From: Schizochytrium sp. TIO01 | Lineage: Eukaryota > Sar > Bigyra > Thraustochytrida > Thraustochytriidae | Length of the DNA stretch: 64,000 nt | Direction: 5' to 3' | Assembly (NCBI GenBank): GCA_004764695.1 | Contig: SMSO01000031.1 | Location: 9,335,761-9,399,760 of the forward strand | Shown: in pieces, positions 1 through 64,000 of the stretch | Position numbering within the stretch: the stretch's first letter is position 1 | Layout: each line of letters opens with the position of its first letter | Made by a program: the position numbers and the translations under genes | The notes under the pieces: model-generated | The model's input: only the letters and a program-made list of their open reading frames with translations | Database searches by the model: none | What the model was told of the DNA's origin: nothing

Positions 1-2551
1 GGTCTACTTAGCTGCGAGTTGCGACATACTGAGAACGTGTTTGCAATCACAATTTATAGTTATCACTTTTTACGTGATACAGGCTGAGATAATAAAATTA
101 TGGTCAAGACTTAGATTGTAATTGGAATGTCAAATACCTGTGGAGATAAGTAGGAGAAAATTATTCTAATACAATAATAAAAGTAAACTAATTCTACTAA
201 ACGCAACACTTGAAAAGAAGAAGAAACTATCGTTGACAACTCCTTAATCATTCTGAGAGAAATTGTTGCAGATGCATAAAATTTTAAAATCAATAATAGC
301 TGCTTGTTTTCAGCCATTTTTTTTAGAGCTGCAGTTTGATAAGCTTTATGTACGACTACAAACGTTGCTGATAATAATTGTATGAGAGGTGTTTTTAGGT
401 GCTGTTTAGTTAAGCACGGTCATCGCAGCACAGGTGTCATTGTTTTCTTGCCCAATGAATTATACGAGCAACTTCTAGAGTTGAGATTTTATCTGTCATT
501 AAATTCTAGTAACTATAATTGTTTGAGAACGGAGATTGTCTACACATTGAATTAGAGGTCTTTAGATTTATATATGCTTTAGCTCAAGTAACTTCAGTCT
601 TCGATTATGGACAGATCTAAGTATTCTCTATTGTGACCACTTGAATGACGAGGTAAAACTGGCCTGACAAAATCTTATTATAATAATTATTAATAAACAA
701 AACCAGGTAAGTAAGTAATCAGAGCTTCTTTCGGGGATGTCTCGCAGAGCAGACCATCGGTTGATTATTTTTTGTTCTTAAACACTAACTATGACGGGGG
801 AAGGGAAATGTTCAGATAGCAATGATGTTTGAACTCGTTCACCAACTCCTCTTTTAAAATTAAATTACTACATCGGCAAGGTTTAGCGTAGCTTGAAGCA
901 AACTGAGACCGCTTTGTCCTTTAAGTGTTATATATAAATACATAGCCTTCTCTATAAATTCAACGCTATACATACCTCTGTCTATCAAGGTCTACTTTGA
1001 AAAGTACTAGCACTTGAATTCTTCGAAAAAACAAAAACAAAAAAATTCATTCGGAATTGTATATGCCAAACCTAGCCCAATGCAAAATGGGTTTTTGTTG
1101 GTTTTGAAATAAGTTACTAAGGCATTATCTGCTGGTCTTGATAACAGCTCGCTAAATTGACCTATCACTCCAATAAACCTTCGGACATCGATTTCGTTCA
1201 ATAGATTCATCCCGCTCTGACCGTTCTTTTCTTTTCTTTTCTTTTCTTTTCCTTCTTCTTCTTCTTCTTCTCTACTAGTGATACCTTGATACCTAGGTAG
1301 GCCAGTCCAATAATATTATGGTTCATATTTTAACCTAGTGTTTTACTTACTTAGTAAGTAAGATCCTATGGTATCTATCCCGACATTCTCTAATACTAAC
1401 AATAGTGATGTAATTCTACGTTGTCCTGCTATATAGTTTCACACCCTCAGAATAAATAGTGGTATTACCTATTACCTCTAAACTTGGGTATCTAACTAAT
1501 CCTCTCTCACCAGTCAGAGGAAATTAAATTAGCTTAGTAAAACAATTACTCAGTGTGATTACTACCTGTGCCTAAGTATGTGCTACTTCTACTTCAACCT
1601 AAGTGAATGAATTGCGCATTCCTACCGATGCTTAATAGTAGTGTATAGGTTAGATACCCTAGCTAGATAGTAGGTACTTTGCGTCTTCTGAGGTAGTAAG
1701 CAGTGGGTGAGACTGTGAGAGTATGTGAGGTAATTTTCAACAACCAAAAGCTCATACTAGTAGCAGTACACTATGAGATGGTATTCCGTAAGAATAAAAC
1801 ACACTCTCTTTCTTTTTTCAAAGTAGTAGTACTAGTACTATTATTATGATTAGTAGTGGTAGTAGAAGTAAGTAAAAACTCCAGTCAAAACAACAAAAAA
1901 CTCATTTTAAACCAGTGGTAGATAGTAGTTACCTACTTTGTGCATAGGATCGGGACTTTATAATAAGCTTTTTACTAAGATTTTACCCTAGAAGGGCTGA
2001 TAGGAGTAGCTTCACCTCTGTCTACTAGCAGGCTTAACGCACCCTTTATAGAATACTCATCGATAAGATGACATCATATGAATAACTTCTCTAGCTAGAG
2101 TTTGATAAATGAACCTAAATGAAGGGAAGTGAATTTAAAAACCTAACTTCAAAGACCCTATTTCTTCTTCTATTATAATCATTATTATAATTATGATTAG
2201 GCCTATATTAGAACATTGCTACTACTAATATTATTCATTTTTATTACTTATAATTAAGTTTTTTTCTTTTCTTTTTTTTAATTAAAAAAATATAGGCAGA
2301 AAGAAAAATAAAGAAAGAATATAGACAGACTAAAATAGATACTGGAAAACTATATATAACATAGTGAGACTATATTGTATAGTAATAGAGTGAAATTAAT
2401 AAAATGAATGATTATTCAATTGATCACTCAATTATTCAACAAACAAACAAACAAGAGTCGTCTTGCTCGTGGCAGCCTCCTTCCAGCTGCGCGTGTCGGA
2501 GCACTGGCGCGTAGGCTTCTGAAGGACTTGCTTGCGACGTAGCAGAAGCCA
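1..2551. other. AT-rich intergenic DNA, no supported gene
   Basis: I see no credible coding region here. The sequence is AT-rich, with homopolymer and pyrimidine runs, TAGGTA-type motifs (for example near 1291-1304 and 1665-1676) and short stop-riddled frames. A minus-strand frame at 1007-1210 contains DVRRFIGVIGQFSELLSR, which faintly recalls the end of a gypsy-type reverse transcriptase, but it is too short to assign. The last about 100 bases are less AT-rich and probably hold the promoter and 5' leader of the gene at 2552. Confidence 0.6.
1225..1273. repeat. CTTTT/CTT pyrimidine microsatellite
   Basis: Several CTTTT units are followed by about seven CTT units, giving an almost pure pyrimidine tract on the plus strand. 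It lies in non-coding DNA. Confidence 0.85.
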
Positions 2552-4612
2552 ATGCAGCGGCTAGGTGGGACCCCTGTCGGTGGCTCTCCCGAACAGTCGG
2601 CGGGCTCTTTCGAAGACAGCATCAATAACCGGAATCGAAGGCACAGCACTGGCGCTGCTTTTTCTCCCTCTTCTTCACTCCCTGCTTCGTCCCCCGCTGC
2701 TGCTGCTGGTCCTTCTTCCTCCTCTTCAACTTCTGTTTCGTCTTCTCCACTCACCTCCTTTACTCCTTCGTTCCCTGCTCCTCCTTCTTCTAAAACCTCT
2801 TCAGCCTCTTCTGTCAGCAGTGCCAAAAATGTGGTGTCTTCTTCAGTGGGAAACAATGAACAGCGCAAAGCAATTCCAGAGGCAGTAAGTTCATACGGCG
2901 CTGTTCTCAGCACTCTGAGCGGCCTGCTTGAAGTTCTTAGCGACCCATCCCAACTTGAGCTTGAGGAGCTGCAAGAAGAGGAAATTCAAAGACTTTTGAA
3001 GGAATGTGAACAAGCACTGGCAGCTCGATCTGGAGCCACTGGAGGCCATTCGGGAACCTCAAGCTCCAGTAGTAGCAGTGGAAACACCAATAACCACACT
3101 ACTATGACGAAAAAGCATCCTTCGATTAAGGAAAATCCCAACGATATCAAGGTTCTTATTGTTGACGATGAAGAAGTTGCAGCACGTCTGATGTCTAATC
3201 AGCTTGCACAACTAAAAATCCGAAACGAGTGGGTCCTTAGTGGCAAAGATGCGCTCAACCGTCTATATGCTTCACCAGAGGAGTTCGACCTTGTTCTCTG
3301 CGATGTCAATATGCCTGGCCTCAGTGGCAGTGATGTGCTCGTGCGGATCCTCAAGCAAAAGCAGATTCGTGATATTCCCATCGTCATGGTTTCAACAGAC
3401 GACGATCTTGATAAAGCAAAGGAACTCGTGAGCGCAGGCGCAAAGGACTATATCGTCAAACCCGTAACACAGATTGCGCTGGTATCTATGTCGCTTAAAG
3501 TTAACGGATGGCGCCAGGAAAGCTCTACAAGACACCTGAAAGCAGTCTATGATATTACCTCAGGACTTCTCGTCAACGTGCGCCTTATTCTCGATCCAAA
3601 GCCCGGTGAGCAGCTACCGGATCTCCCCCAGTCCGTGGGACCTGGCGAGACTTCTTCGGGCCTCCTCAGCGATATTGATACTGATGATGTTCTTGTTCAA
3701 AACCTCATCAGCTCAATGAGTGCAGACCAGGTCGAAATTATCAAGGGTGTAGTTCAAGAGGCGTCTCTCCCAATGTGCAATCTACTGGGCGTCTCTAAGT
3801 CAGCCATTCAACAAGGATCCATCAATATCTTTGATTTTATTGCAGAGGAAGATCGCGCGACGCTAAAACAGCAACTCAAGGAATCGATTTTTGCGCAAAA
3901 CGATGAACGCCCCCATGAAAGGAAGATGCTTTGGCGCTGGCTAGATATTAACCAGTCCGAACTTCCGGTTGTTGGCAGCTGGATTCGCGTGGGTCCTGCT
4001 GCTGAACGACAGGTTCTAATTGAGAGCTCCTCACTGCTTCCAACCTTGATGCTCAAACGTGAAAAGGAAATGCGTGCCGATGCGGAGCGCAAAAAACAAG
4101 AGGCTGAGCAAGGTCGTGACTCCGCCCGTGCTGAGGCTAAGGCAGCAGCAATGGAGAGCCAGCGCCTCAAGGCTGATCTTAGCGTTACGAAGAAGACAGC
4201 AACTAGTGTACAACGAGAGCTCAATTCTATGCTTGGTATCCTACCTGACTTTCACAAAATGCTCAATGAGAACCCTCATGTGCTTACCTGGCGAATTGAA
4301 GTTGCAACGGGTAAAATTGATTTTGTCTCCAAAACTTCATGCCTTCAAATTCTTCACTACACGGATACTGAGGTTGTGGGTCATAACAATTCAGACTTTC
4401 TCCACCCTGATGACGCAGAGCTTGTCCGTTCAAGCTTTCAAGATACCAAAAAGGCCGTCCGGATTCGTCGATTCAATAAAGAGGGAGACACCGTTTGGCT
4501 TGAGTCACGTCCCTATGCTTGGTGGGACACGGCGTGCTCAATTGTTATTGTGACCGAATATGACATTACACGTTTTCATGGGGTTGGTGAATCGGTAACT
4601 GAAAATCATTGA
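2552..4612 (+). CDS. Response-regulator receiver protein with C-terminal PAS domain
   Basis: An intact 686-residue frame. Residues 1-100 are Ser/Pro/Ala-rich and probably disordered. A receiver domain spans about 199-320. Its acidic pair is D205-D206 in VLIVDDEE, the phospho-acceptor is D251 in LCDVNMPG, the switch Ser/Thr are S281-T282 and the conserved Lys is K303 in DYIVKP, so all phosphotransfer residues are present. Residues about 400-490 may be a weak PAS-like fold (NIFDFIAEEDRATL). A Glu/Arg/Ala-rich coiled coil follows (about 500-555), then a clearer PAS domain at about 565-680 (FLHPDDAELV, WLESRPYAW). There is no histidine-kinase, HPt or DNA-binding domain, so its output is unknown. 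I infer a cytosolic or nuclear phosphorelay or signalling protein. No kinase gene is nearby. The start is the first ATG of the open frame. Confidence 0.85.
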   Translation: MQRLGGTPVGGSPEQSAGSFEDSINNRNRRHSTGAAFSPSSSLPASSPAAAAGPSSSSSTSVSSSPLTSFTPSFPAPPSSKTSSASSVSSAKNVVSSSVGNNEQRKAIPEAVSSYGAVLSTLSGLLEVLSDPSQLELEELQEEEIQRLLKECEQALAARSGATGGHSGTSSSSSSSGNTNNHTTMTKKHPSIKENPNDIKVLIVDDEEVAARLMSNQLAQLKIRNEWVLSGKDALNRLYASPEEFDLVLCDVNMPGLSGSDVLVRILKQKQIRDIPIVMVSTDDDLDKAKELVSAGAKDYIVKPVTQIALVSMSLKVNGWRQESSTRHLKAVYDITSGLLVNVRLILDPKPGEQLPDLPQSVGPGETSSGLLSDIDTDDVLVQNLISSMSADQVEIIKGVVQEASLPMCNLLGVSKSAIQQGSINIFDFIAEEDRATLKQQLKESIFAQNDERPHERKMLWRWLDINQSELPVVGSWIRVGPAAERQVLIESSSLLPTLMLKREKEMRADAERKKQEAEQGRDSARAEAKAAAMESQRLKADLSVTKKTATSVQRELNSMLGILPDFHKMLNENPHVLTWRIEVATGKIDFVSKTSCLQILHYTDTEVVGHNNSDFLHPDDAELVRSSFQDTKKAVRIRRFNKEGDTVWLESRPYAWWDTACSIVIVTEYDITRFHGVGESVTENH

Positions 4613-6281
4613 TCACAGCCGTTTCCATGTCTGAAAGAGACGTTTTTTTTTTTTTGTGGCTTGTGAACAAAAGTATTCTGAATCTGTGAATCTTTTCTTC
4701 CTCGTTCGCATCGATGCCCAAACATGGCTGTCTCCCACGTTTCGTCAGCGTCTTTCATCCCGTCTGCGAAGTTGCTGAGAGACTAGTAGGCACTATTTAA
4801 AGCTTGCTTCTGGGTCTCTTCTAGTAACAAGCCTGCGTTTATCCTAGTGCTTTCTCCATACCCATATATATACGTATAGATGTATATGCTTTTGTCCCAG
4901 GCGTGACTGTTACCTGCTCTACTTGAACGAGCTTATTGTAAAGGCTTCATATCTGTTTCATAAATTGGGGTTGCGCCCCTGGTGCGGATCTGTCTCTTTT
5001 TCTTTTACTAACACCGTGGGCATTTTTAAGTAGATGGATGGTGGTATTGAGATATCATTTCTCAATACCTGCTGCATATTAATTTGCGTACTGTGCTGCT
5101 CTTATTTTGAACACGAAGCATGGGTGCATGCTGCGACATCTATCACCAACCTTTTTTTAGTGCCGGTGGAAACTTACCTTTCTGGCAAGTCTCTCGTTTG
5201 CTTCTGCGAAGCATTAAGACACCACCCTTCCTATTGTACATACCTGCACACTTATCAGAGACTTTTTTTGGTGCTCATCATCTAATGCCATTTGAATTGT
5301 TAAAAGTTGTGCGCGTTCTGAACCTTCTTTCTTTTCCTGAAGGTGTATGAAACGATTGCAAAGTAACTTTCCCAGACTCATCAATGTGCGCACCGTTTGT
5401 GAGCCAATATTTTGTTTGTGTGTTTTTGCTGGTATTATGGAAGTAGTTGAAAGTTGTGTTTCAGTCTCCCTCTTTCGACCATGGTCTCAATTACATTTCT
5501 CGCTCACTCTGTTTGTCGCTGTTTTCTCAATCTCAATCGGTCGGGATTGACAAATGCCCTCTTCTTCATCTCTGCTCTTTCTGCTCATTTTCGTCTTTCT
5601 TTTTTTGACCAGAGGTTTCTGGCTCATATGCCTAACCTCTATCCATTTTTGTTGTCTTCTTCTCTACTGTAGACCGAAAATGTCGCTACGTATATGCGAG
5701 CACTTCTTTAATCTATTTACCTTCCGTCTACAACCTTATCGAGGCTCGCTTTCTTGCACATTCTATTCATCATAATCTTCGATCTTCCAATACTCGCTAC
5801 TATCATGGTACCTTCAGACTGTTCTGCACAGAAAAGAAGGATAATTCATTCGAGGCAATATTCAGGGAAGACATGCGGGGATGACTCGCATCTCCTTGCG
5901 TTCTTTGCTGTGATTGCTGGTTTTGCTCTGTTGCTAACTTCCACAGATACGGTATTAGTGTTTTTTTGATTTTTTTAAATAGATGCACGGTCATTCAACA
6001 TCTATCCCCAGCATCTCTTAATCAATGCGGGTGAATCTTATGGCGTAGACAGTGCCTGTAAGCTACAAAGCTGAGATTCATCCTATTTTCAGTGTCTTGT
6101 GCAGGTAGATGTCGCGTCTTTCTTCCCATTCTCAAGCAAGGGCACTTGTATATGCCTTGCTTATCATTCAATTCTATGTCTACTTTTTGCAATAACAATC
6201 CAGCGAAATTGATATTTTAATTTTAGGAAGCTTAGTGCTTGAATCATGCAATGTTGTCTGCACCCAAGATTAAGTGAAAGT

Positions 6282-6303
6282 ATGACCATATATATATGGT
6301 CAT
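6282..6303. repeat. 22-bp perfect palindrome
   Basis: The sequence reads ATGACC, then an alternating A/T core, then GGTCAT, and equals its own reverse complement over 22 bases. It lies about 220 bp downstream of the ketoreductase stop codon, between two convergent genes. It could act in 3'-end formation, be a protein-binding site, or be chance in AT-rich DNA. Confidence 0.7.
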
Positions 6304-6372
6304 GTTTTGTTCTTCCTTTTGACTCAGAAAATCATATTTACATATTTTCAGCTAAATCTTCGTTTCCATACA

Positions 6373-6445
6373 CCGTCTCGCAATAGGGAGACGGAGTTGT
6401 AGAGACGGCAAGGCTCAAAACAAAGCCTCCACTCCGAGGGAGCCG
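6373..6445 (-). other. Cluster of short hairpins in the probable 3' UTR of the ketoreductase gene
   Basis: There are three adjacent potential stem-loops. CCGTCTC (6373-6379) pairs with GAGACGG (6388-6394) around an 8-base loop. AGGCT pairs with AGCCT around the CAAAACAA stretch. CTCC pairs with GGAG near 6430-6441. They start about 75 bases beyond the ketoreductase stop. Strand and function are inferred only from position. Confidence 0.35.
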
Positions 6446-6521
6446 TTTAGCACCTTCACTTATTTTACCTGGATATTCAGCCATCCAATACAAAATGGTT
6501 TTTCGGAGTCTTCAAAATTAT

Positions 6522-7655
6522 TTAGTGATTACTCGTGGAAGAGGTTACTTCCGCAACAAGCTTTCTACCATATGGAGCGGCACAGTAATCTGCCCAAACA
6601 TTGAACGCAAGCATCGCAAGAGCTACGACCGGGGACAAGATTATTTCTACAGGAGCCCACCTTCCACGAGGCGTTATGTTAACGGAGCTTGAAATGAGGA
6701 GATTCTGAATGACATCAGGGGAAGGCAGGTGGTACTCTCCGTGTGCCAAGCCACTCAGCAATGTTTTCACGACAGACTCGGCAGAATAGATATCAGGGGG
6801 GCTGATTTGAGAGGTTTCTTTGGGTTTGCTTTTGTTTTCCTCCTTGAAACCAGGCGTATCCGTATCGGGTGGGTAGGCGATGTGAACACTAATTCCTGTA
6901 CCTTTCAGTTCATTCCGCAAAACATCGGAAAGGCCACGCAAAGCGGATTTGGTGGGAGCATACGATGCATATCCCAAGAATGCAGCACTAGCAACTGCCG
7001 ACGACAAGAAAACTATTTCACCTTTAGTTGCGCGTTCAACCATCATAGATGCTACAGTTTTAGCACAATGAACACTTCCCATATAGTTGATCATCATAGT
7101 ATCGTAAAAGATTGAGGGGTCTTGTTCGAGAAAGTAACCGGGCTGAGATCTGCCTGCTGCATGAATCAGTACCTGAATTGGCGCCCCATCTTGGAGACTT
7201 TCTGCCTTTTCCATTGCGGCTTGCACTTTAGCGTAATCAACTACATCTACAGAAACAGTCTGAACGTTTTCGCCTATTTGACTTTTGGCGTTAGCAAGCT
7301 TCCCCTCGTTACGTGCCATAATTGTCACCTTGGCACCGAGGCGATGGAACGCTTTTGCTAGTTCGAAGCCCATTCCTTCAGAACCTCCAGTGACAACGAC
7401 GTGCTTTCCAGCATACTGTGACAAAGGAGGTTAATGTAAAAAAGGGTGTGTTGATTTTATGTTGCTACTTATGTGAGTGTTTCTGTCATTGCAATCATGT
7501 GTAGCAGTTTCCATTGCTTGAACAAGCGAGTTTGCACGCTGGGAACATACCTTCTTCTTCATGTCTACTTTTCTAAAGTAAAGTTGGCATGCAACGATGG
7601 GAAGGGCTAGAGCCCCAAGCACACATATCGTGGCTACAATAGATGAGTCAAGCAT
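6522..7655 (-). CDS. KDSR: 3-ketodihydrosphingosine reductase (two exons)
   Basis: A short-chain dehydrogenase that reduces 3-ketosphinganine to sphinganine with NADPH, the second step of sphingolipid synthesis at the ER. Exon 1 (7655-7551) encodes 35 residues with an N-terminal membrane segment (ATICVLGALALPIVACQLYF). Exon 2 (7415-6522) holds the Rossmann motif TGGSEGMG, an NYMGS segment, the catalytic Ser (FLSSAV), the YAPTK Tyr/Lys pair and YPPDTDTPGF, a hallmark of this family. A hydrophobic stretch lies near the C-terminus. Joining the exons keeps frame at lysine codons and gives 332 residues, the usual length for the family. An apparent Met at 7424 is a TTG codon inside the intron, which confirms that the N-terminus comes from exon 1. 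Confidence 0.92.
7416..7550 (-). other. Spliceosomal intron in the ketodihydrosphingosine reductase gene
   Basis: On the minus strand the intron begins GTATGT right after three Lys codons and ends CCTCCTTTGTCACAG just before the codons for YAGKH. It is 135 bp, phase 0, with a pyrimidine-rich 3' end. It is the only intron I can support in this window. Confidence 0.88.
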
Positions 7656-8179
7656 TGTAAGTCGAAACGGCCAGGCGTCTAAAGACGCAATAGCTGTTGC
7701 TCCCCGCTCGCTCCGCTATCAGGAGGCTTGTGCTCTGTTGCAAGTTTGCAAAGTGATATGACTACTCCATACATATACTTCTAACTAGGTACTATGGGTG
7801 CTTACTAGAAGTATTACCTAGCAGCAGTCCACAGTTTGCTCAAAATAGCGTCGTCGACTAGCACCCCGGGCGCACCTACTGGGAGGTGGCTTTTCCTCAA
7901 TGACGCACGAATATCCAAGAACTCAACCAACCAGAGTACTTTCATGAGATATCTCACTGCGAGGTGACCCATAGTACTGTGTGGTTTCTACTCCGCGTCA
8001 GACACATGCTTAAATCTTTTCAAAACATGAAGTAATTGCTACCTTCTACTGGTAGTAAATGTCAATTTTGAGTTCTACTGCCAGTGTACCTCTGAAAATG
8101 TTAGAGCTGCTGATAAATTATAATTATTTAGGTCTTTCAGTTGTTTTAATTTAAAAAGAATTGGAGCCTAGGTAAGAAA
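7656..8179. other. Intergenic region upstream of the ketodihydrosphingosine reductase gene
   Basis: The minus-strand promoter of the reductase gene should lie in the first few hundred bases. TAGGTA-type motifs occur near 7784-7820. I see no gene. Confidence 0.45.
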
Positions 8180-8239
8180 ATGGAATGGCTAAGGAACCAA
8201 CAAGCTCCAAACACTGCAAGTAAAGGAAACCTTCAATAC

Positions 8240-8535
8240 AAGCCAGCAAAGTACTTCACCCAAAAGTTTGGTGTCTCAGGAGGCACCCTTCGGGTACTTC
8301 CCTGGAGGCAATTGGATATACACACGTGACAACATTGAGCGCACTTTGGCTGCGGTTTGCGAGTAACGCGGCCATCACCTACGCCATAGTGTCCTCTGTC
8401 AAATAAAAAGAGGATTTCAAACGCCAGGTTGGTGATCTTCAGCGTGCCTACCCAGACGCCTCCGCAATTTCAAAGACAGTGGTAGCGGGGTCAACTTCAA
8501 GAAGCCAGGCTTTCCCGCCCTACTGGACTACCGGT
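8240..8535 (+). pseudogene. IS607 serine recombinase (TnpA-like) fragment
   Basis: The helix-turn-helix portion is closed by TGA at 8327. The catalytic portion resumes near 8365 and has an internal TAA at 8404, just before KEDFKRQ, followed by a frame change before KDSGSG near 8466. In intact relatives these motifs are continuous and catalyse DNA strand exchange by a serine-DNA link. The fragment covers roughly the N-terminal two thirds of such a recombinase. Confidence 0.8.
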
Positions 8536-8559
8536 ATGCACTGCAAGCTTGCACTTTGG

Positions 8560-8850
8560 CTCTGTGGAAGCTACAGTGTTATCCTTTTGTCTAAATTTGA
8601 AGCCTCAACAAGGTAACAAGACGGATAAAATCAGGACAGCCCGAATGGTGTATCGTTAGCTTCCGACAAGCGCTCACTCACATAGCCGAGTCTTCCCCTA
8701 CCAGTGGTCTAAACTGTTGCACTTTAAAACCATGCAATGAATGTGGTAACATCCACGACAAGTTATGAACATCCAAGGTTTTCAAATACCCAAATGCAAA
8801 CACGTAGCTGATTGTGATATTCACGCTGCCAGAGGCATCTTTTTACGCTA
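8560..8850 (+). pseudogene. TnpB/Fanzor-like RNA-guided nuclease C-terminal fragment
   Basis: Frame 8622-8765 is open and runs through SFRQAL to CNECGNIH, the first half of the zinc ribbon. A TGA at 8766 and a frameshift near 8793 follow. The second Cys pair is damaged: one position reads Tyr in FKYP and the other is found only in the shifted frame. The last motif reads D-C-D-I-H-A-A-R where the family has D-R-D-x-N-A-A-R. These changes fit single transitions of CGT to TGT and similar decay. About three quarters of the protein is absent. Confidence 0.75.
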
Positions 8851-9028
8851 GACATGAATTAATTACAAATTGTCTTTGAGACACGGGTCAGTTTTTAACT
8901 CGCGTCCGCGATTGGGCCTTGACCCCACGTCACCATAGAAAATGCACCTTTTGCAAATTTTATGGGCCAATCTCTAAGTGATGAAATGCAATGATGTGTA
9001 CGTCGACTTTGGGTATCAGTCTATGCCG

Positions 9029-9430
9029 ATGCTGAGATATCCAGTTGATTGAAAGGACTAGTGGACAAGATATTGCTAGAGATCTAGGCGTTCCATTGCA
9101 AGACCTCATGGATTTAGGACCTTTATAGGCATAGAACTAGACAACCAGACTTGGGTGATTGAGAAGCCATGAGCCGAAAGCGTGCATACATATTAAGTAT
9201 GGTACAACTTTTATTAAATGGTTGAATAGGTTGAATTAACCTAACTTCGTCATCTCTATCTAACACAGGTCAAGCATATCTTAGCCCAAATGAATCGATC
9301 TGTCTTGGAATTTATTTCACAAGGACAGCAGTTCGCTAACTCTCAAAATCAATCTCTTAATGCCTTTAGTCGAGACTCCTGCCTTCTCTTCATAGTCAAC
9401 CACCAGCTGATCAAATTCATCCTTCAGCAG
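9029..9430 (+). mobile_element. MITE-like element, copy A (402 bp)
   Basis: Bounded by ATGCTGA on the left and TCAGCAG on the right, and flanked by a 3-bp direct repeat CCG (9026-9028 and 9431-9433). It shares blocks with the other copies in the same order: ACTAGTGGACAAGA near the left end, GGTTGAATTAACCTAAC, GGACAGCAGTTCGCTAACTC, and the CTTCATAGTCAACC region near the right end. The left end reads TSGQDIARD, then LGVPL, in one frame. It lies about 180 bp beyond the IS607 relic. Confidence 0.8.
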
Positions 9431-9433
9431 CCG

Positions 9434-10965
9434 ATGAAGCAAGAAAACTGCATAGGACTGTTTTTCTACTCGTTCTTAAATTGTTAAGTTACCGTGTTAC
9501 CATGGATCCCATGTTTCCGTAATTACACCCAGCCATGGTACGCTGATATGCTTTTGATTAGATTATCTAATGGGGTTTTCCCAGGAGAACGATAGTAAAT
9601 TGGACGTGAATGTTGGAAGCCAGGCTGGTCAGAATGATAGGTATCTGTAACTTCTTCCACCTTTTTCCAGACCTTGATAGCCTGCTCGCTTTTGATATTT
9701 ATTATTTTTATTATTTTTTTGAAAAAGAACTTGGTAGACTATTATTGTCTTAACTGGCATAAGGAATGGTAGGGTATGATATTTTCGTATGGATCTCATG
9801 CATCACGAATAGGTCTCCCAAATATATTGAGCTTTCTATGCGCGCAAAGTAAGGTGTCTGCAACACCCAGTGCCGAAGACAATAAAGGGCGCCAACAAAT
9901 GCATTCATATTGATCTTGAAGAAAAGAAAAAGAAAAAGAAAGAAAGGAAGAATAGAGGCTGAGGCTTTCTCAGGGTCCTGATCATTTCCTTTCATGAGGT
10001 AATCAAGTTGTATTTTTTAGGACCACGGAAAGTCTATAGCCCATGGAGAACTCTACTCCCTATTCTCGCGAGAAATTTGAAATGAAAATTAAGAAACGTA
10101 GAAAACGTAGAGATAAGCACCTAGCTTTGTTGGTTCTGGTTTCGCCATCGCTTTGAAGTAGTCAAAGACGACTCTAGCTAATTGTTTTACTTGGCAAAGA
10201 CTTAGGCAAGTGGGAACATCTTGTTTTGCCTGGTCTTAACGGGAATAAAGGCTTTAATTCTTCCCTGGGGCTGTGCGAGAATCAAATTTTGAGTGAGAGT
10301 TAAAGAGATAGTGTTATTCCTGTAATGTTGGTTCTAAAACGTTGAACGAGAGAAATAACGTGAAGTGAGCACAGGTTGACGGCACCAACAAGCTAAGACA
10401 AAAGAAGTACAAAAGGTCACGACTTAGTGCTTCAGTGCACTGGGATCCTCTTCCCTGATGTGCCCCAGTCTGCCGAATCCCTTTGGTGCATCCATTCGTC
10501 TATGTTGAACAGTATTTGCTCAGTCTCAGAAGCGAGCATTAAAGTGAAAAGTTATGAAACACTTGACATCAGCAGATGTTTTCACCATTCTTTCAAGCCG
10601 TATAGGTAGTTAGTTACCTACTTCTAAAGATCAATTGAAAAGACTTTGGCGTTGGCACTGATACTCGAAGTCCTTGTTCTTTCAATATTATATAAAAGAA
10701 ACAAGCAGGCTCTCATTAATTAGATTGAGGTAATGGCGGTAGTTAGATTCCCAGTTTTCTTCCATTCGGCCCTCCATTCTTACTCCCTCTCTCTAACTGG
10801 TGAAGTAGAACAAACTCCGTGTCGCTGGGGAGAATAGCTTGAATGCGACCAACTAATAAAGGATTCATGTCGCCGCCCTACCAACTACGGTAGAGTTGAA
10901 GGTCAGGAAAGCAAGCATCATGCTAGTAGAGTCTTTGAAGAAAAAAAAAGAAGTCAAATAAAATA
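9434..10965. other. Intergenic DNA, no supported gene
   Basis: Short frames only. A minus-strand open stretch of about 55 codons (about 9690-9523), without a start codon, includes WKKVEEVTDTYHSDQPG and may be a mobile-element fragment, but I cannot assign it. The rest is AT-rich and featureless. Confidence 0.45.
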
Positions 10966-11034
10966 TACATACATACATACATACATACATACATACATAC
11001 ATACATACATACATACATACATACATACATACAT
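10966..11034. repeat. (TACA)n microsatellite, about 17 copies
   Basis: An uninterrupted tetranucleotide run in non-coding DNA, followed directly by GGTAGGTAGTAAGTAG, one of the TAGGTA-type motifs frequent in this window. Confidence 0.95.
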
Positions 11035-12144
11035 GGTAGGTAGTAAGTAGTCCCAGGTCATAGTGAGGTAGGTAGGGGGTATCTATGAGGATGTAGGAGT
11101 GTGCCTTTAGCTATGTAAGTAGCGGGAACTTGAACGGTCGTTAGGATCGAAGCCTAAAATGGGGTGTTGCATTTTCAAGAAGAACAAGCAAGATCAATGA
11201 CTATCGCAGTCTCAGGAGTCTCAGCATCAAAGAATGCCCTCAGAATATTTTAAAGCCAAGAGAGAAGCGGACAGAGAGAGGCGGTGCCTAGTGTCTGGTC
11301 AGCTCTCAAATTGAGAGTAGGCTATATTTCGTGAATTCGTACTCTCTAGAGAGAACCACCTGACCAGTTATAAAGAATGGCATGCTACCTAGTGTCCCTA
11401 CTACCATTTGTATTAGTGAGATCCTTCAACTAAATACTTGAACACCTAAGTCAGTTGTACTACCTACTTAGGTAGTTAGGAAGAATGACAGGAATTCCAG
11501 CCGAGTTATAATTCCCGTCCGGCCTCGAATTGCTCACTGATCAACATTGCATTCAAGCTATTCTTACGCGCGAAAACGAGAGTAGTAAGAGGTATTAAGA
11601 GAGTCTGCAGTGCGTTAAGTAAGGAGAACGAAGTAAAAATAACAACTTAAGATCATGACTATAGTTGTGATGCATTTTGTTTTTACTTTATTTGTTTCTT
11701 CGAAGTATAATATAGGATTACTTCTTTTACTTTCTTAGAAAAATGAAGTTTTAAAAAAATGAAATAAAAAGTCTGCAAAGTTTAACATCGATCAATCAAA
11801 CAACCAAACTTGAGCAGACCTCGCTCTCCTTCCCTTCATTCGCCCGTCGTTGCGCGGATTGGACACGAGAAGCAGCAACGGAGGGTGGGAGGGAGGGAAG
11901 TGAGGAAGCACGCTAGCACGTAGGCCCGGCAAGAGCGCTCGACAGCGGACGCGAGTGAGGGCGCTTTGCCGGAGCAGGCAGAGGCGAAGATAGACAGGTA
12001 GATAGCCGCGAGTAAGAGCACTGTACTTGCTATAGATTTGGCTAATTAAGCACCTAGGCAAAGAAGCAGCTGAGGCCAAAACAAAAAGGAAAAGGTTATA
12101 GAATAAGTAAATAATCGATCAAACGTCGATCAATAAATCTCAGG
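11035..12144. other. Intergenic region upstream of the GNAT/LysM/HMG gene
   Basis: No gene seen. TAGGTA-type motifs lie at 11035-11080 and about 11460-11480. From about 11810 to 12010 the sequence becomes distinctly GC-richer, which would fit a promoter and 5' leader of the plus-strand gene starting at 12145. Short minus-strand frames here (11792-12079) look like by-products of that composition. Confidence 0.45.
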
Positions 12145-15100
12145 ATGGCGCTCACGCGACGCAACATCCAGGCCGCCTTGGACGAGCCTCCGTACGAAAT
12201 GGAGGACGTGCCAAGGTGCCAGAGAAACCTTGAGGGTTCATGCATTGTAAGGGTGACAGAGAGACAATTATGGCTAGAAATGCTGGGAGAGCTCCTGCAG
12301 GTCTGCAACGAAGCTGCACTTCGGTTCGAGGCTCGATGCAAAGCTGAGATAGATAAAATCAAAGATGAACACGATAAGTTGCGAAGGGAGCAAATTTTGC
12401 AGCAGATCCAAAGTCAGATTCAGATTGACAGCCAGAGCCAAAGTCATCAAAGTCAACAGCAGCAACACCACAAGACCCCGAAAAAGAAAGTCCATGTCTC
12501 GCAGCAAACAGCAGGGACCTCTGCAACATATTCTGCCAGTGGGACTAAAGCAGGCCATGGAGCCCAATCTATTGCTGCCTCTACATCCGCAGGGGGGTCT
12601 TCAATCCCAGATGTTCCCTTGGAACCGTTGAAAATCCCATATAGCCTCGTGCCCATCCACACTGGCAAACCCCTTTCTATTGAGTACATGGCAGATCGTC
12701 TTGATCTTGATGACCCCTTGATAGGATACACTGTCCGCACGCTCAAGGAAGGTTGGATGCAAGGCTTTATTACTATTTCTACTTTCACATCCTGGCAAAG
12801 GTGGTTCCGCTGGGACTCGCTAAGCGACGAGGCCGGAATGTTGATGTTTGACACGAGTGGTACTGGCATGGACGCATTACACAGTATGGGTGTACAGAAC
12901 CTCGACCCCGACAACCCCGCTACAGAGTGGTGGATGGATCGCAATGTAGATGGGACTGGCGAGCTTGCGGCAGCTTTAAATGCTGAAATCCGCGATGGAG
13001 ATCCAGATGGCGAGGGCGTTATTTGGCCGCATGTAGCAGAACTCTCATTACTTGGTGGACTGGGTTGTGGAGGTGCATTGGTGAAACTCATTATTGATGA
13101 ACTAGAAAGTGAAAACTCCCCGTATAATTACTGTGTTCTACAAGCTACAGAGAATTCTATTCCTTTCTACGAATCGCAAGGTTTCATTCGCGTGGGTGCC
13201 ATTGCTCGGTACTTTCAGAAGCCTGAACAGCGATCAAGCAAAACTGCCGCGCAGATTCCCGTTGCCATCCCAATGCGGTCACCAACAAGAACTGTCGAAC
13301 ATCACGCACGCCCTCAAGTTCCTCGATTCCCTGGTGGCGGGCTAGAACCTTCTGCTGATACAGAGAAGGATCCCAACAAAAGTGTAGATGTAAAGTTTGA
13401 CGAGGACGATGGCATAGACAACAATAGAATTGAAGCACAGCATTCTTACCAGGGACAACAAGAAGCAGGGCTTCCCGTGCACACTCTTCAACCACGATCA
13501 AAGCGAGACACACGCTCTAAAAATCAGAGCATAGTTACTGAAAAAGAAGTTGAGGAAGCATCTACCGGGAAGCGCCGCATTCTACCAAGGCGAGTATCAT
13601 TGTCTCGTGCTGCCGCAACGCCCCCTCCTGTAGAGTCAAAAGAAGACTCGACTGATATCCGAGGTACTGATCACCTGCGTGACCAGAAGCAACCCGAGAG
13701 TAGTTTCCCACAAGCACCAGAGCTGCGCGGAGCTAGTAGCCGTTTCCTTTGGCATAGAGTCAAATCAAGCTCTACGCCCACGTGCCGGGATCTAGCACGA
13801 AAGTACGGCATACAAGCGAGTGATCTTGTATTCATGAATCGCCGGTTGTACCAAGGTCTCAAGGAGTCTTCTAAGCTAGTTGATGGAACAATGATGCGAG
13901 TTCCTCAATTTCCTAAATTTGTAAACGCGTTGAATCATTCGCCACCTCAAGTAAAGCCGGCCAAATCTCATGAAACTGTGCGCTTGGTGACAAATGACAC
14001 AAAACTTGGTCGTGAAAGTAGCAATGGGCTTTGGTATCAAGCTGTTGATAATGAGTCTCCAAGAACAATTGCAAATCGTTTGGGTCTGGATGTACGGAAG
14101 CTTATTCAAATGAACGCGAGTACATTTCCAGATCTTAACATCACTGCTCCTCTTATGCAAGGGACAATTCTACGCTTGCCGCGCCGAGCAAAGCCTTTGC
14201 GCCCTGTAGATCCCGAGATAGAAGAGTTTGAGCAAGATTGGGGCTTTGGGCATGATGATGCAAACCTCGAAAACCTCACCGAGGTTATGACTTACCGTCA
14301 TTGGAGTTTTTCCGATGACCCAGTGGATATGTCCGTGGCTTCATACATGATGGTGCGGCCGCTCGTAAAACGGAAGTCTGGCGCGCCACTCACACCTATT
14401 GCAGAGCTTGCTCAAAAACGTTCTGGAGGTATCAACACTGTCCCTTCTCAATGGGCGTATGGAAGTCTCGAGCATGAATCGCCTTCAGCTGAAGATGATT
14501 TTACAGGGACAGAAAATCCAGGTGCGCCTGAGCCCAAATACACAAATACTGGATCAGTTCAGTTCCGTGCCCCCACTCTGCAAAGCTCTTCATCATTCAA
14601 ATATGATCAAACATCTACCACATCAGCGCTGCTAGGATCTACCGGGAATAACATGCTTCGAACGCAAGCGAATGATAGCATCGCAGTTAAGCTTAAAAGT
14701 GAAGATAACATCGCTCGAGAGGGGTCCTCGCAAACAAAGCTCCACGCGGTGGTAACCCCTGGAAAGCATTCAGATGGTGGCGCAATCATGAAAACTGAAC
14801 CTGCTTCGTCTGGAGCGAGCATTTCTGCTGGAGACAGTTCTTTAACCAAATCCAATTTGCAAAGTGTACCAAGGCTTGCTTCTCAAAGCTGCGTGACCAC
14901 TGCAAGCAGAGCAGCTGAACCTAACAGTATCAAGACATCTGTTCTCAATGGACCCGATGTTGTTAACATGAGCAAGGATGTGAACGTAAAAGAGACACAT
15001 GGTGGTGCAAAACGCTTGAAGGTTGAACCTGCAAGTGGAAACCTGAAGATTATCAGTGATTCAGAACCAATGGACAAAGACGAAGAAGAGGGTGAGGGTG

Positions 15101-16593
15101 AGGAAATGGAACAAGAAGAAGAGCAAGAACCTGTGAGTGGATGGGGAATTGACACTCGCATCAAGGTTCGTATATTTTGTGAGAGCTTAATGACGTCTAC
15201 TGTAGAAGACTCAAACGGAGGGCCATTTTACGCGCGCCGACCTGGATTTCCTGAAACACCTCTCAGCACCCCAGCTGGGGATCAAGGGAGCTTGGAGAAA
15301 GAATCTAGCGCAAAAGCTATTACGAAGGAGAAGATGAATGGCTCCGAGCCTGCTGCTCCCGAAGCCACAGAGGAAAAGGAAGACGATGTTAAAATAGCAT
15401 CTAGCATTGCCACCAATGAGACTCAGACCCCCTCAAAGAATAAAATGAGCACCTCAAGGAATGGAGAGTCTGGTGAGAATGAAACTGAGGAATTCACTGC
15501 TCCAACACCAAAAAGAACATCTGCTAGACAGTCTGCACGAAAAAAACAGAGCGTAGGCAGTCATAGCAGTGCTGTGATTGAAGATGCTATTGTAATGCGT
15601 ACGCGAAGTGGGCCCAAAATGAAGCTTTTCAGCGGTGGAGAAACAAAAGCAAGGGTTTTCCTCGTTGGGTCACCTTACATTGGTCGCCCATGCTGGGCCC
15701 AACTTTCTCGTCCCTTGAGAGCCCCCATTCCGGAACTTAAGACTCCAATTAGACCGCGACGCCCTTTGACAGCCTATATGCATTACAATGCGCTTGCTCG
15801 TGACGACATGAAGAACAAACATCCCGATGCTGATTTTCAGGGCCTAGCCCGGATTATGGGTGAAGCGTGGCGTAACATGACTGATTCTGAACGGGAGATT
15901 TACAATCGAAGGGCTGAAGTGGATAAACGAAAGTATGATCAAGCGATGCTTGTTTACGAACGGGAGCTTCGGAAATATCAGGAGGCGAAGGGCCTTACCA
16001 GGCCAAATAGCACCCCAACTAACAGCGGCGACAACAGTAACAGTAACAGTAGCAGTACCAGCGGTGTTATTGCAGCATCAAACGCATTGCGATCTTCGGT
16101 AGCCGTAGCCTTGAATCCGTTGATTCCCGCTAAACAACAGCGCCTTCTTGTGAATCAGGTTGTGCGTCTTGAGCCAAAGAGCGGAGCGGTAGCTCGGGAG
16201 CATTTTCTGAACAATCTAGATGATGAAAAGGAGCATACTGCAGTGGCAGAACATTGCAAGACTCACCGACGCCTCAGCCAACCAGACAAATTTTATTTTG
16301 TCCTAACGTATATTCCGGATCTGTTTTGGGCACGCCTTGCACCTATGCAGCAATCAGGATTCTTTACTGATCCAGATTACAAGTATGCTAAACATCGTGG
16401 AAGACCAAAGTGGGTACTTGTTCCGGAAGAACAAGCACAAGAGATTGATGTTTCTGCGCAGCGGTGTGTCCTTGTCAAGTCATGTGCTGTTAAGCGTACT
16501 GCTGACGCTGACAATGAAGAGTGGGATCTCTTCACCGATGTCGAAGTAAAAGTTGGCGAAGAAATGCGCAAGAACAAACGAAAGAAAAAGTGA
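12145..16593 (+). CDS. Multidomain GNAT / LysM / HMG-box protein (1482 aa)
   Basis: A single uninterrupted frame. Residues 30-110 are helical and Gln-rich. A GNAT-like acetyltransferase fold spans about 160-360, with a glycine-rich acetyl-CoA loop around 300-312 (LLGGLGCGGALVK) and the family-like NSIPFYESQGFIRVG. Two LysM-like modules follow at about 533-588 (YGIQASDLVFMNRRL) and 630-681 (TIANRLGLDVRKLIQMN). A long acidic, Ser-rich linker leads to an HMG box at about 1203-1275 (RPLTAYMHY, GEAWRNMTDSEREIYNRRA). The C-terminus has a conserved-looking block (DKFYFVLTYIPDLFWARL) and a basic KNKRKKK tail that could be a nuclear signal. I infer a nuclear chromatin protein that may acetylate a substrate. 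The role of the LysM-like modules is unknown, since inside cells they need not bind chitin. Substrate and family name are unassigned. Confidence 0.82.
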   Translation: MALTRRNIQAALDEPPYEMEDVPRCQRNLEGSCIVRVTERQLWLEMLGELLQVCNEAALRFEARCKAEIDKIKDEHDKLRREQILQQIQSQIQIDSQSQSHQSQQQQHHKTPKKKVHVSQQTAGTSATYSASGTKAGHGAQSIAASTSAGGSSIPDVPLEPLKIPYSLVPIHTGKPLSIEYMADRLDLDDPLIGYTVRTLKEGWMQGFITISTFTSWQRWFRWDSLSDEAGMLMFDTSGTGMDALHSMGVQNLDPDNPATEWWMDRNVDGTGELAAALNAEIRDGDPDGEGVIWPHVAELSLLGGLGCGGALVKLIIDELESENSPYNYCVLQATENSIPFYESQGFIRVGAIARYFQKPEQRSSKTAAQIPVAIPMRSPTRTVEHHARPQVPRFPGGGLEPSADTEKDPNKSVDVKFDEDDGIDNNRIEAQHSYQGQQEAGLPVHTLQPRSKRDTRSKNQSIVTEKEVEEASTGKRRILPRRVSLSRAAATPPPVESKEDSTDIRGTDHLRDQKQPESSFPQAPELRGASSRFLWHRVKSSSTPTCRDLARKYGIQASDLVFMNRRLYQGLKESSKLVDGTMMRVPQFPKFVNALNHSPPQVKPAKSHETVRLVTNDTKLGRESSNGLWYQAVDNESPRTIANRLGLDVRKLIQMNASTFPDLNITAPLMQGTILRLPRRAKPLRPVDPEIEEFEQDWGFGHDDANLENLTEVMTYRHWSFSDDPVDMSVASYMMVRPLVKRKSGAPLTPIAELAQKRSGGINTVPSQWAYGSLEHESPSAEDDFTGTENPGAPEPKYTNTGSVQFRAPTLQSSSSFKYDQTSTTSALLGSTGNNMLRTQANDSIAVKLKSEDNIAREGSSQTKLHAVVTPGKHSDGGAIMKTEPASSGASISAGDSSLTKSNLQSVPRLASQSCVTTASRAAEPNSIKTSVLNGPDVVNMSKDVNVKETHGGAKRLKVEPASGNLKIISDSEPMDKDEEEGEGEEMEQEEEQEPVSGWGIDTRIKVRIFCESLMTSTVEDSNGGPFYARRPGFPETPLSTPAGDQGSLEKESSAKAITKEKMNGSEPAAPEATEEKEDDVKIASSIATNETQTPSKNKMSTSRNGESGENETEEFTAPTPKRTSARQSARKKQSVGSHSSAVIEDAIVMRTRSGPKMKLFSGGETKARVFLVGSPYIGRPCWAQLSRPLRAPIPELKTPIRPRRPLTAYMHYNALARDDMKNKHPDADFQGLARIMGEAWRNMTDSEREIYNRRAEVDKRKYDQAMLVYERELRKYQEAKGLTRPNSTPTNSGDNSNSNSSSTSGVIAASNALRSSVAVALNPLIPAKQQRLLVNQVVRLEPKSGAVAREHFLNNLDDEKEHTAVAEHCKTHRRLSQPDKFYFVLTYIPDLFWARLAPMQQSGFFTDPDYKYAKHRGRPKWVLVPEEQAQEIDVSAQRCVLVKSCAVKRTADADNEEWDLFTDVEVKVGEEMRKNKRKKK

Positions 16594-17306
16594 TAACTTA
16601 ATTGAGTACGTATATAAATGCATAAACATATATGGTAAAAAAAAAAATATGAAAAAAGATCTAGAACAACGGACTAGCATGTCAAATGCTTGACGAAGAA
16701 GCTATGATTCCATTACCTTGGTTCAAATCACGATTCAAGATATAAAAAAGGTAGACAACTAGCAGTCTAATTCATTCTGCTTTTATTTTTATTTTAAAAG
16801 AAAGTATAATGACTACTTTCTCTAGGTATACATTCTTTGTAATATCAAGAAGCATGCTGGGCAACACTGGCTGGCCTACCAAGCTTGCAATAACCAAAAA
16901 CAAGTAAGAATAATCTCTTCTTATTTTTATGTAATTTAAATTATTCTCTATTTCTTATCAGCAGTCTAACCAGTATACAACATCATCCTTGTGGCTGATA
17001 CTGATTACAAGACATGTGACTACATGTTGAGACATCCTTTCAGATACATGATTTGAAAATATTTGAAGATTGGATTTTAAAATGAAAAACAGAATTAGGG
17101 ATTGAAAGTGTTGACACATAATCACAGCACTGTAGCTTTGTAGCTATGTATAATGATAGTTGTATCGGCATATAGTCAAATGACAAATCCACCTCAATGG
17201 ATCTTAAGATAGAGGCAGCTGTGCGATGTCTGATTCGTGCAGCAGAGGAGCAACCCTGTTGCAAATATTTAGGAGCATGCCTATGTAAATGGCATGGTGC
17301 CACAGT
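16594..17306. other. Intergenic region between convergent genes
   Basis: AT-rich 3' flanks of the GNAT/LysM/HMG gene (+) and the calponin-like gene (-). No gene or RNA is recognised. The small frames overlapping 17040-17303 look like chance. Confidence 0.5.
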
Positions 17307-18125
17307 TTAACTGCGACCAGCATCAGCACCAAAGGTGGCGTCCATGGGACGATCAATGTGAGAGCGCTCCATAATTCCGCGGGAACCCATTGCAAGACGT
17401 CCAGTTACATTCGGGTTGCTTGAAGGGCCTGAGGCATCAGCACCAAAGGTAAGGTTGCGCGAACGATCTAGAGAAAGGCGCTGCATGATACCACGGGAAC
17501 CGTTGTTCAACCGAGAAACTCCACCTCGGTCAGAAGACTGGCCGGACTGTTCAGCACCAAAGGTGATGTTGTGAGAAGTATCAAGTGCGGAGCGGTCCAT
17601 GATGCCTGCAGAGCCCATGTTCAATTTTGACACAGACGCAGATGCACGGCTCTTGGAGAGGCTCCAGCGCTTGATGAAGGACTTGCGAGCCTCTTTGGGA
17701 GCAATGCTGGGGCCCTTGAATCCATTGCGGTCAGCAGAGCGGCTGAATGCGATGATTCCACTCGTCACGTTGACGATTGACACACGGTCGTAGAGATCAG
17801 GGACAGTGAAAAGGTCAGCCTCAGTCATGTTGAGCTCGCTACGGCACGCACGCAAGAAGTTGGAGATGTTCTCCATCATCTTGAAGGGCATCTTACTCTC
17901 GTTGATCTTGCGAATCGCACCTGGCTTGACATGGTTCATCATGAGGCAGAGGAGCACACCGTCGTGGAGGGACTCAAGCATGTCGTCGCTTTCAAAGTGC
18001 TTTCCAGAGAGCTGCTCAACATAGTCGCGAACCTTACGCTCAGCTTCTGGGTCGCGCTTCGAGGCTTCATGCTCCGCAAGCTCCTTGTCAAGGCCGAACT
18101 TGGCTTGGCTACGAAACTCTGCCAT
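17307..18125 (-). CDS. Calponin-homology protein with three C-terminal repeats (272 aa)
   Basis: A single calponin-homology domain of the calponin/transgelin type spans about 26-130 (VRDYVEQLSG, LHDGVLLCLMMNHVKPGAI, MMENISNFLRAC, DLFTVPDLYD). Three repeats follow, starting at residues about 167, 205 and 243, with an exact 38-residue spacing. Each has the form LxxGSxGIMxRxxxDxxxxxTFGA. The family binds and stabilises actin filaments, and the repeats probably act like calponin repeats, though their sequence differs from the animal ones. Codon use favours C- and G-ending codons more than most neighbours, suggesting high expression. The start is an ATG with AAGAAA just before it. No intron is needed. 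Confidence 0.85.
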   Translation of the reverse strand: MAEFRSQAKFGLDKELAEHEASKRDPEAERKVRDYVEQLSGKHFESDDMLESLHDGVLLCLMMNHVKPGAIRKINESKMPFKMMENISNFLRACRSELNMTEADLFTVPDLYDRVSIVNVTSGIIAFSRSADRNGFKGPSIAPKEARKSFIKRWSLSKSRASASVSKLNMGSAGIMDRSALDTSHNITFGAEQSGQSSDRGGVSRLNNGSRGIMQRLSLDRSRNLTFGADASGPSSNPNVTGRLAMGSRGIMERSHIDRPMDATFGADAGRS

Positions 18126-21100
18126 TTTCTTGATGAGTTTTAGTCTGGCTAATCTAATAAGCTGAGATTACCTTTTGCTTGGTGGTTGAATGTATGCGAG
18201 TCTGCGTCTTCAGAGGAATCTGAGCGAAGACTCGTTGGGGAGGGAGTTGCGGGTTTGCTTTTGGTGGTGTTACTGATTTTCTGTTTCTTCTCCCGCTTTA
18301 GTAGAGTTTGGGGCGCTCTGCTATGTTCTTTCTGTTTTGTTAGTTACTTTCTGCACGTGCCGCACGACTCTTTCGAGTCCCTCTTTTGCATTTTCTTTTT
18401 TCTTTTTTCTTTTTCTTTCTTTATAACAATATATAGAAATAATCAATTTTAAAAAGCTTGCACACTGAGACAGGTATGCACACCAAGAAACTTTGATTTC
18501 TTTCTTCATACAAAGCTAACCAAGTAGTACGATCTTGTATTTCCTGTTTGTACTCAAATTGCAGTTAAACTCTTTAGGTTAGGTAGTGTCATGGTAAAGT
18601 AGTAAAAGATAAAACGAGACGCAGGTTCCTTCTTCTTTTGCCATCTCCAGGAAGAGAGGAATTATACATTTATTTTTAAATCTCGTCCTAACGTTGCTGT
18701 GGAATGTTTTTTCCTATGCATGGGGTTTTTCCCATCTGCAACTTTCATGACTGTGCTGCTTGTATTTGCTGCCCGGAGGCGGCCCTTTCCTTCGATAGCT
18801 CTAGCCTTATATGAACTTCAATCTACAAATTATAAAGTCATTCCCCAAAGTGTAGAAATGAACGAGTGGTTAACACTCTCACCTTTTTTTCTTTCTTTAC
18901 TCTTTTTCCAAATACCCATTGAACTTATTTATAGCAATCAAAGCAACCGATCTCGTGGATGCTCTTCAACTCCACGCCTCTCTCAGTGCATCTGTTTGTC
19001 GAGACTATGAATTGTACATAAAGCCTAGAGCACTTTGGAGGGGGAAGCTACCAACCTTTCGGAAATAGAGGAGATTTGGAGCCTCCGAGTCTCAAAACGA
19101 ATTGCTCTTCCATTCATGGGTCTATTTTATATTTTATTTTTTCATCACAATAGCTCAAATTTATTCTCAAAGTTTCCATCTGCTCCTGATAATGGGTTCT
19201 ATCGAAGCAAACCTGATCGTGCAGAGTGGGCATGAGTGCGTGCAGGAGTGCGTGCAGATGCCCAGGAGTGTTTGTTTGTCGATCAACCAATGGTCTGCCT
19301 GTCTGTCTACAGGCTTTCATACTCAGGAAGTGCTTAAGGTTCTTCGGAAGTCACTTTCACAAAGACTCAGGGTCGCCGACATGCATGGCCCGTGCTAATA
19401 CAAATGGTGCTCATCTCTTTTCTCGTGCGTCGTTGCCTCTCTCCGCTGTCTTCAAGGCAGCTCATTTTTTTTATATAGTACATAAGTGTATAGTATAGTA
19501 TAGTATGTATATACATATATATATAATTATTTTCACTTAAGAGTATCTAGTACTGCTAACAACCTACCTAGCTAGATGCTACTACTGGCATTGACAAGCG
19601 TTTTGTTATTCCTTTCTTTCCCTCATTGAGTCTTCGTCATTCGTGCTGAGTGAGTGATTTTCTTTTCGTTTAGGCGCTGCAGTTCCCTCGAGGACCCCTT
19701 GATAAGGAACGCAAACATGAAAGTCTCTGCCCACTTTGGTTGCTCAGATAGCTAGCATGTATTGGCTGCCAGTGATTTTATTGAACCTTGCTATCCTCTT
19801 TGAACGGGATAGTTGTAGCTATTTCTTATTTAGTATCTTGATACATAACAAAAGCAATAGCTAATTTGGAGTGTGGGTTAGTATCGAGGTTGAGCAAGTC
19901 AAGCCTGTCGTCTTAAAACTAAACGGTGAGAGGCCCTGCTGCACGAGTGAGCTCAAAAAAATCAACATAATAGTGTTTGCCCAGTAGCCAACCACTCTAA
20001 AACTGGCGAAGGAAGAATTCTAATTGCCAAGTGATGCTGGCGGAGCCTCTGCACGATGGCCATCGCACACCTTGTTTTATATTCTATTGAAAATGAATAA
20101 ACAGTAAAACTCCTCAAATCACGACATGCGTACGTTGGAGAACAGACAACACTATCAACCTTGTCAACCATGCTCGTAAACCAGGATCTTGCACTAACTT
20201 CACTCGCTCACTAAATTATACCTAGATGAGATGACATCGTCGCAAGCTATGGCTTCTGATGTGCGGTAGCCATTATCACTTCTGGCTTCTTCTTTCTTGC
20301 TTTCTTTCTTTCTTTCTTTCTTTTTTCAACTAAGCAACCTCGCACTGGCAGTGAACGAAAGAGGGATCGAAGTGTCAAGGTTGTCTAGATATGTTTAGTA
20401 GGTAGATCCTAAACAAGACACACTCGCCTATATCTGAAGCAACACCATCACCGAGATGCCAACAGCAGAACAGACAAAGGTCCACCTCCCGTGAGGGACA
20501 TTGCTTGATTGCTTTGTTGTTTATCGATAAGTCGAACTAATGTTTGTCGCAGTGACAGACATTCTTTTTCTTTTCTTTTTTCAAGGTTTCTAGCTGGACA
20601 TGGACAGTAATACTATCGCAGAAGTTAATCTAGCTCTTTGATGAGGACCGTATCAAAGCCTGTGTTATGATGCAAGCAAGACAGGACAACGTTGCTAGGA
20701 AACCGCATTAGGAGCTGGAACAGAAACTCACTCCTATGCTGCCTATAATCAAAATGCAAAATATTAATTGTGTCATTTATCGTCCGAGCTGCAAAAAAGT
20801 CATCTTCAATTCTACAGAACAAAACAATGGCTCGTGGCATGATGATGACATCTCGCATTTACAAATAGAAGGTTGGCGACGACTTCGTCAAGTCTGGCTA
20901 GGCTTTCTTTGCGCGATCTTCTTCACCCACCTAGATTAATATCAGCCTCGGGCTATTTGGTTGGTTGATATTTTCATTGATTGACTCCATTCAATCTCAT
21001 TGACCCGTGTAACTATAGGCCAAAGTTCACGCTTCATTATCTTGGCACTTAGGCAGAGTTTACTCTAGAGATCTTTTGAACGGCCAAGCGCCCTCCGTTG

Positions 21101-21810
21101 GTTCTAATGATTTTTGCTCTGGAAATCAAATGCTCTTTTGTCCAACGGTAGATCTTCATTTAACTCTTAAAGCAAAGTTCCGGCTTCAAAATAAGCAGGA
21201 TGATTCTCCGCTTCATATTTTTGTCTGTCGCGCATGCTTAATATGCGGATCTCACTTAGGGGCTGCTAAAAGGTTGATATCCACAACCTAGTTATGAATA
21301 TTGTCATGGTGCTCAAGGAAGCAAATTAGTGGTCCCCTTTCTAACTGTCCTACTCCTCATTTCCTTGATATTTTCTGCTGATTGTAAGTGTGTATCCCTT
21401 CACGTTAGTAGATACTAGTACCTAGCCCGTTATTTGCCATTCTTTTTTCTGAACTGCCAAGGTTTAGTATGGTTACTTGCCATTCGAGACCGAAAGAGCC
21501 GTCACGAGACAGGAAAATAAGGTCGAGTTAAGCCACGGAGCTAAAAGCAGATTGGTGTGAGCAGGAATGAATATATGTCAGTATTGCCCTCTGCATAAAA
21601 GGTTATTTCAGGCTGCGTCTTAATGGGTAGCGATGAGGTTTGGAAGGCAATTTGTATTCGAAAGTGGGCTCGTGGTCACTTTTACGCGCGCTCTTCATTC
21701 ATGCAAAGTCCAACTTGCAATCAATCAAGCCTCAATCCTGATTTACGCAATCGAGCATCACACGTCGCGCGGATCTCTCAGTTGCATAATAGTACTTCAT
21801 TCTAACGAGT
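18126..21810. other. Long intergenic region, no supported gene
   Basis: The first few hundred bases, pyrimidine-rich on the plus strand, probably contain the promoter of the calponin-like gene (-). Beyond that only short, low-quality frames occur. TAGGTA-type motifs lie near 19562 and 20398. I recognise no RNA gene or transposon. Confidence 0.5.
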
Positions 21811-22142
21811 TTCTGTTTGGCTGTACCCAGATTGTAACTTGAAGTGCTTCAGAAAAAGAGTAAAATAAATAAAATGAAATAAGATTCTTGGTATTTTGCT
21901 ATGCAAAAATCTCCGTAACGAGGATGCTCGTTTGCAAGGCATTCTGGAAAACAAAAGTTGATCATCAATGTTATTTTTCTGTTTGGCTGTACCCAGATTG
22001 AAACTTGAAGTAATTCAGAAAAAGAGTAAACTAAATAAAATAAAATAAGATTCTTGGTATTTTGCTATGCAAAAATCTCCGTAACGAGGATGCTCGTTTG
22101 CAAGGTATTCTGGAAAACAAAAGTTGATCATCATTGTTATTC
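21811..22142. repeat. Tandem duplication, two 166-bp units
   Basis: Units 21811-21976 and 21977-22142 are the same sequence with only a handful of substitutions, beginning TTCTGTTTGGCTGTACCCAG in both. They are non-coding and contain AT-rich AAATAAA stretches. The close match indicates a recent local duplication. Confidence 0.92.
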
Positions 22143-24053
22143 TACGGAAGAGGGAACGCTTTTTGTTTAGAAGGAAGACGGAGACATAGAGGGTTCGAAT
22201 GTCTGATTGACCTGAAGTCTGAAGAGGTCAGCTTAAGTGACTTAACGAAGTATAGTCGATCTTTTCTCTAGCTAGTTTGGCAGAAAAATATCAAACTCAG
22301 TTTCCCCAGTACAACGTGAAGGCGTTGCTGAGGTTTAGCAAGTTGCAAATCGTTATATTGGCACCATTCGTATCACTTCTTTTTAAAGATCAGGAGCGAC
22401 ATCAGCTAATGATCCCGGGGAAAGAGAACTTGGAATACCAAAGAGTGTCCGTAAGAAACGACAGGAGGAAAGTCGCAGTAGTTAGCATTGGAAATCCTTG
22501 CCGCCATTTTTACGTAAATTGAAGTAATACATGTCCTCCCTTTAATTTTTTTTAATTATTAAGACATACGAGATTCACTAATGCTTCGGAAGTCTGAAAC
22601 GAACTAAACATGATAAACTCTGGGGCCAGTGCACACAGCTCTTCAAGATCTGGATCACCAATCAATCGGGCTACCTTCTACTACTACCTACCACCGGAGT
22701 ACTTCTCTATATAGAAGTAGGTAGGTACCTTCGCCTGCAATCGTGGGAAAGTGCACACCCTAACTCAAAGTGTATAGCAACGACACGCAGATACTATTAC
22801 TAAAGCTGCATGTCAAAGGTGGTTATTGAGGCTAAAGTAAAGAAAGATGGCGAGAATGTAAAATACCTCAGAAAGGATACCTGTAGGTTGCTCCCAATTT
22901 CGAAAGATTTCTACCGTCGCGGGTGCACACTTGCACCTTCAACTGAGAACTAAATAATATGATGGTGCACGATAAGTTTTGCGCCGAGTCCGTAAACCAC
23001 ATGTTTTCAAGGCTAACCAAAGTCACACTCACAAGTGGTGTCCCGTGCGGAGATTTCATGCACTTCACTTTCAATAGTCAAAGTTAATAATCTTATACCT
23101 TTTAGCTTGGGCAAAAGTTCAAGCTAAAATATTGAATGCAGTGTTGGGTGTGTGTGGTCTTCCTATGATAGGTAGGTAGATCCTTCTCGTGCTCATTGTA
23201 GCAAGGTCTTTGTTCTTAATATTGAACTCGAGTAGTACCTAAGTATCGCTTTAAAATATGAAAAGAAGTTGGAAACACTACAGTAAAATTTATTCGCAAG
23301 TATGCTTTGAAATCATCATGCAAATAGTCACGAGAGATGTCAGTAAACATTGCAAATAATTCTAAGAACCAAATAATTTAACTTAAAGTTTTACCCAAAA
23401 AGGGGTTTTAGGGATAGTCTCTGCGCGACTGCTGCTGGCCCGAGCAAAACTGACGGGACAGAAAAGTTTTCTTTCAATTTTTTTTGAAGCAACATTAATT
23501 CATTCATATTCAAATTGACGAAGCTTCATACCCGTGTCGAAGCAAGTTAAATTAACGAGAATTTATCGTGTCTGAAAGTTGAAAATTTGCTTCTGCTTCT
23601 TCAATAATATATATATATATATACTTGAGATAAACAGCTAATATTGAGAGGAACATCTTTATTAGCTTTGACGTTTCGATGGTATGCTACGACACAACTG
23701 TAAGGTAGACCTCAGTCAGTTCGAGACTTTTGAAAGGTAAGACTTCATCATTCTATGGGCCAAGCTCTGCTTCAACGAGTTTATATGGGATATGGAGCCT
23801 CAAAACTGACAAAATCGTTTTGTCGAAGACCCCAAATGCTGTTTGTATATGTTGAACTTTTAAACACAGCCCGAATGCGAGCATAGCTTGAAACTGCGCC
23901 TTGCCCAGATCTATCTACTCAACTTTCCTTAGTGGTTACTAGTTACTGGAAATTATTAATACGACTAGTAGTCTTATCATATTTGCAAGTTCAATAAACT
24001 TGCATTCCTTCAACCAGACCTTAGATTCTCCTCTGAAGTCTATTTATCAAACG
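22143..24053. other. Intergenic region upstream of the SMIM8-like gene
   Basis: No gene seen. Between about 22677 and 22731, a CTACTACCTACC tract and a GTAGGTAGGTACC tract face each other and could form an imperfect hairpin. A further GGTAGGTAG motif lies near 23170. Confidence 0.45.
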
Positions 24054-24440
24054 ATGCTGCGTTTGGCCCTAGCGGACTTTCGCCGCGTGAGTCCCCGCGG
24101 GCCACTCCCATCTTCCTCCTTTGGCCTTCACCGCCGCCTTTTGAGCGATGCCGCGAAACGACAGGAGGCAGGCAGCTCACAGGCCAGTGTTTCTTCTGCT
24201 TCTGCGCAGAATTATTCCCCTCCAAGACCTGCTCCTGTGCCCACGGAGACCCTACTGTTTCGTATCACAAACCCAGAGTTGCTTGCAGACCCGAACAAAT
24301 GGAGCTCATGGTTTTTAGTCATCGCAGTCTGGGTTGGGTTTGGAGGCTATTTCATATACTTGCGCAGAGACGAGATCAAGGAGGACGAGGAGATGGATAC
24401 AGCCATGATTGGACCCCGGAAACGTAATGGAAATTACTGA
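24054..24440 (+). CDS. SMIM8-like small mitochondrial membrane protein (128 aa)
   Basis: Residues 1-35 are rich in Arg, Ser, Leu and Ala with no acidic residue before Asp8, resembling a mitochondrial presequence. A Ser/Pro-rich stretch follows. Then comes the conserved block TLLFRITNPELLADPNKW (about 66-83) directly before one transmembrane helix (about 85-103, ending GGYFIYL) and an acidic-to-basic tail. This block-plus-helix arrangement matches small integral membrane protein 8 (the DUF4500 family), whose molecular role is poorly known. The frame is open upstream to a TTG at 24000, but the first in-frame ATG is at 24054, which I take as the start. Confidence 0.72.
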   Translation: MLRLALADFRRVSPRGPLPSSSFGLHRRLLSDAAKRQEAGSSQASVSSASAQNYSPPRPAPVPTETLLFRITNPELLADPNKWSSWFLVIAVWVGFGGYFIYLRRDEIKEDEEMDTAMIGPRKRNGNY

Positions 24441-26038
24441 AGATTTTTTTTGTAAACTTAGAGGTAACATGCCCAGATTCAACCCAACGCGAATTGCTTC
24501 TAATTGTCTTATGAGCAAAATTGTGCTGCAGCAATTCATGTGTACGCGCCTCCTCCGCAGTATGCCGTTATTAGTCACCCTCCTACCTCTTAAGTGAAGA
24601 GATCACTCAACACAATATCATACACGGTAAATCTTTGTGAGGTTAGGTATTTCCCACGAATTTTAACTCATATGTAGGAAGGGCGAATGACACATACAGA
24701 AAAGATGCAATCTTGAAAATGGGTCACCGAGGTTTGGCCTCTAGTTTACTATCCTTTTGGTCAAACTCAGTCTTCTTCTAGATTGAGCATAGAGAATTTT
24801 GCAAGCTCCCTCGCAATGTAATAACTATAAGCTTAGACTACTCGTCTTCAGAGACAACCACCCAATTGTCGAGATTACCAGCAGAGCAAAGTGATTCACA
24901 TCGCTATAAACAATGCCACCTGCACGAGCCTGAAGCAATTAGCACAAAGATGATCTGTCTGGTCTACAATAGTTCTGGTGTTTGTAAAAGAAAAAACTTG
25001 AAAACTTTTAGCCAAAATGCAGTACACAGTTTGCTCAATTTTCGAAAAGGCACGCAATGAAAGGATTTAATAAAGCCCTTGAAACATGATGTGTTTCCAT
25101 CTTCATGATATATTTTCTTATCACTATATCAGGGGGGAGGAGGGATAAAAGACTCCATCGAAAACTGACTTCAGATTGTGCACACGGACACCGAATACTT
25201 GGTCGCACACCTTTTCGGAACATCATGAAATATCACATACAAGTCTCGCTTCTTGTATAGATTAAAACAATCGATTTTAAAGCTTCTATACCCCCAACTA
25301 ACATGGTTTTAGCTGGATTAGTTAGCATTCTGCAGCAAATTTGAACACAACTTGTACTGTCCTTGAGACACTTTATATGTTAATATTTGTCTAAGAAATC
25401 GGTCAAATAACTCAGATCCTGTACTGAATTATTCGGCTCGATTGAGTTGTACATACGATATTATTAGCAATTCAAGGTTACTTGGAGAAGCACCGAGATA
25501 GGTAGGTGTCTTGCGATGTTTCTTTTTTGATTTAATTTCCTAAATTGATCCAACTACCAAAGAAAATTACGATATCTCCTACCTCAAATTTGTTGCCAAC
25601 AATACCCCGGACAATCTTAGATCTTGTCTCAAAGGTTTGGCTCAGAATGATGCTTCCCGAGTTGAACGTTTTTGCTGTAATCTAATCACTAATGGCTTTT
25701 GGGGGGGGATTTTTCAAACAGAAACCTAACCTTTGGTGTTGAGAGAAATAGTTGATCTTACATCAAGAGCATAAGCAAGCTTCAGGTCCTAAACAATAAG
25801 CTTTACACGGAAAGGACAAGAAGGCAAAAGTTGCCATATACATCGAACAATTATACGAAATTCTACATACTACTAAAACTACTCCGGTGACAGGATAAGG
25901 AACAAATTTACTCTTGGTTACAGATACGATCAAAATATTCCACTATGGGCTAGTCTTTCCTAATATATGCGTAAACAGTAATCATAATTTCTGACAGTGT
26001 ACAGGGAGCATGCAACAGGGGCCTTATGAAGCCATGAT
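24441..26038. other. AT-rich intergenic region, no supported gene
   Basis: Only short frames are present. A GATAGGTAGGTG motif lies near 25498. This is 3' flank for both neighbouring genes, which converge here. Confidence 0.5.
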
Positions 26039-28426
26039 TTACAAATCGTATACGGAAGTTCCATTCGCAGCAAGGAAGAGCTGATGGAGCTCAATCATAC
26101 AAACTGGCTCGATAATATTGAACTCAGTACTGCCCATCGAGAGATTAATAAAAGACATGCCCATGAGAGGGAATCCCAAGAAAGGATTCACGAAGGTTGC
26201 CATAGGAACTCCTAAACTGAGACCAATGATTCCATCCTTTGCACCAACAACTGCCATTTTCATAAGCATGTCTTTTTTATCAGCGTATGCAAATTCTTTG
26301 TCACCAACCTTTGCCCGAAGAGCGAATACCTCGAGAAGAAGAATAACAAACTTGCCAAAGCCGGGTTTAACACGCTCAATGTTAAGCACAATTTGAGGAA
26401 TCTGGAAACTTTCCTTAAGCTCACGAAGCTCTTGCTCTTCCTTGGCCAACTCAGCAAGGCGTTCCATATCCTCTTCGTCAGTTCTTCTGCTGCTACTCGT
26501 ATTGTTACGGCGCAGCATAGACTTCAGGTTACTGTGTCTCGAGCGCCTGGATCGTGCTGAATGCGATGAACGTGTAGATGGTGACGCCGAAGCAGCCCTG
26601 CTAGGGCTATCTGAAAACGCGATTGATGTCTTTGCTGTCAGGCGCGATGGCGAGGGAGAACTTTCACATTCAATATTTTCAAGAACCAAATTTCCATCTT
26701 CGACATCTGACACGCTATGAATTTCGCTATGCAGCACGGGGTGCAGTGGTGATGGTTTTTGAGGTTGGCCTGCATCAGAAGATACATTCTCTTCTTGTTC
26801 CCCGGAACGCAAGTCTTCAAGCTCCTTTTTCTGCAACTGCTGCTGACGTGCGTTACGGTTGGACATAGTCCTGCGAAGCATACTTTTGAAAGTGCTGGTG
26901 TCCCTGGCAGAACGGTGAGGGCTGCTAACGGGTGACCCGGTACTGGGCTTGGAAGCTATGCATGTTGATGCAGTAGAGTCATCCTCGCTAAATCCAAAGT
27001 GGGCAAGACGGGTTTCGGGGGCATCTGAGTGGTCACGCTCTCGTGATGAATGAGATGATGTCTCGTCACCAGAGCAAGGGACATCAGCTCCCTCAGTGGC
27101 AACTTGTTGTCCACGCACAGTTTTTCGGAACATGTTCTTGAAGCCAACTGGCGACGAAGGGAACCTTCCAGGGCTGCTAGGAAAGCGCATGGACAATTTG
27201 GGCAACAGGGGATCATCTCTCGTATCCTCGCCACTGGTGGTTGTGCTCATATGCGACGAATCAAGATCATCCATCGGTTCGATAGCATCTTCCTCGGTGA
27301 TGTTTTCGTCACCAAAGACAATTTTACGGAGCTCTGGCTCGAGCTGCTCGTAAACAAGCCCACGAATCACTTTGACAGCGTGCGCTCCCAACCGTGCTTC
27401 AAGATTGCGTTGAAGTTTGCGATAGAACTTTCGCTCAGCTTTGATGAGCACAGGGGAATGACCTGAAAGGAATTCTGCATTTGCGGCCTTCTTGGCTGCA
27501 CGATCAGATACACCGGTGGTGAGTCGAGTAGGCAAACGCCAATCGCCACTTGCAATCACCATCTTGGCAGAGAAATTGAGAGCTGTAGCAACCTTAAGCA
27601 ATGTATGAATCCACGTAGATTGACTCAGCACACGAGCTGCACGAAGTGCGGTGTTCGTACGCGCACGGATGCCAAAAATGCGTTTGAAGAGAATATCGTA
27701 AGCGTCTGTTTCATCGTTGAAAGTGGGTCCTTTGCGGCGAATAAGAAGCATCTCCATGATAGCTTCGCGGTCCTGACGGTTCATAGTTTTCAATAAGCGG
27801 AAAGCAGGTCCATAGTTTTGCTTTTGCGCATTGAGCGCCAATTCATTTGACAGTTCCATAGTGATTGATTCAAAGGTGGGGGCAGGCTTGCCAGCCTTCG
27901 ATGAGGTCGTGGAGGTGACTGAGCCCTCAGATTCTCTGCGCGATTTTAAGGACTTCTTTGCCACTGAGCCTTCTGACTCTTTGTGCGATTTCAAAGATTT
28001 CTTCGACATTTTGCGAATGAGACGTTGGCCCAGAGACCGTGCAGACCTCGCTGATGATGTACTCCTTGCATCGTCAAGTGCTGCAGGATCGTTATCGTCT
28101 TCATCCTCATCGTCATCGTCATCATCGGTGAAACGGTCAATTCCGGAATCTAATGCATCGAGATCAGCCTGAAGGATATCAGGCTGAATATCATCTTGTG
28201 CATCATCTGAGTCACGTTCTCTACTTTGTCGGCGACCACGTCTAGTTCGAGTTGTCTTTGAGGGTGAGACATCTCCGTGTGAATCATGGAGAAGATCTTC
28301 TAAGCTCTTGCGTCCGAAATTAGCCTCTTCTTCTTCCATTTCATCATCACTACATCCCTTTTGCTGCTTTTTGCGGGCAGCCGCAACAAGGTCTTTGCCA
28401 ATGCTTGCAAAGTCGAAGAGCGCCAT
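26039..28426 (-). CDS. Uncharacterised 795-residue protein with two ordered blocks
   Basis: I do not recognise a family. Residues 1-180 are charged, with acidic clusters (DDDDDEDEDDN) and two similar K-S-L-K-S-(H/R)-K/R-E-S-E-G-S-V segments. A helical, probably folded block spans about 180-375 (AFRLLKTMNRQDREAIMEMLLIRR, in part; GDWRLPTRLTTGVSDRAAKK). A long Ser/Arg-rich linker with repeated KSMLRR and KNMFRK motifs covers about 376-660. The C-terminal block, about 677-795, includes a Gly/Pro-rich hydrophobic segment (GIIGLSLGVPMATFVNPFLG) that might contact membrane. I infer a scaffold or cytoskeleton-linked protein but have no firm basis. The start is the first ATG, preceded by AAGACA. No intron is needed. 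Confidence 0.75.
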   Translation of the reverse strand: MALFDFASIGKDLVAAARKKQQKGCSDDEMEEEEANFGRKSLEDLLHDSHGDVSPSKTTRTRRGRRQSRERDSDDAQDDIQPDILQADLDALDSGIDRFTDDDDDDEDEDDNDPAALDDARSTSSARSARSLGQRLIRKMSKKSLKSHKESEGSVAKKSLKSRRESEGSVTSTTSSKAGKPAPTFESITMELSNELALNAQKQNYGPAFRLLKTMNRQDREAIMEMLLIRRKGPTFNDETDAYDILFKRIFGIRARTNTALRAARVLSQSTWIHTLLKVATALNFSAKMVIASGDWRLPTRLTTGVSDRAAKKAANAEFLSGHSPVLIKAERKFYRKLQRNLEARLGAHAVKVIRGLVYEQLEPELRKIVFGDENITEEDAIEPMDDLDSSHMSTTTSGEDTRDDPLLPKLSMRFPSSPGRFPSSPVGFKNMFRKTVRGQQVATEGADVPCSGDETSSHSSRERDHSDAPETRLAHFGFSEDDSTASTCIASKPSTGSPVSSPHRSARDTSTFKSMLRRTMSNRNARQQQLQKKELEDLRSGEQEENVSSDAGQPQKPSPLHPVLHSEIHSVSDVEDGNLVLENIECESSPSPSRLTAKTSIAFSDSPSRAASASPSTRSSHSARSRRSRHSNLKSMLRRNNTSSSRRTDEEDMERLAELAKEEQELRELKESFQIPQIVLNIERVKPGFGKFVILLLEVFALRAKVGDKEFAYADKKDMLMKMAVVGAKDGIIGLSLGVPMATFVNPFLGFPLMGMSFINLSMGSTEFNIIEPVCMIELHQLFLAANGTSVYDL

Positions 28427-28933
28427 TGTCTTTTGCTAAAGTTGGAGCTAAGACTGCCAGCAGTGAGAAAATGTTTCTCTCTCCAAACTGCTACAATTGT
28501 TCAATAGATTGCACAACTGCTTACTCGCTTCGATTTCCTTCGGCTCTGACTCCACAAAAGTATATAGGGAACGCCAACGCCACCTTGGATGCCAGAAGAG
28601 ACAACCAAAAAGGAAGAACTACTACTAAGTCTACACCAGGAGTCAAAGCAAGGCTCTTCTCCCCTAAGAATTAGAGAAACGAGGCAGGAGACGTGCAATG
28701 CAGCTCCGAAGTTCGCTGCGTTTCGGTCTTTTGATTGTGCCCTCTTTTCTGTATGTTCTAGTTCTGGTTCTGAGGCAGAGCGAGAATGTCCGGAATGCCT
28801 GTGCGAAGAAAGCACAACGAACAGCTCTCGACTTTAGCGGCTTCTTTGCTCCTGGCTTTACCTCCTCGAGCTTGCGGAAAGAGAGTCCGCAAAGACGAGT
28901 CGATTGCTTGTTTGCTTGCCTGCTAGCTGCTAG

Positions 28934-28982
28934 CTTGCTTGCTTGCTTGTTGGGTTGATTGATTGATTAATTGATTGATTGC
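28934..28982. repeat. CTTG and TGAT tetranucleotide tracts
   Basis: A short GCTTGCTTG run is followed by an imperfect TTGATTGATT run, about 500 bp upstream of the 795-residue gene. Confidence 0.85.
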
Positions 28983-30463
28983 ATGGCTGCAGAGCGCGGA
29001 AGAAGGAATGACCAACAAGAAGAGAGAAAAGAATTATTAAAAGAGGTTTTTGAAGAAGCAATTGCGATGATGATCATCACAATCACAACGAAACAACCAA
29101 AATTACAATTTTACTATTTTCTACAAACAAATAGAAATTCAATTTAAAATATTATTGTTCTGTTTACGTTTGTTAAAAGCCAACTCGGATAGCAAGTGGT
29201 TAGGAGCTACTACATGGCACCTTCCTAGAGTTCCGGTCGGAGAAAAAGAAAGGGTAAGTCCTATTTAAATTTACCTTAACCAGGTCCTACTAACTATTCA
29301 AAGACCTGGGCCTTTCTTTCCTTTTCGAAAGTTCTGTTTCAAGTTGTTTCCCCAAAAAGAAATGCCCAACTTCCTTTCCCTTTATACTTTTCCTTTTCTC
29401 CCTCTCGATTCATGAGGAGCGCCTAGCCAGTGCTATGTGACACCTACGCGAACACTGGATTCTCCTTCTCCTGATTCTGCTTCGCTGGCTATAGGTGAAG
29501 AAAAGAGGAGGATCTGCGTACAAACTAACTCTCTGAGAAGGTCGCTTTTGCTTGCTTTTCCCCGCTTTTTCATAATTTCCAAAGAAAAAACTAAACAACA
29601 ATCCAAAGCAAACCGAACGAGGGGAAAGGAATCCCAGATATCTCCAGCTAGATACGTAGGCTTTTGCGCATTGACAACTTCAATTGTAGGTTGGTTGCCT
29701 TTGGTAGAGAATAAAACAATCACTTGCGTTTTATTTGCAAACCTCGTGCTGTTGAATGGAAAAGAACGCAAAGGCCTCGGAAGTGGGAAGGAACACTCAT
29801 AGTATTTCGCTATCATACATGGAGAGGATCACAAAGTTCTGTAGAGAAACACAAAAAGAAAGAATTGCGAAGAGTAAAATAAATATTGATTAGAAATATA
29901 CATATATATTTATACATAAAGAAAAAAGAGAGAGAGAAAAAGAAGTACCTATCATGAAAAAGAAGAAGAAGAAGAATCTAAGACGGCTCGCGATGATGGC
30001 ACAGATACAGCAAACAAAGAACTGCCGTTAGTGCTATTTGCTGCCTCGAGACCCTCTTTCTTCACATAAACAAACAAAGATTCTCATTCATTACTTGGCC
30101 ACTCCTCACAAAGTAAAATATTATATCGCCTTCTCCTTTGAATCCTGCATTCCCATTCTTTCTCTCTTCCAATGCTTTGAGCCGTCTTTTCATTGAATGA
30201 GATGCCTACCACTTTCAAGCAACAACAGACAGCAGAATCGCATTCTCATTATACTTTCATTCATTATTCAGGAGCCATCCCCTCCATCAAACTGTGCCTT
30301 CACTCGAGTAAGAACTCAGCAAAGCACATATAAATAGGTAATACATGCAGAACCGCAATCTTGAGTTGAGAAACAGAGTTTTCGAGTCCAAACGGGATCA
30401 CCACAGACGCAGACTTTCTGACTGACTGACTGAGTCGATTCGTTTAATCCGAGCATAGCAAGC

Positions 30464-30540
30464 GAGCAGCAGCAGCAGCAACAACAACAACAACAGTTCA
30501 TTTCATTTCATTTCATTGATTTCATTGATTTCATTGATTC
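30464..30540. repeat. CAG/CAA trinucleotide tract followed by CATTT/CATTGATTT tract
   Basis: AGCAGCAGCAGCAACAACAA is followed by repeated CATTT and then TTCATTGATTTCATTGATTT units. The poly-Cys reading on the minus strand is an artefact of the CAG/CAA run. Confidence 0.85.
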
Positions 30541-32218
30541 CATTTGATCAGAATGAGTTCGAGACAGAAGAAGTCTATCAAAGAGCGGGAAGGGAGAGTG
30601 CTACAGAAACGCATAGAAGGGTATAGCATCCAAAGAGACAGGGAGGAACACTAGCTCAGTTCAGCGACTCTTCAGGGCCTAAGGGGCAGTTAGTACCATC
30701 CTAGTTGTTGACTAGGAAGTGTTCTTTATGGCATTTATTTCTCCTTTTTCTGCAGCACCAACGATAGTACTTAGGCAGTAATTTATGAGGGAAATTTTGG
30801 AAAAAAAAATAATAAAAAAAACTCTTTCTTTTTCTTTTCTTTTATAATTAAAATATGGGCTCAGATATATGTGTATTTTTTATATTGCTTTTTTTGGGGG
30901 GGGGGGGATAAATAAAAACAGGGTGGTGGAACACCTTAAAATAAGAACACTTGTATCTAAGCTTTGTGCGAAGAAGCAGCGCGGAGAAAGCACCATCAAG
31001 GCTGAGTTCTCGTGAGCAGAATCTTTTGCATAATGATTGGTTTAGATTTCTATAGCCAAGGCAACCATGGACCATGTTGAGCGTGCTCGCAGATCTCTCA
31101 TTGCATCTATCATAGACCCGATTTCACTCGCAAGAAACCTGACGGAAAGTCTCAAGAGTTAAGAATTGATGAGAGAACTTGCAAGCTTCGGAAAGAGAAC
31201 AGGAACTCTTTTCAGACTGTCATTTTAAAAGTTAAACGTTAAAATTTTAAAAATGCACATCATGATTTTCACTCTTTTACTTTATATAAATAGTATTTTA
31301 ATTTTGAATGGCAAAATATATGTTTGGGGGGGAATGAAACATATTCTTTATTGCATATATCATTTTAGGCCGTCTGGAAAAGGGACTCTTCTTGAATAAT
31401 AATCATGTTAGCCTCGGACCTAAGTGATCATATTTCCCCCAATCAATGCAACCAAAAGAAGCTTCTACGAGCTTCGTCATGATCTTTCAAATTCACAGCT
31501 TTCGAACACCTGCCCCTCAAAGTCCGACGAAAGGACTGATGTTCTGCTTTTCAATAGTTTGTTTTAAGTGTTTTCTTCAAGGGTTTTAGTCTTTTCTATG
31601 ATCTTTCTTACGGGGATCAATAAACTTTGACCATCAGTCTATTACGATCGCGATGCCGCTCAGGCATACATACTCTCAGTCAACGGGACGGCACCTTGAA
31701 GAAGGCGAACTTGAAATATCGACCTTTGCCTCTCATGATGCCCTCTCTGCGAGATAAGCTCTCGAGAGCTTTTCCGTACTCAAAGCCTTCCATTGAGTCA
31801 GTTGGCGATCAATCAACCTTTCTTTGCCAAATCCTAATTATTTGATTTTTTTAATGACTTTTTTCAATTTGGAGGGGAAAAGAAATAAAAAACACTCGAA
31901 GGCGATGAATGAATGTCCTGTCCTGTTCTAAGTGAGCCTAGGTAGTGAGTGAGCGGGTAGATGAGCACTGGGAGAGCCACCTGGCCGGAACTTCTTTCGT
32001 GGAGAAAGCGAAGAAGTCCTCCGTTAGGTCGGTCACTCATTCGCTGCCAACAAACTCGCTGAATAAAGCATCGGCACGAGGAGGCCGAGTGACTTCCAAT
32101 CCCTGCCTCCCACTGGGTTTTAGGTACCTGACTATTCTCAATTGCTTGCTTGGCCCAACTTCATTGCTTGTCACTCTGCAAGTCCTCGCCCCTTCGAGAC
32201 CTCTATCAAGACTTCTAT

Positions 32219-32362
32219 CAGTCAATCAGTCAATCAGTCAATCATTTATCAATCATATGCAATCATTTATCAATCATGTGCAATCACATTCATTCATATA
32301 CAATCACATTCATCAATCAGTCAATACATCAATCAATCAATCAATACATCAATCAATCAGTT
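32219..32362. repeat. CAATCAGT / CAATCATT satellite
   Basis: About 140 bp made mainly of CAATCAGT, CAATCATTTAT and CAATACAT units with 4-base periodicity. This is a degenerate relative of the TGAT satellite at 36235. Confidence 0.85.
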
Positions 32363-33020
32363 TTGGTGCTCCTCTACAGAAAGGATTGATCGATCCATCA
32401 AAGGCAGACAGCCAGTCCCTTGAAAGCCTGAATAAAGGCCGAATCACGAGTTCACTGTAAGCATCGAAGACTGGTTGGTCTCAAGAACCGCGGAGCAGCC
32501 AACAGAACTCGTGGCTGGTCTCTTGGTCAGCTTAAGCTCTTCGAGTTTGAGCGCTCGCTGCTCAGAGACACAGCGCCGCCAGAGCTGCCGTTGGTTGACT
32601 GGAAACCTCCGCTCAAGCAATCAGCTTTCCAAGGTCTCCAGCCCTGATCGATTCGCCGTCTTCGCCATGTTCTCGCCAAGTCCTCAAACACCTCCTCCTC
32701 CTCCTCCTCCCCGTACGCCTACCTACCAGCTAGCTAGTCGTCAGACTAACCGGCGCTGATCTTTTATCCATTTGTTTCTCCGCCTTTGGAGCGCCTTTCT
32801 TTGTGAGGATATGATGCAACAAATCAGAGAAACTCACGAATATATCTGCGGTTCAGAGCTATGGTCGCCTTGGGCCATTGGATCTCTCTCTCTCTCTCTC
32901 TCTTTGCAACTCTGCGTAGGAACTGACGAGTTGGCAAATGAAGACGAGCGATTTCAGGAACGGGGAAAGGGACTGCGCGCAATCTGTGGGCACGGGCGGC
33001 GGTTTGGATGGAAGGCCCAG

Positions 33021-33095
33021 CCCAAAGCAGAAATGCCCAAAGCAGAAATGCCCAAAGCAGAAATGCCCAAAGCAGAAATGCCCAAAGCAGAAATG
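33021..33095. repeat. Five perfect 15-bp tandem repeats
   Basis: CCCAAAGCAGAAATG is repeated five times without change. Because the unit is a multiple of three, an open frame (32772-33146, plus) reads PKAEM five times. I do not regard that frame as a demonstrated gene. Confidence 0.95.
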
Positions 33096-34265
33096 CGAAA
33101 GTTGACGCAGCGCGGCAATCTTTCAAGAGCAACCTACTTCTGCTGAGCTGAGTACAGACAGCTAGCTACCTCATCAGGAAACTATCGACCGCCTCGAGTA
33201 GATTCCCTGGAGGCGATCGTCGATGAGCGGAGCAGTATTCAATTCAAGATGTAGCAGCTGTGCCTCAAAGGCAAAAGCACCACTGTATCAAACCACGAAG
33301 AAGCATGCATGTGAAAGTGCCCAAAATGTCCCAAGTTTCGTGTTTTTTCGAGAGGGATCTCGACTTGAGTGTGAGATGTTGTAGACCTTCAGGTCTGTGA
33401 TTCTGCTTAAAGGTCGCAGGATGAACGCATGTGCATTTCTGTTCAATAATATTCGCTCATTCACTCATACATGCCTGCTGTATTGCCTCGTTTTCTAAAT
33501 GAATGCTTCGTATGATTTTCAAAGTATTCAGCACATAGTTCACGTACCCAAAGACCCAGAACCGCAGCACGCATAGGTATGCCTGCTCTGGGAGCCATTG
33601 TAATTCTAAAAATGTGCCTTGCACTTGAAGCACAAGATACACGTTTCTCTGCTGAAGAACCTATGCACATGGCGTTCGTAAAAAGTGACAGACGAGTCTC
33701 AAGACGTGGAAGTGGGCGTCGGAGTAGGTAGTCAAGTAGCAATCTATCGCCAAACACGATGGTAACCTCGATTTGTCTGCTCCAAATTCTGGCGTATTCC
33801 TCACTCTGCGAGTGAGTGCCTCTCTTCAACAGCAAGTTCTTTCGCCTTTTCAATCCTGTCTCTAAACCGCTTCTCTTTGCGCAAGAGGACCCTGAGCAGG
33901 TGTCCCCCCACCGCGATGGTCCATTTCTGGTGACGATGAGAGCGGTAAGTGTGGCTAGCTAGGTACTAGCTATAGTCAGTAGGTAGGTAGAACCTGGAAC
34001 CCAGTTGGATGATCGATGGTTTTCTCCTCGTTTGGGTTGGGGAGCGTGCAGGCCTTTCTATTGCTGCGTGCGTGATAGCCTTCTTGCCGTGTTGTTGTCG
34101 TTGATGGCGATCTTCTTCTTCTTCCTCCTCCTCCTCTTGAAGGTTGCGTTTGCGACTCTACGATGAGAATGAATCCATCTTGAGGAGTCCGGTTTGCGCA
34201 CGCTCGCAGCCGTTTCATTCAAGTTGTACCGTTCAAGGTGCAAATTTCCCCTTTGAAGCAGCCAC

Positions 34266-34388
34266 AATCAATCAGTCAGTCAGACAGTCAGTCAGTCAGT
34301 CAACTAATCCATAATCAGCCGACCAATCAATCAATACATCAATACATCAATACATCAGTCAGTCAGTCAGTCAGTCAATTTATCAATC
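34266..34388. repeat. CAGT / CAAT tetranucleotide satellite
   Basis: CAATCAGTCAGTCAGACAGT-type units, then CAATACAT units, then CAGT units, with occasional interruptions, all on a 4-base period. Confidence 0.88.
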
Positions 34389-35060
34389 GGGCGGTCCTTT
34401 GATGGGCTCAGACTAAGTCGAGGCTGCAGAAGCACAGTCTCGCTGCTCTGGTGTATAAGTTGTTTTGCAGCCTACTACCTTTTTTTAAAAATTAATTCTA
34501 TATTTATGATAAAATATAAATTAGTTATTAGTTAATTTATTTGTTCATGATGCCTAGTAGGAGAGAGGCTCAGCTCCACTTGCTGGCTTCACAGCACACC
34601 TACCTACCTTTAGTAGGAGGAGTAGAAGTAGGAGTAGGTGTCTAGAGGAAGAGTGGAACACCTTAACTTTCATTCAGAACACTCGATGTATTTCTTGATT
34701 TTTAATAAGATTCTTAATAAAACTTCGAAAGGACCCGCCGATTCTCCTTCAAGTTCTTTCTCTCGCATCTAATTAAATTAAACTGGCTTGGTTTGTTTTG
34801 ATTAGAAGCCTAAGCCGAGCAAAAGCACTATGACTGTAAGAGCAGGCAGGTGCCCGCCTACTACGCAGACAGCAGCTCTGACAAAGCGGGAGCTGACAAG
34901 GACGCAGAAGCGCTCTCTCTCTTTCTCGCTGTAGGAACCGACTGCTACCTCTTTGCCTAGCTGGATGGCTAGCCGGCACAGCACCTAGCAGCATCTCTGC
35001 ATAGCACTCACTATGCACCTCGTAGCCCCCGTTTCTCCCTCAATTCTTCGAGTTGGAGTC

Positions 35061-35062
<2 letters not shown>

Positions 35063-35101
<39 letters not shown>
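35063..35101. repeat. (GA)n dinucleotide microsatellite
   Basis: An uninterrupted AG/GA run of about 39 bp in non-coding DNA. Confidence 0.95.
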
Positions 35102-35105
<4 letters not shown>

Positions 35106-35214
35106 CAAACAAAGGACTCGAAAGAACTCGAACTACTTTGGAGCTTGAGGGAGGAGCGACCTTGTGCACGTGCTCAGCAGTGCTCAGCGGTTAGTTGGTT
35201 GCTTGTTCGCTTAG

Positions 35215-35215
<1 letters not shown>

Positions 35216-35249
<34 letters not shown>
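35216..35249. repeat. (CTTG)n microsatellite
   Basis: About eight CTTG units without interruption. Confidence 0.9.
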
Positions 35250-35250
<1 letters not shown>

Positions 35251-35494
35251 CTGCTTCAAGTTGTGTGGAAACCTGAACGCGCGCGTTTTTTTGTTTGTTC
35301 TTTTTGCTTCTAAGAGCTGGTGCCGCAGAAGTTGCCACAATGGGAGCGCGGCCTCTGACTTCGCATGCATGATGAAGAGTGCGGCCACTTCGACTCGAAC
35401 TGTGAGTGATAGTAGATCGATGCAGGTCGGTGGATAGATAGTTAGCTAGCTAGCTGGCTAGCTGGACTGAATTGGAGAGGTTCTGCGGAGTCCT

Positions 35495-35550
35495 CTTTCT
35501 TTCTTTCTTTCATTCATTCATTCATTCATTCATTCATTCATTCATTCTTT
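35495..35550. repeat. (CTTT)n then (CATT)n microsatellite
   Basis: A few CTTT units pass directly into about ten CATT units. Confidence 0.9.
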
Positions 35551-36233
35551 TTTAAGAGCGAGCAAGATATTTAAGTAAGAGGGTCCTCTTCGTTGTTTAC
35601 TTGCAAAGCGCCAGTCGGATTGAAATTGGTGTGGTGCCGTGAAACGTATGTGTATTCGCTCACACGAGTGATGAAGCCAACCGTGAGTGCAATGCGAAGG
35701 TTGGCAAATTACCAGAGCTAGTTTCCCCAGGTCAAATACATTGTAGCAGGCCTGGTTCGTGAAAGTAGGTTCATTCGTAGCGTGGCATCAGGTTAACTTG
35801 AGGAGATGCTTCTTTATTTTTATTTTATGCCGCTGTTAATTGAAAAGTTTTAATTGGATTATAAAAAATAAATATATATTATTTGTAATTTATTTATTTG
35901 TTTATTTACGAAGTACTTTGTTTTAATTACACCTTTTTCTTCTTTGCTTCCGAGCCTTGGAATCAAGCAGAAAGTAAAACAGAACACAGCCAAAGGTTTG
36001 TTTCTCCCTCTGAGAGGCAAAAGCTTCTCCACCCGTGAACAAACGTTGCGTGGAATGCGCACAGGAGGACACCAGCCTGCCTGCCTGACCAAACAGCACT
36101 TCCCAGACTCACTCCTGCGCAAGTTTCTAACAATGCAGGCCGCTGCTGCGACTCAGCCCTGCTACGATCGATGACAACGCGAAGCATGGAATGTGAAAAT
36201 CCTTCTTTCCAGCTTATTCTTTCTTCTCTCCTG

Positions 36234-36438
<205 letters not shown>

Positions 36439-38057
36439 GTCGTTTTTCCCAGGCCTCGGGATGCCCGCATCGTCGTCGCCTGCTGCTCTCCGCAAATCGA
36501 AGAGGCCCTCCCAGCGACACGTGGAAATCAGCGCTGGAGAGTCGGCGCCATCTCCTCTTCTCCTCTTCTCCTCTTCGCCACGCCTCGAGGTTCTGGTCCC
36601 GGCTCCTGTAACCCTTCCTCTCCACTCCGTGCTCCGCGTCAATTACCCCATTGGTGCTCATCATAGTAACGCGCCTACAGTGCTTTAATCCGTATTGCTG
36701 TTTTGCCTTTTTCTTGATTTCTTATAAACTAAATTAAAATGTATTGTTGTCTGTCTGCTCAGTTTTCCTGGTATCAACCAAGTCCGGTTTCTTTTCTTTT
36801 CAGCATTTTTAATATTTTTATTTTTTTAAAAACGCTAAAGCAAATCGAGGGAGCCAAGGCAGAGGAAGAAGTAAAGAAGACAAGATCCGCAAGTTCAAGA
36901 TACACTGAGAAGGTGCAGCAAGTCCATGCAAAGTATGGAAATGTCCCTCTTGCCATGTGCACTGCACGAATTGCTATTTTCGAGTGACTGACCTCGTCTA
37001 CCATTCATCACACGTAGCTGCTATCTTGGAATTAAAGAGATGCGAAATTCCGAACGTCACTGGGTGAAGCAGTATAGAATCAAAGGGGTGGAGTGGACCG
37101 TTCGTAAGAAAATTGGCATTTTCCCCGGAGATTTTTGATGAAACCTGATTCACACTTGAACATTTCGTAGCATTCATAACCAGTACCCGGTTCGAAAAAA
37201 GGGCAGACCGCGAAAATTTACACGGGAGAACTCGAGGCCAAGTTTTATATGCTAAACGAAAACTCCATCCTTCGATTTCACGAATATGGCAAACAAATCG
37301 CGGACTTTACTGAGTTTCTCTTTGTGATGGATTTTGTTGTAGATAAATTCGCAACATATCAAGTGGTGCACACAAGGGCCAAACAGCGGCATCAACAAAC
37401 GGGCTGCCTCACATGTAGTAAAAAGATTGCATTTATATCATTCAGAAGTATCTATTTTCCGGTTGCTTTTTTGTCCCAGACTAAATTTCTTAGCAGAAGG
37501 TTCTTTAGTGAGTTTCTTAAGCATGTAAGAAGCATCTCCAAAACCTCACAGGGAGCAGGGTATTTGCTGAGAAAACATCGGGCATCTTTTAAGTTTTACA
37601 GCGTCCGACCAGTTGAAGAAGGCGCCTTTAATTCTCCTCATGACAGCTCTTTGTAAAGCTCTCTCTCTCTCATTGTGAATCATAACTTTGAGCACCCTCA
37701 CGTAAATTATATCTTGCATGACCTCGAGATCCACGATTGAGCTAAGGGTTGCATATTAGGATGCACAACGAATACTTGACCCCCTTTCTGCACTCTTGTA
37801 CGAATTCCGTCACACCTTCTTTTATGGTTAGTTGTTTAGGGTGAGATCCATTCTTGAGTACTCCAAACACTGTAGCGTAATTAGAATCCATGGTTTGGGC
37901 CCGTAACGAGAAGGTTTGGCGAGACGTTGCTCCTACTTTGTTTGCTCTCAAGCTGTTAGTCCTTCTTTTATGAAATGTTTGTGATTGTTTTAGTTGTTTA
38001 GTTGTTTTCAACTTTAATTTTAAAATAAAATTATATAAATATATATATTTTATATTT

Positions 38058-38174
<117 letters not shown>

Positions 38175-40747
38175 AAAAATATATATATTAATATTTTTAT
38201 TAAACTTCAAAGTTATAAAATATCAAATATGAACTGTGTCATTTCCCAGCTTGGACAGATGGCAACCATAAAGTTAGCTGACCAACGCTCCTTCAAAGTT
38301 TTTTTTTTTTTAATCTGGAGATTGCTTCTGTTTGAAAATGTATTCGTGACTTTTGAAGAAAACTGGGCGTCGCTCTCTTTACCGCGTTCCCTTGTTTGTT
38401 CGATTATAGCATACTAGATTTGCTTCATTTTTTACTTCTCCAAGTGTTGTAATTTCACGACGCTCTGTCCATAAAGCTGTCTATCTACTTATCTATCCAT
38501 CACAGGTGCGTCACCCTTGCCAGATCGGTGGCGCTACCATCAACGGTGCGGAAGAGAACGAGTCCACGAAGGTCCTTGCCAGGCCAGTGCTAATAAAAGA
38601 CAGATAACCTTACACCTGCTTGGCAGCGCCAACGACAATGTCCTTTTCTTTGCCTGCCTCACAGCGCGAAGCAAAGTCGTGGCACGAAATGTTGCTTTCT
38701 GCCAACAAGGAATTCTCACCTGCATGCACCGTCGCTCTCGAAAAGTGATATATGATGCAGCTTGACGAAAGAAAATATTACACAACCCTACTTCGAATCC
38801 ATGGAAAGAAGAAAGTTTGTGCAGCCATGCACAAGAGAAACTATGGAAGGCTACGCCATGCATTGAGAAGGGAAGTGAAGAAGGAAAACATCAAGCTCTG
38901 GAGGAAAGAGGATTAGACGAATCTAGGCTTTCATCATAGCAATTGTGGAACCCTTAAAATGAAGAACAGAATCAAACAAACTTTATGACGCATCTGCATC
39001 TTTCTTGAACAGAAGGAAAGCTGGAGAGAGAAACCTCGCGCATCAGCCCTATTATGTAGTAGGTACCTAGGACTAATGCGACGAGTGAAACAGCGCAGCT
39101 CTAACATTTTCAGGAGTATCATATCAGGCTGAACCTCTATTTTAATTTAATCAGTAAACGAGTGTCTCCATATAGAGTAGAGGTAACTAAGGGACGTGTG
39201 CTTGCGCAGATGGCGCTGTCTTCGCTGACTTCTCCGCGAATGGAATATGGCGCTAGAGATTGGAAATATTGCGCTGTCACCAAGGTTCGTAGAAGTGTTA
39301 TAGATATCTTACTAAGATGATATAGTACTTTCTATGGTCGGCGCGTGAATGGTTCGACGAGAGTAGTTTGTGGCGATCTTTGTGCTGCTCTTTCCAAGGT
39401 GTCAAGGACCTAGTTCTAAAAGAAGCTCAAATTAGGTGTACGCTGTTAAATACTCAAAATGCCTTTGACTTGTCAAACCAGTGAGTCATTGTTTTAGCTG
39501 GAGTTTTTACCCAAGCTAACAGGTTTTAACTTACTACCTCTGACCAGTAAGAGTATTGTCAAACAATAATGATCGATCTACTCCCCAAGATGTGACTCCT
39601 ATTGCATTAGAATGTGCTGTTTATTATTATTCATTATGGTCTGGAAGTCTGTACGTGCACTGCTACAAAACGAGTTGATATGCCGAGGCACTCAGAGGTG
39701 TGCTAGAGTTATATATGAGGAGAGCTTTAACCAAATTGTGATCAGCTGTCTTTAGATCTTCGCTGACATTTTCACACGTTGGCCAGTGGTTGATAACTGA
39801 AAAGAAGATCTAACGTCTAAGCCATGCATAATATTTAATGGTTTCATGTGGTTGAATAGAAAACACCTCGCTTACCTGCGAACCATGGGATATATACGTA
39901 TATTTTTACCTAGGTTTGCCAATTTTTAAATATCTATCTACAAGAAAGAGCGACTGCGAACTGAGCGACGATCTCTAAGCTAACAGATGGGAATGAACTT
40001 GGAAATTATGTTAATACAACATTCTAATTAATCAGAGGAATATGTTTACTTCCGAGAAAAGATGATTGGAATAAGAATTATCAGCCCGGATAAGAATTAT
40101 GACTTTTCGTCGTCGCAAAATATGCGATTCCAAAAACCACCGCCAATTCCAAGCAGTAATAATTGACTTTAGTGCAACTCGCTATCTGATTTTTGGATAC
40201 AACAGATAATACAAATTAGCAAACGATAATAGCACTACTTCCTCCCTATAATATGCAAATCAATCATCATACAAATTCCATACTCTCGTATGAAAAAACT
40301 AAAGAATAGTGTTTTGTCTCCAGAGAGAAATTCAGTACCATGATTGATGATGACCTTAGTCAGCTATCATTGGTCAGCATATAGGTATTGACGATTAAAA
40401 CTTTGCAGTAATATAAGTGAAACTAGAATCATCTCGATGATTCATGGAGTATGTTCATCAAGGAAGGAGTTATATCATTTCGAGACTTTAATTCTAACAC
40501 ATTAGTTGCAAGCGCGAAGATTTTTTCTTGACGAATGGAAAAACTTGGCAAAAGTAAAAAAAAACAAAGAGCAGCAAGTTCCGAACAAAGCACATCATCG
40601 CTGCCATTTTCCATGGCAACTTTTAATTTCATGTTACAAACATTGCGAAATTGAATTAGGAAAAAATCTACTTCATGAAAACCTATTGTTGCAGTGAGTA
40701 CATATTCTCACTGGTGTATCATAAAGTAATCAGTGTCCAATTTATTT

Positions 40748-42838
40748 CTATTCTTCATCATCACCGCTATCATTATCTTCATTCTCATCATCATCGTCAT
40801 CATCGTCATCATCATCACCCTCATCATTTTCTACATCGAAGAGTTGGAGACGACCATGATCTGTGAAAATGAGAGCAACGCCACGTGATGCTTGGCAAAT
40901 CAGACCCAGAGTCTTACGATTACTAGGCTGCAATACCCGATTGCGATAAACTCCCTGCTGCTCTGCTGTAGGATCGCTTTCCACTCTCGCTTGACCCAAG
41001 CAGCGTCTACCCTCTACATCAATATACGTAAGCAATAAGACATCAGCGGAATAGAATTGCACATCTTGCACTGCTTGCACTCCCGGCAATTCAAGATCCA
41101 AAGCGGCATTTTCTTTCGGCGCGGCGACTATTGAGATTTGATTCAATGCGCTATCCACAGCGAGTGCAGCACGCCAAGTTCCATTTGAAGCAAAGGCCAG
41201 GTCAACACGTCGAGGATGCACAGGTGGTAAACGTAGATTGTTCATAGGACGAAAAGATCCACTCACCGCATCCGAAGTCATGTGAAACGCAGCTTGCCAG
41301 GTGCTCTGAAGCCCTGCTAAAACCGACTTGAGTGAATCACGAGTCATGGAATGCAACGAGGCTGTGCTGTAAATAGGTGACTTATCCACATGTGCTAGTT
41401 TGTCAGCCTCAAAATGTTTGGTCAAGTGTGGATGCAAGAGTTCCCTGCTTAACACACTAACAAGCCGATCGCTATCAACATGTGCGAAGTGTTTAACATT
41501 CGCTCGTCGGTGTTGGTTTGTCTTAAGCCATACAGTCTGCAACCACACCGAATAAGCAGCAAAATTCGCTCTTGCATCACGTGTCCAGGTAAGTACTTCG
41601 TGTGATTTTAACAAGAGCTGCTGAGACGCACTGAGCAGCTGTAAGGTAGTTTTTTTGTCAAGACCGATGAGTCCAAAGCGATCCTCCCATCGCGCAAGCC
41701 CGTGCATGTCTTCAAGGCGAAAGACAAGCGCCTCAGCTGCACGCGCTAGCTTCCTCACACATGTTTCCTCCATAGAAGCACAAGCTGTATCAAGCGCCTT
41801 CGCCAGACGCAAGAGACTATGCTCTTGAATATGATCTATATAATGCTGCAATGGCAAACTCGTAACTCCACATGTAAGCATCATAAAGAGCTCTTGCTCC
41901 GCGGTATTAGGCCGTTGAAAGTTTTGCAGTTGTTGCTGCAGAGGTTCCAAATGATTCTTGAGGGCTGTAGTGGCACCGCCCCATGCTTTACTCATTTCTG
42001 CAACAGCTTTCTCTGCAAACGTAATCAGCTCGCCAATATGCCCGTATTGCGCTGCCACATGCCGTAGTTCATCTGAGCGTTCAGCTAGAACTGAGGTGTC
42101 TACAGAAACCACACGGAGCTCATTCTCGAGTTGTAAAAGAGTCAAAAGTGTTCGCATATCTTGTGATAGCTTTACCTTGCGTACACTTGGCTTGCTGCCA
42201 TGGTTTCCAGGAAAAGCCCCGGCAAGGTCAATGCATCCCACAGGGAAGTAGCCGAATGCGCCCAAAGTAACCACACCGCTTGTATCACCGCTCACGAGAA
42301 CCTCCAAGGTCTCCCGCGATTTGTTCTCCACACCAAAGAGAGGCATGTCCATCAGTGCCGATGCATAAGACTTAAAATCCTGAGACTGGCTCATCTCGAC
42401 CTCTGGAAGAAGCGCAGCGCGGTCATTGTACTCAATTTTGCGCTCTTGCATAGATGAGGTAGATTGCTGAGCAGACCATGCCATAGATACTATGCGATCT
42501 TTGTGAGGCCTTGCGTTTTGTGCTAAAGAGTATTCCTCGCCGTTTTCTACATCAAACAACACAATTGAGCCATCCTCCTGACCCACGCCTAGAGCCTTTC
42601 CGTCTGGTCTCCACGCAAGGGAACTCACACCACATGGTGCCAAAAAGAGTCGTTCCCACTTGATGGACCTTTGCACCACGAGTTGATGCGAATTAGCAAG
42701 AGCTACAAGATCCATTGCCGGACAGCAGGATGCCTGTACCTCAATTTCTTCACCATCATGATCCTCACCACTAGAGGCACCAGGGGCTTTAGCCAAAGGC
42801 ACGCTGCGGTCTTGAAGCTGTTCAAAATTCGCCGCCAT
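40748..42838 (-). CDS. APC4: Anaphase-promoting complex subunit 4
   Basis: A scaffold subunit of the APC/C ubiquitin ligase that drives mitotic cyclin and securin degradation. The N-terminal WD40-like part begins with CCPAMDLVALA (about 38-48), where family members have a C-P-x-M-D-L-x-A motif, then SSLAWRPDGKALGVGQEDG and a second blade at VSMAWS. The long helical APC4 domain follows (about 270-470; RHVAAQYGHIGELITFAEKA in part), then a further beta-rich part and an acidic Asp/Glu tail. The length of 696 residues is typical or slightly short. The frame is open 23 codons upstream to a GTG at 42907, but the first ATG is at 42838. It is divergent from the CAP-Gly/WD40 gene, about 900 bp away. 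Confidence 0.88.
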   Translation of the reverse strand: MAANFEQLQDRSVPLAKAPGASSGEDHDGEEIEVQASCCPAMDLVALANSHQLVVQRSIKWERLFLAPCGVSSLAWRPDGKALGVGQEDGSIVLFDVENGEEYSLAQNARPHKDRIVSMAWSAQQSTSSMQERKIEYNDRAALLPEVEMSQSQDFKSYASALMDMPLFGVENKSRETLEVLVSGDTSGVVTLGAFGYFPVGCIDLAGAFPGNHGSKPSVRKVKLSQDMRTLLTLLQLENELRVVSVDTSVLAERSDELRHVAAQYGHIGELITFAEKAVAEMSKAWGGATTALKNHLEPLQQQLQNFQRPNTAEQELFMMLTCGVTSLPLQHYIDHIQEHSLLRLAKALDTACASMEETCVRKLARAAEALVFRLEDMHGLARWEDRFGLIGLDKKTTLQLLSASQQLLLKSHEVLTWTRDARANFAAYSVWLQTVWLKTNQHRRANVKHFAHVDSDRLVSVLSRELLHPHLTKHFEADKLAHVDKSPIYSTASLHSMTRDSLKSVLAGLQSTWQAAFHMTSDAVSGSFRPMNNLRLPPVHPRRVDLAFASNGTWRAALAVDSALNQISIVAAPKENAALDLELPGVQAVQDVQFYSADVLLLTYIDVEGRRCLGQARVESDPTAEQQGVYRNRVLQPSNRKTLGLICQASRGVALIFTDHGRLQLFDVENDEGDDDDDDDDDDENEDNDSGDDEE

Positions 42839-43736
42839 GACGACAGTTTTGTCGCACGGATATACTAAAAATATCTGTGCGATCAAGTTTTTTCGTAAAC
42901 TGCTCACGTGCTGTGTCTACTGTTTGTTCGATATTATGAAAACCCAACCCCGAAGTTTGATTGAGGTGGTATTCTTATTAGCTGCTGCAGCAAATGATGA
43001 TGCCGTACAGATAAAGAATAACAAAGCCAACAAGTTTAATTTTAAAAAGCAAAAACAGTTTGGAGAAGAACTTATTTTGAAATGCCTGTGTGGCTAGCTT
43101 AGTTTGTTGCAGGCTTATCCTCTGAACGAAGGCGGAGTTGGTGATGTCAAAACAGTAGATCAACCAATCAATTCCTTTGCTACTTTGAATACTCCACGAG
43201 GTCCAGAAGAAAGGCGAGCACCCCCCGCGTCAAGCACGAGCAGCTAGGCAGGCGACAACAGACGTCTTCTGATTGCCTGACTCTACCAGCCCGAGTTGTA
43301 CTGGCCAAAACACGACACAGATTTGCTGTCGGAGAAGAGTACCTTTCTCTAGCCTCTGATGTAAAGACAAACCGTTTCTACTTTTTACTGAGAATCAAAC
43401 TTCTTAATGAATTTTTTATTTGCCCGCTTCTTCATCTAGCAAACATCTCAACTACTATTAGTCTTCAAATAAAATCAAAATAATGGAAAGAGAAAGAAAG
43501 GAAAACTATCGAACAATCAAAAGTACAAGGAGCAACTAAATTGGCAAAGAAGGAAGGAAACAGGGAAGGAAACAGGATGTGGCGAATTTATAACAGCAAT
43601 AATAACAGTAAGAATACAGGCAGTCTGGAACTACTTACGTATTGAGTCAGGCATCAAACCTCAAACATCAATCAATCCACTGCTTGCAGGGATAGTTAAA
43701 GCACCTGCCGATTGAGGAGTCGTGTCGGGTTAAAAC
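42839..43736. other. Divergent intergenic region between the APC4 and CAP-Gly/WD40 genes
   Basis: It must contain both promoters. It is AT-rich, with AAGGAAACAGGGAAGGAAACAG near 43553. No conserved element is recognised and no other gene is seen. Confidence 0.5.
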
Positions 43737-45191
43737 ATGGGAGGTTTTGTCCTTGGAGACCCTGTGCGTGTGCGCAAGACGCGAGCTCGTGGAGTCGTGG
43801 CATACGTGGGACCGTTGGCAGGCAAAGATGGCATCTTCTATGGAGTGGAACTACAGTCTGCGCAAGGCAAGAATGACGGATCCTGCGAAGGGCAGCGATA
43901 TTTTAGGTGCCCAGCAAATAGAGGAGTTTTTGTGCGAGAAGCCAATCTCGAAGGCATTGGTGCAGCAAGAGGTCACGATTTATACGCAAATGATGATTTT
44001 GGCGTTGATGACGAAGACTGTCGACACATGGAGGGCAAGAAAGCAATTGAAGGCAAACTAAGTTCGCAATCGCTGGAGCGCCGGCCAAATGTAGATCTGA
44101 CAGGGGGGGCTTATAGAGCAGCCAGCGACCCTTCTCAGATAAACACTCAAACATGGACTCGAGGGCCGATTCGACCAGAAGGAATTGCGATGAATGTCTC
44201 AGACAGACCTGTGCTATGTGCAGCTATTTCCCCAGATGGAACAGAATGTGTTGTGGGAGGCACTGACCACGGTCTTAAGGTCTTTAACATGGATACTGGC
44301 AAAATGGTACGCAACCTCTATGGCCGAAACGCCGGCCATGCCGAGTGGGTCACAGACGTATCCTATTGTCCTGACGGAACAATTTTAAGCGCAGGCATGG
44401 ATGCAAAATTGTGCTTATGGCGTGGGCCTCGGTGTGATGACTTGCTCGGACATAGAGGATCTATTTCACGGTCCCTTGTAGCCGAAAATGGATGCTTTGC
44501 TTTTAGTTGCGGATATGACAAAACGTTACGCCTGTGGAATCTGCAGTCCCGCCAAGAGGTTGCGATGGTAAAGGCCCATACGGCGCCAATCCTCGATATG
44601 GCATTGTCCAAGTCCGGTTTGGTCATGACCGGAGCCCGAGATGGCACTGCATCAGTTTGGGACTTTCAATCCTCTTCAAAACCCAGAGCAACATTTCACG
44701 AAAATTCTCATTCAGGACATGTTACTAGCCTGCACACCTGGGAGATGCAAAACTTTGCAACTGGTGATCAAGCTGGTTATGTTTATCTACATGACTTGCG
44801 AGCACAACACAGTAACAACTCAGCTACATCAAGCGTAGCACTCCACCCTGGGGGCGCTGTCAATGCTATCAAAACCTCCGCTAGCGGTACACTGCTGGTA
44901 TCAGCTGGCGCTGATAAACGAGTTAGCGTGAGTGATGTAAGAATGCTGGACCAACCCGTTTGGACATCGGAGAACCAGCACACTGACTTTATTTACAGCC
45001 TGCATGTAGCTGGAGACCTTGTATTATCTGGTTCAGGGAACGGAACCCTTTTAGTTCATAATATCGAGACTGGCAAACTTTACTATGGTCTAGGTGCAAA
45101 CCAAGCCGCAATTCGTACGATTGACACTTTTAATAACAAGATGCTTGTTGCTGGTGATGATGGAAATGCGATATCTTATTCATTTCGATAA
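43737..45191 (+). CDS. CAP-Gly and WD40-repeat protein (484 aa)
   Basis: Residues 1-68 form a CAP-Gly domain with the diagnostic GKNDGS (44-49) and the expected glycine and aromatic positions (GIFYGVEL, RYFRC). CAP-Gly domains bind the C-terminal EEY/F of tubulin and end-binding proteins. Residues about 160-484 are WD40 repeats forming a probable seven-bladed propeller (SPDGTECVVGG, DKTLRLWNL, DGTASVWDF, DKRVSVSDV, GNGTLLVHNI). I infer a microtubule-associated protein. EML-type proteins also join microtubule binding to WD40 propellers but lack a CAP-Gly, so I do not use that name. The start is the first ATG, preceded by TAAAAC. Confidence 0.85.
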   Translation: MGGFVLGDPVRVRKTRARGVVAYVGPLAGKDGIFYGVELQSAQGKNDGSCEGQRYFRCPANRGVFVREANLEGIGAARGHDLYANDDFGVDDEDCRHMEGKKAIEGKLSSQSLERRPNVDLTGGAYRAASDPSQINTQTWTRGPIRPEGIAMNVSDRPVLCAAISPDGTECVVGGTDHGLKVFNMDTGKMVRNLYGRNAGHAEWVTDVSYCPDGTILSAGMDAKLCLWRGPRCDDLLGHRGSISRSLVAENGCFAFSCGYDKTLRLWNLQSRQEVAMVKAHTAPILDMALSKSGLVMTGARDGTASVWDFQSSSKPRATFHENSHSGHVTSLHTWEMQNFATGDQAGYVYLHDLRAQHSNNSATSSVALHPGGAVNAIKTSASGTLLVSAGADKRVSVSDVRMLDQPVWTSENQHTDFIYSLHVAGDLVLSGSGNGTLLVHNIETGKLYYGLGANQAAIRTIDTFNNKMLVAGDDGNAISYSFR

Positions 45192-45786
45192 TGTATCATT
45201 TTTAAGAGACACATACGTGTCAGAAGAAGAAGAATGATAACTACGATATAGGTATATGGTCTGAGCCTGCGAAAGAATATGAGTATATCAAAACAAAAAT
45301 GAAACCTGTTTTTGAACTTTCATATCCAAAGTATTTGTCATGATGATCTACAGTGACTGATGCTATCCAACTCTATACCAAAATGTAATGTTAAATGAAA
45401 GATTCACTACATCCCAAGAGACATCTTTATCTTTTTTAGGCACCACTCCAAAATTTCATTTTTCTTGATTTAAAAAAAAAAAATGTACCTCATACTCCAG
45501 ACGTATATTTATGTTGAATCAGAATTTCCTACTGACTCGAGATTTCAAAATACACTATGCTAAATATCCGTTAACAGTATATGCGAATGCGAATTTGTTT
45601 AATCATTCAATCATCTCGCTTGCAGTTGAAATGAATGAGAAAGCATTAAGTATTAAGTTTTATGTATGAGGACTAGACAAAAACAAGATCATACAGACAA
45701 GCTTCAGAACAAGGGATCTATTCACCATTCAAAAAATCAAACACTGACGAAAGCATAACTTATCAAAAAGAACAACCAAAAACATA
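45192..45786. other. Intergenic DNA before the tRNA array
   Basis: AT-rich 3' flank of the CAP-Gly/WD40 gene. No gene or repeat recognised. Confidence 0.5.
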
Positions 45787-45859
45787 TTCTCCGTGGCGGG
45801 TTCGAACCGCCGACCTACAGATTAACAGTCTGACGCTCTACCAACTGAGCTAACGGAGA
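45787..45859 (-). tRNA. tRNA-Asn(GUU), copy 1
   Basis: 73 nt on the minus strand. Acceptor TCTCCGT pairs with ACGGAGA, discriminator A. D stem GCTC/GAGC with loop AGTTGGTA, anticodon loop CTGTTAA (GUU), T arm GGCGG-TTCGAAC-CCGCC. No intron and no encoded CCA. T-rich sequence just downstream can terminate Pol III. Position 27-43 is a U-U mismatch in every copy. Confidence 0.95.
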
Positions 45860-45962
45860 CCTGATCCTCAATGACCAATCATTGCCACTGCGTTACTTCC
45901 GATTTGCTCAATATCATTATATTTATTTCAAAAAGGTACATTGTTTTACAAGAAAAAATAAA

Positions 45963-46035
45963 TTCTCCGTGGCGGGTTCGAACCGCCGACCTACAGATTA
46001 ACAGTCTGACGCTCTACCAACTGAGCTAACGGAGA
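45963..46035 (-). tRNA. tRNA-Asn(GUU), copy 2
   Basis: Identical to copy 1. Downstream is a TTATTTTTTC tract on the minus strand. A GATCATT motif lies 22-28 nt upstream of the 5' end. Confidence 0.95.
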
Positions 46036-46377
46036 AAGCTATCGAACTGATCCTGTGATCATTCACACGAGCTTGATCAGAATTTGCGCTGCCTAGCCTG
46101 GTTCGTACGGCATGAATTTAAGAGACAGAAAAAAAAGGAAAAAAAAAGTATCTACTTAATCACAACCTCGCTTCATGGAGTACCCAGACAAGTTAAGGTC
46201 ATAGCTACGAGGGTATTGTTTTAGAAAAAGAGACCATAATTAATCATTATTACTTTATATCTCGTGACTCTTCTTTGATTATTCAACACCATCTGATTGT
46301 CAAAGCTCCTTTTTTGAAAGTAGTTCTAAGAACCAACCAAGAAGTAATTTTTTATTTATTTTTTTAAAAAGGCAATC

Positions 46378-46450
46378 TTCTCCGTGGCGGGTTCGAACCG
46401 CCGACCTACAGATTAACAGTCTGACGCTCTACCAACTGAGCTAACGGAGA
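46378..46450 (-). tRNA. tRNA-Asn(GUU), copy 3
   Basis: Identical to copy 1. It and its 5' flank are duplicated as copy 4: both carry GATCCTGTGATCATTCACAC upstream and the same longer spacer. Confidence 0.95.
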
Positions 46451-46639
46451 AAGCTATTGAAATGATCCTGTGATCATTCACACGAGCTTGGTAACAATTG
46501 CTGCTACTCATCCTGGTTCGTAGGCTAGTAAACAGAGAGAAGAAGAAAAAAAAAAATACATGACTAAGCATAACCTCACTAGAAAAAATGTTCAAAGTGG
46601 AAGAACAAAGCTTTTTTGGTTGTTTATTTTAAAAAACAA

Positions 46640-46712
46640 TTCTCCGTGGCGGGTTCGAACCGCCGACCTACAGATTAACAGTCTGACGCTCTACCAACTG
46701 AGCTAACGGAGA
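46640..46712 (-). tRNA. tRNA-Asn(GUU), copy 4
   Basis: Identical to copy 1. The 3-4 and 4-5 spacers are near-identical, showing tandem duplication of a unit of about 262-269 bp. Confidence 0.95.
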
Positions 46713-46908
46713 AAGCTATCGAACTGATCCTGTGATCATTCACACGAGCTTGGTCACAATTGCTGCTACTCATCCTGGTTCGTAGGCTAGTAAACAGAGA
46801 GAAGAAGAAGAAAAAAAATCTACCTAACTAAGCACAACCTCACTAGAAAAAATGTTCAAAGTGGAAGAACAAAGTTTTTTGGTTTTTTATTTTCAAAAAA
46901 ACAAAAAA

Positions 46909-46981
46909 TTCTCCGTGGCGGGTTCGAACCGCCGACCTACAGATTAACAGTCTGACGCTCTACCAACTGAGCTAACGGAGA
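46909..46981 (-). tRNA. tRNA-Asn(GUU), copy 5
   Basis: Identical to copy 1. The upstream flank has GGATCATTCC and a CTGGTTCGTAGGC segment related to those of copies 2-4. Confidence 0.95.
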
Positions 46982-47200
46982 GGACTATTGAAATGAACCT
47001 TGGATCATTCCCTGGTGGCTGGTGAGAATATGCGCTGCCTAGCCTGGTTCGTAGGCCATCAAACTGAGACAGACAGGGAAGAAAAGCAAAGAAGAAAAGG
47101 GGAAAAAAGAGTTATCAAGCACTAACTCGACTTTATGAATTGCACATGGTTGTAGATTTAGATGCTCCTAGGGACTAGAGACCAAACAAAAAAAAAAATG

Positions 47201-47273
47201 TTCTCCGTGGCGGGTTCGAACCGCCGACCTACAGATTAACAGTCTGACGCTCTACCAACTGAGCTAACGGAGA
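47201..47273 (-). tRNA. tRNA-Asn(GUU), copy 6
   Basis: Identical to copy 1. The upstream flank AGCTATCGAAGCGATCTTGA leads into GATCATT, about 21-27 nt from the 5' end. Confidence 0.95.
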
Positions 47274-47650
47274 AGCTATCGAAGCGATCTTGAGATCATT
47301 ACCGAAGGTGACACAATTGTGCCTGTGCTTCCTTTCATTGGTTGGGGATGGATTTTTCACAAGAAGAAAGAAAAAAAAACTAAGCATTAAGAAATGCTAA
47401 TTCAAAACCTACTAAATGCCACTTTATCAACACCTACAACAACATCATAACACTTTCAACTACTACCAAAGGTTTATTGGTAATTGGTCACAACAAACAC
47501 AATTCTAGAGTGCTTCTGTACATCGCGATGAAATTTGCTAATAAGGAAAGTATATATTTCTTTTCGTATCTTGCATTAAAAACAGCTTCCACTTCAAGTT
47601 GGTAGGAAAAAACTGCCAGTAATTTCCAATATTTTTTTGTTAAAAAGGAA

Positions 47651-47723
47651 TTCTCCGTGGCGGGTTCGAACCGCCGACCTACAGATTAACAGTCTGACGC
47701 TCTACCAACTGAGCTAACGGAGA
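47651..47723 (-). tRNA. tRNA-Asn(GUU), copy 7
   Basis: Identical to copy 1. The flanks differ from copies 2-6, and no clear GATCATT motif is seen upstream. Confidence 0.95.
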
Positions 47724-47820
47724 CTTGAATTCCACAAATCGGATATCTGTCAGAATAGCTCAGGAATATTTATTCATTTTCCTAACTATATTTTTATAGA
47801 AAGAAGAAAAAATGAAAGTT

Positions 47821-47893
47821 TTCTCCGTGGCGGGTTCGAACCGCCGACCTACAGATTAACAGTCTGACGCTCTACCAACTGAGCTAACGGAGA
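47821..47893 (-). tRNA. tRNA-Asn(GUU), copy 8
   Basis: Identical to copy 1. GGTCATTG lies about 22 nt upstream of the 5' end. Confidence 0.95.
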
Positions 47894-48007
47894 AGATACT
47901 GAGGAACCAACTTGGTCATTGTGGTTTCTTGGCAACTACATCTTCACTGTTTTACATATAGCTTTGGTTCATATTTTTTGATTCCCAATTTAAAAAAGAA
48001 AAATAGC

Positions 48008-48080
48008 TTCTCCGTGGCGGGTTCGAACCGCCGACCTACAGATTAACAGTCTGACGCTCTACCAACTGAGCTAACGGAGA
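48008..48080 (-). tRNA. tRNA-Asn(GUU), copy 9
   Basis: Identical to copy 1. A CAATGATC motif, the reverse complement of the usual GATCATT orientation, lies upstream. Confidence 0.95.
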
Positions 48081-48179
48081 TTGCAATTATCGGATGATGC
48101 CCAATGATCTCAGTTGTTCTATAATATTGCCATCCTAAAATTCTCTTTTTAAGAGAGAAGCAAATCTTTCAAAAAAGAA

Positions 48180-48252
48180 TTCTCCGTGGCGGGTTCGAAC
48201 CGCCGACCTACAGATTAACAGTCTGACGCTCTGCCAACTGAGCTAACGGAGA
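48180..48252 (-). tRNA. tRNA-Asn(GUU), copy 10 (D-loop variant)
   Basis: As copy 1 but with T to C at D-loop position 20 (TTGGCAGAG instead of TTGGTAGAG). The stems are unaffected. Confidence 0.95.
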
Positions 48253-48355
48253 TCTAATTCGTTGACTGGGTTTTGCTAAGAGACTGCACGTATATATAAT
48301 TGTTTAATTCACATAATTGAACAAAAATAAAACGATTAAAGTCAAAAACAAAATA

Positions 48356-48428
48356 TTCTCCGTGGCGGGTTCGAACCGCCGACCTACAGATTAACAGTCT
48401 GACGCTCTGCCAACTGAGCTAACGGAGA
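48356..48428 (-). tRNA. tRNA-Asn(GUU), copy 11 (D-loop variant)
   Basis: Carries the same D-loop T to C change as copy 10. The upstream flank CAGCTATCATT partly matches the motif of the other copies. Confidence 0.95.
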
Positions 48429-48514
48429 CAGCTATCATTTTCTATACCCAACAGCTAACAATATGAATACATATAACTTGGCTTTGTACAATGTTTTAAA
48501 TGAAAAAATAAATA

Positions 48515-48587
48515 TTCTCCGTGGCGGGTTCGAACCGCCGACCTACAGATTAACAGTCTGACGCTCTGCCAACTGAGCTAACGGAGA
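48515..48587 (-). tRNA. tRNA-Asn(GUU), copy 12 (D-loop variant)
   Basis: Carries the same D-loop change. CAATGATCAG lies 12-20 nt upstream. This is the last gene of the dense array. Confidence 0.95.
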
Positions 48588-49545
48588 ATATTAAATCTCA
48601 ATGATCAGATTAGTCTCGACAATTTGTTTGAAATATATAAAGTTTAGTTGGAGTGGAAGAATTTCAAGAAATTGATACTATCGCTTTTTTTTTTATTAAC
48701 TGACGAGTGAGAGTGACTAGATAACATTTGTGTATTTCATGGTAAAAGGTCCTTTTTTTAAGAATCTGCAAATGAACCTTTACAAGCATACATATGTTAT
48801 AAACTTATGTATGCAATTAGCATTGGTGAATTAACTTCGATGTGATGAGTATAAAAATTGATGTGGATAAGTTTACAGTGACTAAGACACTCCTGTTTAA
48901 GTGGATGTTCACAGAAGTTTGTCGTTATACAAGTTCTAACATATGAGTTCTATTTCCATCAATGTGCACATACGTTATCTCCTCGTTTATTTAGTAAAAG
49001 TTCTTTGTACATATGTATTTCATTCAGTGAATACGTCGTGGCCTTGTAGTAAAAGTCTGTCCTTAAAATATTTCCTTTTATAATAGTTATCCTAGCTTAA
49101 GGGTGCCTTAAGTTGCTTAATACTTTACGTTAACTCTAAATCACAACTCCAACTATATGCGTGCATCCTTCCTGCAAGGATTTGTAGCTTAGTGTGCTAT
49201 CAGAATCTATCCCTAGGGGACGTGGCAACAGAAAGTACATATTCATTATGGGTACCACAAGTGGACCCTTATCATTCGGGAGGTTGACAGATGCAGCATC
49301 CAGTCGACATGTAGATGTGGTGCATGAACACCAAGGATGTTTGACTCTCGAAGTAGGGATCTGTTGTTTTGGTAAACTACCTCGAGTCTTGCCATCATTA
49401 CGGTTGTTGAATGAAGCCTCACGGGTTATAATATTGCTCATGGATATATGATAAGGTGAGAGTTTGACCGATCTTCAACTGTGCACTTTGATTTCGTTTG
49501 GTTGCAATTCAGAGAGCGCTCAAAGCTTAATTGATGCTTATGTAA
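48588..49545. other. Intergenic DNA, no supported gene
   Basis: AT-rich. Two overlapping frames at 49136-49451, one on each strand, have slightly higher complexity, but I recognise no motif and they may be mobile-element debris. Confidence 0.4.
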
Positions 49546-49958
49546 TTGCTGAAAGACGATTCTGGCCAGCTTGAGGTTGACCGCAAAGACGAAGGCAACG
49601 GTCTTGATGAAGGCTTTAAGAAGGTTTGATTGAAGATTTATAAAACTGCTGTCCTAGATAATATACTCTAGGACAGATAAATTTATGAAGTAATTAATTA
49701 TTCTAATAGATTCTTGAGAGGTTTTAGAGATAGTTGGTGGGGTTGGTTTAATGCAACCTCTTCAGCCATAGATTCAAGTTACACCACACTTGGACATATG
49801 TAATTTGTAGTCGCTCTTTTGGTTCTTGACTCTGGCTGCCTACTCTTGCTCTAATGTAAGCCCATATTTACGAGGGTTTCACAAAGGGATGCCAAGAGCT
49901 CTAGCAATGTCTTGTCTACTAATTCCTTCGATTGGAGATTTCATTGGAGATTTCAGCA
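49546..49958 (-). mobile_element. MITE-like element, copy C (413 bp)
   Basis: Ends are TTGCTGA and TCAGCAG. Flanking triplets (TAA, CCT) do not match. It aligns over its length with copy B in the same orientation. A 14-base internal duplication near 49931-49957 accounts for the extra length. Read on the minus strand, its left end encodes SPIEGISRQDIARALGIPL before a stop. Confidence 0.75.
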
Positions 49959-50112
49959 GCCTTCGAATGCAATAATATTGCATTCCCTGGCGTTTCACGG
50001 AAAACGAAAAACTTACGATTGACTTAGATACAATTCTGAACTGCATTGGATCTAGTCGAGAAGTTCGCTACGTTGGTCAACTACAGTATTCGTTCGTTTA
50101 TATCTTTTTTTA

Positions 50113-50316
50113 ATGCTGAGATTTTTAATTGAAGAAATTAGTGATTGCCTTAACCTCCTAATTACTATATGAAACAGTCTGCCTTGAGATTCAGCTCCCT
50201 GCTGACAGCATTTCGCTAACTCTAACTCCTTTAGGAAAACTTCTTAAAAGCCTTCATCAAAACTTGCCTTCATCTTCTTGGTCAACCTCCAGCTGCCTGG
50301 ACGTACACTTTAGCAA
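50113..50316 (+). mobile_element. MITE-like element, copy E, internally deleted (204 bp)
   Basis: It has the left end ATGCTGAGATT...AATTGAAG and the right end TTAGCAA, but lacks about 200 bp between the left-end ATTAGTG block and the CCTTAACCTCC block. Flanking triplets are TTA and TTG, which match at two of three positions. Confidence 0.65.
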
Positions 50317-50718
50317 TTGATTCCGTCTCAGTAACGCTAAGATCATCGTGAGCGTGCATGATGCTGTGCTGTATAGAGGCATCACTGAAGGTAGCTTTGC
50401 TCATAAAAAAGTGGCAAATGGAGAACAAATTAAGCATAGTCTGGGTATTGAGGCTGTATATGAACAACCCTGCAAGGGTTTTATTTGAATAAGCCTTTTT
50501 TAGATTATACCATAGCCGAGTAACTCACTATCCTGGTTATACGCATATTTAATGCCTTGGCTTGTTGGCTAAGATATCTGTGCAGATGTGAAGAATCAAG
50601 GCGATTTGCTTACGTCTGAACAGCCAATATTTGAACGACAATAAGATTGTAGTAACCGTTGCCTGGGTACTCCTTTCACGAAAGTCGTTTACTTTCATTT
50701 GTTTTAAATACCTTGTAT

Positions 50719-51025
50719 CTCTAAATCTTCAATCGAAGATACCTTTCTCCAAAACATGACAGAGTTCTCAGTGTCTCATGGAAGGTCCCTGTACCATCAG
50801 TTCTCGCACAAGAATAGAAGAAGACAATTAAGTGCATGGTTGTTTAAGAAGAAGTCTCACAAAAACAAATGCGCACATGGGTTCAATTTGATTAGATTGG
50901 CGACATCGTAAACTTTTCAGCTAAACATATTCCGGATCAAGTCTGACCTAGGCTCCTATTGATACTACAGATCAGTCTACCCTGAACTCTGATATCAAGG
51001 ACAGCAGATTGCTAACTCTAGGACC
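50719..51025 (+). mobile_element. MITE-like element, copy G, truncated by nested copy B
   Basis: Degenerate left-end similarity (CTTCAATCGAAG, then CAAAACATGACAGAG) begins near 50719. The internal block GACAGCAGATTGCTAACTCT lies at about 50999-51019, and copy B is inserted directly after it. The expected right end is not clear beyond copy B. Confidence 0.5.
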
Positions 51026-51430
51026 CTGCTGAAAGGTGATACTGATTAGCTTGAGGTTGACTGTGAAGATGAAGGCAGGAGGCTTTAAGAAGGCTGATTT
51101 ATGAGTTAGCGAACTGCTGTCCTGGATAATGGATTCCAGGGCAGATGGATTCATATAGTAATAAGGGAGATTAGGACATTCTTGAAAGTAGTTAGAGAGA
51201 ATCTATGGGGTTAGGTTAGTTCAACTTCTCCAACCATCGATTCGAGTTACACCATGCTTGGATGTAGGTAGTGTGTATTCACACTTCACGTTGGCTCTGG
51301 CAGCCACATGAGTCTGGCTGCCTATTGTTGCTCTATTGTAAACCTTATGTCTAACGGGCGCTTACAAAGGGACACCAAGAACTATAGCAATGTCTTGTCC
51401 ACTAGTTCCTCCGATTGGAGATCTCAGCAG
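51026..51430 (-). mobile_element. MITE-like element, copy B (405 bp)
   Basis: The best-preserved copy. It has perfect 7-bp inverted termini CTGCTGA / TCAGCAG and a perfect 3-bp target duplication ACC (51023-51025 and 51431-51433). It is inserted within an older copy of the same family. Its left end, on the minus strand, reads SPIGGTSGQDIAIVLGVPL and then stops. Confidence 0.82.
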
Positions 51431-51492
51431 ACCCAAAACATACAGATCCCTCCTATACACTTTCCAAGCCGAATGGAAAACTACGCCAAACC

Positions 51493-51866
51493 TAGCTGAG
51501 ATATTCATTCGAAGAGACTAGGGGATTCAGAACTTACTCGTGAATAGACGTTTAAACAGATTTGCGTGGCTTCGAAGTCAAGAATCAAATGCGTACATAC
51601 ACATTCGCTAGAATAAAGTATGGAGGGATATATATACATGGATTATTTGAAAGATTCATCAACCTAGCCTTGCCAAGTATGTCTAATACAGGCCTAGTAT
51701 GTCTTAGACTCTGGATTACAACATGAACCAGTCAAAGGACAGCAGGCTGTGTGCTCTTGATCTCATAGACTATCATGCCTTCTTACGCCTTTTTGCAGCC
51801 TTTACCTAGCCTTTTCCCTTCATCTTCATAGTCAAGCTTTAGCTGACTAAACGTGTCTTTCAGTAA
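51493..51866 (+). mobile_element. MITE-like element, copy F (374 bp)
   Basis: Ends are TAGCTGA and TCAGTAA. Flanking triplets ACC and GCC match at two of three positions. It shares the AAGTATGG, ATGAACCAGTC, GGACAGCAG and CTTCATCTTCATAGTCAAGC blocks in family order. Confidence 0.68.
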
Positions 51867-53439
51867 GCCTCTTGTTTTATCATTTTAGTCAATTTTGTGC
51901 TGTCTAAACTCGCCTCCCTTCCTTGTTATTTTCATAGGCAAGAGCAAATGAGATTAGAAACCCACACATTCCATTTACTTAGGCTGTGTTCCAATTGTAT
52001 CATTACAGGTACTACAAAAGAGGTTTTAGCGGTGAAACACACAAATACTTGGTACCGAGAATTAGAATTAGATTCTCAAATGTTGCATTTTAAGGTACTC
52101 TGTAAATGTATTTACCTTATTTAGGAGCGACCCGCTATACTTAGATGAATAGAATACTAAACATTCATAAAAAGCTAAACTTTATATGATACCTTAATGG
52201 TCGACTGGGTCTCACGATAATGTTTTTCCATTTGTCACATACTCCTATAGATCAATAATTTGACTGTGGGACGCCGATGATGGAAAGTTGTCGATCAGAG
52301 TTCAAAAGAGAAAAAACTGCCCGTAGAGTTTCCCAACAGGGAATATCGTTCAGACCCTTCCAAATTATACCTACGCATTACTTATACATGTCTTGGGATG
52401 CTTCATTTCCTTCTTGTGTCATCGTCAATCAGCATTTAAGAGAGCCAAAATAATTTCTGTAAAACCAGATATGCTTGGACAACATATGAAAGGGTATATT
52501 CAGCATAGTCTTATGAAGTTGAGGTTAGCCGTTTTCACTTTTCGACGAGTAGAGTATCACTAGTGTTGAAGACGTTGCGAAGAAGAAACCTTCAAAATAC
52601 TCCATCCGTAACTTGTATATGATAAAATCACCAAAACTGCCGGCTTAAAGGATGATTGGTCATCTATAATGTACAGAGTACTTATGGAGCTATGATTCAG
52701 ACGTCACAATTGTGTTCTGGGAGTCCTAGAGAAGAAAACATTCATGTAACCTGGTAAGTATATTTGAATTACTGCATTTTCTGTGACACTGATAAACAAG
52801 ACCCTGAAGCTATTATGCACCAAAAGATCACATTTTTTTTGTTTAACCGATGAGTTTTGAAAATGGGAAAATATCTGAAGGAATGAGTGAGAACTCCAGC
52901 TTCTTCTTGTCTCAGGATGTAGAATGAACGAGTGAGGTACTGCGTAGCTTCGAATAGAAAGGGTGCAGTAGTCAAGAACAGCATATAGGGTTGCAAGGTA
53001 TTATCCTTTCATAGGTTTAGCATTGTAAATTAAGCTATTCTACTAATCTATCGTTTCACCTTTGGATCTGAAGGCTTAATTCTAGTGTGACTCCTTGAAC
53101 CCATATTTTAGCCAAACTCTTCGAAGACTATGCAACTCTTACGGTAAGTGCTAGGTGGTGAAGAGACAGGGAAAAATGAGGTTCTGCATTTTCTGCCATG
53201 GTATTCATTTCCCTCTTCTACTTGGTAGTGAAATCAAAATTCAAACAAGGATTTCCCATAAGAGGTACGCTGACTCGGAGCACAAGGTATTGATGTTAAA
53301 AAGAAAGCACAGAATAGAATAATATCATACCTAACTCAAAGGTAGTTTTAGATTCTACAACATGAGTGGGATTTCATTTAAATAAAAATAAAAATACAAT
53401 AACAATAAAAATAACAATGAAAATAAAAATAAATAAAAC
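51867..53439. other. Intergenic DNA, no supported gene
   Basis: AT-rich, with frames of 60-75 codons only. None carries recognisable motifs. Confidence 0.45.
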
Positions 53440-53512
53440 TTCTCCGTGGCGGGTTCGAACCGCCGACCTACAGATTAACAGTCTGACGCTCTGCCAACTG
53501 AGCTAACGGAGA
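53440..53512 (-). tRNA. tRNA-Asn(GUU), copy 13 (D-loop variant)
   Basis: Carries the T to C D-loop change of copies 10-12, although it lies about 4.9 kb beyond copy 12. The upstream flank is CTTCATTGATCGG. Confidence 0.95.
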
Positions 53513-53953
53513 CTTCATTGATCGGTGATACCACTGCGCCAATGTCTGCTAATAAGTAAATTGAAGTATTTTGAATTTGTCGTGAAATTATACCAGTCTC
53601 ATACATCCTTGCTGCGTAACAGTAATTAAAAACACACACTTGGTTTGAGCATTGTGTTCCTCTATCGATTATGCAGATTAGATCAGATTAGATTGGATGC
53701 TTACTGCATTTTCAAGGAAATAGTGATAGTAAGAAGCTTCCTGAGTATTAAGATAGCAGGATTTTTCATATACCTTTTTCTTAATTCATCACATTTACGA
53801 AACCCTGCTACAGAGACTCTGTCTTAGTGCCTTTCTCTTGAATGCCTGTTTTTGCTTGCGCATTGATGGAGGATTAAAAGTAGAGAATACCTCTCGTAAT
53901 TATAATTATGTATTTTAAAAAAAATGTAGAAATTATAAATTAAAAATAAAGAT

Positions 53954-54026
53954 TTCTCCGTGGCGGGTTCGAACCGCCGACCTACAGATTAACAGTCTGA
54001 CGCTCTACCAACTGAGCTAACGGAGA
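53954..54026 (-). tRNA. tRNA-Asn(GUU), copy 14
   Basis: Identical to copy 1. AATCATTG lies about 10-15 nt upstream of the 5' end. Confidence 0.95.
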
Positions 54027-56009
54027 GCACATGAAATCATTGCTGAGAACACGATCTTCCACATCGCACCATTGGTCATCTAGTATGGGTCAGTAACAAT
54101 CAGTCAAATAAGAAATCATAAATCTATGATGTGAGATGATGGTAATGGAAATTCTCTGTATCTTACATTTTAAGCATAGGTAGAGTTTGATTGATAGCAG
54201 ATAAAGTGAGAACTTTTATGTAATCATTGTAAGGGTTTGTGTTTTATAGCTGATCGACACAAAAGTAGATTTCAAGCATTGCTTTTTCCAAATTTTAAGC
54301 TGCTGTTAAGTGTTATCAAGTAGGACTCACTGGATTGATAGACTGCTGTACACGAAGGCTGCGACCCAATACAAACCTCTTTACCGCATTAGCTATGTAC
54401 TAACCTATACATGTTCATTTTAATATTTGCTTTCTCATGGTTTAGAGGCACTGTTGGGTTACAGGGCTTATAACGTACTAAAACTTGAATCTTTATGATT
54501 TGAAATTTTGAACTATTTTGGGTGTCAAACCTTAAATTTTAACAACCCAATTGATTATCTTAAGCTGTGTGGCATTTATTTGTACCTTTGGTCTATTTCT
54601 GATGCACTCTTTCGCACAGACATATCATTCTCAGTTTCTCGATTCAAACGCTATCATCGCTTTCAATGTATTTTCTCTGTCAATAACAACTTCAAACCTA
54701 AGATAACTATCATGATCATGCTGTGTTGATTACAGTGACATTTCAGTGCTTCGTTCATAAAGTATTTATCGTGTTTTGGGTTAGTGAGCAACTCACAAAT
54801 AGTTTATATTAACCCCTCCAGTATCACAATTTCACCCTTTCTCTCTATTAAAGCTCAATATCTCTAAAATTTAGGCTTTTCATTATACCATAACTATGTT
54901 AGTCCTCTTTTGAGCTTCAAGTTCATAGAGTTCCTGTCGTCACAAACTAAGGGTGACTTTTTCTTTTCTTTACAAAATTAAATTAAATTACTATAGTCCA
55001 TTCTGAGAAGCAAATTTGTTATTCTCACAGACATGTATGCTAAAAATTTATTTGCAAGGCTATAGCAATAAAACAACGCGGTGGCTTTGCTCTGTGTTAA
55101 ATTGTTGAGATTTAAAGCTTCTCTTCTCACAACTGAAAATGGCATTTCACGAAGAGAGAACTGCAGCAGTTCATCGAAGTTCTTTATTCGTCTCCAAAAC
55201 TGTTAACTTTCATTGATCATATTGACAGTCAGATAGTTTCATGTTCTTGTGTCGTTTCGAACCTGTCTATACTATTTGCTACTCGTTTGAGGCCTTACTT
55301 TGCGTATTAGTGACTCTGGCTTGACCGGGACAATGTACTATGATGCGCCATCAGGAGGTGTATCAAGTAGATTGCAGTAGACCTAGTTGGCTGGCCGTGC
55401 GTTCAGATGTCTTGCTTTGCTCAACGAAATGGCCATCTCTATAATTTAAAGCTGGAACCCGACTAAGTAACTAATTTACTCTTTTCAAAATCTCCCCTAA
55501 TACAACACTAAGCGAAGATCTGACAGTTCTATGTTTAATCTGTAACTCTACGTTACGTTAAGAGGTATCAGGCCTTGTCTTTATCTATGTATCAGTATTG
55601 TTTTATCTACTCTCCTTGCACCTGACGTACTATTCTATGCCCCTTCATACTGCTATAACAAGGGTCATGCCAGTAGTATGCTACTTTGATGCTAAGATAA
55701 TTCGTGTACATAGGCTTATAGAAAATTCTCCTACAAGTTGCGAACTCTTGGAATAAAGATATTCGATGAATTTTCCTCCTTTTTACTCTGTTCAGTTCAT
55801 GCCTTACTCATTAAATTTAACTAGCAGCTATTTACAATCAATTACTATACCCTGTCAGCTTTAGAAAACGCAATTGCAGTGAGACAATATAACCCAGTGC
55901 ACTTCTTTATAAAGGAAGTGTATTATCAGTTAACAAGAGACTCAACTTTTATAGATCAGAGATGTACACCTCGGGTTTTAGAAGTGCTCAACTGATTCGA
56001 CTACTCCAA
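54027..56009. other. Intergenic DNA, no supported gene
   Basis: AT-rich. A near-perfect inverted repeat centred on TTTATAAAG (about 55900-55920, CACTTC...GAAGTG) is the only structure noted. No coding evidence. Confidence 0.45.
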
Positions 56010-56444
56010 AAGCTGAGAACTCCAATTGAAGCAACTAGTGGGCAACACGATTCAAGAGTTGCAGGCGTTCGATTGTAATCCCTCAAAGATCCAGGATCTA
56101 AATAGGAACAGAACTAGGCAATAGAGATACACGGCTGAGAAGTCAAAACTGTGATATACGATAAACGAGAACCAAAAGTATAGTCTAGAATCAAGTATGG
56201 TAGACGTTAAATTGATGGTCGAGAAGACAAGTTGGCCTAACCTTGAATTGTGTTTAGTTCATGTCAAGTCTGTTTTAATTCTATGTATAGCGTACATCAG
56301 GATGCATTTTGAGTTCAATTTAAATGATAGCAGATTGCTAGCTCTTAAAGACATAGAGTATCAAGTCTTACTTAGACCTGCATCATAATTCTTGCCTTCA
56401 TCTTCATAGTTAACATCTACCTGACCAGATTCATCCTTTAGCAC
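56010..56444 (+). mobile_element. MITE-like element, copy D (435 bp)
   Basis: More diverged termini (AAGCTGA, TTAGCAC) but a perfect flanking triplet CAA (56007-56009 and 56445-56447). It shares CAATTGAAGCAACTAGTGGG, AAGTATGGTAGA, GATAGCAGATTGCTAGCTCT and CCTTCATCTTCATAGTTAAC in family order. Confidence 0.75.
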
Positions 56445-57322
56445 CAAACAACGATGCCGAGTTGTGGTAGTGCTTTGTTTGTTGGAGGCTGGAGGAAGAA
56501 TTGAGCTATCTCTATGTAGGAAAATAAAGAAATAAAGTATCAGACAGATTTAATACACTAATTCACAGGTGAGGTCACTGAAAGAATGTTCATTATAGTA
56601 GGCTTGCTATATTCTATACTCACCTTAGTTGTAATTTGGTGTTTGGTAGGCAAAAGTACAGAACAGGGAAATGGCAAGAATCCTAAGGCAAGAATTTGAG
56701 AGGTAAAACTAGATTTTTTTAAACGCATGTGAGGAAGCGAAGTACGCCACACAAATAAGTAGTAAATCACTAATTCTTTGGAGGAGGAACGTCAGATGTT
56801 TATTATAGAGTATTCCAAAATTTGTTTTTATGCATCTCGAGTACTCCACGAATGATCATCTAAAGCTCTGATCCGAAACAAGGTGTAAACGAATGAAGTT
56901 ACCACCAATGTCATACATAGCTCAGCCGTAAGGGATTCATTTGTTCAATGTTAAAATTGAAGAGTAGCGTGCTTTCCAATCCCATTACGGAAAACCGTAT
57001 GTATGATTTTAGCTCGTCAAAGTATCCCTAGATCTTGATCTATTCCGGTGAACATTTTGTCTCAAGAAGTTAGGAAATCGTGAAAGATCTAATTTTTAAA
57101 TTATTGAAGACTTGATTACTAAAAGTTTGATTCAGGGAAACATAATTAAATTTACACATTAAGACGGGATTAAGTATTCAAGGCTCAAACTCTGCCGAAG
57201 TACTTAGTTTTGTCTCTAGCTAGATAGCAAAATGTGCTAATCATATCTCCTTGTTATGTAAAAAGGTCTTACCTCTTACTTTTTTTTTTAAAAAGCAATA
57301 GAGATAAAGGGAAAAAAAATAT
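56445..57322. other. Intergenic DNA, no supported gene
   Basis: AT-rich. The minus frame 56558-56770 shows no motif. The final bases before the tRNA are A-rich, giving T-rich terminator sequence for copy 15 on the minus strand. Confidence 0.45.
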
Positions 57323-57395
57323 TTCTCCGTGGCGGGTTCGAACCGCCGACCTACAGATTAACAGTCTGACGCTCTACCAACTGAGCTAACGGAGA
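57323..57395 (-). tRNA. tRNA-Asn(GUU), copy 15
   Basis: Identical to copy 1, isolated 3.3 kb beyond copy 14. ACTCATTGA lies about 12-20 nt upstream. Confidence 0.95.
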
Positions 57396-57932
57396 GCAGA
57401 TGAACTCATTGAATTCAGATGGGAGACGATTGTGTAAAATAGTTTATATAGGGGATACTTTGTAGATCTTTAGCATTAGCAAGGTATGAGAAGCGAAACA
57501 AAAGGAGCAAAGGAAAACTTGCAGGGACTTTCAGATAAAAGTTGTAATCTGGCTACTATGTCACGAAAATTGGATTACGGTCAAATACCTGAGGTAACAG
57601 TTTAATGTTTCTGTCTTTGGTGCTTTGAGTGATTTATGCTGTTTAGTGTGAATCTTGCTCTACAAGAAGGACTTATCATCTGATAGTGATAGGTTCTAAG
57701 GGGTTGGTTCTTTTGCTGCGCGTCGAAGGTGAATATGTCAGATGCATGCCATAAACTCAGAAATTTAGTGGTGCTGCAGACCTGGATGTAATGCATCACC
57801 AGGCCATCAAAGCTTTAAAAGTCCTCAGCAGAGCAGCCCTGACGAAGACTCGAATAAGTCCATCAGCTCCTTGCTTCTACAATAAGCTCCCAAAAGTGAT
57901 AGTATGAAGATAACAGCGGTCCACAGAATCAT
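57396..57932. other. Intergenic DNA, no supported gene
   Basis: Separates the last tRNA from the small membrane-protein gene and holds its 3' flank. The minus frame 57602-57799 has no recognisable motif. Confidence 0.45.
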
Positions 57933-58208
57933 TTATTCCTCACTTTCCCCACGGCGATGCGACTTCTGCTGCGCATCAATATTTTTCCACATGCTACTCG
58001 GAGCCAAGCCTGCTTTCTGTGATCCTACTCCTTGAGGGGTCTCAGGGTCCTGGCCAAGGTTGAGTTTGTGCAGCTCTCGGCGGGCGTCTGCGCCTTGCAG
58101 AGCTGTGGTCGAGTAAAACGGAAGGTAGACGCCCATGATACCGACGGCGCTAAGGCAGACGGCGCCCACACCGACAGCAATGACCTTGCCCACGTTCTTC
58201 TGGCTCAT
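57933..58208 (-). CDS. Small single-pass membrane protein (91 aa)
   Basis: The N-terminus is basic (MSQKNVGK). One transmembrane helix covers about residues 9-31 (VIAVGVGAVCLSAVGIMGVYL), followed by PFYST, a charged middle and the segment SSMWKNID near residues 71-78. The tail is hydrophilic. I do not recognise a named family with confidence, but the size, the basic-then-hydrophobic N-terminus and the aromatic PFYS motif resemble small mitochondrial inner-membrane proteins. The frame is open upstream to a TTG at 58376, but the first ATG is at 58208. The thiolase gene lies upstream on the same strand, with about 770 bp between. Confidence 0.65.
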   Translation of the reverse strand: MSQKNVGKVIAVGVGAVCLSAVGIMGVYLPFYSTTALQGADARRELHKLNLGQDPETPQGVGSQKAGLAPSSMWKNIDAQQKSHRRGESEE

Positions 58209-58976
58209 GGATGCAATACTTCTTCTCCTTCTTCTTACCCAAGTGCAACGCGTAACTACAGTTGGAATGCGGGCGTAAACAAGGTTAGTAGAGCACTCAA
58301 AGAAGCACCGTTCCTGTTCACCAGAGCCAACACTCAGCTTCAGGTGATCGAGGTTTTGCTTTGTGATAAATTGCAATGAATAGCACTTCGGATGAGTGAA
58401 TCTCTGCTTTGCAATAATTGCTTTCGAGAAGAGAAAACACCGAGGAAGAAAGGATACTGTTTTGACTAGCTAGAGAGTAGTGGAGACGCGGACGAAAGGA
58501 AAGAGCAAACACTATGAGTAGTAGGAACTGCCTAGTTAGCGCTATATGAACTACTAATCACTGATTTGGGCAGTTCTTAGGAAGAAGAACGCTTTGCATG
58601 GATGGGGATCATTCAAAGATGACAGAGGAGGAGAGTTCATCTAAAGGCAACCTGTGATTGGCATGTGGGGTATGCGTGACTTGGATGCAACGTTATTGAT
58701 GCGCATCGTGACTGGCATGGTGGCAGATTAGAAGAGTTACTCTTGGAATCCATGATCGTAATACTTGCAGATCAACGAGAAAACAACACAGTTAAACATG
58801 AAATGATGATAGCACAGGCAAATGTGCCTCTTCACCAGGGCCATGGAGGTAAGTATATATTTATTTTCGAGAGTGTTTGTACAGGTAATACCCCCAGGGC
58901 GAACGGAGGATGAATAATACTGTAGCAGGTGTAGAATTGAAGAGTGAAAAGGCACAACATAGCAGGATAGATTAAA
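58209..58976. other. Intergenic region upstream of the small membrane-protein gene
   Basis: Probably holds the promoter of the small membrane-protein gene and the 3' flank of the thiolase gene. No further gene is seen. Confidence 0.5.
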
Positions 58977-60176
58977 TTAGAGAGTAGAGTTAGGGGGGAT
59001 GCGCTCAATGATGGTGGCGTTGGCAGTGCCGCCACCCTCGCAGATGGCCTGGAGACCGTACTTGCCGCCGCGGCGCTCGAGTTCGTACAAGAGAGTAGTC
59101 ATAATCTTTACTCCGGTGGCACCGAGGGGGTGTCCAAGAGCGCAGGCGCCTCCGTTAACGTTAAGCTTAGCGGGGTCAGCACCGAGGGCCTTGTACCAGG
59201 ATACAGGGACCGGGGCGAAGGCCTCATTCACCTCGTAAAGGTCAATCTGGTCCATGGTGAGGTTGGCACGCTTGAGCACGTTCTCAGTGGCAGGGATAGG
59301 GCCCTCAAGCATGATGACGGGGTCGGAGCCAGCAAGGGCCATCTCGTAGATCTTGGCACGGGGCTTGAGGCCGAGCTTACGGAGACCGTTTTCGTTACAG
59401 ATAAGCATAGCAGCAGCACCATCACAGATCTGAGAGGAGGTAGCAGCGGTGATGATACCGTCCTTGGCGAGGGTCTTGAGCTTACCCATGGCCTCAAGAG
59501 ACACGTTTCCACGGATACCCTCATCCTTGTCATGAACAATCTCATTGCCCTCCTTGTCCTTGCCTTTAATGGCAACAATCTCTGCCTTGAACTTGCCAGC
59601 TTGAGTGGCAGCGTATCCGCGCTTTTGGGATTCGTAGCCAAAGTTGTCGAGTTCCTGACGGGTGAGCTTGTGCTTCTTGGCCAAGAGCTCAGCACCATCG
59701 AACTGCGAAAATGCAACACCAGGGCGCTTCTCTTGAATGCCCTTGGCCTCAGAGGCGAGGCCACGGCCCTTCTTGATGCCATCGGTGACGTTGGCGCCGA
59801 TAGGGACATTGGTCATGGACTCGACACCACAAGCAATAACAACATCTTGAACTCCGCTCATAACGGCCATGGCAGCAAAATGAAGAGCTTGCTGAGAGCT
59901 ACCGCACTGGCGATCAACACTGACACCAGGCACAGATTCGGGGATCTTCTTAGAGGCCAGCACAATCATGCGGCCAATGTTGCCAGCCTGCATGCCGACC
60001 TGGTCAACACAGCCACAGATAACATCGTCAATTTGAGCACCATCAATTCCAGTTCGGGTCACCAGCTCATCGCAGACTACAGCACCAAGATCAGCGGCGT
60101 GCCACTCACGAAGAGCGCCATTCTTGCGGCCGCCGGCAGTGCGGCAGGCTTCTACAATGTAGGCAGTGTGGGGCAT
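58977..60176 (-). CDS. Thiolase (acetyl-CoA C-acyltransferase / acetyltransferase)
   Basis: A 399-residue thiolase with all catalytic residues: Cys91 in VDRQCGSSQQ (acyl acceptor), His349 in GGACALGHPLGATG, Cys379 in AICEGGG. It also has the NEAFA motif. It catalyses thiolytic cleavage of 3-ketoacyl-CoA or the reverse condensation. Which direction and chain length cannot be told from the sequence. The style (HAADLGAVV, DDVICGCVDQVG, QAGNIGRM) recalls bacterial FadA-type thiolases. There is no N-terminal presequence from the ATG start. The C-terminus STL is at best a weak peroxisomal signal, so location is open. Codon use is strongly biased to C/G-ending codons, indicating high expression, and creates a long antisense open frame. 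The apparent start at 60197 is TTG, so I use the ATG at 60176. Confidence 0.9.
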   Translation of the reverse strand: MPHTAYIVEACRTAGGRKNGALREWHAADLGAVVCDELVTRTGIDGAQIDDVICGCVDQVGMQAGNIGRMIVLASKKIPESVPGVSVDRQCGSSQQALHFAAMAVMSGVQDVVIACGVESMTNVPIGANVTDGIKKGRGLASEAKGIQEKRPGVAFSQFDGAELLAKKHKLTRQELDNFGYESQKRGYAATQAGKFKAEIVAIKGKDKEGNEIVHDKDEGIRGNVSLEAMGKLKTLAKDGIITAATSSQICDGAAAMLICNENGLRKLGLKPRAKIYEMALAGSDPVIMLEGPIPATENVLKRANLTMDQIDLYEVNEAFAPVPVSWYKALGADPAKLNVNGGACALGHPLGATGVKIMTTLLYELERRGGKYGLQAICEGGGTANATIIERIPPNSTL

Positions 60177-60941
60177 CTTTGCGTGAAGGTTAAGCAATGA
60201 ATCGGCTCAGTCCTGGTAAATATTTGAGTAGGGAGTGCTGCTTCGGAGCGTGTGCTTAGCTTGGCGACGGGGTTGCAGTCGCTCCAGTTTCGGGTTTGCT
60301 TGTTTTGTCTCGATAGATTATCTATCCAACAACGAAAAAAGAAACACTAAAAGAAAAAAAGAAAGAGAATTACTTGGAAATAAGATACCCGATGCCTACC
60401 ACCTACATAGGTACTACTAGTGTTTCTCTTCATATTTTATGAGCTCAAAACATAGCTTCGAGATTTTAAAAAAGTGCTCCTTACAGTATATCATAGTGTG
60501 CCTAGTAGGACCCCAAATGGTATTTTTCTTCTTCCGGGTTCTTTTCAGTCCTCCGTTTCCTTTTTCTTTTAACTTTTCCTCTTCTTCTTCAGGCCTCCTC
60601 TTATGCCTTCCCCCGTGAGCGATTCTGCAAAAACACTGAGGAAGGCAGGCTCTGGCAATCGGTGCTTCTGAAGCGAGCTTAGGGCTCTTTATCCACTATT
60701 CATTTCTTCAGAAACACCTGCCAGTAGAGCAGTAGGTCTCAGACACTGCACTCAACATCGCGTAATGATAGGTACTTTTTGTTGCACGACAGTGAGGTTT
60801 ATGACTTCTAAATCCCTACGCATGGTTTAGAAATAAAAGAAGCTTTTAAAAAATAAAAATGAGTGCCTAGCTAGTGCGTTGCTCTAGCAGTCCTACTGAG
60901 AAGGCCATTGCAAAAGAGGAGACTGACAAACTGGCTGACTG

Positions 60942-61020
60942 AGAATGAATGAATGAATGAATGAATGAATGAATGAATGAATGAATGAATGAATGAATGA
61001 TCAAATGAATGAATAAGTGA
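60942..61020. repeat. (GAAT)n microsatellite
   Basis: About fifteen GAAT/AATG units, with one interruption (ATCAAATG) near 61000. Confidence 0.93.
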
Positions 61021-61361
61021 ATTTAATAGGTAAGTAGGTACTTACTCCTCTTAATCAAGTCCGCCACTCTCACTTCTGCAGCGGACTTGACTTCATTCCA
61101 ATCGCTCGCGAAAGGAACGTCTCCACGTGGATACCGTTCTGATCTCAAGCTCACAAGCAATCAAACAGACCATCGGCAAACTAGCTGACTCCGTATGTAT
61201 GCGCTAGCAATAAAAGTAGATCACGGTCCTAATCAAAGAACTCCACGAACTTGAAGGGTCAGGCATCAATCGGTTCGTCCACAACCGCAAAGTAGGTTGT
61301 GCATTGATTGACACGAACATCGATCCTATGACCTGCAAAACAAGAGAAGCAACTTTGAACT

Positions 61362-61446
61362 TCAAACAAACAAACAAACAAACAAACAAACAAACAAACA
61401 AACAAACAAACAAACAAACATACATACATACATACATACATACATA
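61362..61446. repeat. (AAAC)n then (TACA)n compound microsatellite
   Basis: About 14 AAAC units pass directly into about seven TACA units. The minus-strand translation VCLF... is an artefact. Confidence 0.95.
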
Positions 61447-62783
61447 CCTGTACACAGTGGATATTGATCAGACTTAATGTAAAATTTGCCTTTAGGTGTG
61501 TAGATAGACAGACAGACAGACAGTCATTAGATCTCGTCCAAGGAGAGGGAGCGCAGAGAGGGTCCGTTCCGATCATGGCAAAGACAGGTTGAATCAAGAA
61601 CTGGGATAGGAAGGACCAAGATCACACTCACTCGAGAAAGGATGGAAAGGAGGAAAGCAAGCGAAGAGAACTGGTTGAGACGAGGTCCGGCGGTGTCGAA
61701 GAGAACTCCGGCCGGTCAGAGGCTTCTCCTGCCAAGCGGCCAGCGGTGCGTGCTTTCGCCTTCGCGTTTCTGTTTGTTTCTTGAGCCTACGACAGGTCTC
61801 TCACTCATGCAGCCACACGGTTGAGTTGCGAGGAGTAAGAACTGGGGTGCCCTAGGAGCGGAGACCGAGCGGTCCGACCTATGCTACACCTGACTTTGGC
61901 TCAGCGAGGCTTTCTCTAAGCTTGTTCGGAGTAGGTGTAGAGAGATAAGACAGGGTGGACCGTAGCATGTGAGCGTATTGCGCGATAGGTTGTTCTGGCT
62001 TGAGTTCTTTAAATCCAAGTTTTATAGAGGAGGAGCCAAAAGCTGAAGCCTAGTCAACGCTCCGCCGTCTGCTAGGTGTACTAAGAAGGCTGGGTTTCAT
62101 GTAGAACTTGAAGTCCCCAAGGTAACAAACAGGTTCTTGAAGGATACGTATGTCACTACTATGTGTGCAAGATGGTTCTACTCTACTAGCTAGGTATTTG
62201 GGGAGAAACTTGGTTTGGGCTTGAGACTTACGAAGAACTTCAATCATGAGATGAGATCAACTTCAATTGACCTGTGTGGCATTGAGTAGCTGATGAGCTG
62301 TAGAATCAGATGCATATTTTCGTGATGGGGCAATGGACTCGAATCTTGCAGTCAGGATATAATGAACGGTTTGCGTTATATTACCTATGATTGACACGAA
62401 CGATGTCTCAGTCTGATTGCATGGTTTTTTAGTAGCTAACCTCAGCGACTAGTGATACAGCGCAAGGACCCCTTTCTTTGCAGCCAAATAACAGCTTTAG
62501 TTTAAGGGATCCTTTAATTGGACTCAAGCTTGCATGGTGCGTCTCAAAGTTATCTGAATCACCTTCGTACCCTTTTCACGAGACTTTGAGACTCTGTAGT
62601 ATTAGTTTCTAATTAACTTGAACGAGGGGAGAACTTTACTTCTAGAGATTTTCATATAAAATTGATGTTTTAAGAAAAATAAATAGACAAGTACAGTCAG
62701 TGCTATATGAAGGGGAACCAAATGCAGTGTTGCCGGGCTTACGAACATCATACTAGACAACCGTGCTGCGCTAAGGCATTTCG

Positions 62784-64000
62784 CTATTGATTTCGGTGAG
62801 ACGCACCTACGGATTCCCTAGTGTCGGTTAGAGCAGAGCTATGTAAGTCCTCACGGGGTCGCTTCCGCCCAGCATGAGCTGCAAAGGTTGCCGACGATGC
62901 TGGCAAGAAGTGATCTGGAACCATCCTCTCATGATGGATCGCTGAGGCTTCAACATCAAAATTAGTCGTCTTTCGTACAAAAGGTTCGCCATAAATGGCA
63001 TCAGGGTTTCGACACGGGCAAATATCCAAGAGACCGTCCCAGACCTCCTCGATACCACGCGAGTGCCACACCTCAAAGCAGGACCGCCAACCCCACATCT
63101 GCTTTGGTTGACAACAAAGTGGAACGCGAATACAATTTACACACCAGAATTTAGTACAGGCCGGTTTACGCGATGGGTGGGATTTTCGAGGCCAATTCTC
63201 GCAAACTGTGCAGCAAAGAATGCAGGGAAGTCCATCGCGTTTATGCTTGCGGCTTTCTGCGTGTGTGAGTTCCATGCGCGCAGGGGCATGTCGCACGCCA
63301 CGAGAATGGCTCAGGCGCAAAAATACGAGTACAGTATCATAGCGATATAGCTCCAAAAGCTTTGCTACGGAGTTTGCCACACGAGCTCGCAGGATACGAG
63401 ATATACTTTCTGTCAGTAGATCAGATTGCTCTTTGTTTTGCAATGGGTCCCAAGGCTCGTTATTGAACAGAAGCTGATGAGGTTCTAATTCCCCAGCTCC
63501 AGAGAAACGCTTGGGACCTGTTCGCACTACCATCCCATTTTCTATATGTGGGTTTTGTTGTTGCTGTTGCGGCTGATGGTGCTGGTGGTGCAAATGGGAG
63601 GTTCGTTGTATCTGAGGGTCTTGATTTGTTTGATCATGCTCGTGCTCGTTGCTGTGTTCTTGGTTGCGCGTATGCGCATGCTCATGGTGGAAACTTACCC
63701 CGCTTAAGTTGTGATTATGGACTTCATCGACCGAGCTATCTAGAAGTTGCTGCGGTACAGCATTTATGGATTGGTTTACATGTATGTCAACCTCGGTGGC
63801 TGGTTCTACGTGAACATTTTCATGATGGTGTTGATCTTGCTGTCCTATTGCACCATGGCGGGGCTGTGATTGTTGTGTTTGCTGTTGTGTTTGTGGTGGT
63901 CTAGGATTATCCCGGACATTTTCTTCCAATGCTCCTTGCTCCTGAGCTCGGATCGGTGGCTCGCGCTGATTGCGCTGTTGTTGATCTTGTGGTTGCTCCC
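62784..64000 (-). CDS. Gln/His-rich protein with C-terminal Cys-rich zinc-ribbon-like domain (N-terminus outside window)
   Basis: The frame stays open from the stop at 62784 through the window edge. The apparent Met at 63929 is a TTG codon and the frame reads on upstream in Gln-rich sequence, so the 5' end is missing. The visible N-terminal part is Gln/His/Asn-rich low complexity. A more ordered segment follows (LLFNNEPWDPL, ISRILRARVANSVAKLLELY). A Cys-rich region (about 63060-63230) has CILCCTVC, then CTKFWCVNC, VPLCC and CFEVWH. This spacing resembles the zinc ribbon found at the C-terminus of piggyBac-type transposases, but no DDE catalytic domain is visible here. It may be a domesticated fragment or an unrelated zinc-binding protein. 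The tail has a KRPRED basic motif. Confidence 0.65.
   Translation of the reverse strand, partial: EQPQDQQQRNQREPPIRAQEQGALEENVRDNPRPPQTQQQTQQSQPRHGAIGQQDQHHHENVHVEPATEVDIHVNQSINAVPQQLLDSSVDEVHNHNLSGVSFHHEHAHTRNQEHSNEHEHDQTNQDPQIQRTSHLHHQHHQPQQQQQNPHIENGMVVRTGPKRFSGAGELEPHQLLFNNEPWDPLQNKEQSDLLTESISRILRARVANSVAKLLELYRYDTVLVFLRLSHSRGVRHAPARMELTHAESRKHKRDGLPCILCCTVCENWPRKSHPSRKPACTKFWCVNCIRVPLCCQPKQMWGWRSCFEVWHSRGIEEVWDGLLDICPCRNPDAIYGEPFVRKTTNFDVEASAIHHERMVPDHFLPASSATFAAHAGRKRPREDLHSSALTDTRESVGASHRNQ

Follow-up and report, generated by a model that had tools for sequence, protein, structure and literature searches.

An apparently dead, internally deleted IS607 transposon copy in a thraustochytrid-like genome, its recent Fanzor2-encoding relatives, and a putative nuclease start inside the transposase gene

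Transposons of the IS607 family, such as IS607 of H. pylori and the ACa-1/2 and ISvMimi elements in the available text of Bao & Jurka 2013 (PMC3627910), encode a TnpA that combines a MerR domain with a serine recombinase, followed by TnpB. They insert at a dinucleotide core, given as GG in the accessible parts of PMC6188088 and PMC10711439, and carry a structured RNA at the right end of tnpB. Their open reading frames "often overlap" (PMC6188088, excerpt), and overlapping and separate gene types have both been described (PMC9956272, excerpt). For eukaryotes, IS607/Fanzor2 elements appear in Table 1 of PMC3627910 (in its available part) for few lineages. Fanzor2 and pro-Fanzor TnpB proteins, according to the accessible sections of Yoon et al. 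2023 (PMC10711439) and Saito et al. 2023 (PMC10432273) and to entry 9b0l, have a DPG motif in RuvC-I and an IS607 partner, a Pro in place of the canonical RuvC-II Glu, and an alternative Glu six residues before the zinc ribbon. Two Fanzor2 proteins with disordered N-termini of 96 and 61 residues are described in PMC10432273, the available text of which relates neither to tnpA.

The elements described here resemble the IS607 family in gene order, in insertion at a dinucleotide core and in a structured right end, but their core is AG or TG rather than GG, their tnpB frame extends back through the catalytic domain of tnpA, and they are accompanied by numerous internally deleted, non-autonomous companions. 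They share the DPG motif, the altered RuvC-II and the IS607 partner with Fanzor2 and pro-Fanzor TnpBs. Unlike those proteins, they have a predicted N-terminal extension of about 100-190 residues encoded within tnpA, and the zinc ribbon that the published pattern (in its accessible text) requires is readable in only 8 of 67. The short companions are comparable to MITEs and other non-autonomous DNA transposons in being short and multi-copy, in keeping their ends while having lost coding capacity, and in having autonomous relatives in the same genome; unlike MITEs, they are of the serine-recombinase type and keep 300-350 bp of each gene together with the right-end RNA region. The main interest of the locus lies in its live relatives and, on statistical grounds, in the apparently overprinted start of their nuclease.

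The window is the whole stretch of DNA that was analysed, 64,000 nucleotides long. The sequence-only reading had placed in it, at 8180-8850, a relic of an IS607-type transposon with TnpA and Fanzor/TnpB parts, its motifs co-linear on one strand in the expected order and spacing. Three-frame translation of window 8000-9100 recovered all of the quoted motifs in the correct order on the plus strand, with YFTQKFGVSGGTLR and DCDIHAARGIFLR in frame 0, DSGSGVNFKKPGF, SFRQAL and CNECGNIH in frame 1, and TYAIVSSVK*KEDFKRQ and LLSKFEAS in frame 2. The profile check proposed at the time gave a single weak Pfam match among five separate pieces of the window copy (TNB domain, E 0.0063); because this separate-piece search was nearly silent, family alignments were used, and the case rests on the DNA level, where the matches are decisive. 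By blastn, window 8150-8528 matches tnpA of an intact IS607 copy in the same genome (E 5e-57), and window 8536-8850 matches tnpB of the same copy, in collinear order (E 3e-22), which bears out the assignment to the IS607 type. The two blocks lie about 1.2 kb apart in the full-size element, and this stretch is absent from the window copy, so the expected order of the parts holds and the expected spacing does not. What is kept amounts to approximately the first 134 codons of tnpA and the 3' quarter of tnpB/Fanzor2.

The element is also larger than first proposed. In a 26-copy alignment the family majority frequency is 0.73-0.91 across most of the element and about 0.47 beyond approximately 8084-8980, and both ends are recognisable, with TG at both junctions (TG followed by TACC at the 5' side, CTCTAAG followed by TG at the 3' side). 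Its parts are:

8085..8980, plus strand: entire non-autonomous, internally deleted IS607/Fanzor2-derived element, core to core dinucleotide (from family majority frequency and aligned ends)
8085..8179, plus strand: left end and 5' leader, with the TG core at 8085-8086 first (from 26 copies and two autonomous elements aligned)
8180..8528, plus strand: tnpA remnant with MerR-like helix-turn-helix and the first part of the serine-recombinase catalytic domain, with stops and frameshifts (from motifs and blastn)
8529..8535, plus strand: junction of the approximately 1.2 kb deletion, autonomous position ~955 joined to ~2151 (joint common to five copies compared)
8536..8850, plus strand: remnant of the 3' quarter of tnpB/Fanzor2 with RuvC-II, alternative Glu region, zinc ribbon and RuvC-III (from motifs and blastn)
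8851..8980, plus strand: 3' untranslated right end, probable remnant of a guide-RNA (reRNA/omegaRNA) scaffold, with the TG core at 8979-8980 last (from right-end alignment and the fold of the autonomous equivalent)

As a whole, the feature is very probably a dead non-autonomous copy of an IS607 transposon, and it belongs to a large family. A 671-bp query from the window gave at least 43 genome matches, itself included, among the best 40 of 196 first-pass candidates scored; the non-self matches are 67-81% identical, apart from one 36-bp fragment at 89%. A second family member as query also gave at least 43 matches (best 40 of 231 candidates scored), and the union of the two 40-place lists amounts to at least 55 places in the genome, a lower bound that includes some partial copies. 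As closely as the alignment can tell, the five short copies that were compared (the window copy, L010, L011, L013 and L016) have the same deletion joint: the tnpA block ends at position 900-963 of the autonomous element and the tnpB block begins at 2151-2157. This common joint identifies the window copy as an internally deleted, non-autonomous derivative, of a family that keeps both ends and shares its coding deletion among many copies, as far as the five joints represent them. A search of phage DNA with the short element gave no match, and no internally deleted derivative of this kind in eukaryotes was found in the literature searched.

The history of the short family can be read from its divergence. 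Among the 26 of 40 fetched short copies that were aligned at full length (14 partial or gapped ones were left out), members differ from the family majority by 14.2% on average (11.2-17.8%) and from one another by 25.6%, with C-to-T and G-to-A the commonest changes. Divergence among copies is flat over the three codon positions (0.15/0.13/0.136 and 0.148/0.127/0.135), and the third-position excess that we looked for in these 26 copies was not seen. In contrast, when the family majority is compared with the full-size copy L049, differences concentrate at third positions, with 16/119, 13/122 and 41/121 at the three positions of the tnpB part and 20/123, 11/123 and 27/124 in the tnpA part. The founder was therefore coding and the copies are not; it derived from a protein-coding lineage already distinct from the present-day family, and its copies afterwards decayed neutrally. 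Such a pattern points to long residence, or repeated invasion, of IS607-Fanzor2 elements in the host lineage. An ancestral element with TnpA and Fanzor2 lost a central stretch of about 1.2 kb, and the shortened element multiplied to the at least 55 matching places where it is now in neutral decay. Its multiplicity and its related ends suggest that the short copies were moved in trans by the TnpA of a lineage with a TG core.

The sequence-only reading implied a complete element that had decayed, and ordered motifs broken by stops and frameshifts would indeed fit a single IS607-Fanzor element worn down in place by random deletions and frameshifts. However, the same internal joint occurs in the five copies compared with autonomous elements, and the short form is matched at near full length in many places, with at least 595 bases covered by 29 of the 43 listed matches, so that decay of a complete element in place is very improbable and the window copy is better described as a member of a deleted family. 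We give just as little weight to the possibility that the short element is a functional gene, encoding a fused TnpA-TnpB mini-protein that selection maintains, such as a DNA-binding regulator or an inhibitor that has been domesticated. The copies are numerous and the family majority is stop-free in the coding frame of both kept blocks, but open majority frames are expected if the founder was recently coding, and the window copy has stops and frameshifts. The divergence among copies, equal at the three codon positions, led us to reject a domesticated mini-protein.

Intact copies had been predicted elsewhere in the genome, and profile and DNA searches of the genome found intact TnpA and Fanzor2 frames. 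The TNB profile has 41 matches, 31 of them above the cut-off, the Resolvase profile matches 28 places, and the tnpB stretch is found at 18 places with 91-100% identity, followed by places at 88, 82 and 79% and then by shorter pieces (33 matches). There is thus a diverged full-size sister family with about 18 recent copies, several with both genes intact. These elements span approximately 2.2 kb, or 2.5 kb with an insertion (right end read in 15 copies, left end in 13), and in the pairs compared the similarity between copies stops at the element ends. An intact TnpA of 232 codons is present in 8 of 15 full-size copies and the Fanzor2 frame is open in 14 of 15; DPG, alternative Glu, zinc ribbon and DRD are intact in all 14 open-frame copies. 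The full-size copies encode a MerR plus serine-recombinase TnpA: the catalytic part of L049 scores 118.2 bits against the NCBIfam model NF033518 (transpos_IS607; cut-off 110) and matches PF00239 at E 6.8e-20, and the MerR-like N-terminal part was recognised by eye and by alignment. The lineage had been said to have once hosted such a transposon; the hosting stands, and "once" is an understatement, as near-identical copies with unrelated flanks, one of them within an older copy, indicate recent activity. In three copies (L053, L055 and L057) tnpA has a shared insertion of about 295 bp within its MerR part and also a stop, with the Fanzor frame kept. As these copies occupy separate loci, they seem to have transposed with TnpB as their only gene product. 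A simple intron was not adopted as an explanation for the insertion, as there is no GT at the alignment edge.

Right ends terminate in AG in 15 of 15 full-size copies. On the left side, AG is no more than about 8 bases away from a conserved CAAAA in 11 of 13 copies and directly before TATG in only 4 of the 13, the others having a variable spacer; the spacer between AG and CAAAA varies in both length and sequence. No constant duplication is seen across the 13 copies, although L050 and L053 share three more bases after AG on both sides. In the old short family TG is found at the 5' junction in 11 of the 18 copies matched by a pattern and at the 3' junction in 15 of the 26 copies in the alignment, the latter read by eye because the pattern for right ends often hit wrong places. 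The insertion of one full-size copy, L062, into an old short copy in reverse orientation is particularly informative. Joining the L062 flanks with a single AG gives a sequence that aligns over the junction with 25 of the 40 old copies fetched, the best being L024 (ATAG joined to ACAC; 78% over 176 bp). Rejoining at a single AG is what exchange over a 2-bp core predicts, and together with the 15 AG right ends it agrees with exchange at a matching dinucleotide. TnpA would join matching dinucleotides via a circular intermediate, and the TG core of the old family suggests that the TnpA which mobilised it probably came from a lineage with a different core. Two of the 13 full-size copies, L062 and L056, sit inside or at most approximately 100 bp from an old short copy, head to head (among the fetched loci), which may hint that old ends are preferred targets.

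The right end of the full-size elements has a strong predicted fold (-48 kcal/mol, z -4.2, a value reached by 0 of 200 shuffles) and occupies the position of known reRNAs. RNAalifold retained 10 pairs over 15 right ends, at -4.13 kcal/mol, three of them with double changes; given this weak consensus fold, our claim is for the retention of the region and not for a working guide RNA, and the data do no more than hint at a functional scaffold in the short copies. The 3' end of tnpB together with the right end of the short copies may have supplied guide RNA to Fanzor2, and a guided Fanzor2 would cut vacated or unoccupied sites, favouring retention of the element.

The nuclease belongs with Fanzor2. 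The best PDB sequence match of the TnpB is mimivirus Fanzor2 (9b0l, E 2.9e-19). In an AF2 model of a 601-residue transcript protein (mean pLDDT 73.5), Foldseek again found 9b0l as best match (E 2.7e-18, TMt 0.59, with a large rmsd of 11.2), so the predicted fold is that of TnpB/Fanzor. Residues 1-71 of this model are disordered and the blocks over 71-100 have mean pLDDT of 70-85. In the model of the bacterial protein L094, the same P-Y-W motif is followed by a short helix over residues 83-91 (block mean 85), the extension being otherwise mostly disordered; the alignments behind the two models share some proteins, so they are not fully independent. All 14 open-frame copies have DPG and the alternative Glu and lack the canonical Glu. 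Over the wider clade (67 rows, from 69 relative loci minus three under 250 residues plus L049), DPG is present in 67/67 and the alternative Glu in 64/67, the three misses being short or broken pieces, and canonical controls score 0/5. The CxxC...CxxC pattern is recognised in 8 of the 67 rows, and many of the TnpBs L094-L162 are without it, so searches that require a zinc ribbon will miss many DPG/alternative-Glu TnpBs.

Ten full-size copies have an exact tnpA start and lack the insertion. Their open Fanzor frame measures 661-682 codons and spans the whole of tnpA as its +1 frame, which is free of stops there, against 4-7 stops in the third frame. For L049 alone this is a modest depletion (0 stops vs 3.3 expected from shuffles, P 0.014), and therefore the case rests on the whole clade. 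The short-family majority has no stops in 133 codons of the +1 frame of tnpA and 6 in the third frame, which suggests that the open frame was already present in the ancestor of the window copy. Relatives that are about 45-48% identical, a Durusdinium protein among them, have N-terminal extensions that align to the +1 reading. Relatives' DNA was collected through TnpB motifs, blind to tnpA, from 40 loci on genome contigs and 29 on viral contigs; in a first alignment scan of viral contigs 18 stretches matched and none was confirmed. The bacterial members include the isolates Thiorhodospira sibirica and Halochromatium salexigens and several MAG lineages, and not only cyanobacteria. We kept 35 entries, dropping those with a short tnpA match or open frame or with a match ending before TnpA residue 200, and removal of entries at least 80% identical left 25 distinct tnpA genes.

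In these 25 genes the +1 frame contains 42 stops vs 131.8 expected from synonymous-codon shuffles, and the +2 frame 321 vs 330.2. The depletion is concentrated in the catalytic two thirds of tnpA, with 2 stops vs 81.3 expected, whereas the MerR third has 40 vs 43.8; as controls of this domain split, the +2 frame has 210 vs 216.4 and tnpB itself 436 vs 392.1. The 37 other ORFs of the loci have 626 stops vs 650.6 expected. A Microcoleus phage (L171), a cyanophage outside the set of 25, has 0 vs 2.7. Eight tnpA genes of IS607 elements outside the clade show 76 stops vs 77.2 expected, and the six of them with a canonical TnpB 65 vs 66.2; the canonical signature was established by alignment for five and read separately for Bealeia, and the Nostoc and Lactobacillus plasmid controls, with no annotated TnpB beside tnpA, are not among the six. 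The Moraxella control alone is lowish (9 vs 12.9, P 0.018); in the other frame, Bealeia has few stops (8 vs 14.2, P 0.001). Together with the motif tallies, these counts indicate that the overlap accompanies the pro-Fanzor/Fanzor2 fingerprint given in the accessible text of PMC10711439.

Conservation of the encoded residues points in the same direction. Comparison between elements shows that the +1 products of the catalytic part resemble one another far more than shuffles do (z 39). Similarity in the +2 frame lies above the null as well (z 11.8), so shared ancestry or nucleotide constraint explains some of the signal, and the MerR part shows no excess similarity (z -1.7 and 0.0). Individual +1 residues, quoted from among the strongest columns tested, are near-fixed: a Trp in 25/25 elements (null 5.4) and a Leu in 25/25 (null 9.2), with further Trp residues in 22/24 (null 5.7) and 18/25 (null 4.5). 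A +1-frame ATG falls at TnpA codons 40-43 in 17 of 23 usable elements vs 12.1 expected (P about 0.002). A +1-frame stop is found at the codon 37/38 junction in 10 of 25, and in most of those ten the open frame begins just past the helix-turn-helix. Strong statistics thus argue for an N-terminal extension of Fanzor2/TnpB that begins inside tnpA in the +1 frame, both proteins being read from one DNA; leaky scanning could start both in eukaryotes. We consider it likely that some 100-190 N-terminal residues of these proteins are overprinted on the tnpA catalytic domain and translated, with a P-[FY]-W ... LW ... SWF motif, in bacterial, viral and eukaryotic members and not in elements with canonical TnpB; separately, the short copies could be stand-alone guide-RNA sources for Fanzor2 encoded elsewhere.

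A stop-free +1 frame might instead result from codon-pair or nucleotide bias, or from constraint on the RNA, and be untranslated. The elevated +2 similarity would fit this, as would the purely statistical nature of the support for the overlap. However, bias does not readily account for an effect confined to the tnpB frame and to the catalytic two thirds of tnpA when the other controls are near expectation, nor for near-fixed +1 Trp residues, nor for the ordinary stop counts of the six canonical-TnpB elements, and we regard this explanation as unlikely. Alternatively, TnpB could be reached through a programmed +1 frameshift from tnpA, giving a MerR-TnpB fusion with no internal start. That the frame mostly opens just after the helix-turn-helix in the elements with a stop at codons 37/38 would suit such a fusion, but the excess of ATG at codons 40-43 modestly favours an internal start, and we find a frameshift quite improbable. 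The reading we prefer is that of an internal start within tnpA. No long, selected overlap through the tnpA catalytic domain was found in the available parts of PMC3627910, PMC10711439, PMC9956272, PMC4058570, PMC10432273, PMC11423790 and PMC6188088 or in wider literature listings (subscription papers and ISfinder lay outside the scope). In the Microcoleus phage record (My-WqHQDG, OR578706.1) only the long TnpB frame is annotated, at 1464-3149 of the locus, and an intact overlapping tnpA is unannotated.

If the overlap is translated, the N-termini of Fanzor2 and pro-Fanzor proteins may often be mis-annotated, as gene callers must pick one frame, and constructs begun at a downstream Met would miss a conserved module. 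The overlap would tie transposase and nuclease together genetically and provide a new fingerprint of the pro-Fanzor/Fanzor2 clade. It would also offer a reason why the two stayed together in the lineage that entered eukaryotes.

That the DNA is from a protist nuclear genome, as had been supposed, is almost certain for its eukaryotic nuclear origin, given a 9.8 Mb contig, a 64 Mb assembly and the matches of a neighbouring gene. The gene at window 6525-7427 (minus strand) is, by its matches, a 3-ketodihydrosphingosine reductase, whose protein shows 99% identity to one from an MMETSP transcriptome and 78% identity to Hondaea fermentalgiana, which we take to be a thraustochytrid; the host thus looks thraustochytrid-like. 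Another MMETSP protein matches the L055 Fanzor frame at 99.2% identity, which indicates that at least one Fanzor copy is transcribed in the host species or a close strain. This protein was called as an ORF with its start within the overlap, and the copies closest to it have a broken tnpA. Thraustochytrids are culturable, and with about 18 recent full-size copies beside an older deleted family the biology of Fanzor2 becomes testable in an apparent thraustochytrid. Elsewhere in the window, an array of 15 tRNA-Asn (GTT) genes occupies 45787-57395 on the minus strand (11 at 70.8 bits and 4 at 68.3), twelve of them within 2.8 kb, and a tandem unit of approximately 262 bp repeats in 46378-47010. A perfect (TTGA)51 array at 36235-36438 lies in a 252-codon stop-to-stop frame that is likely not a gene.
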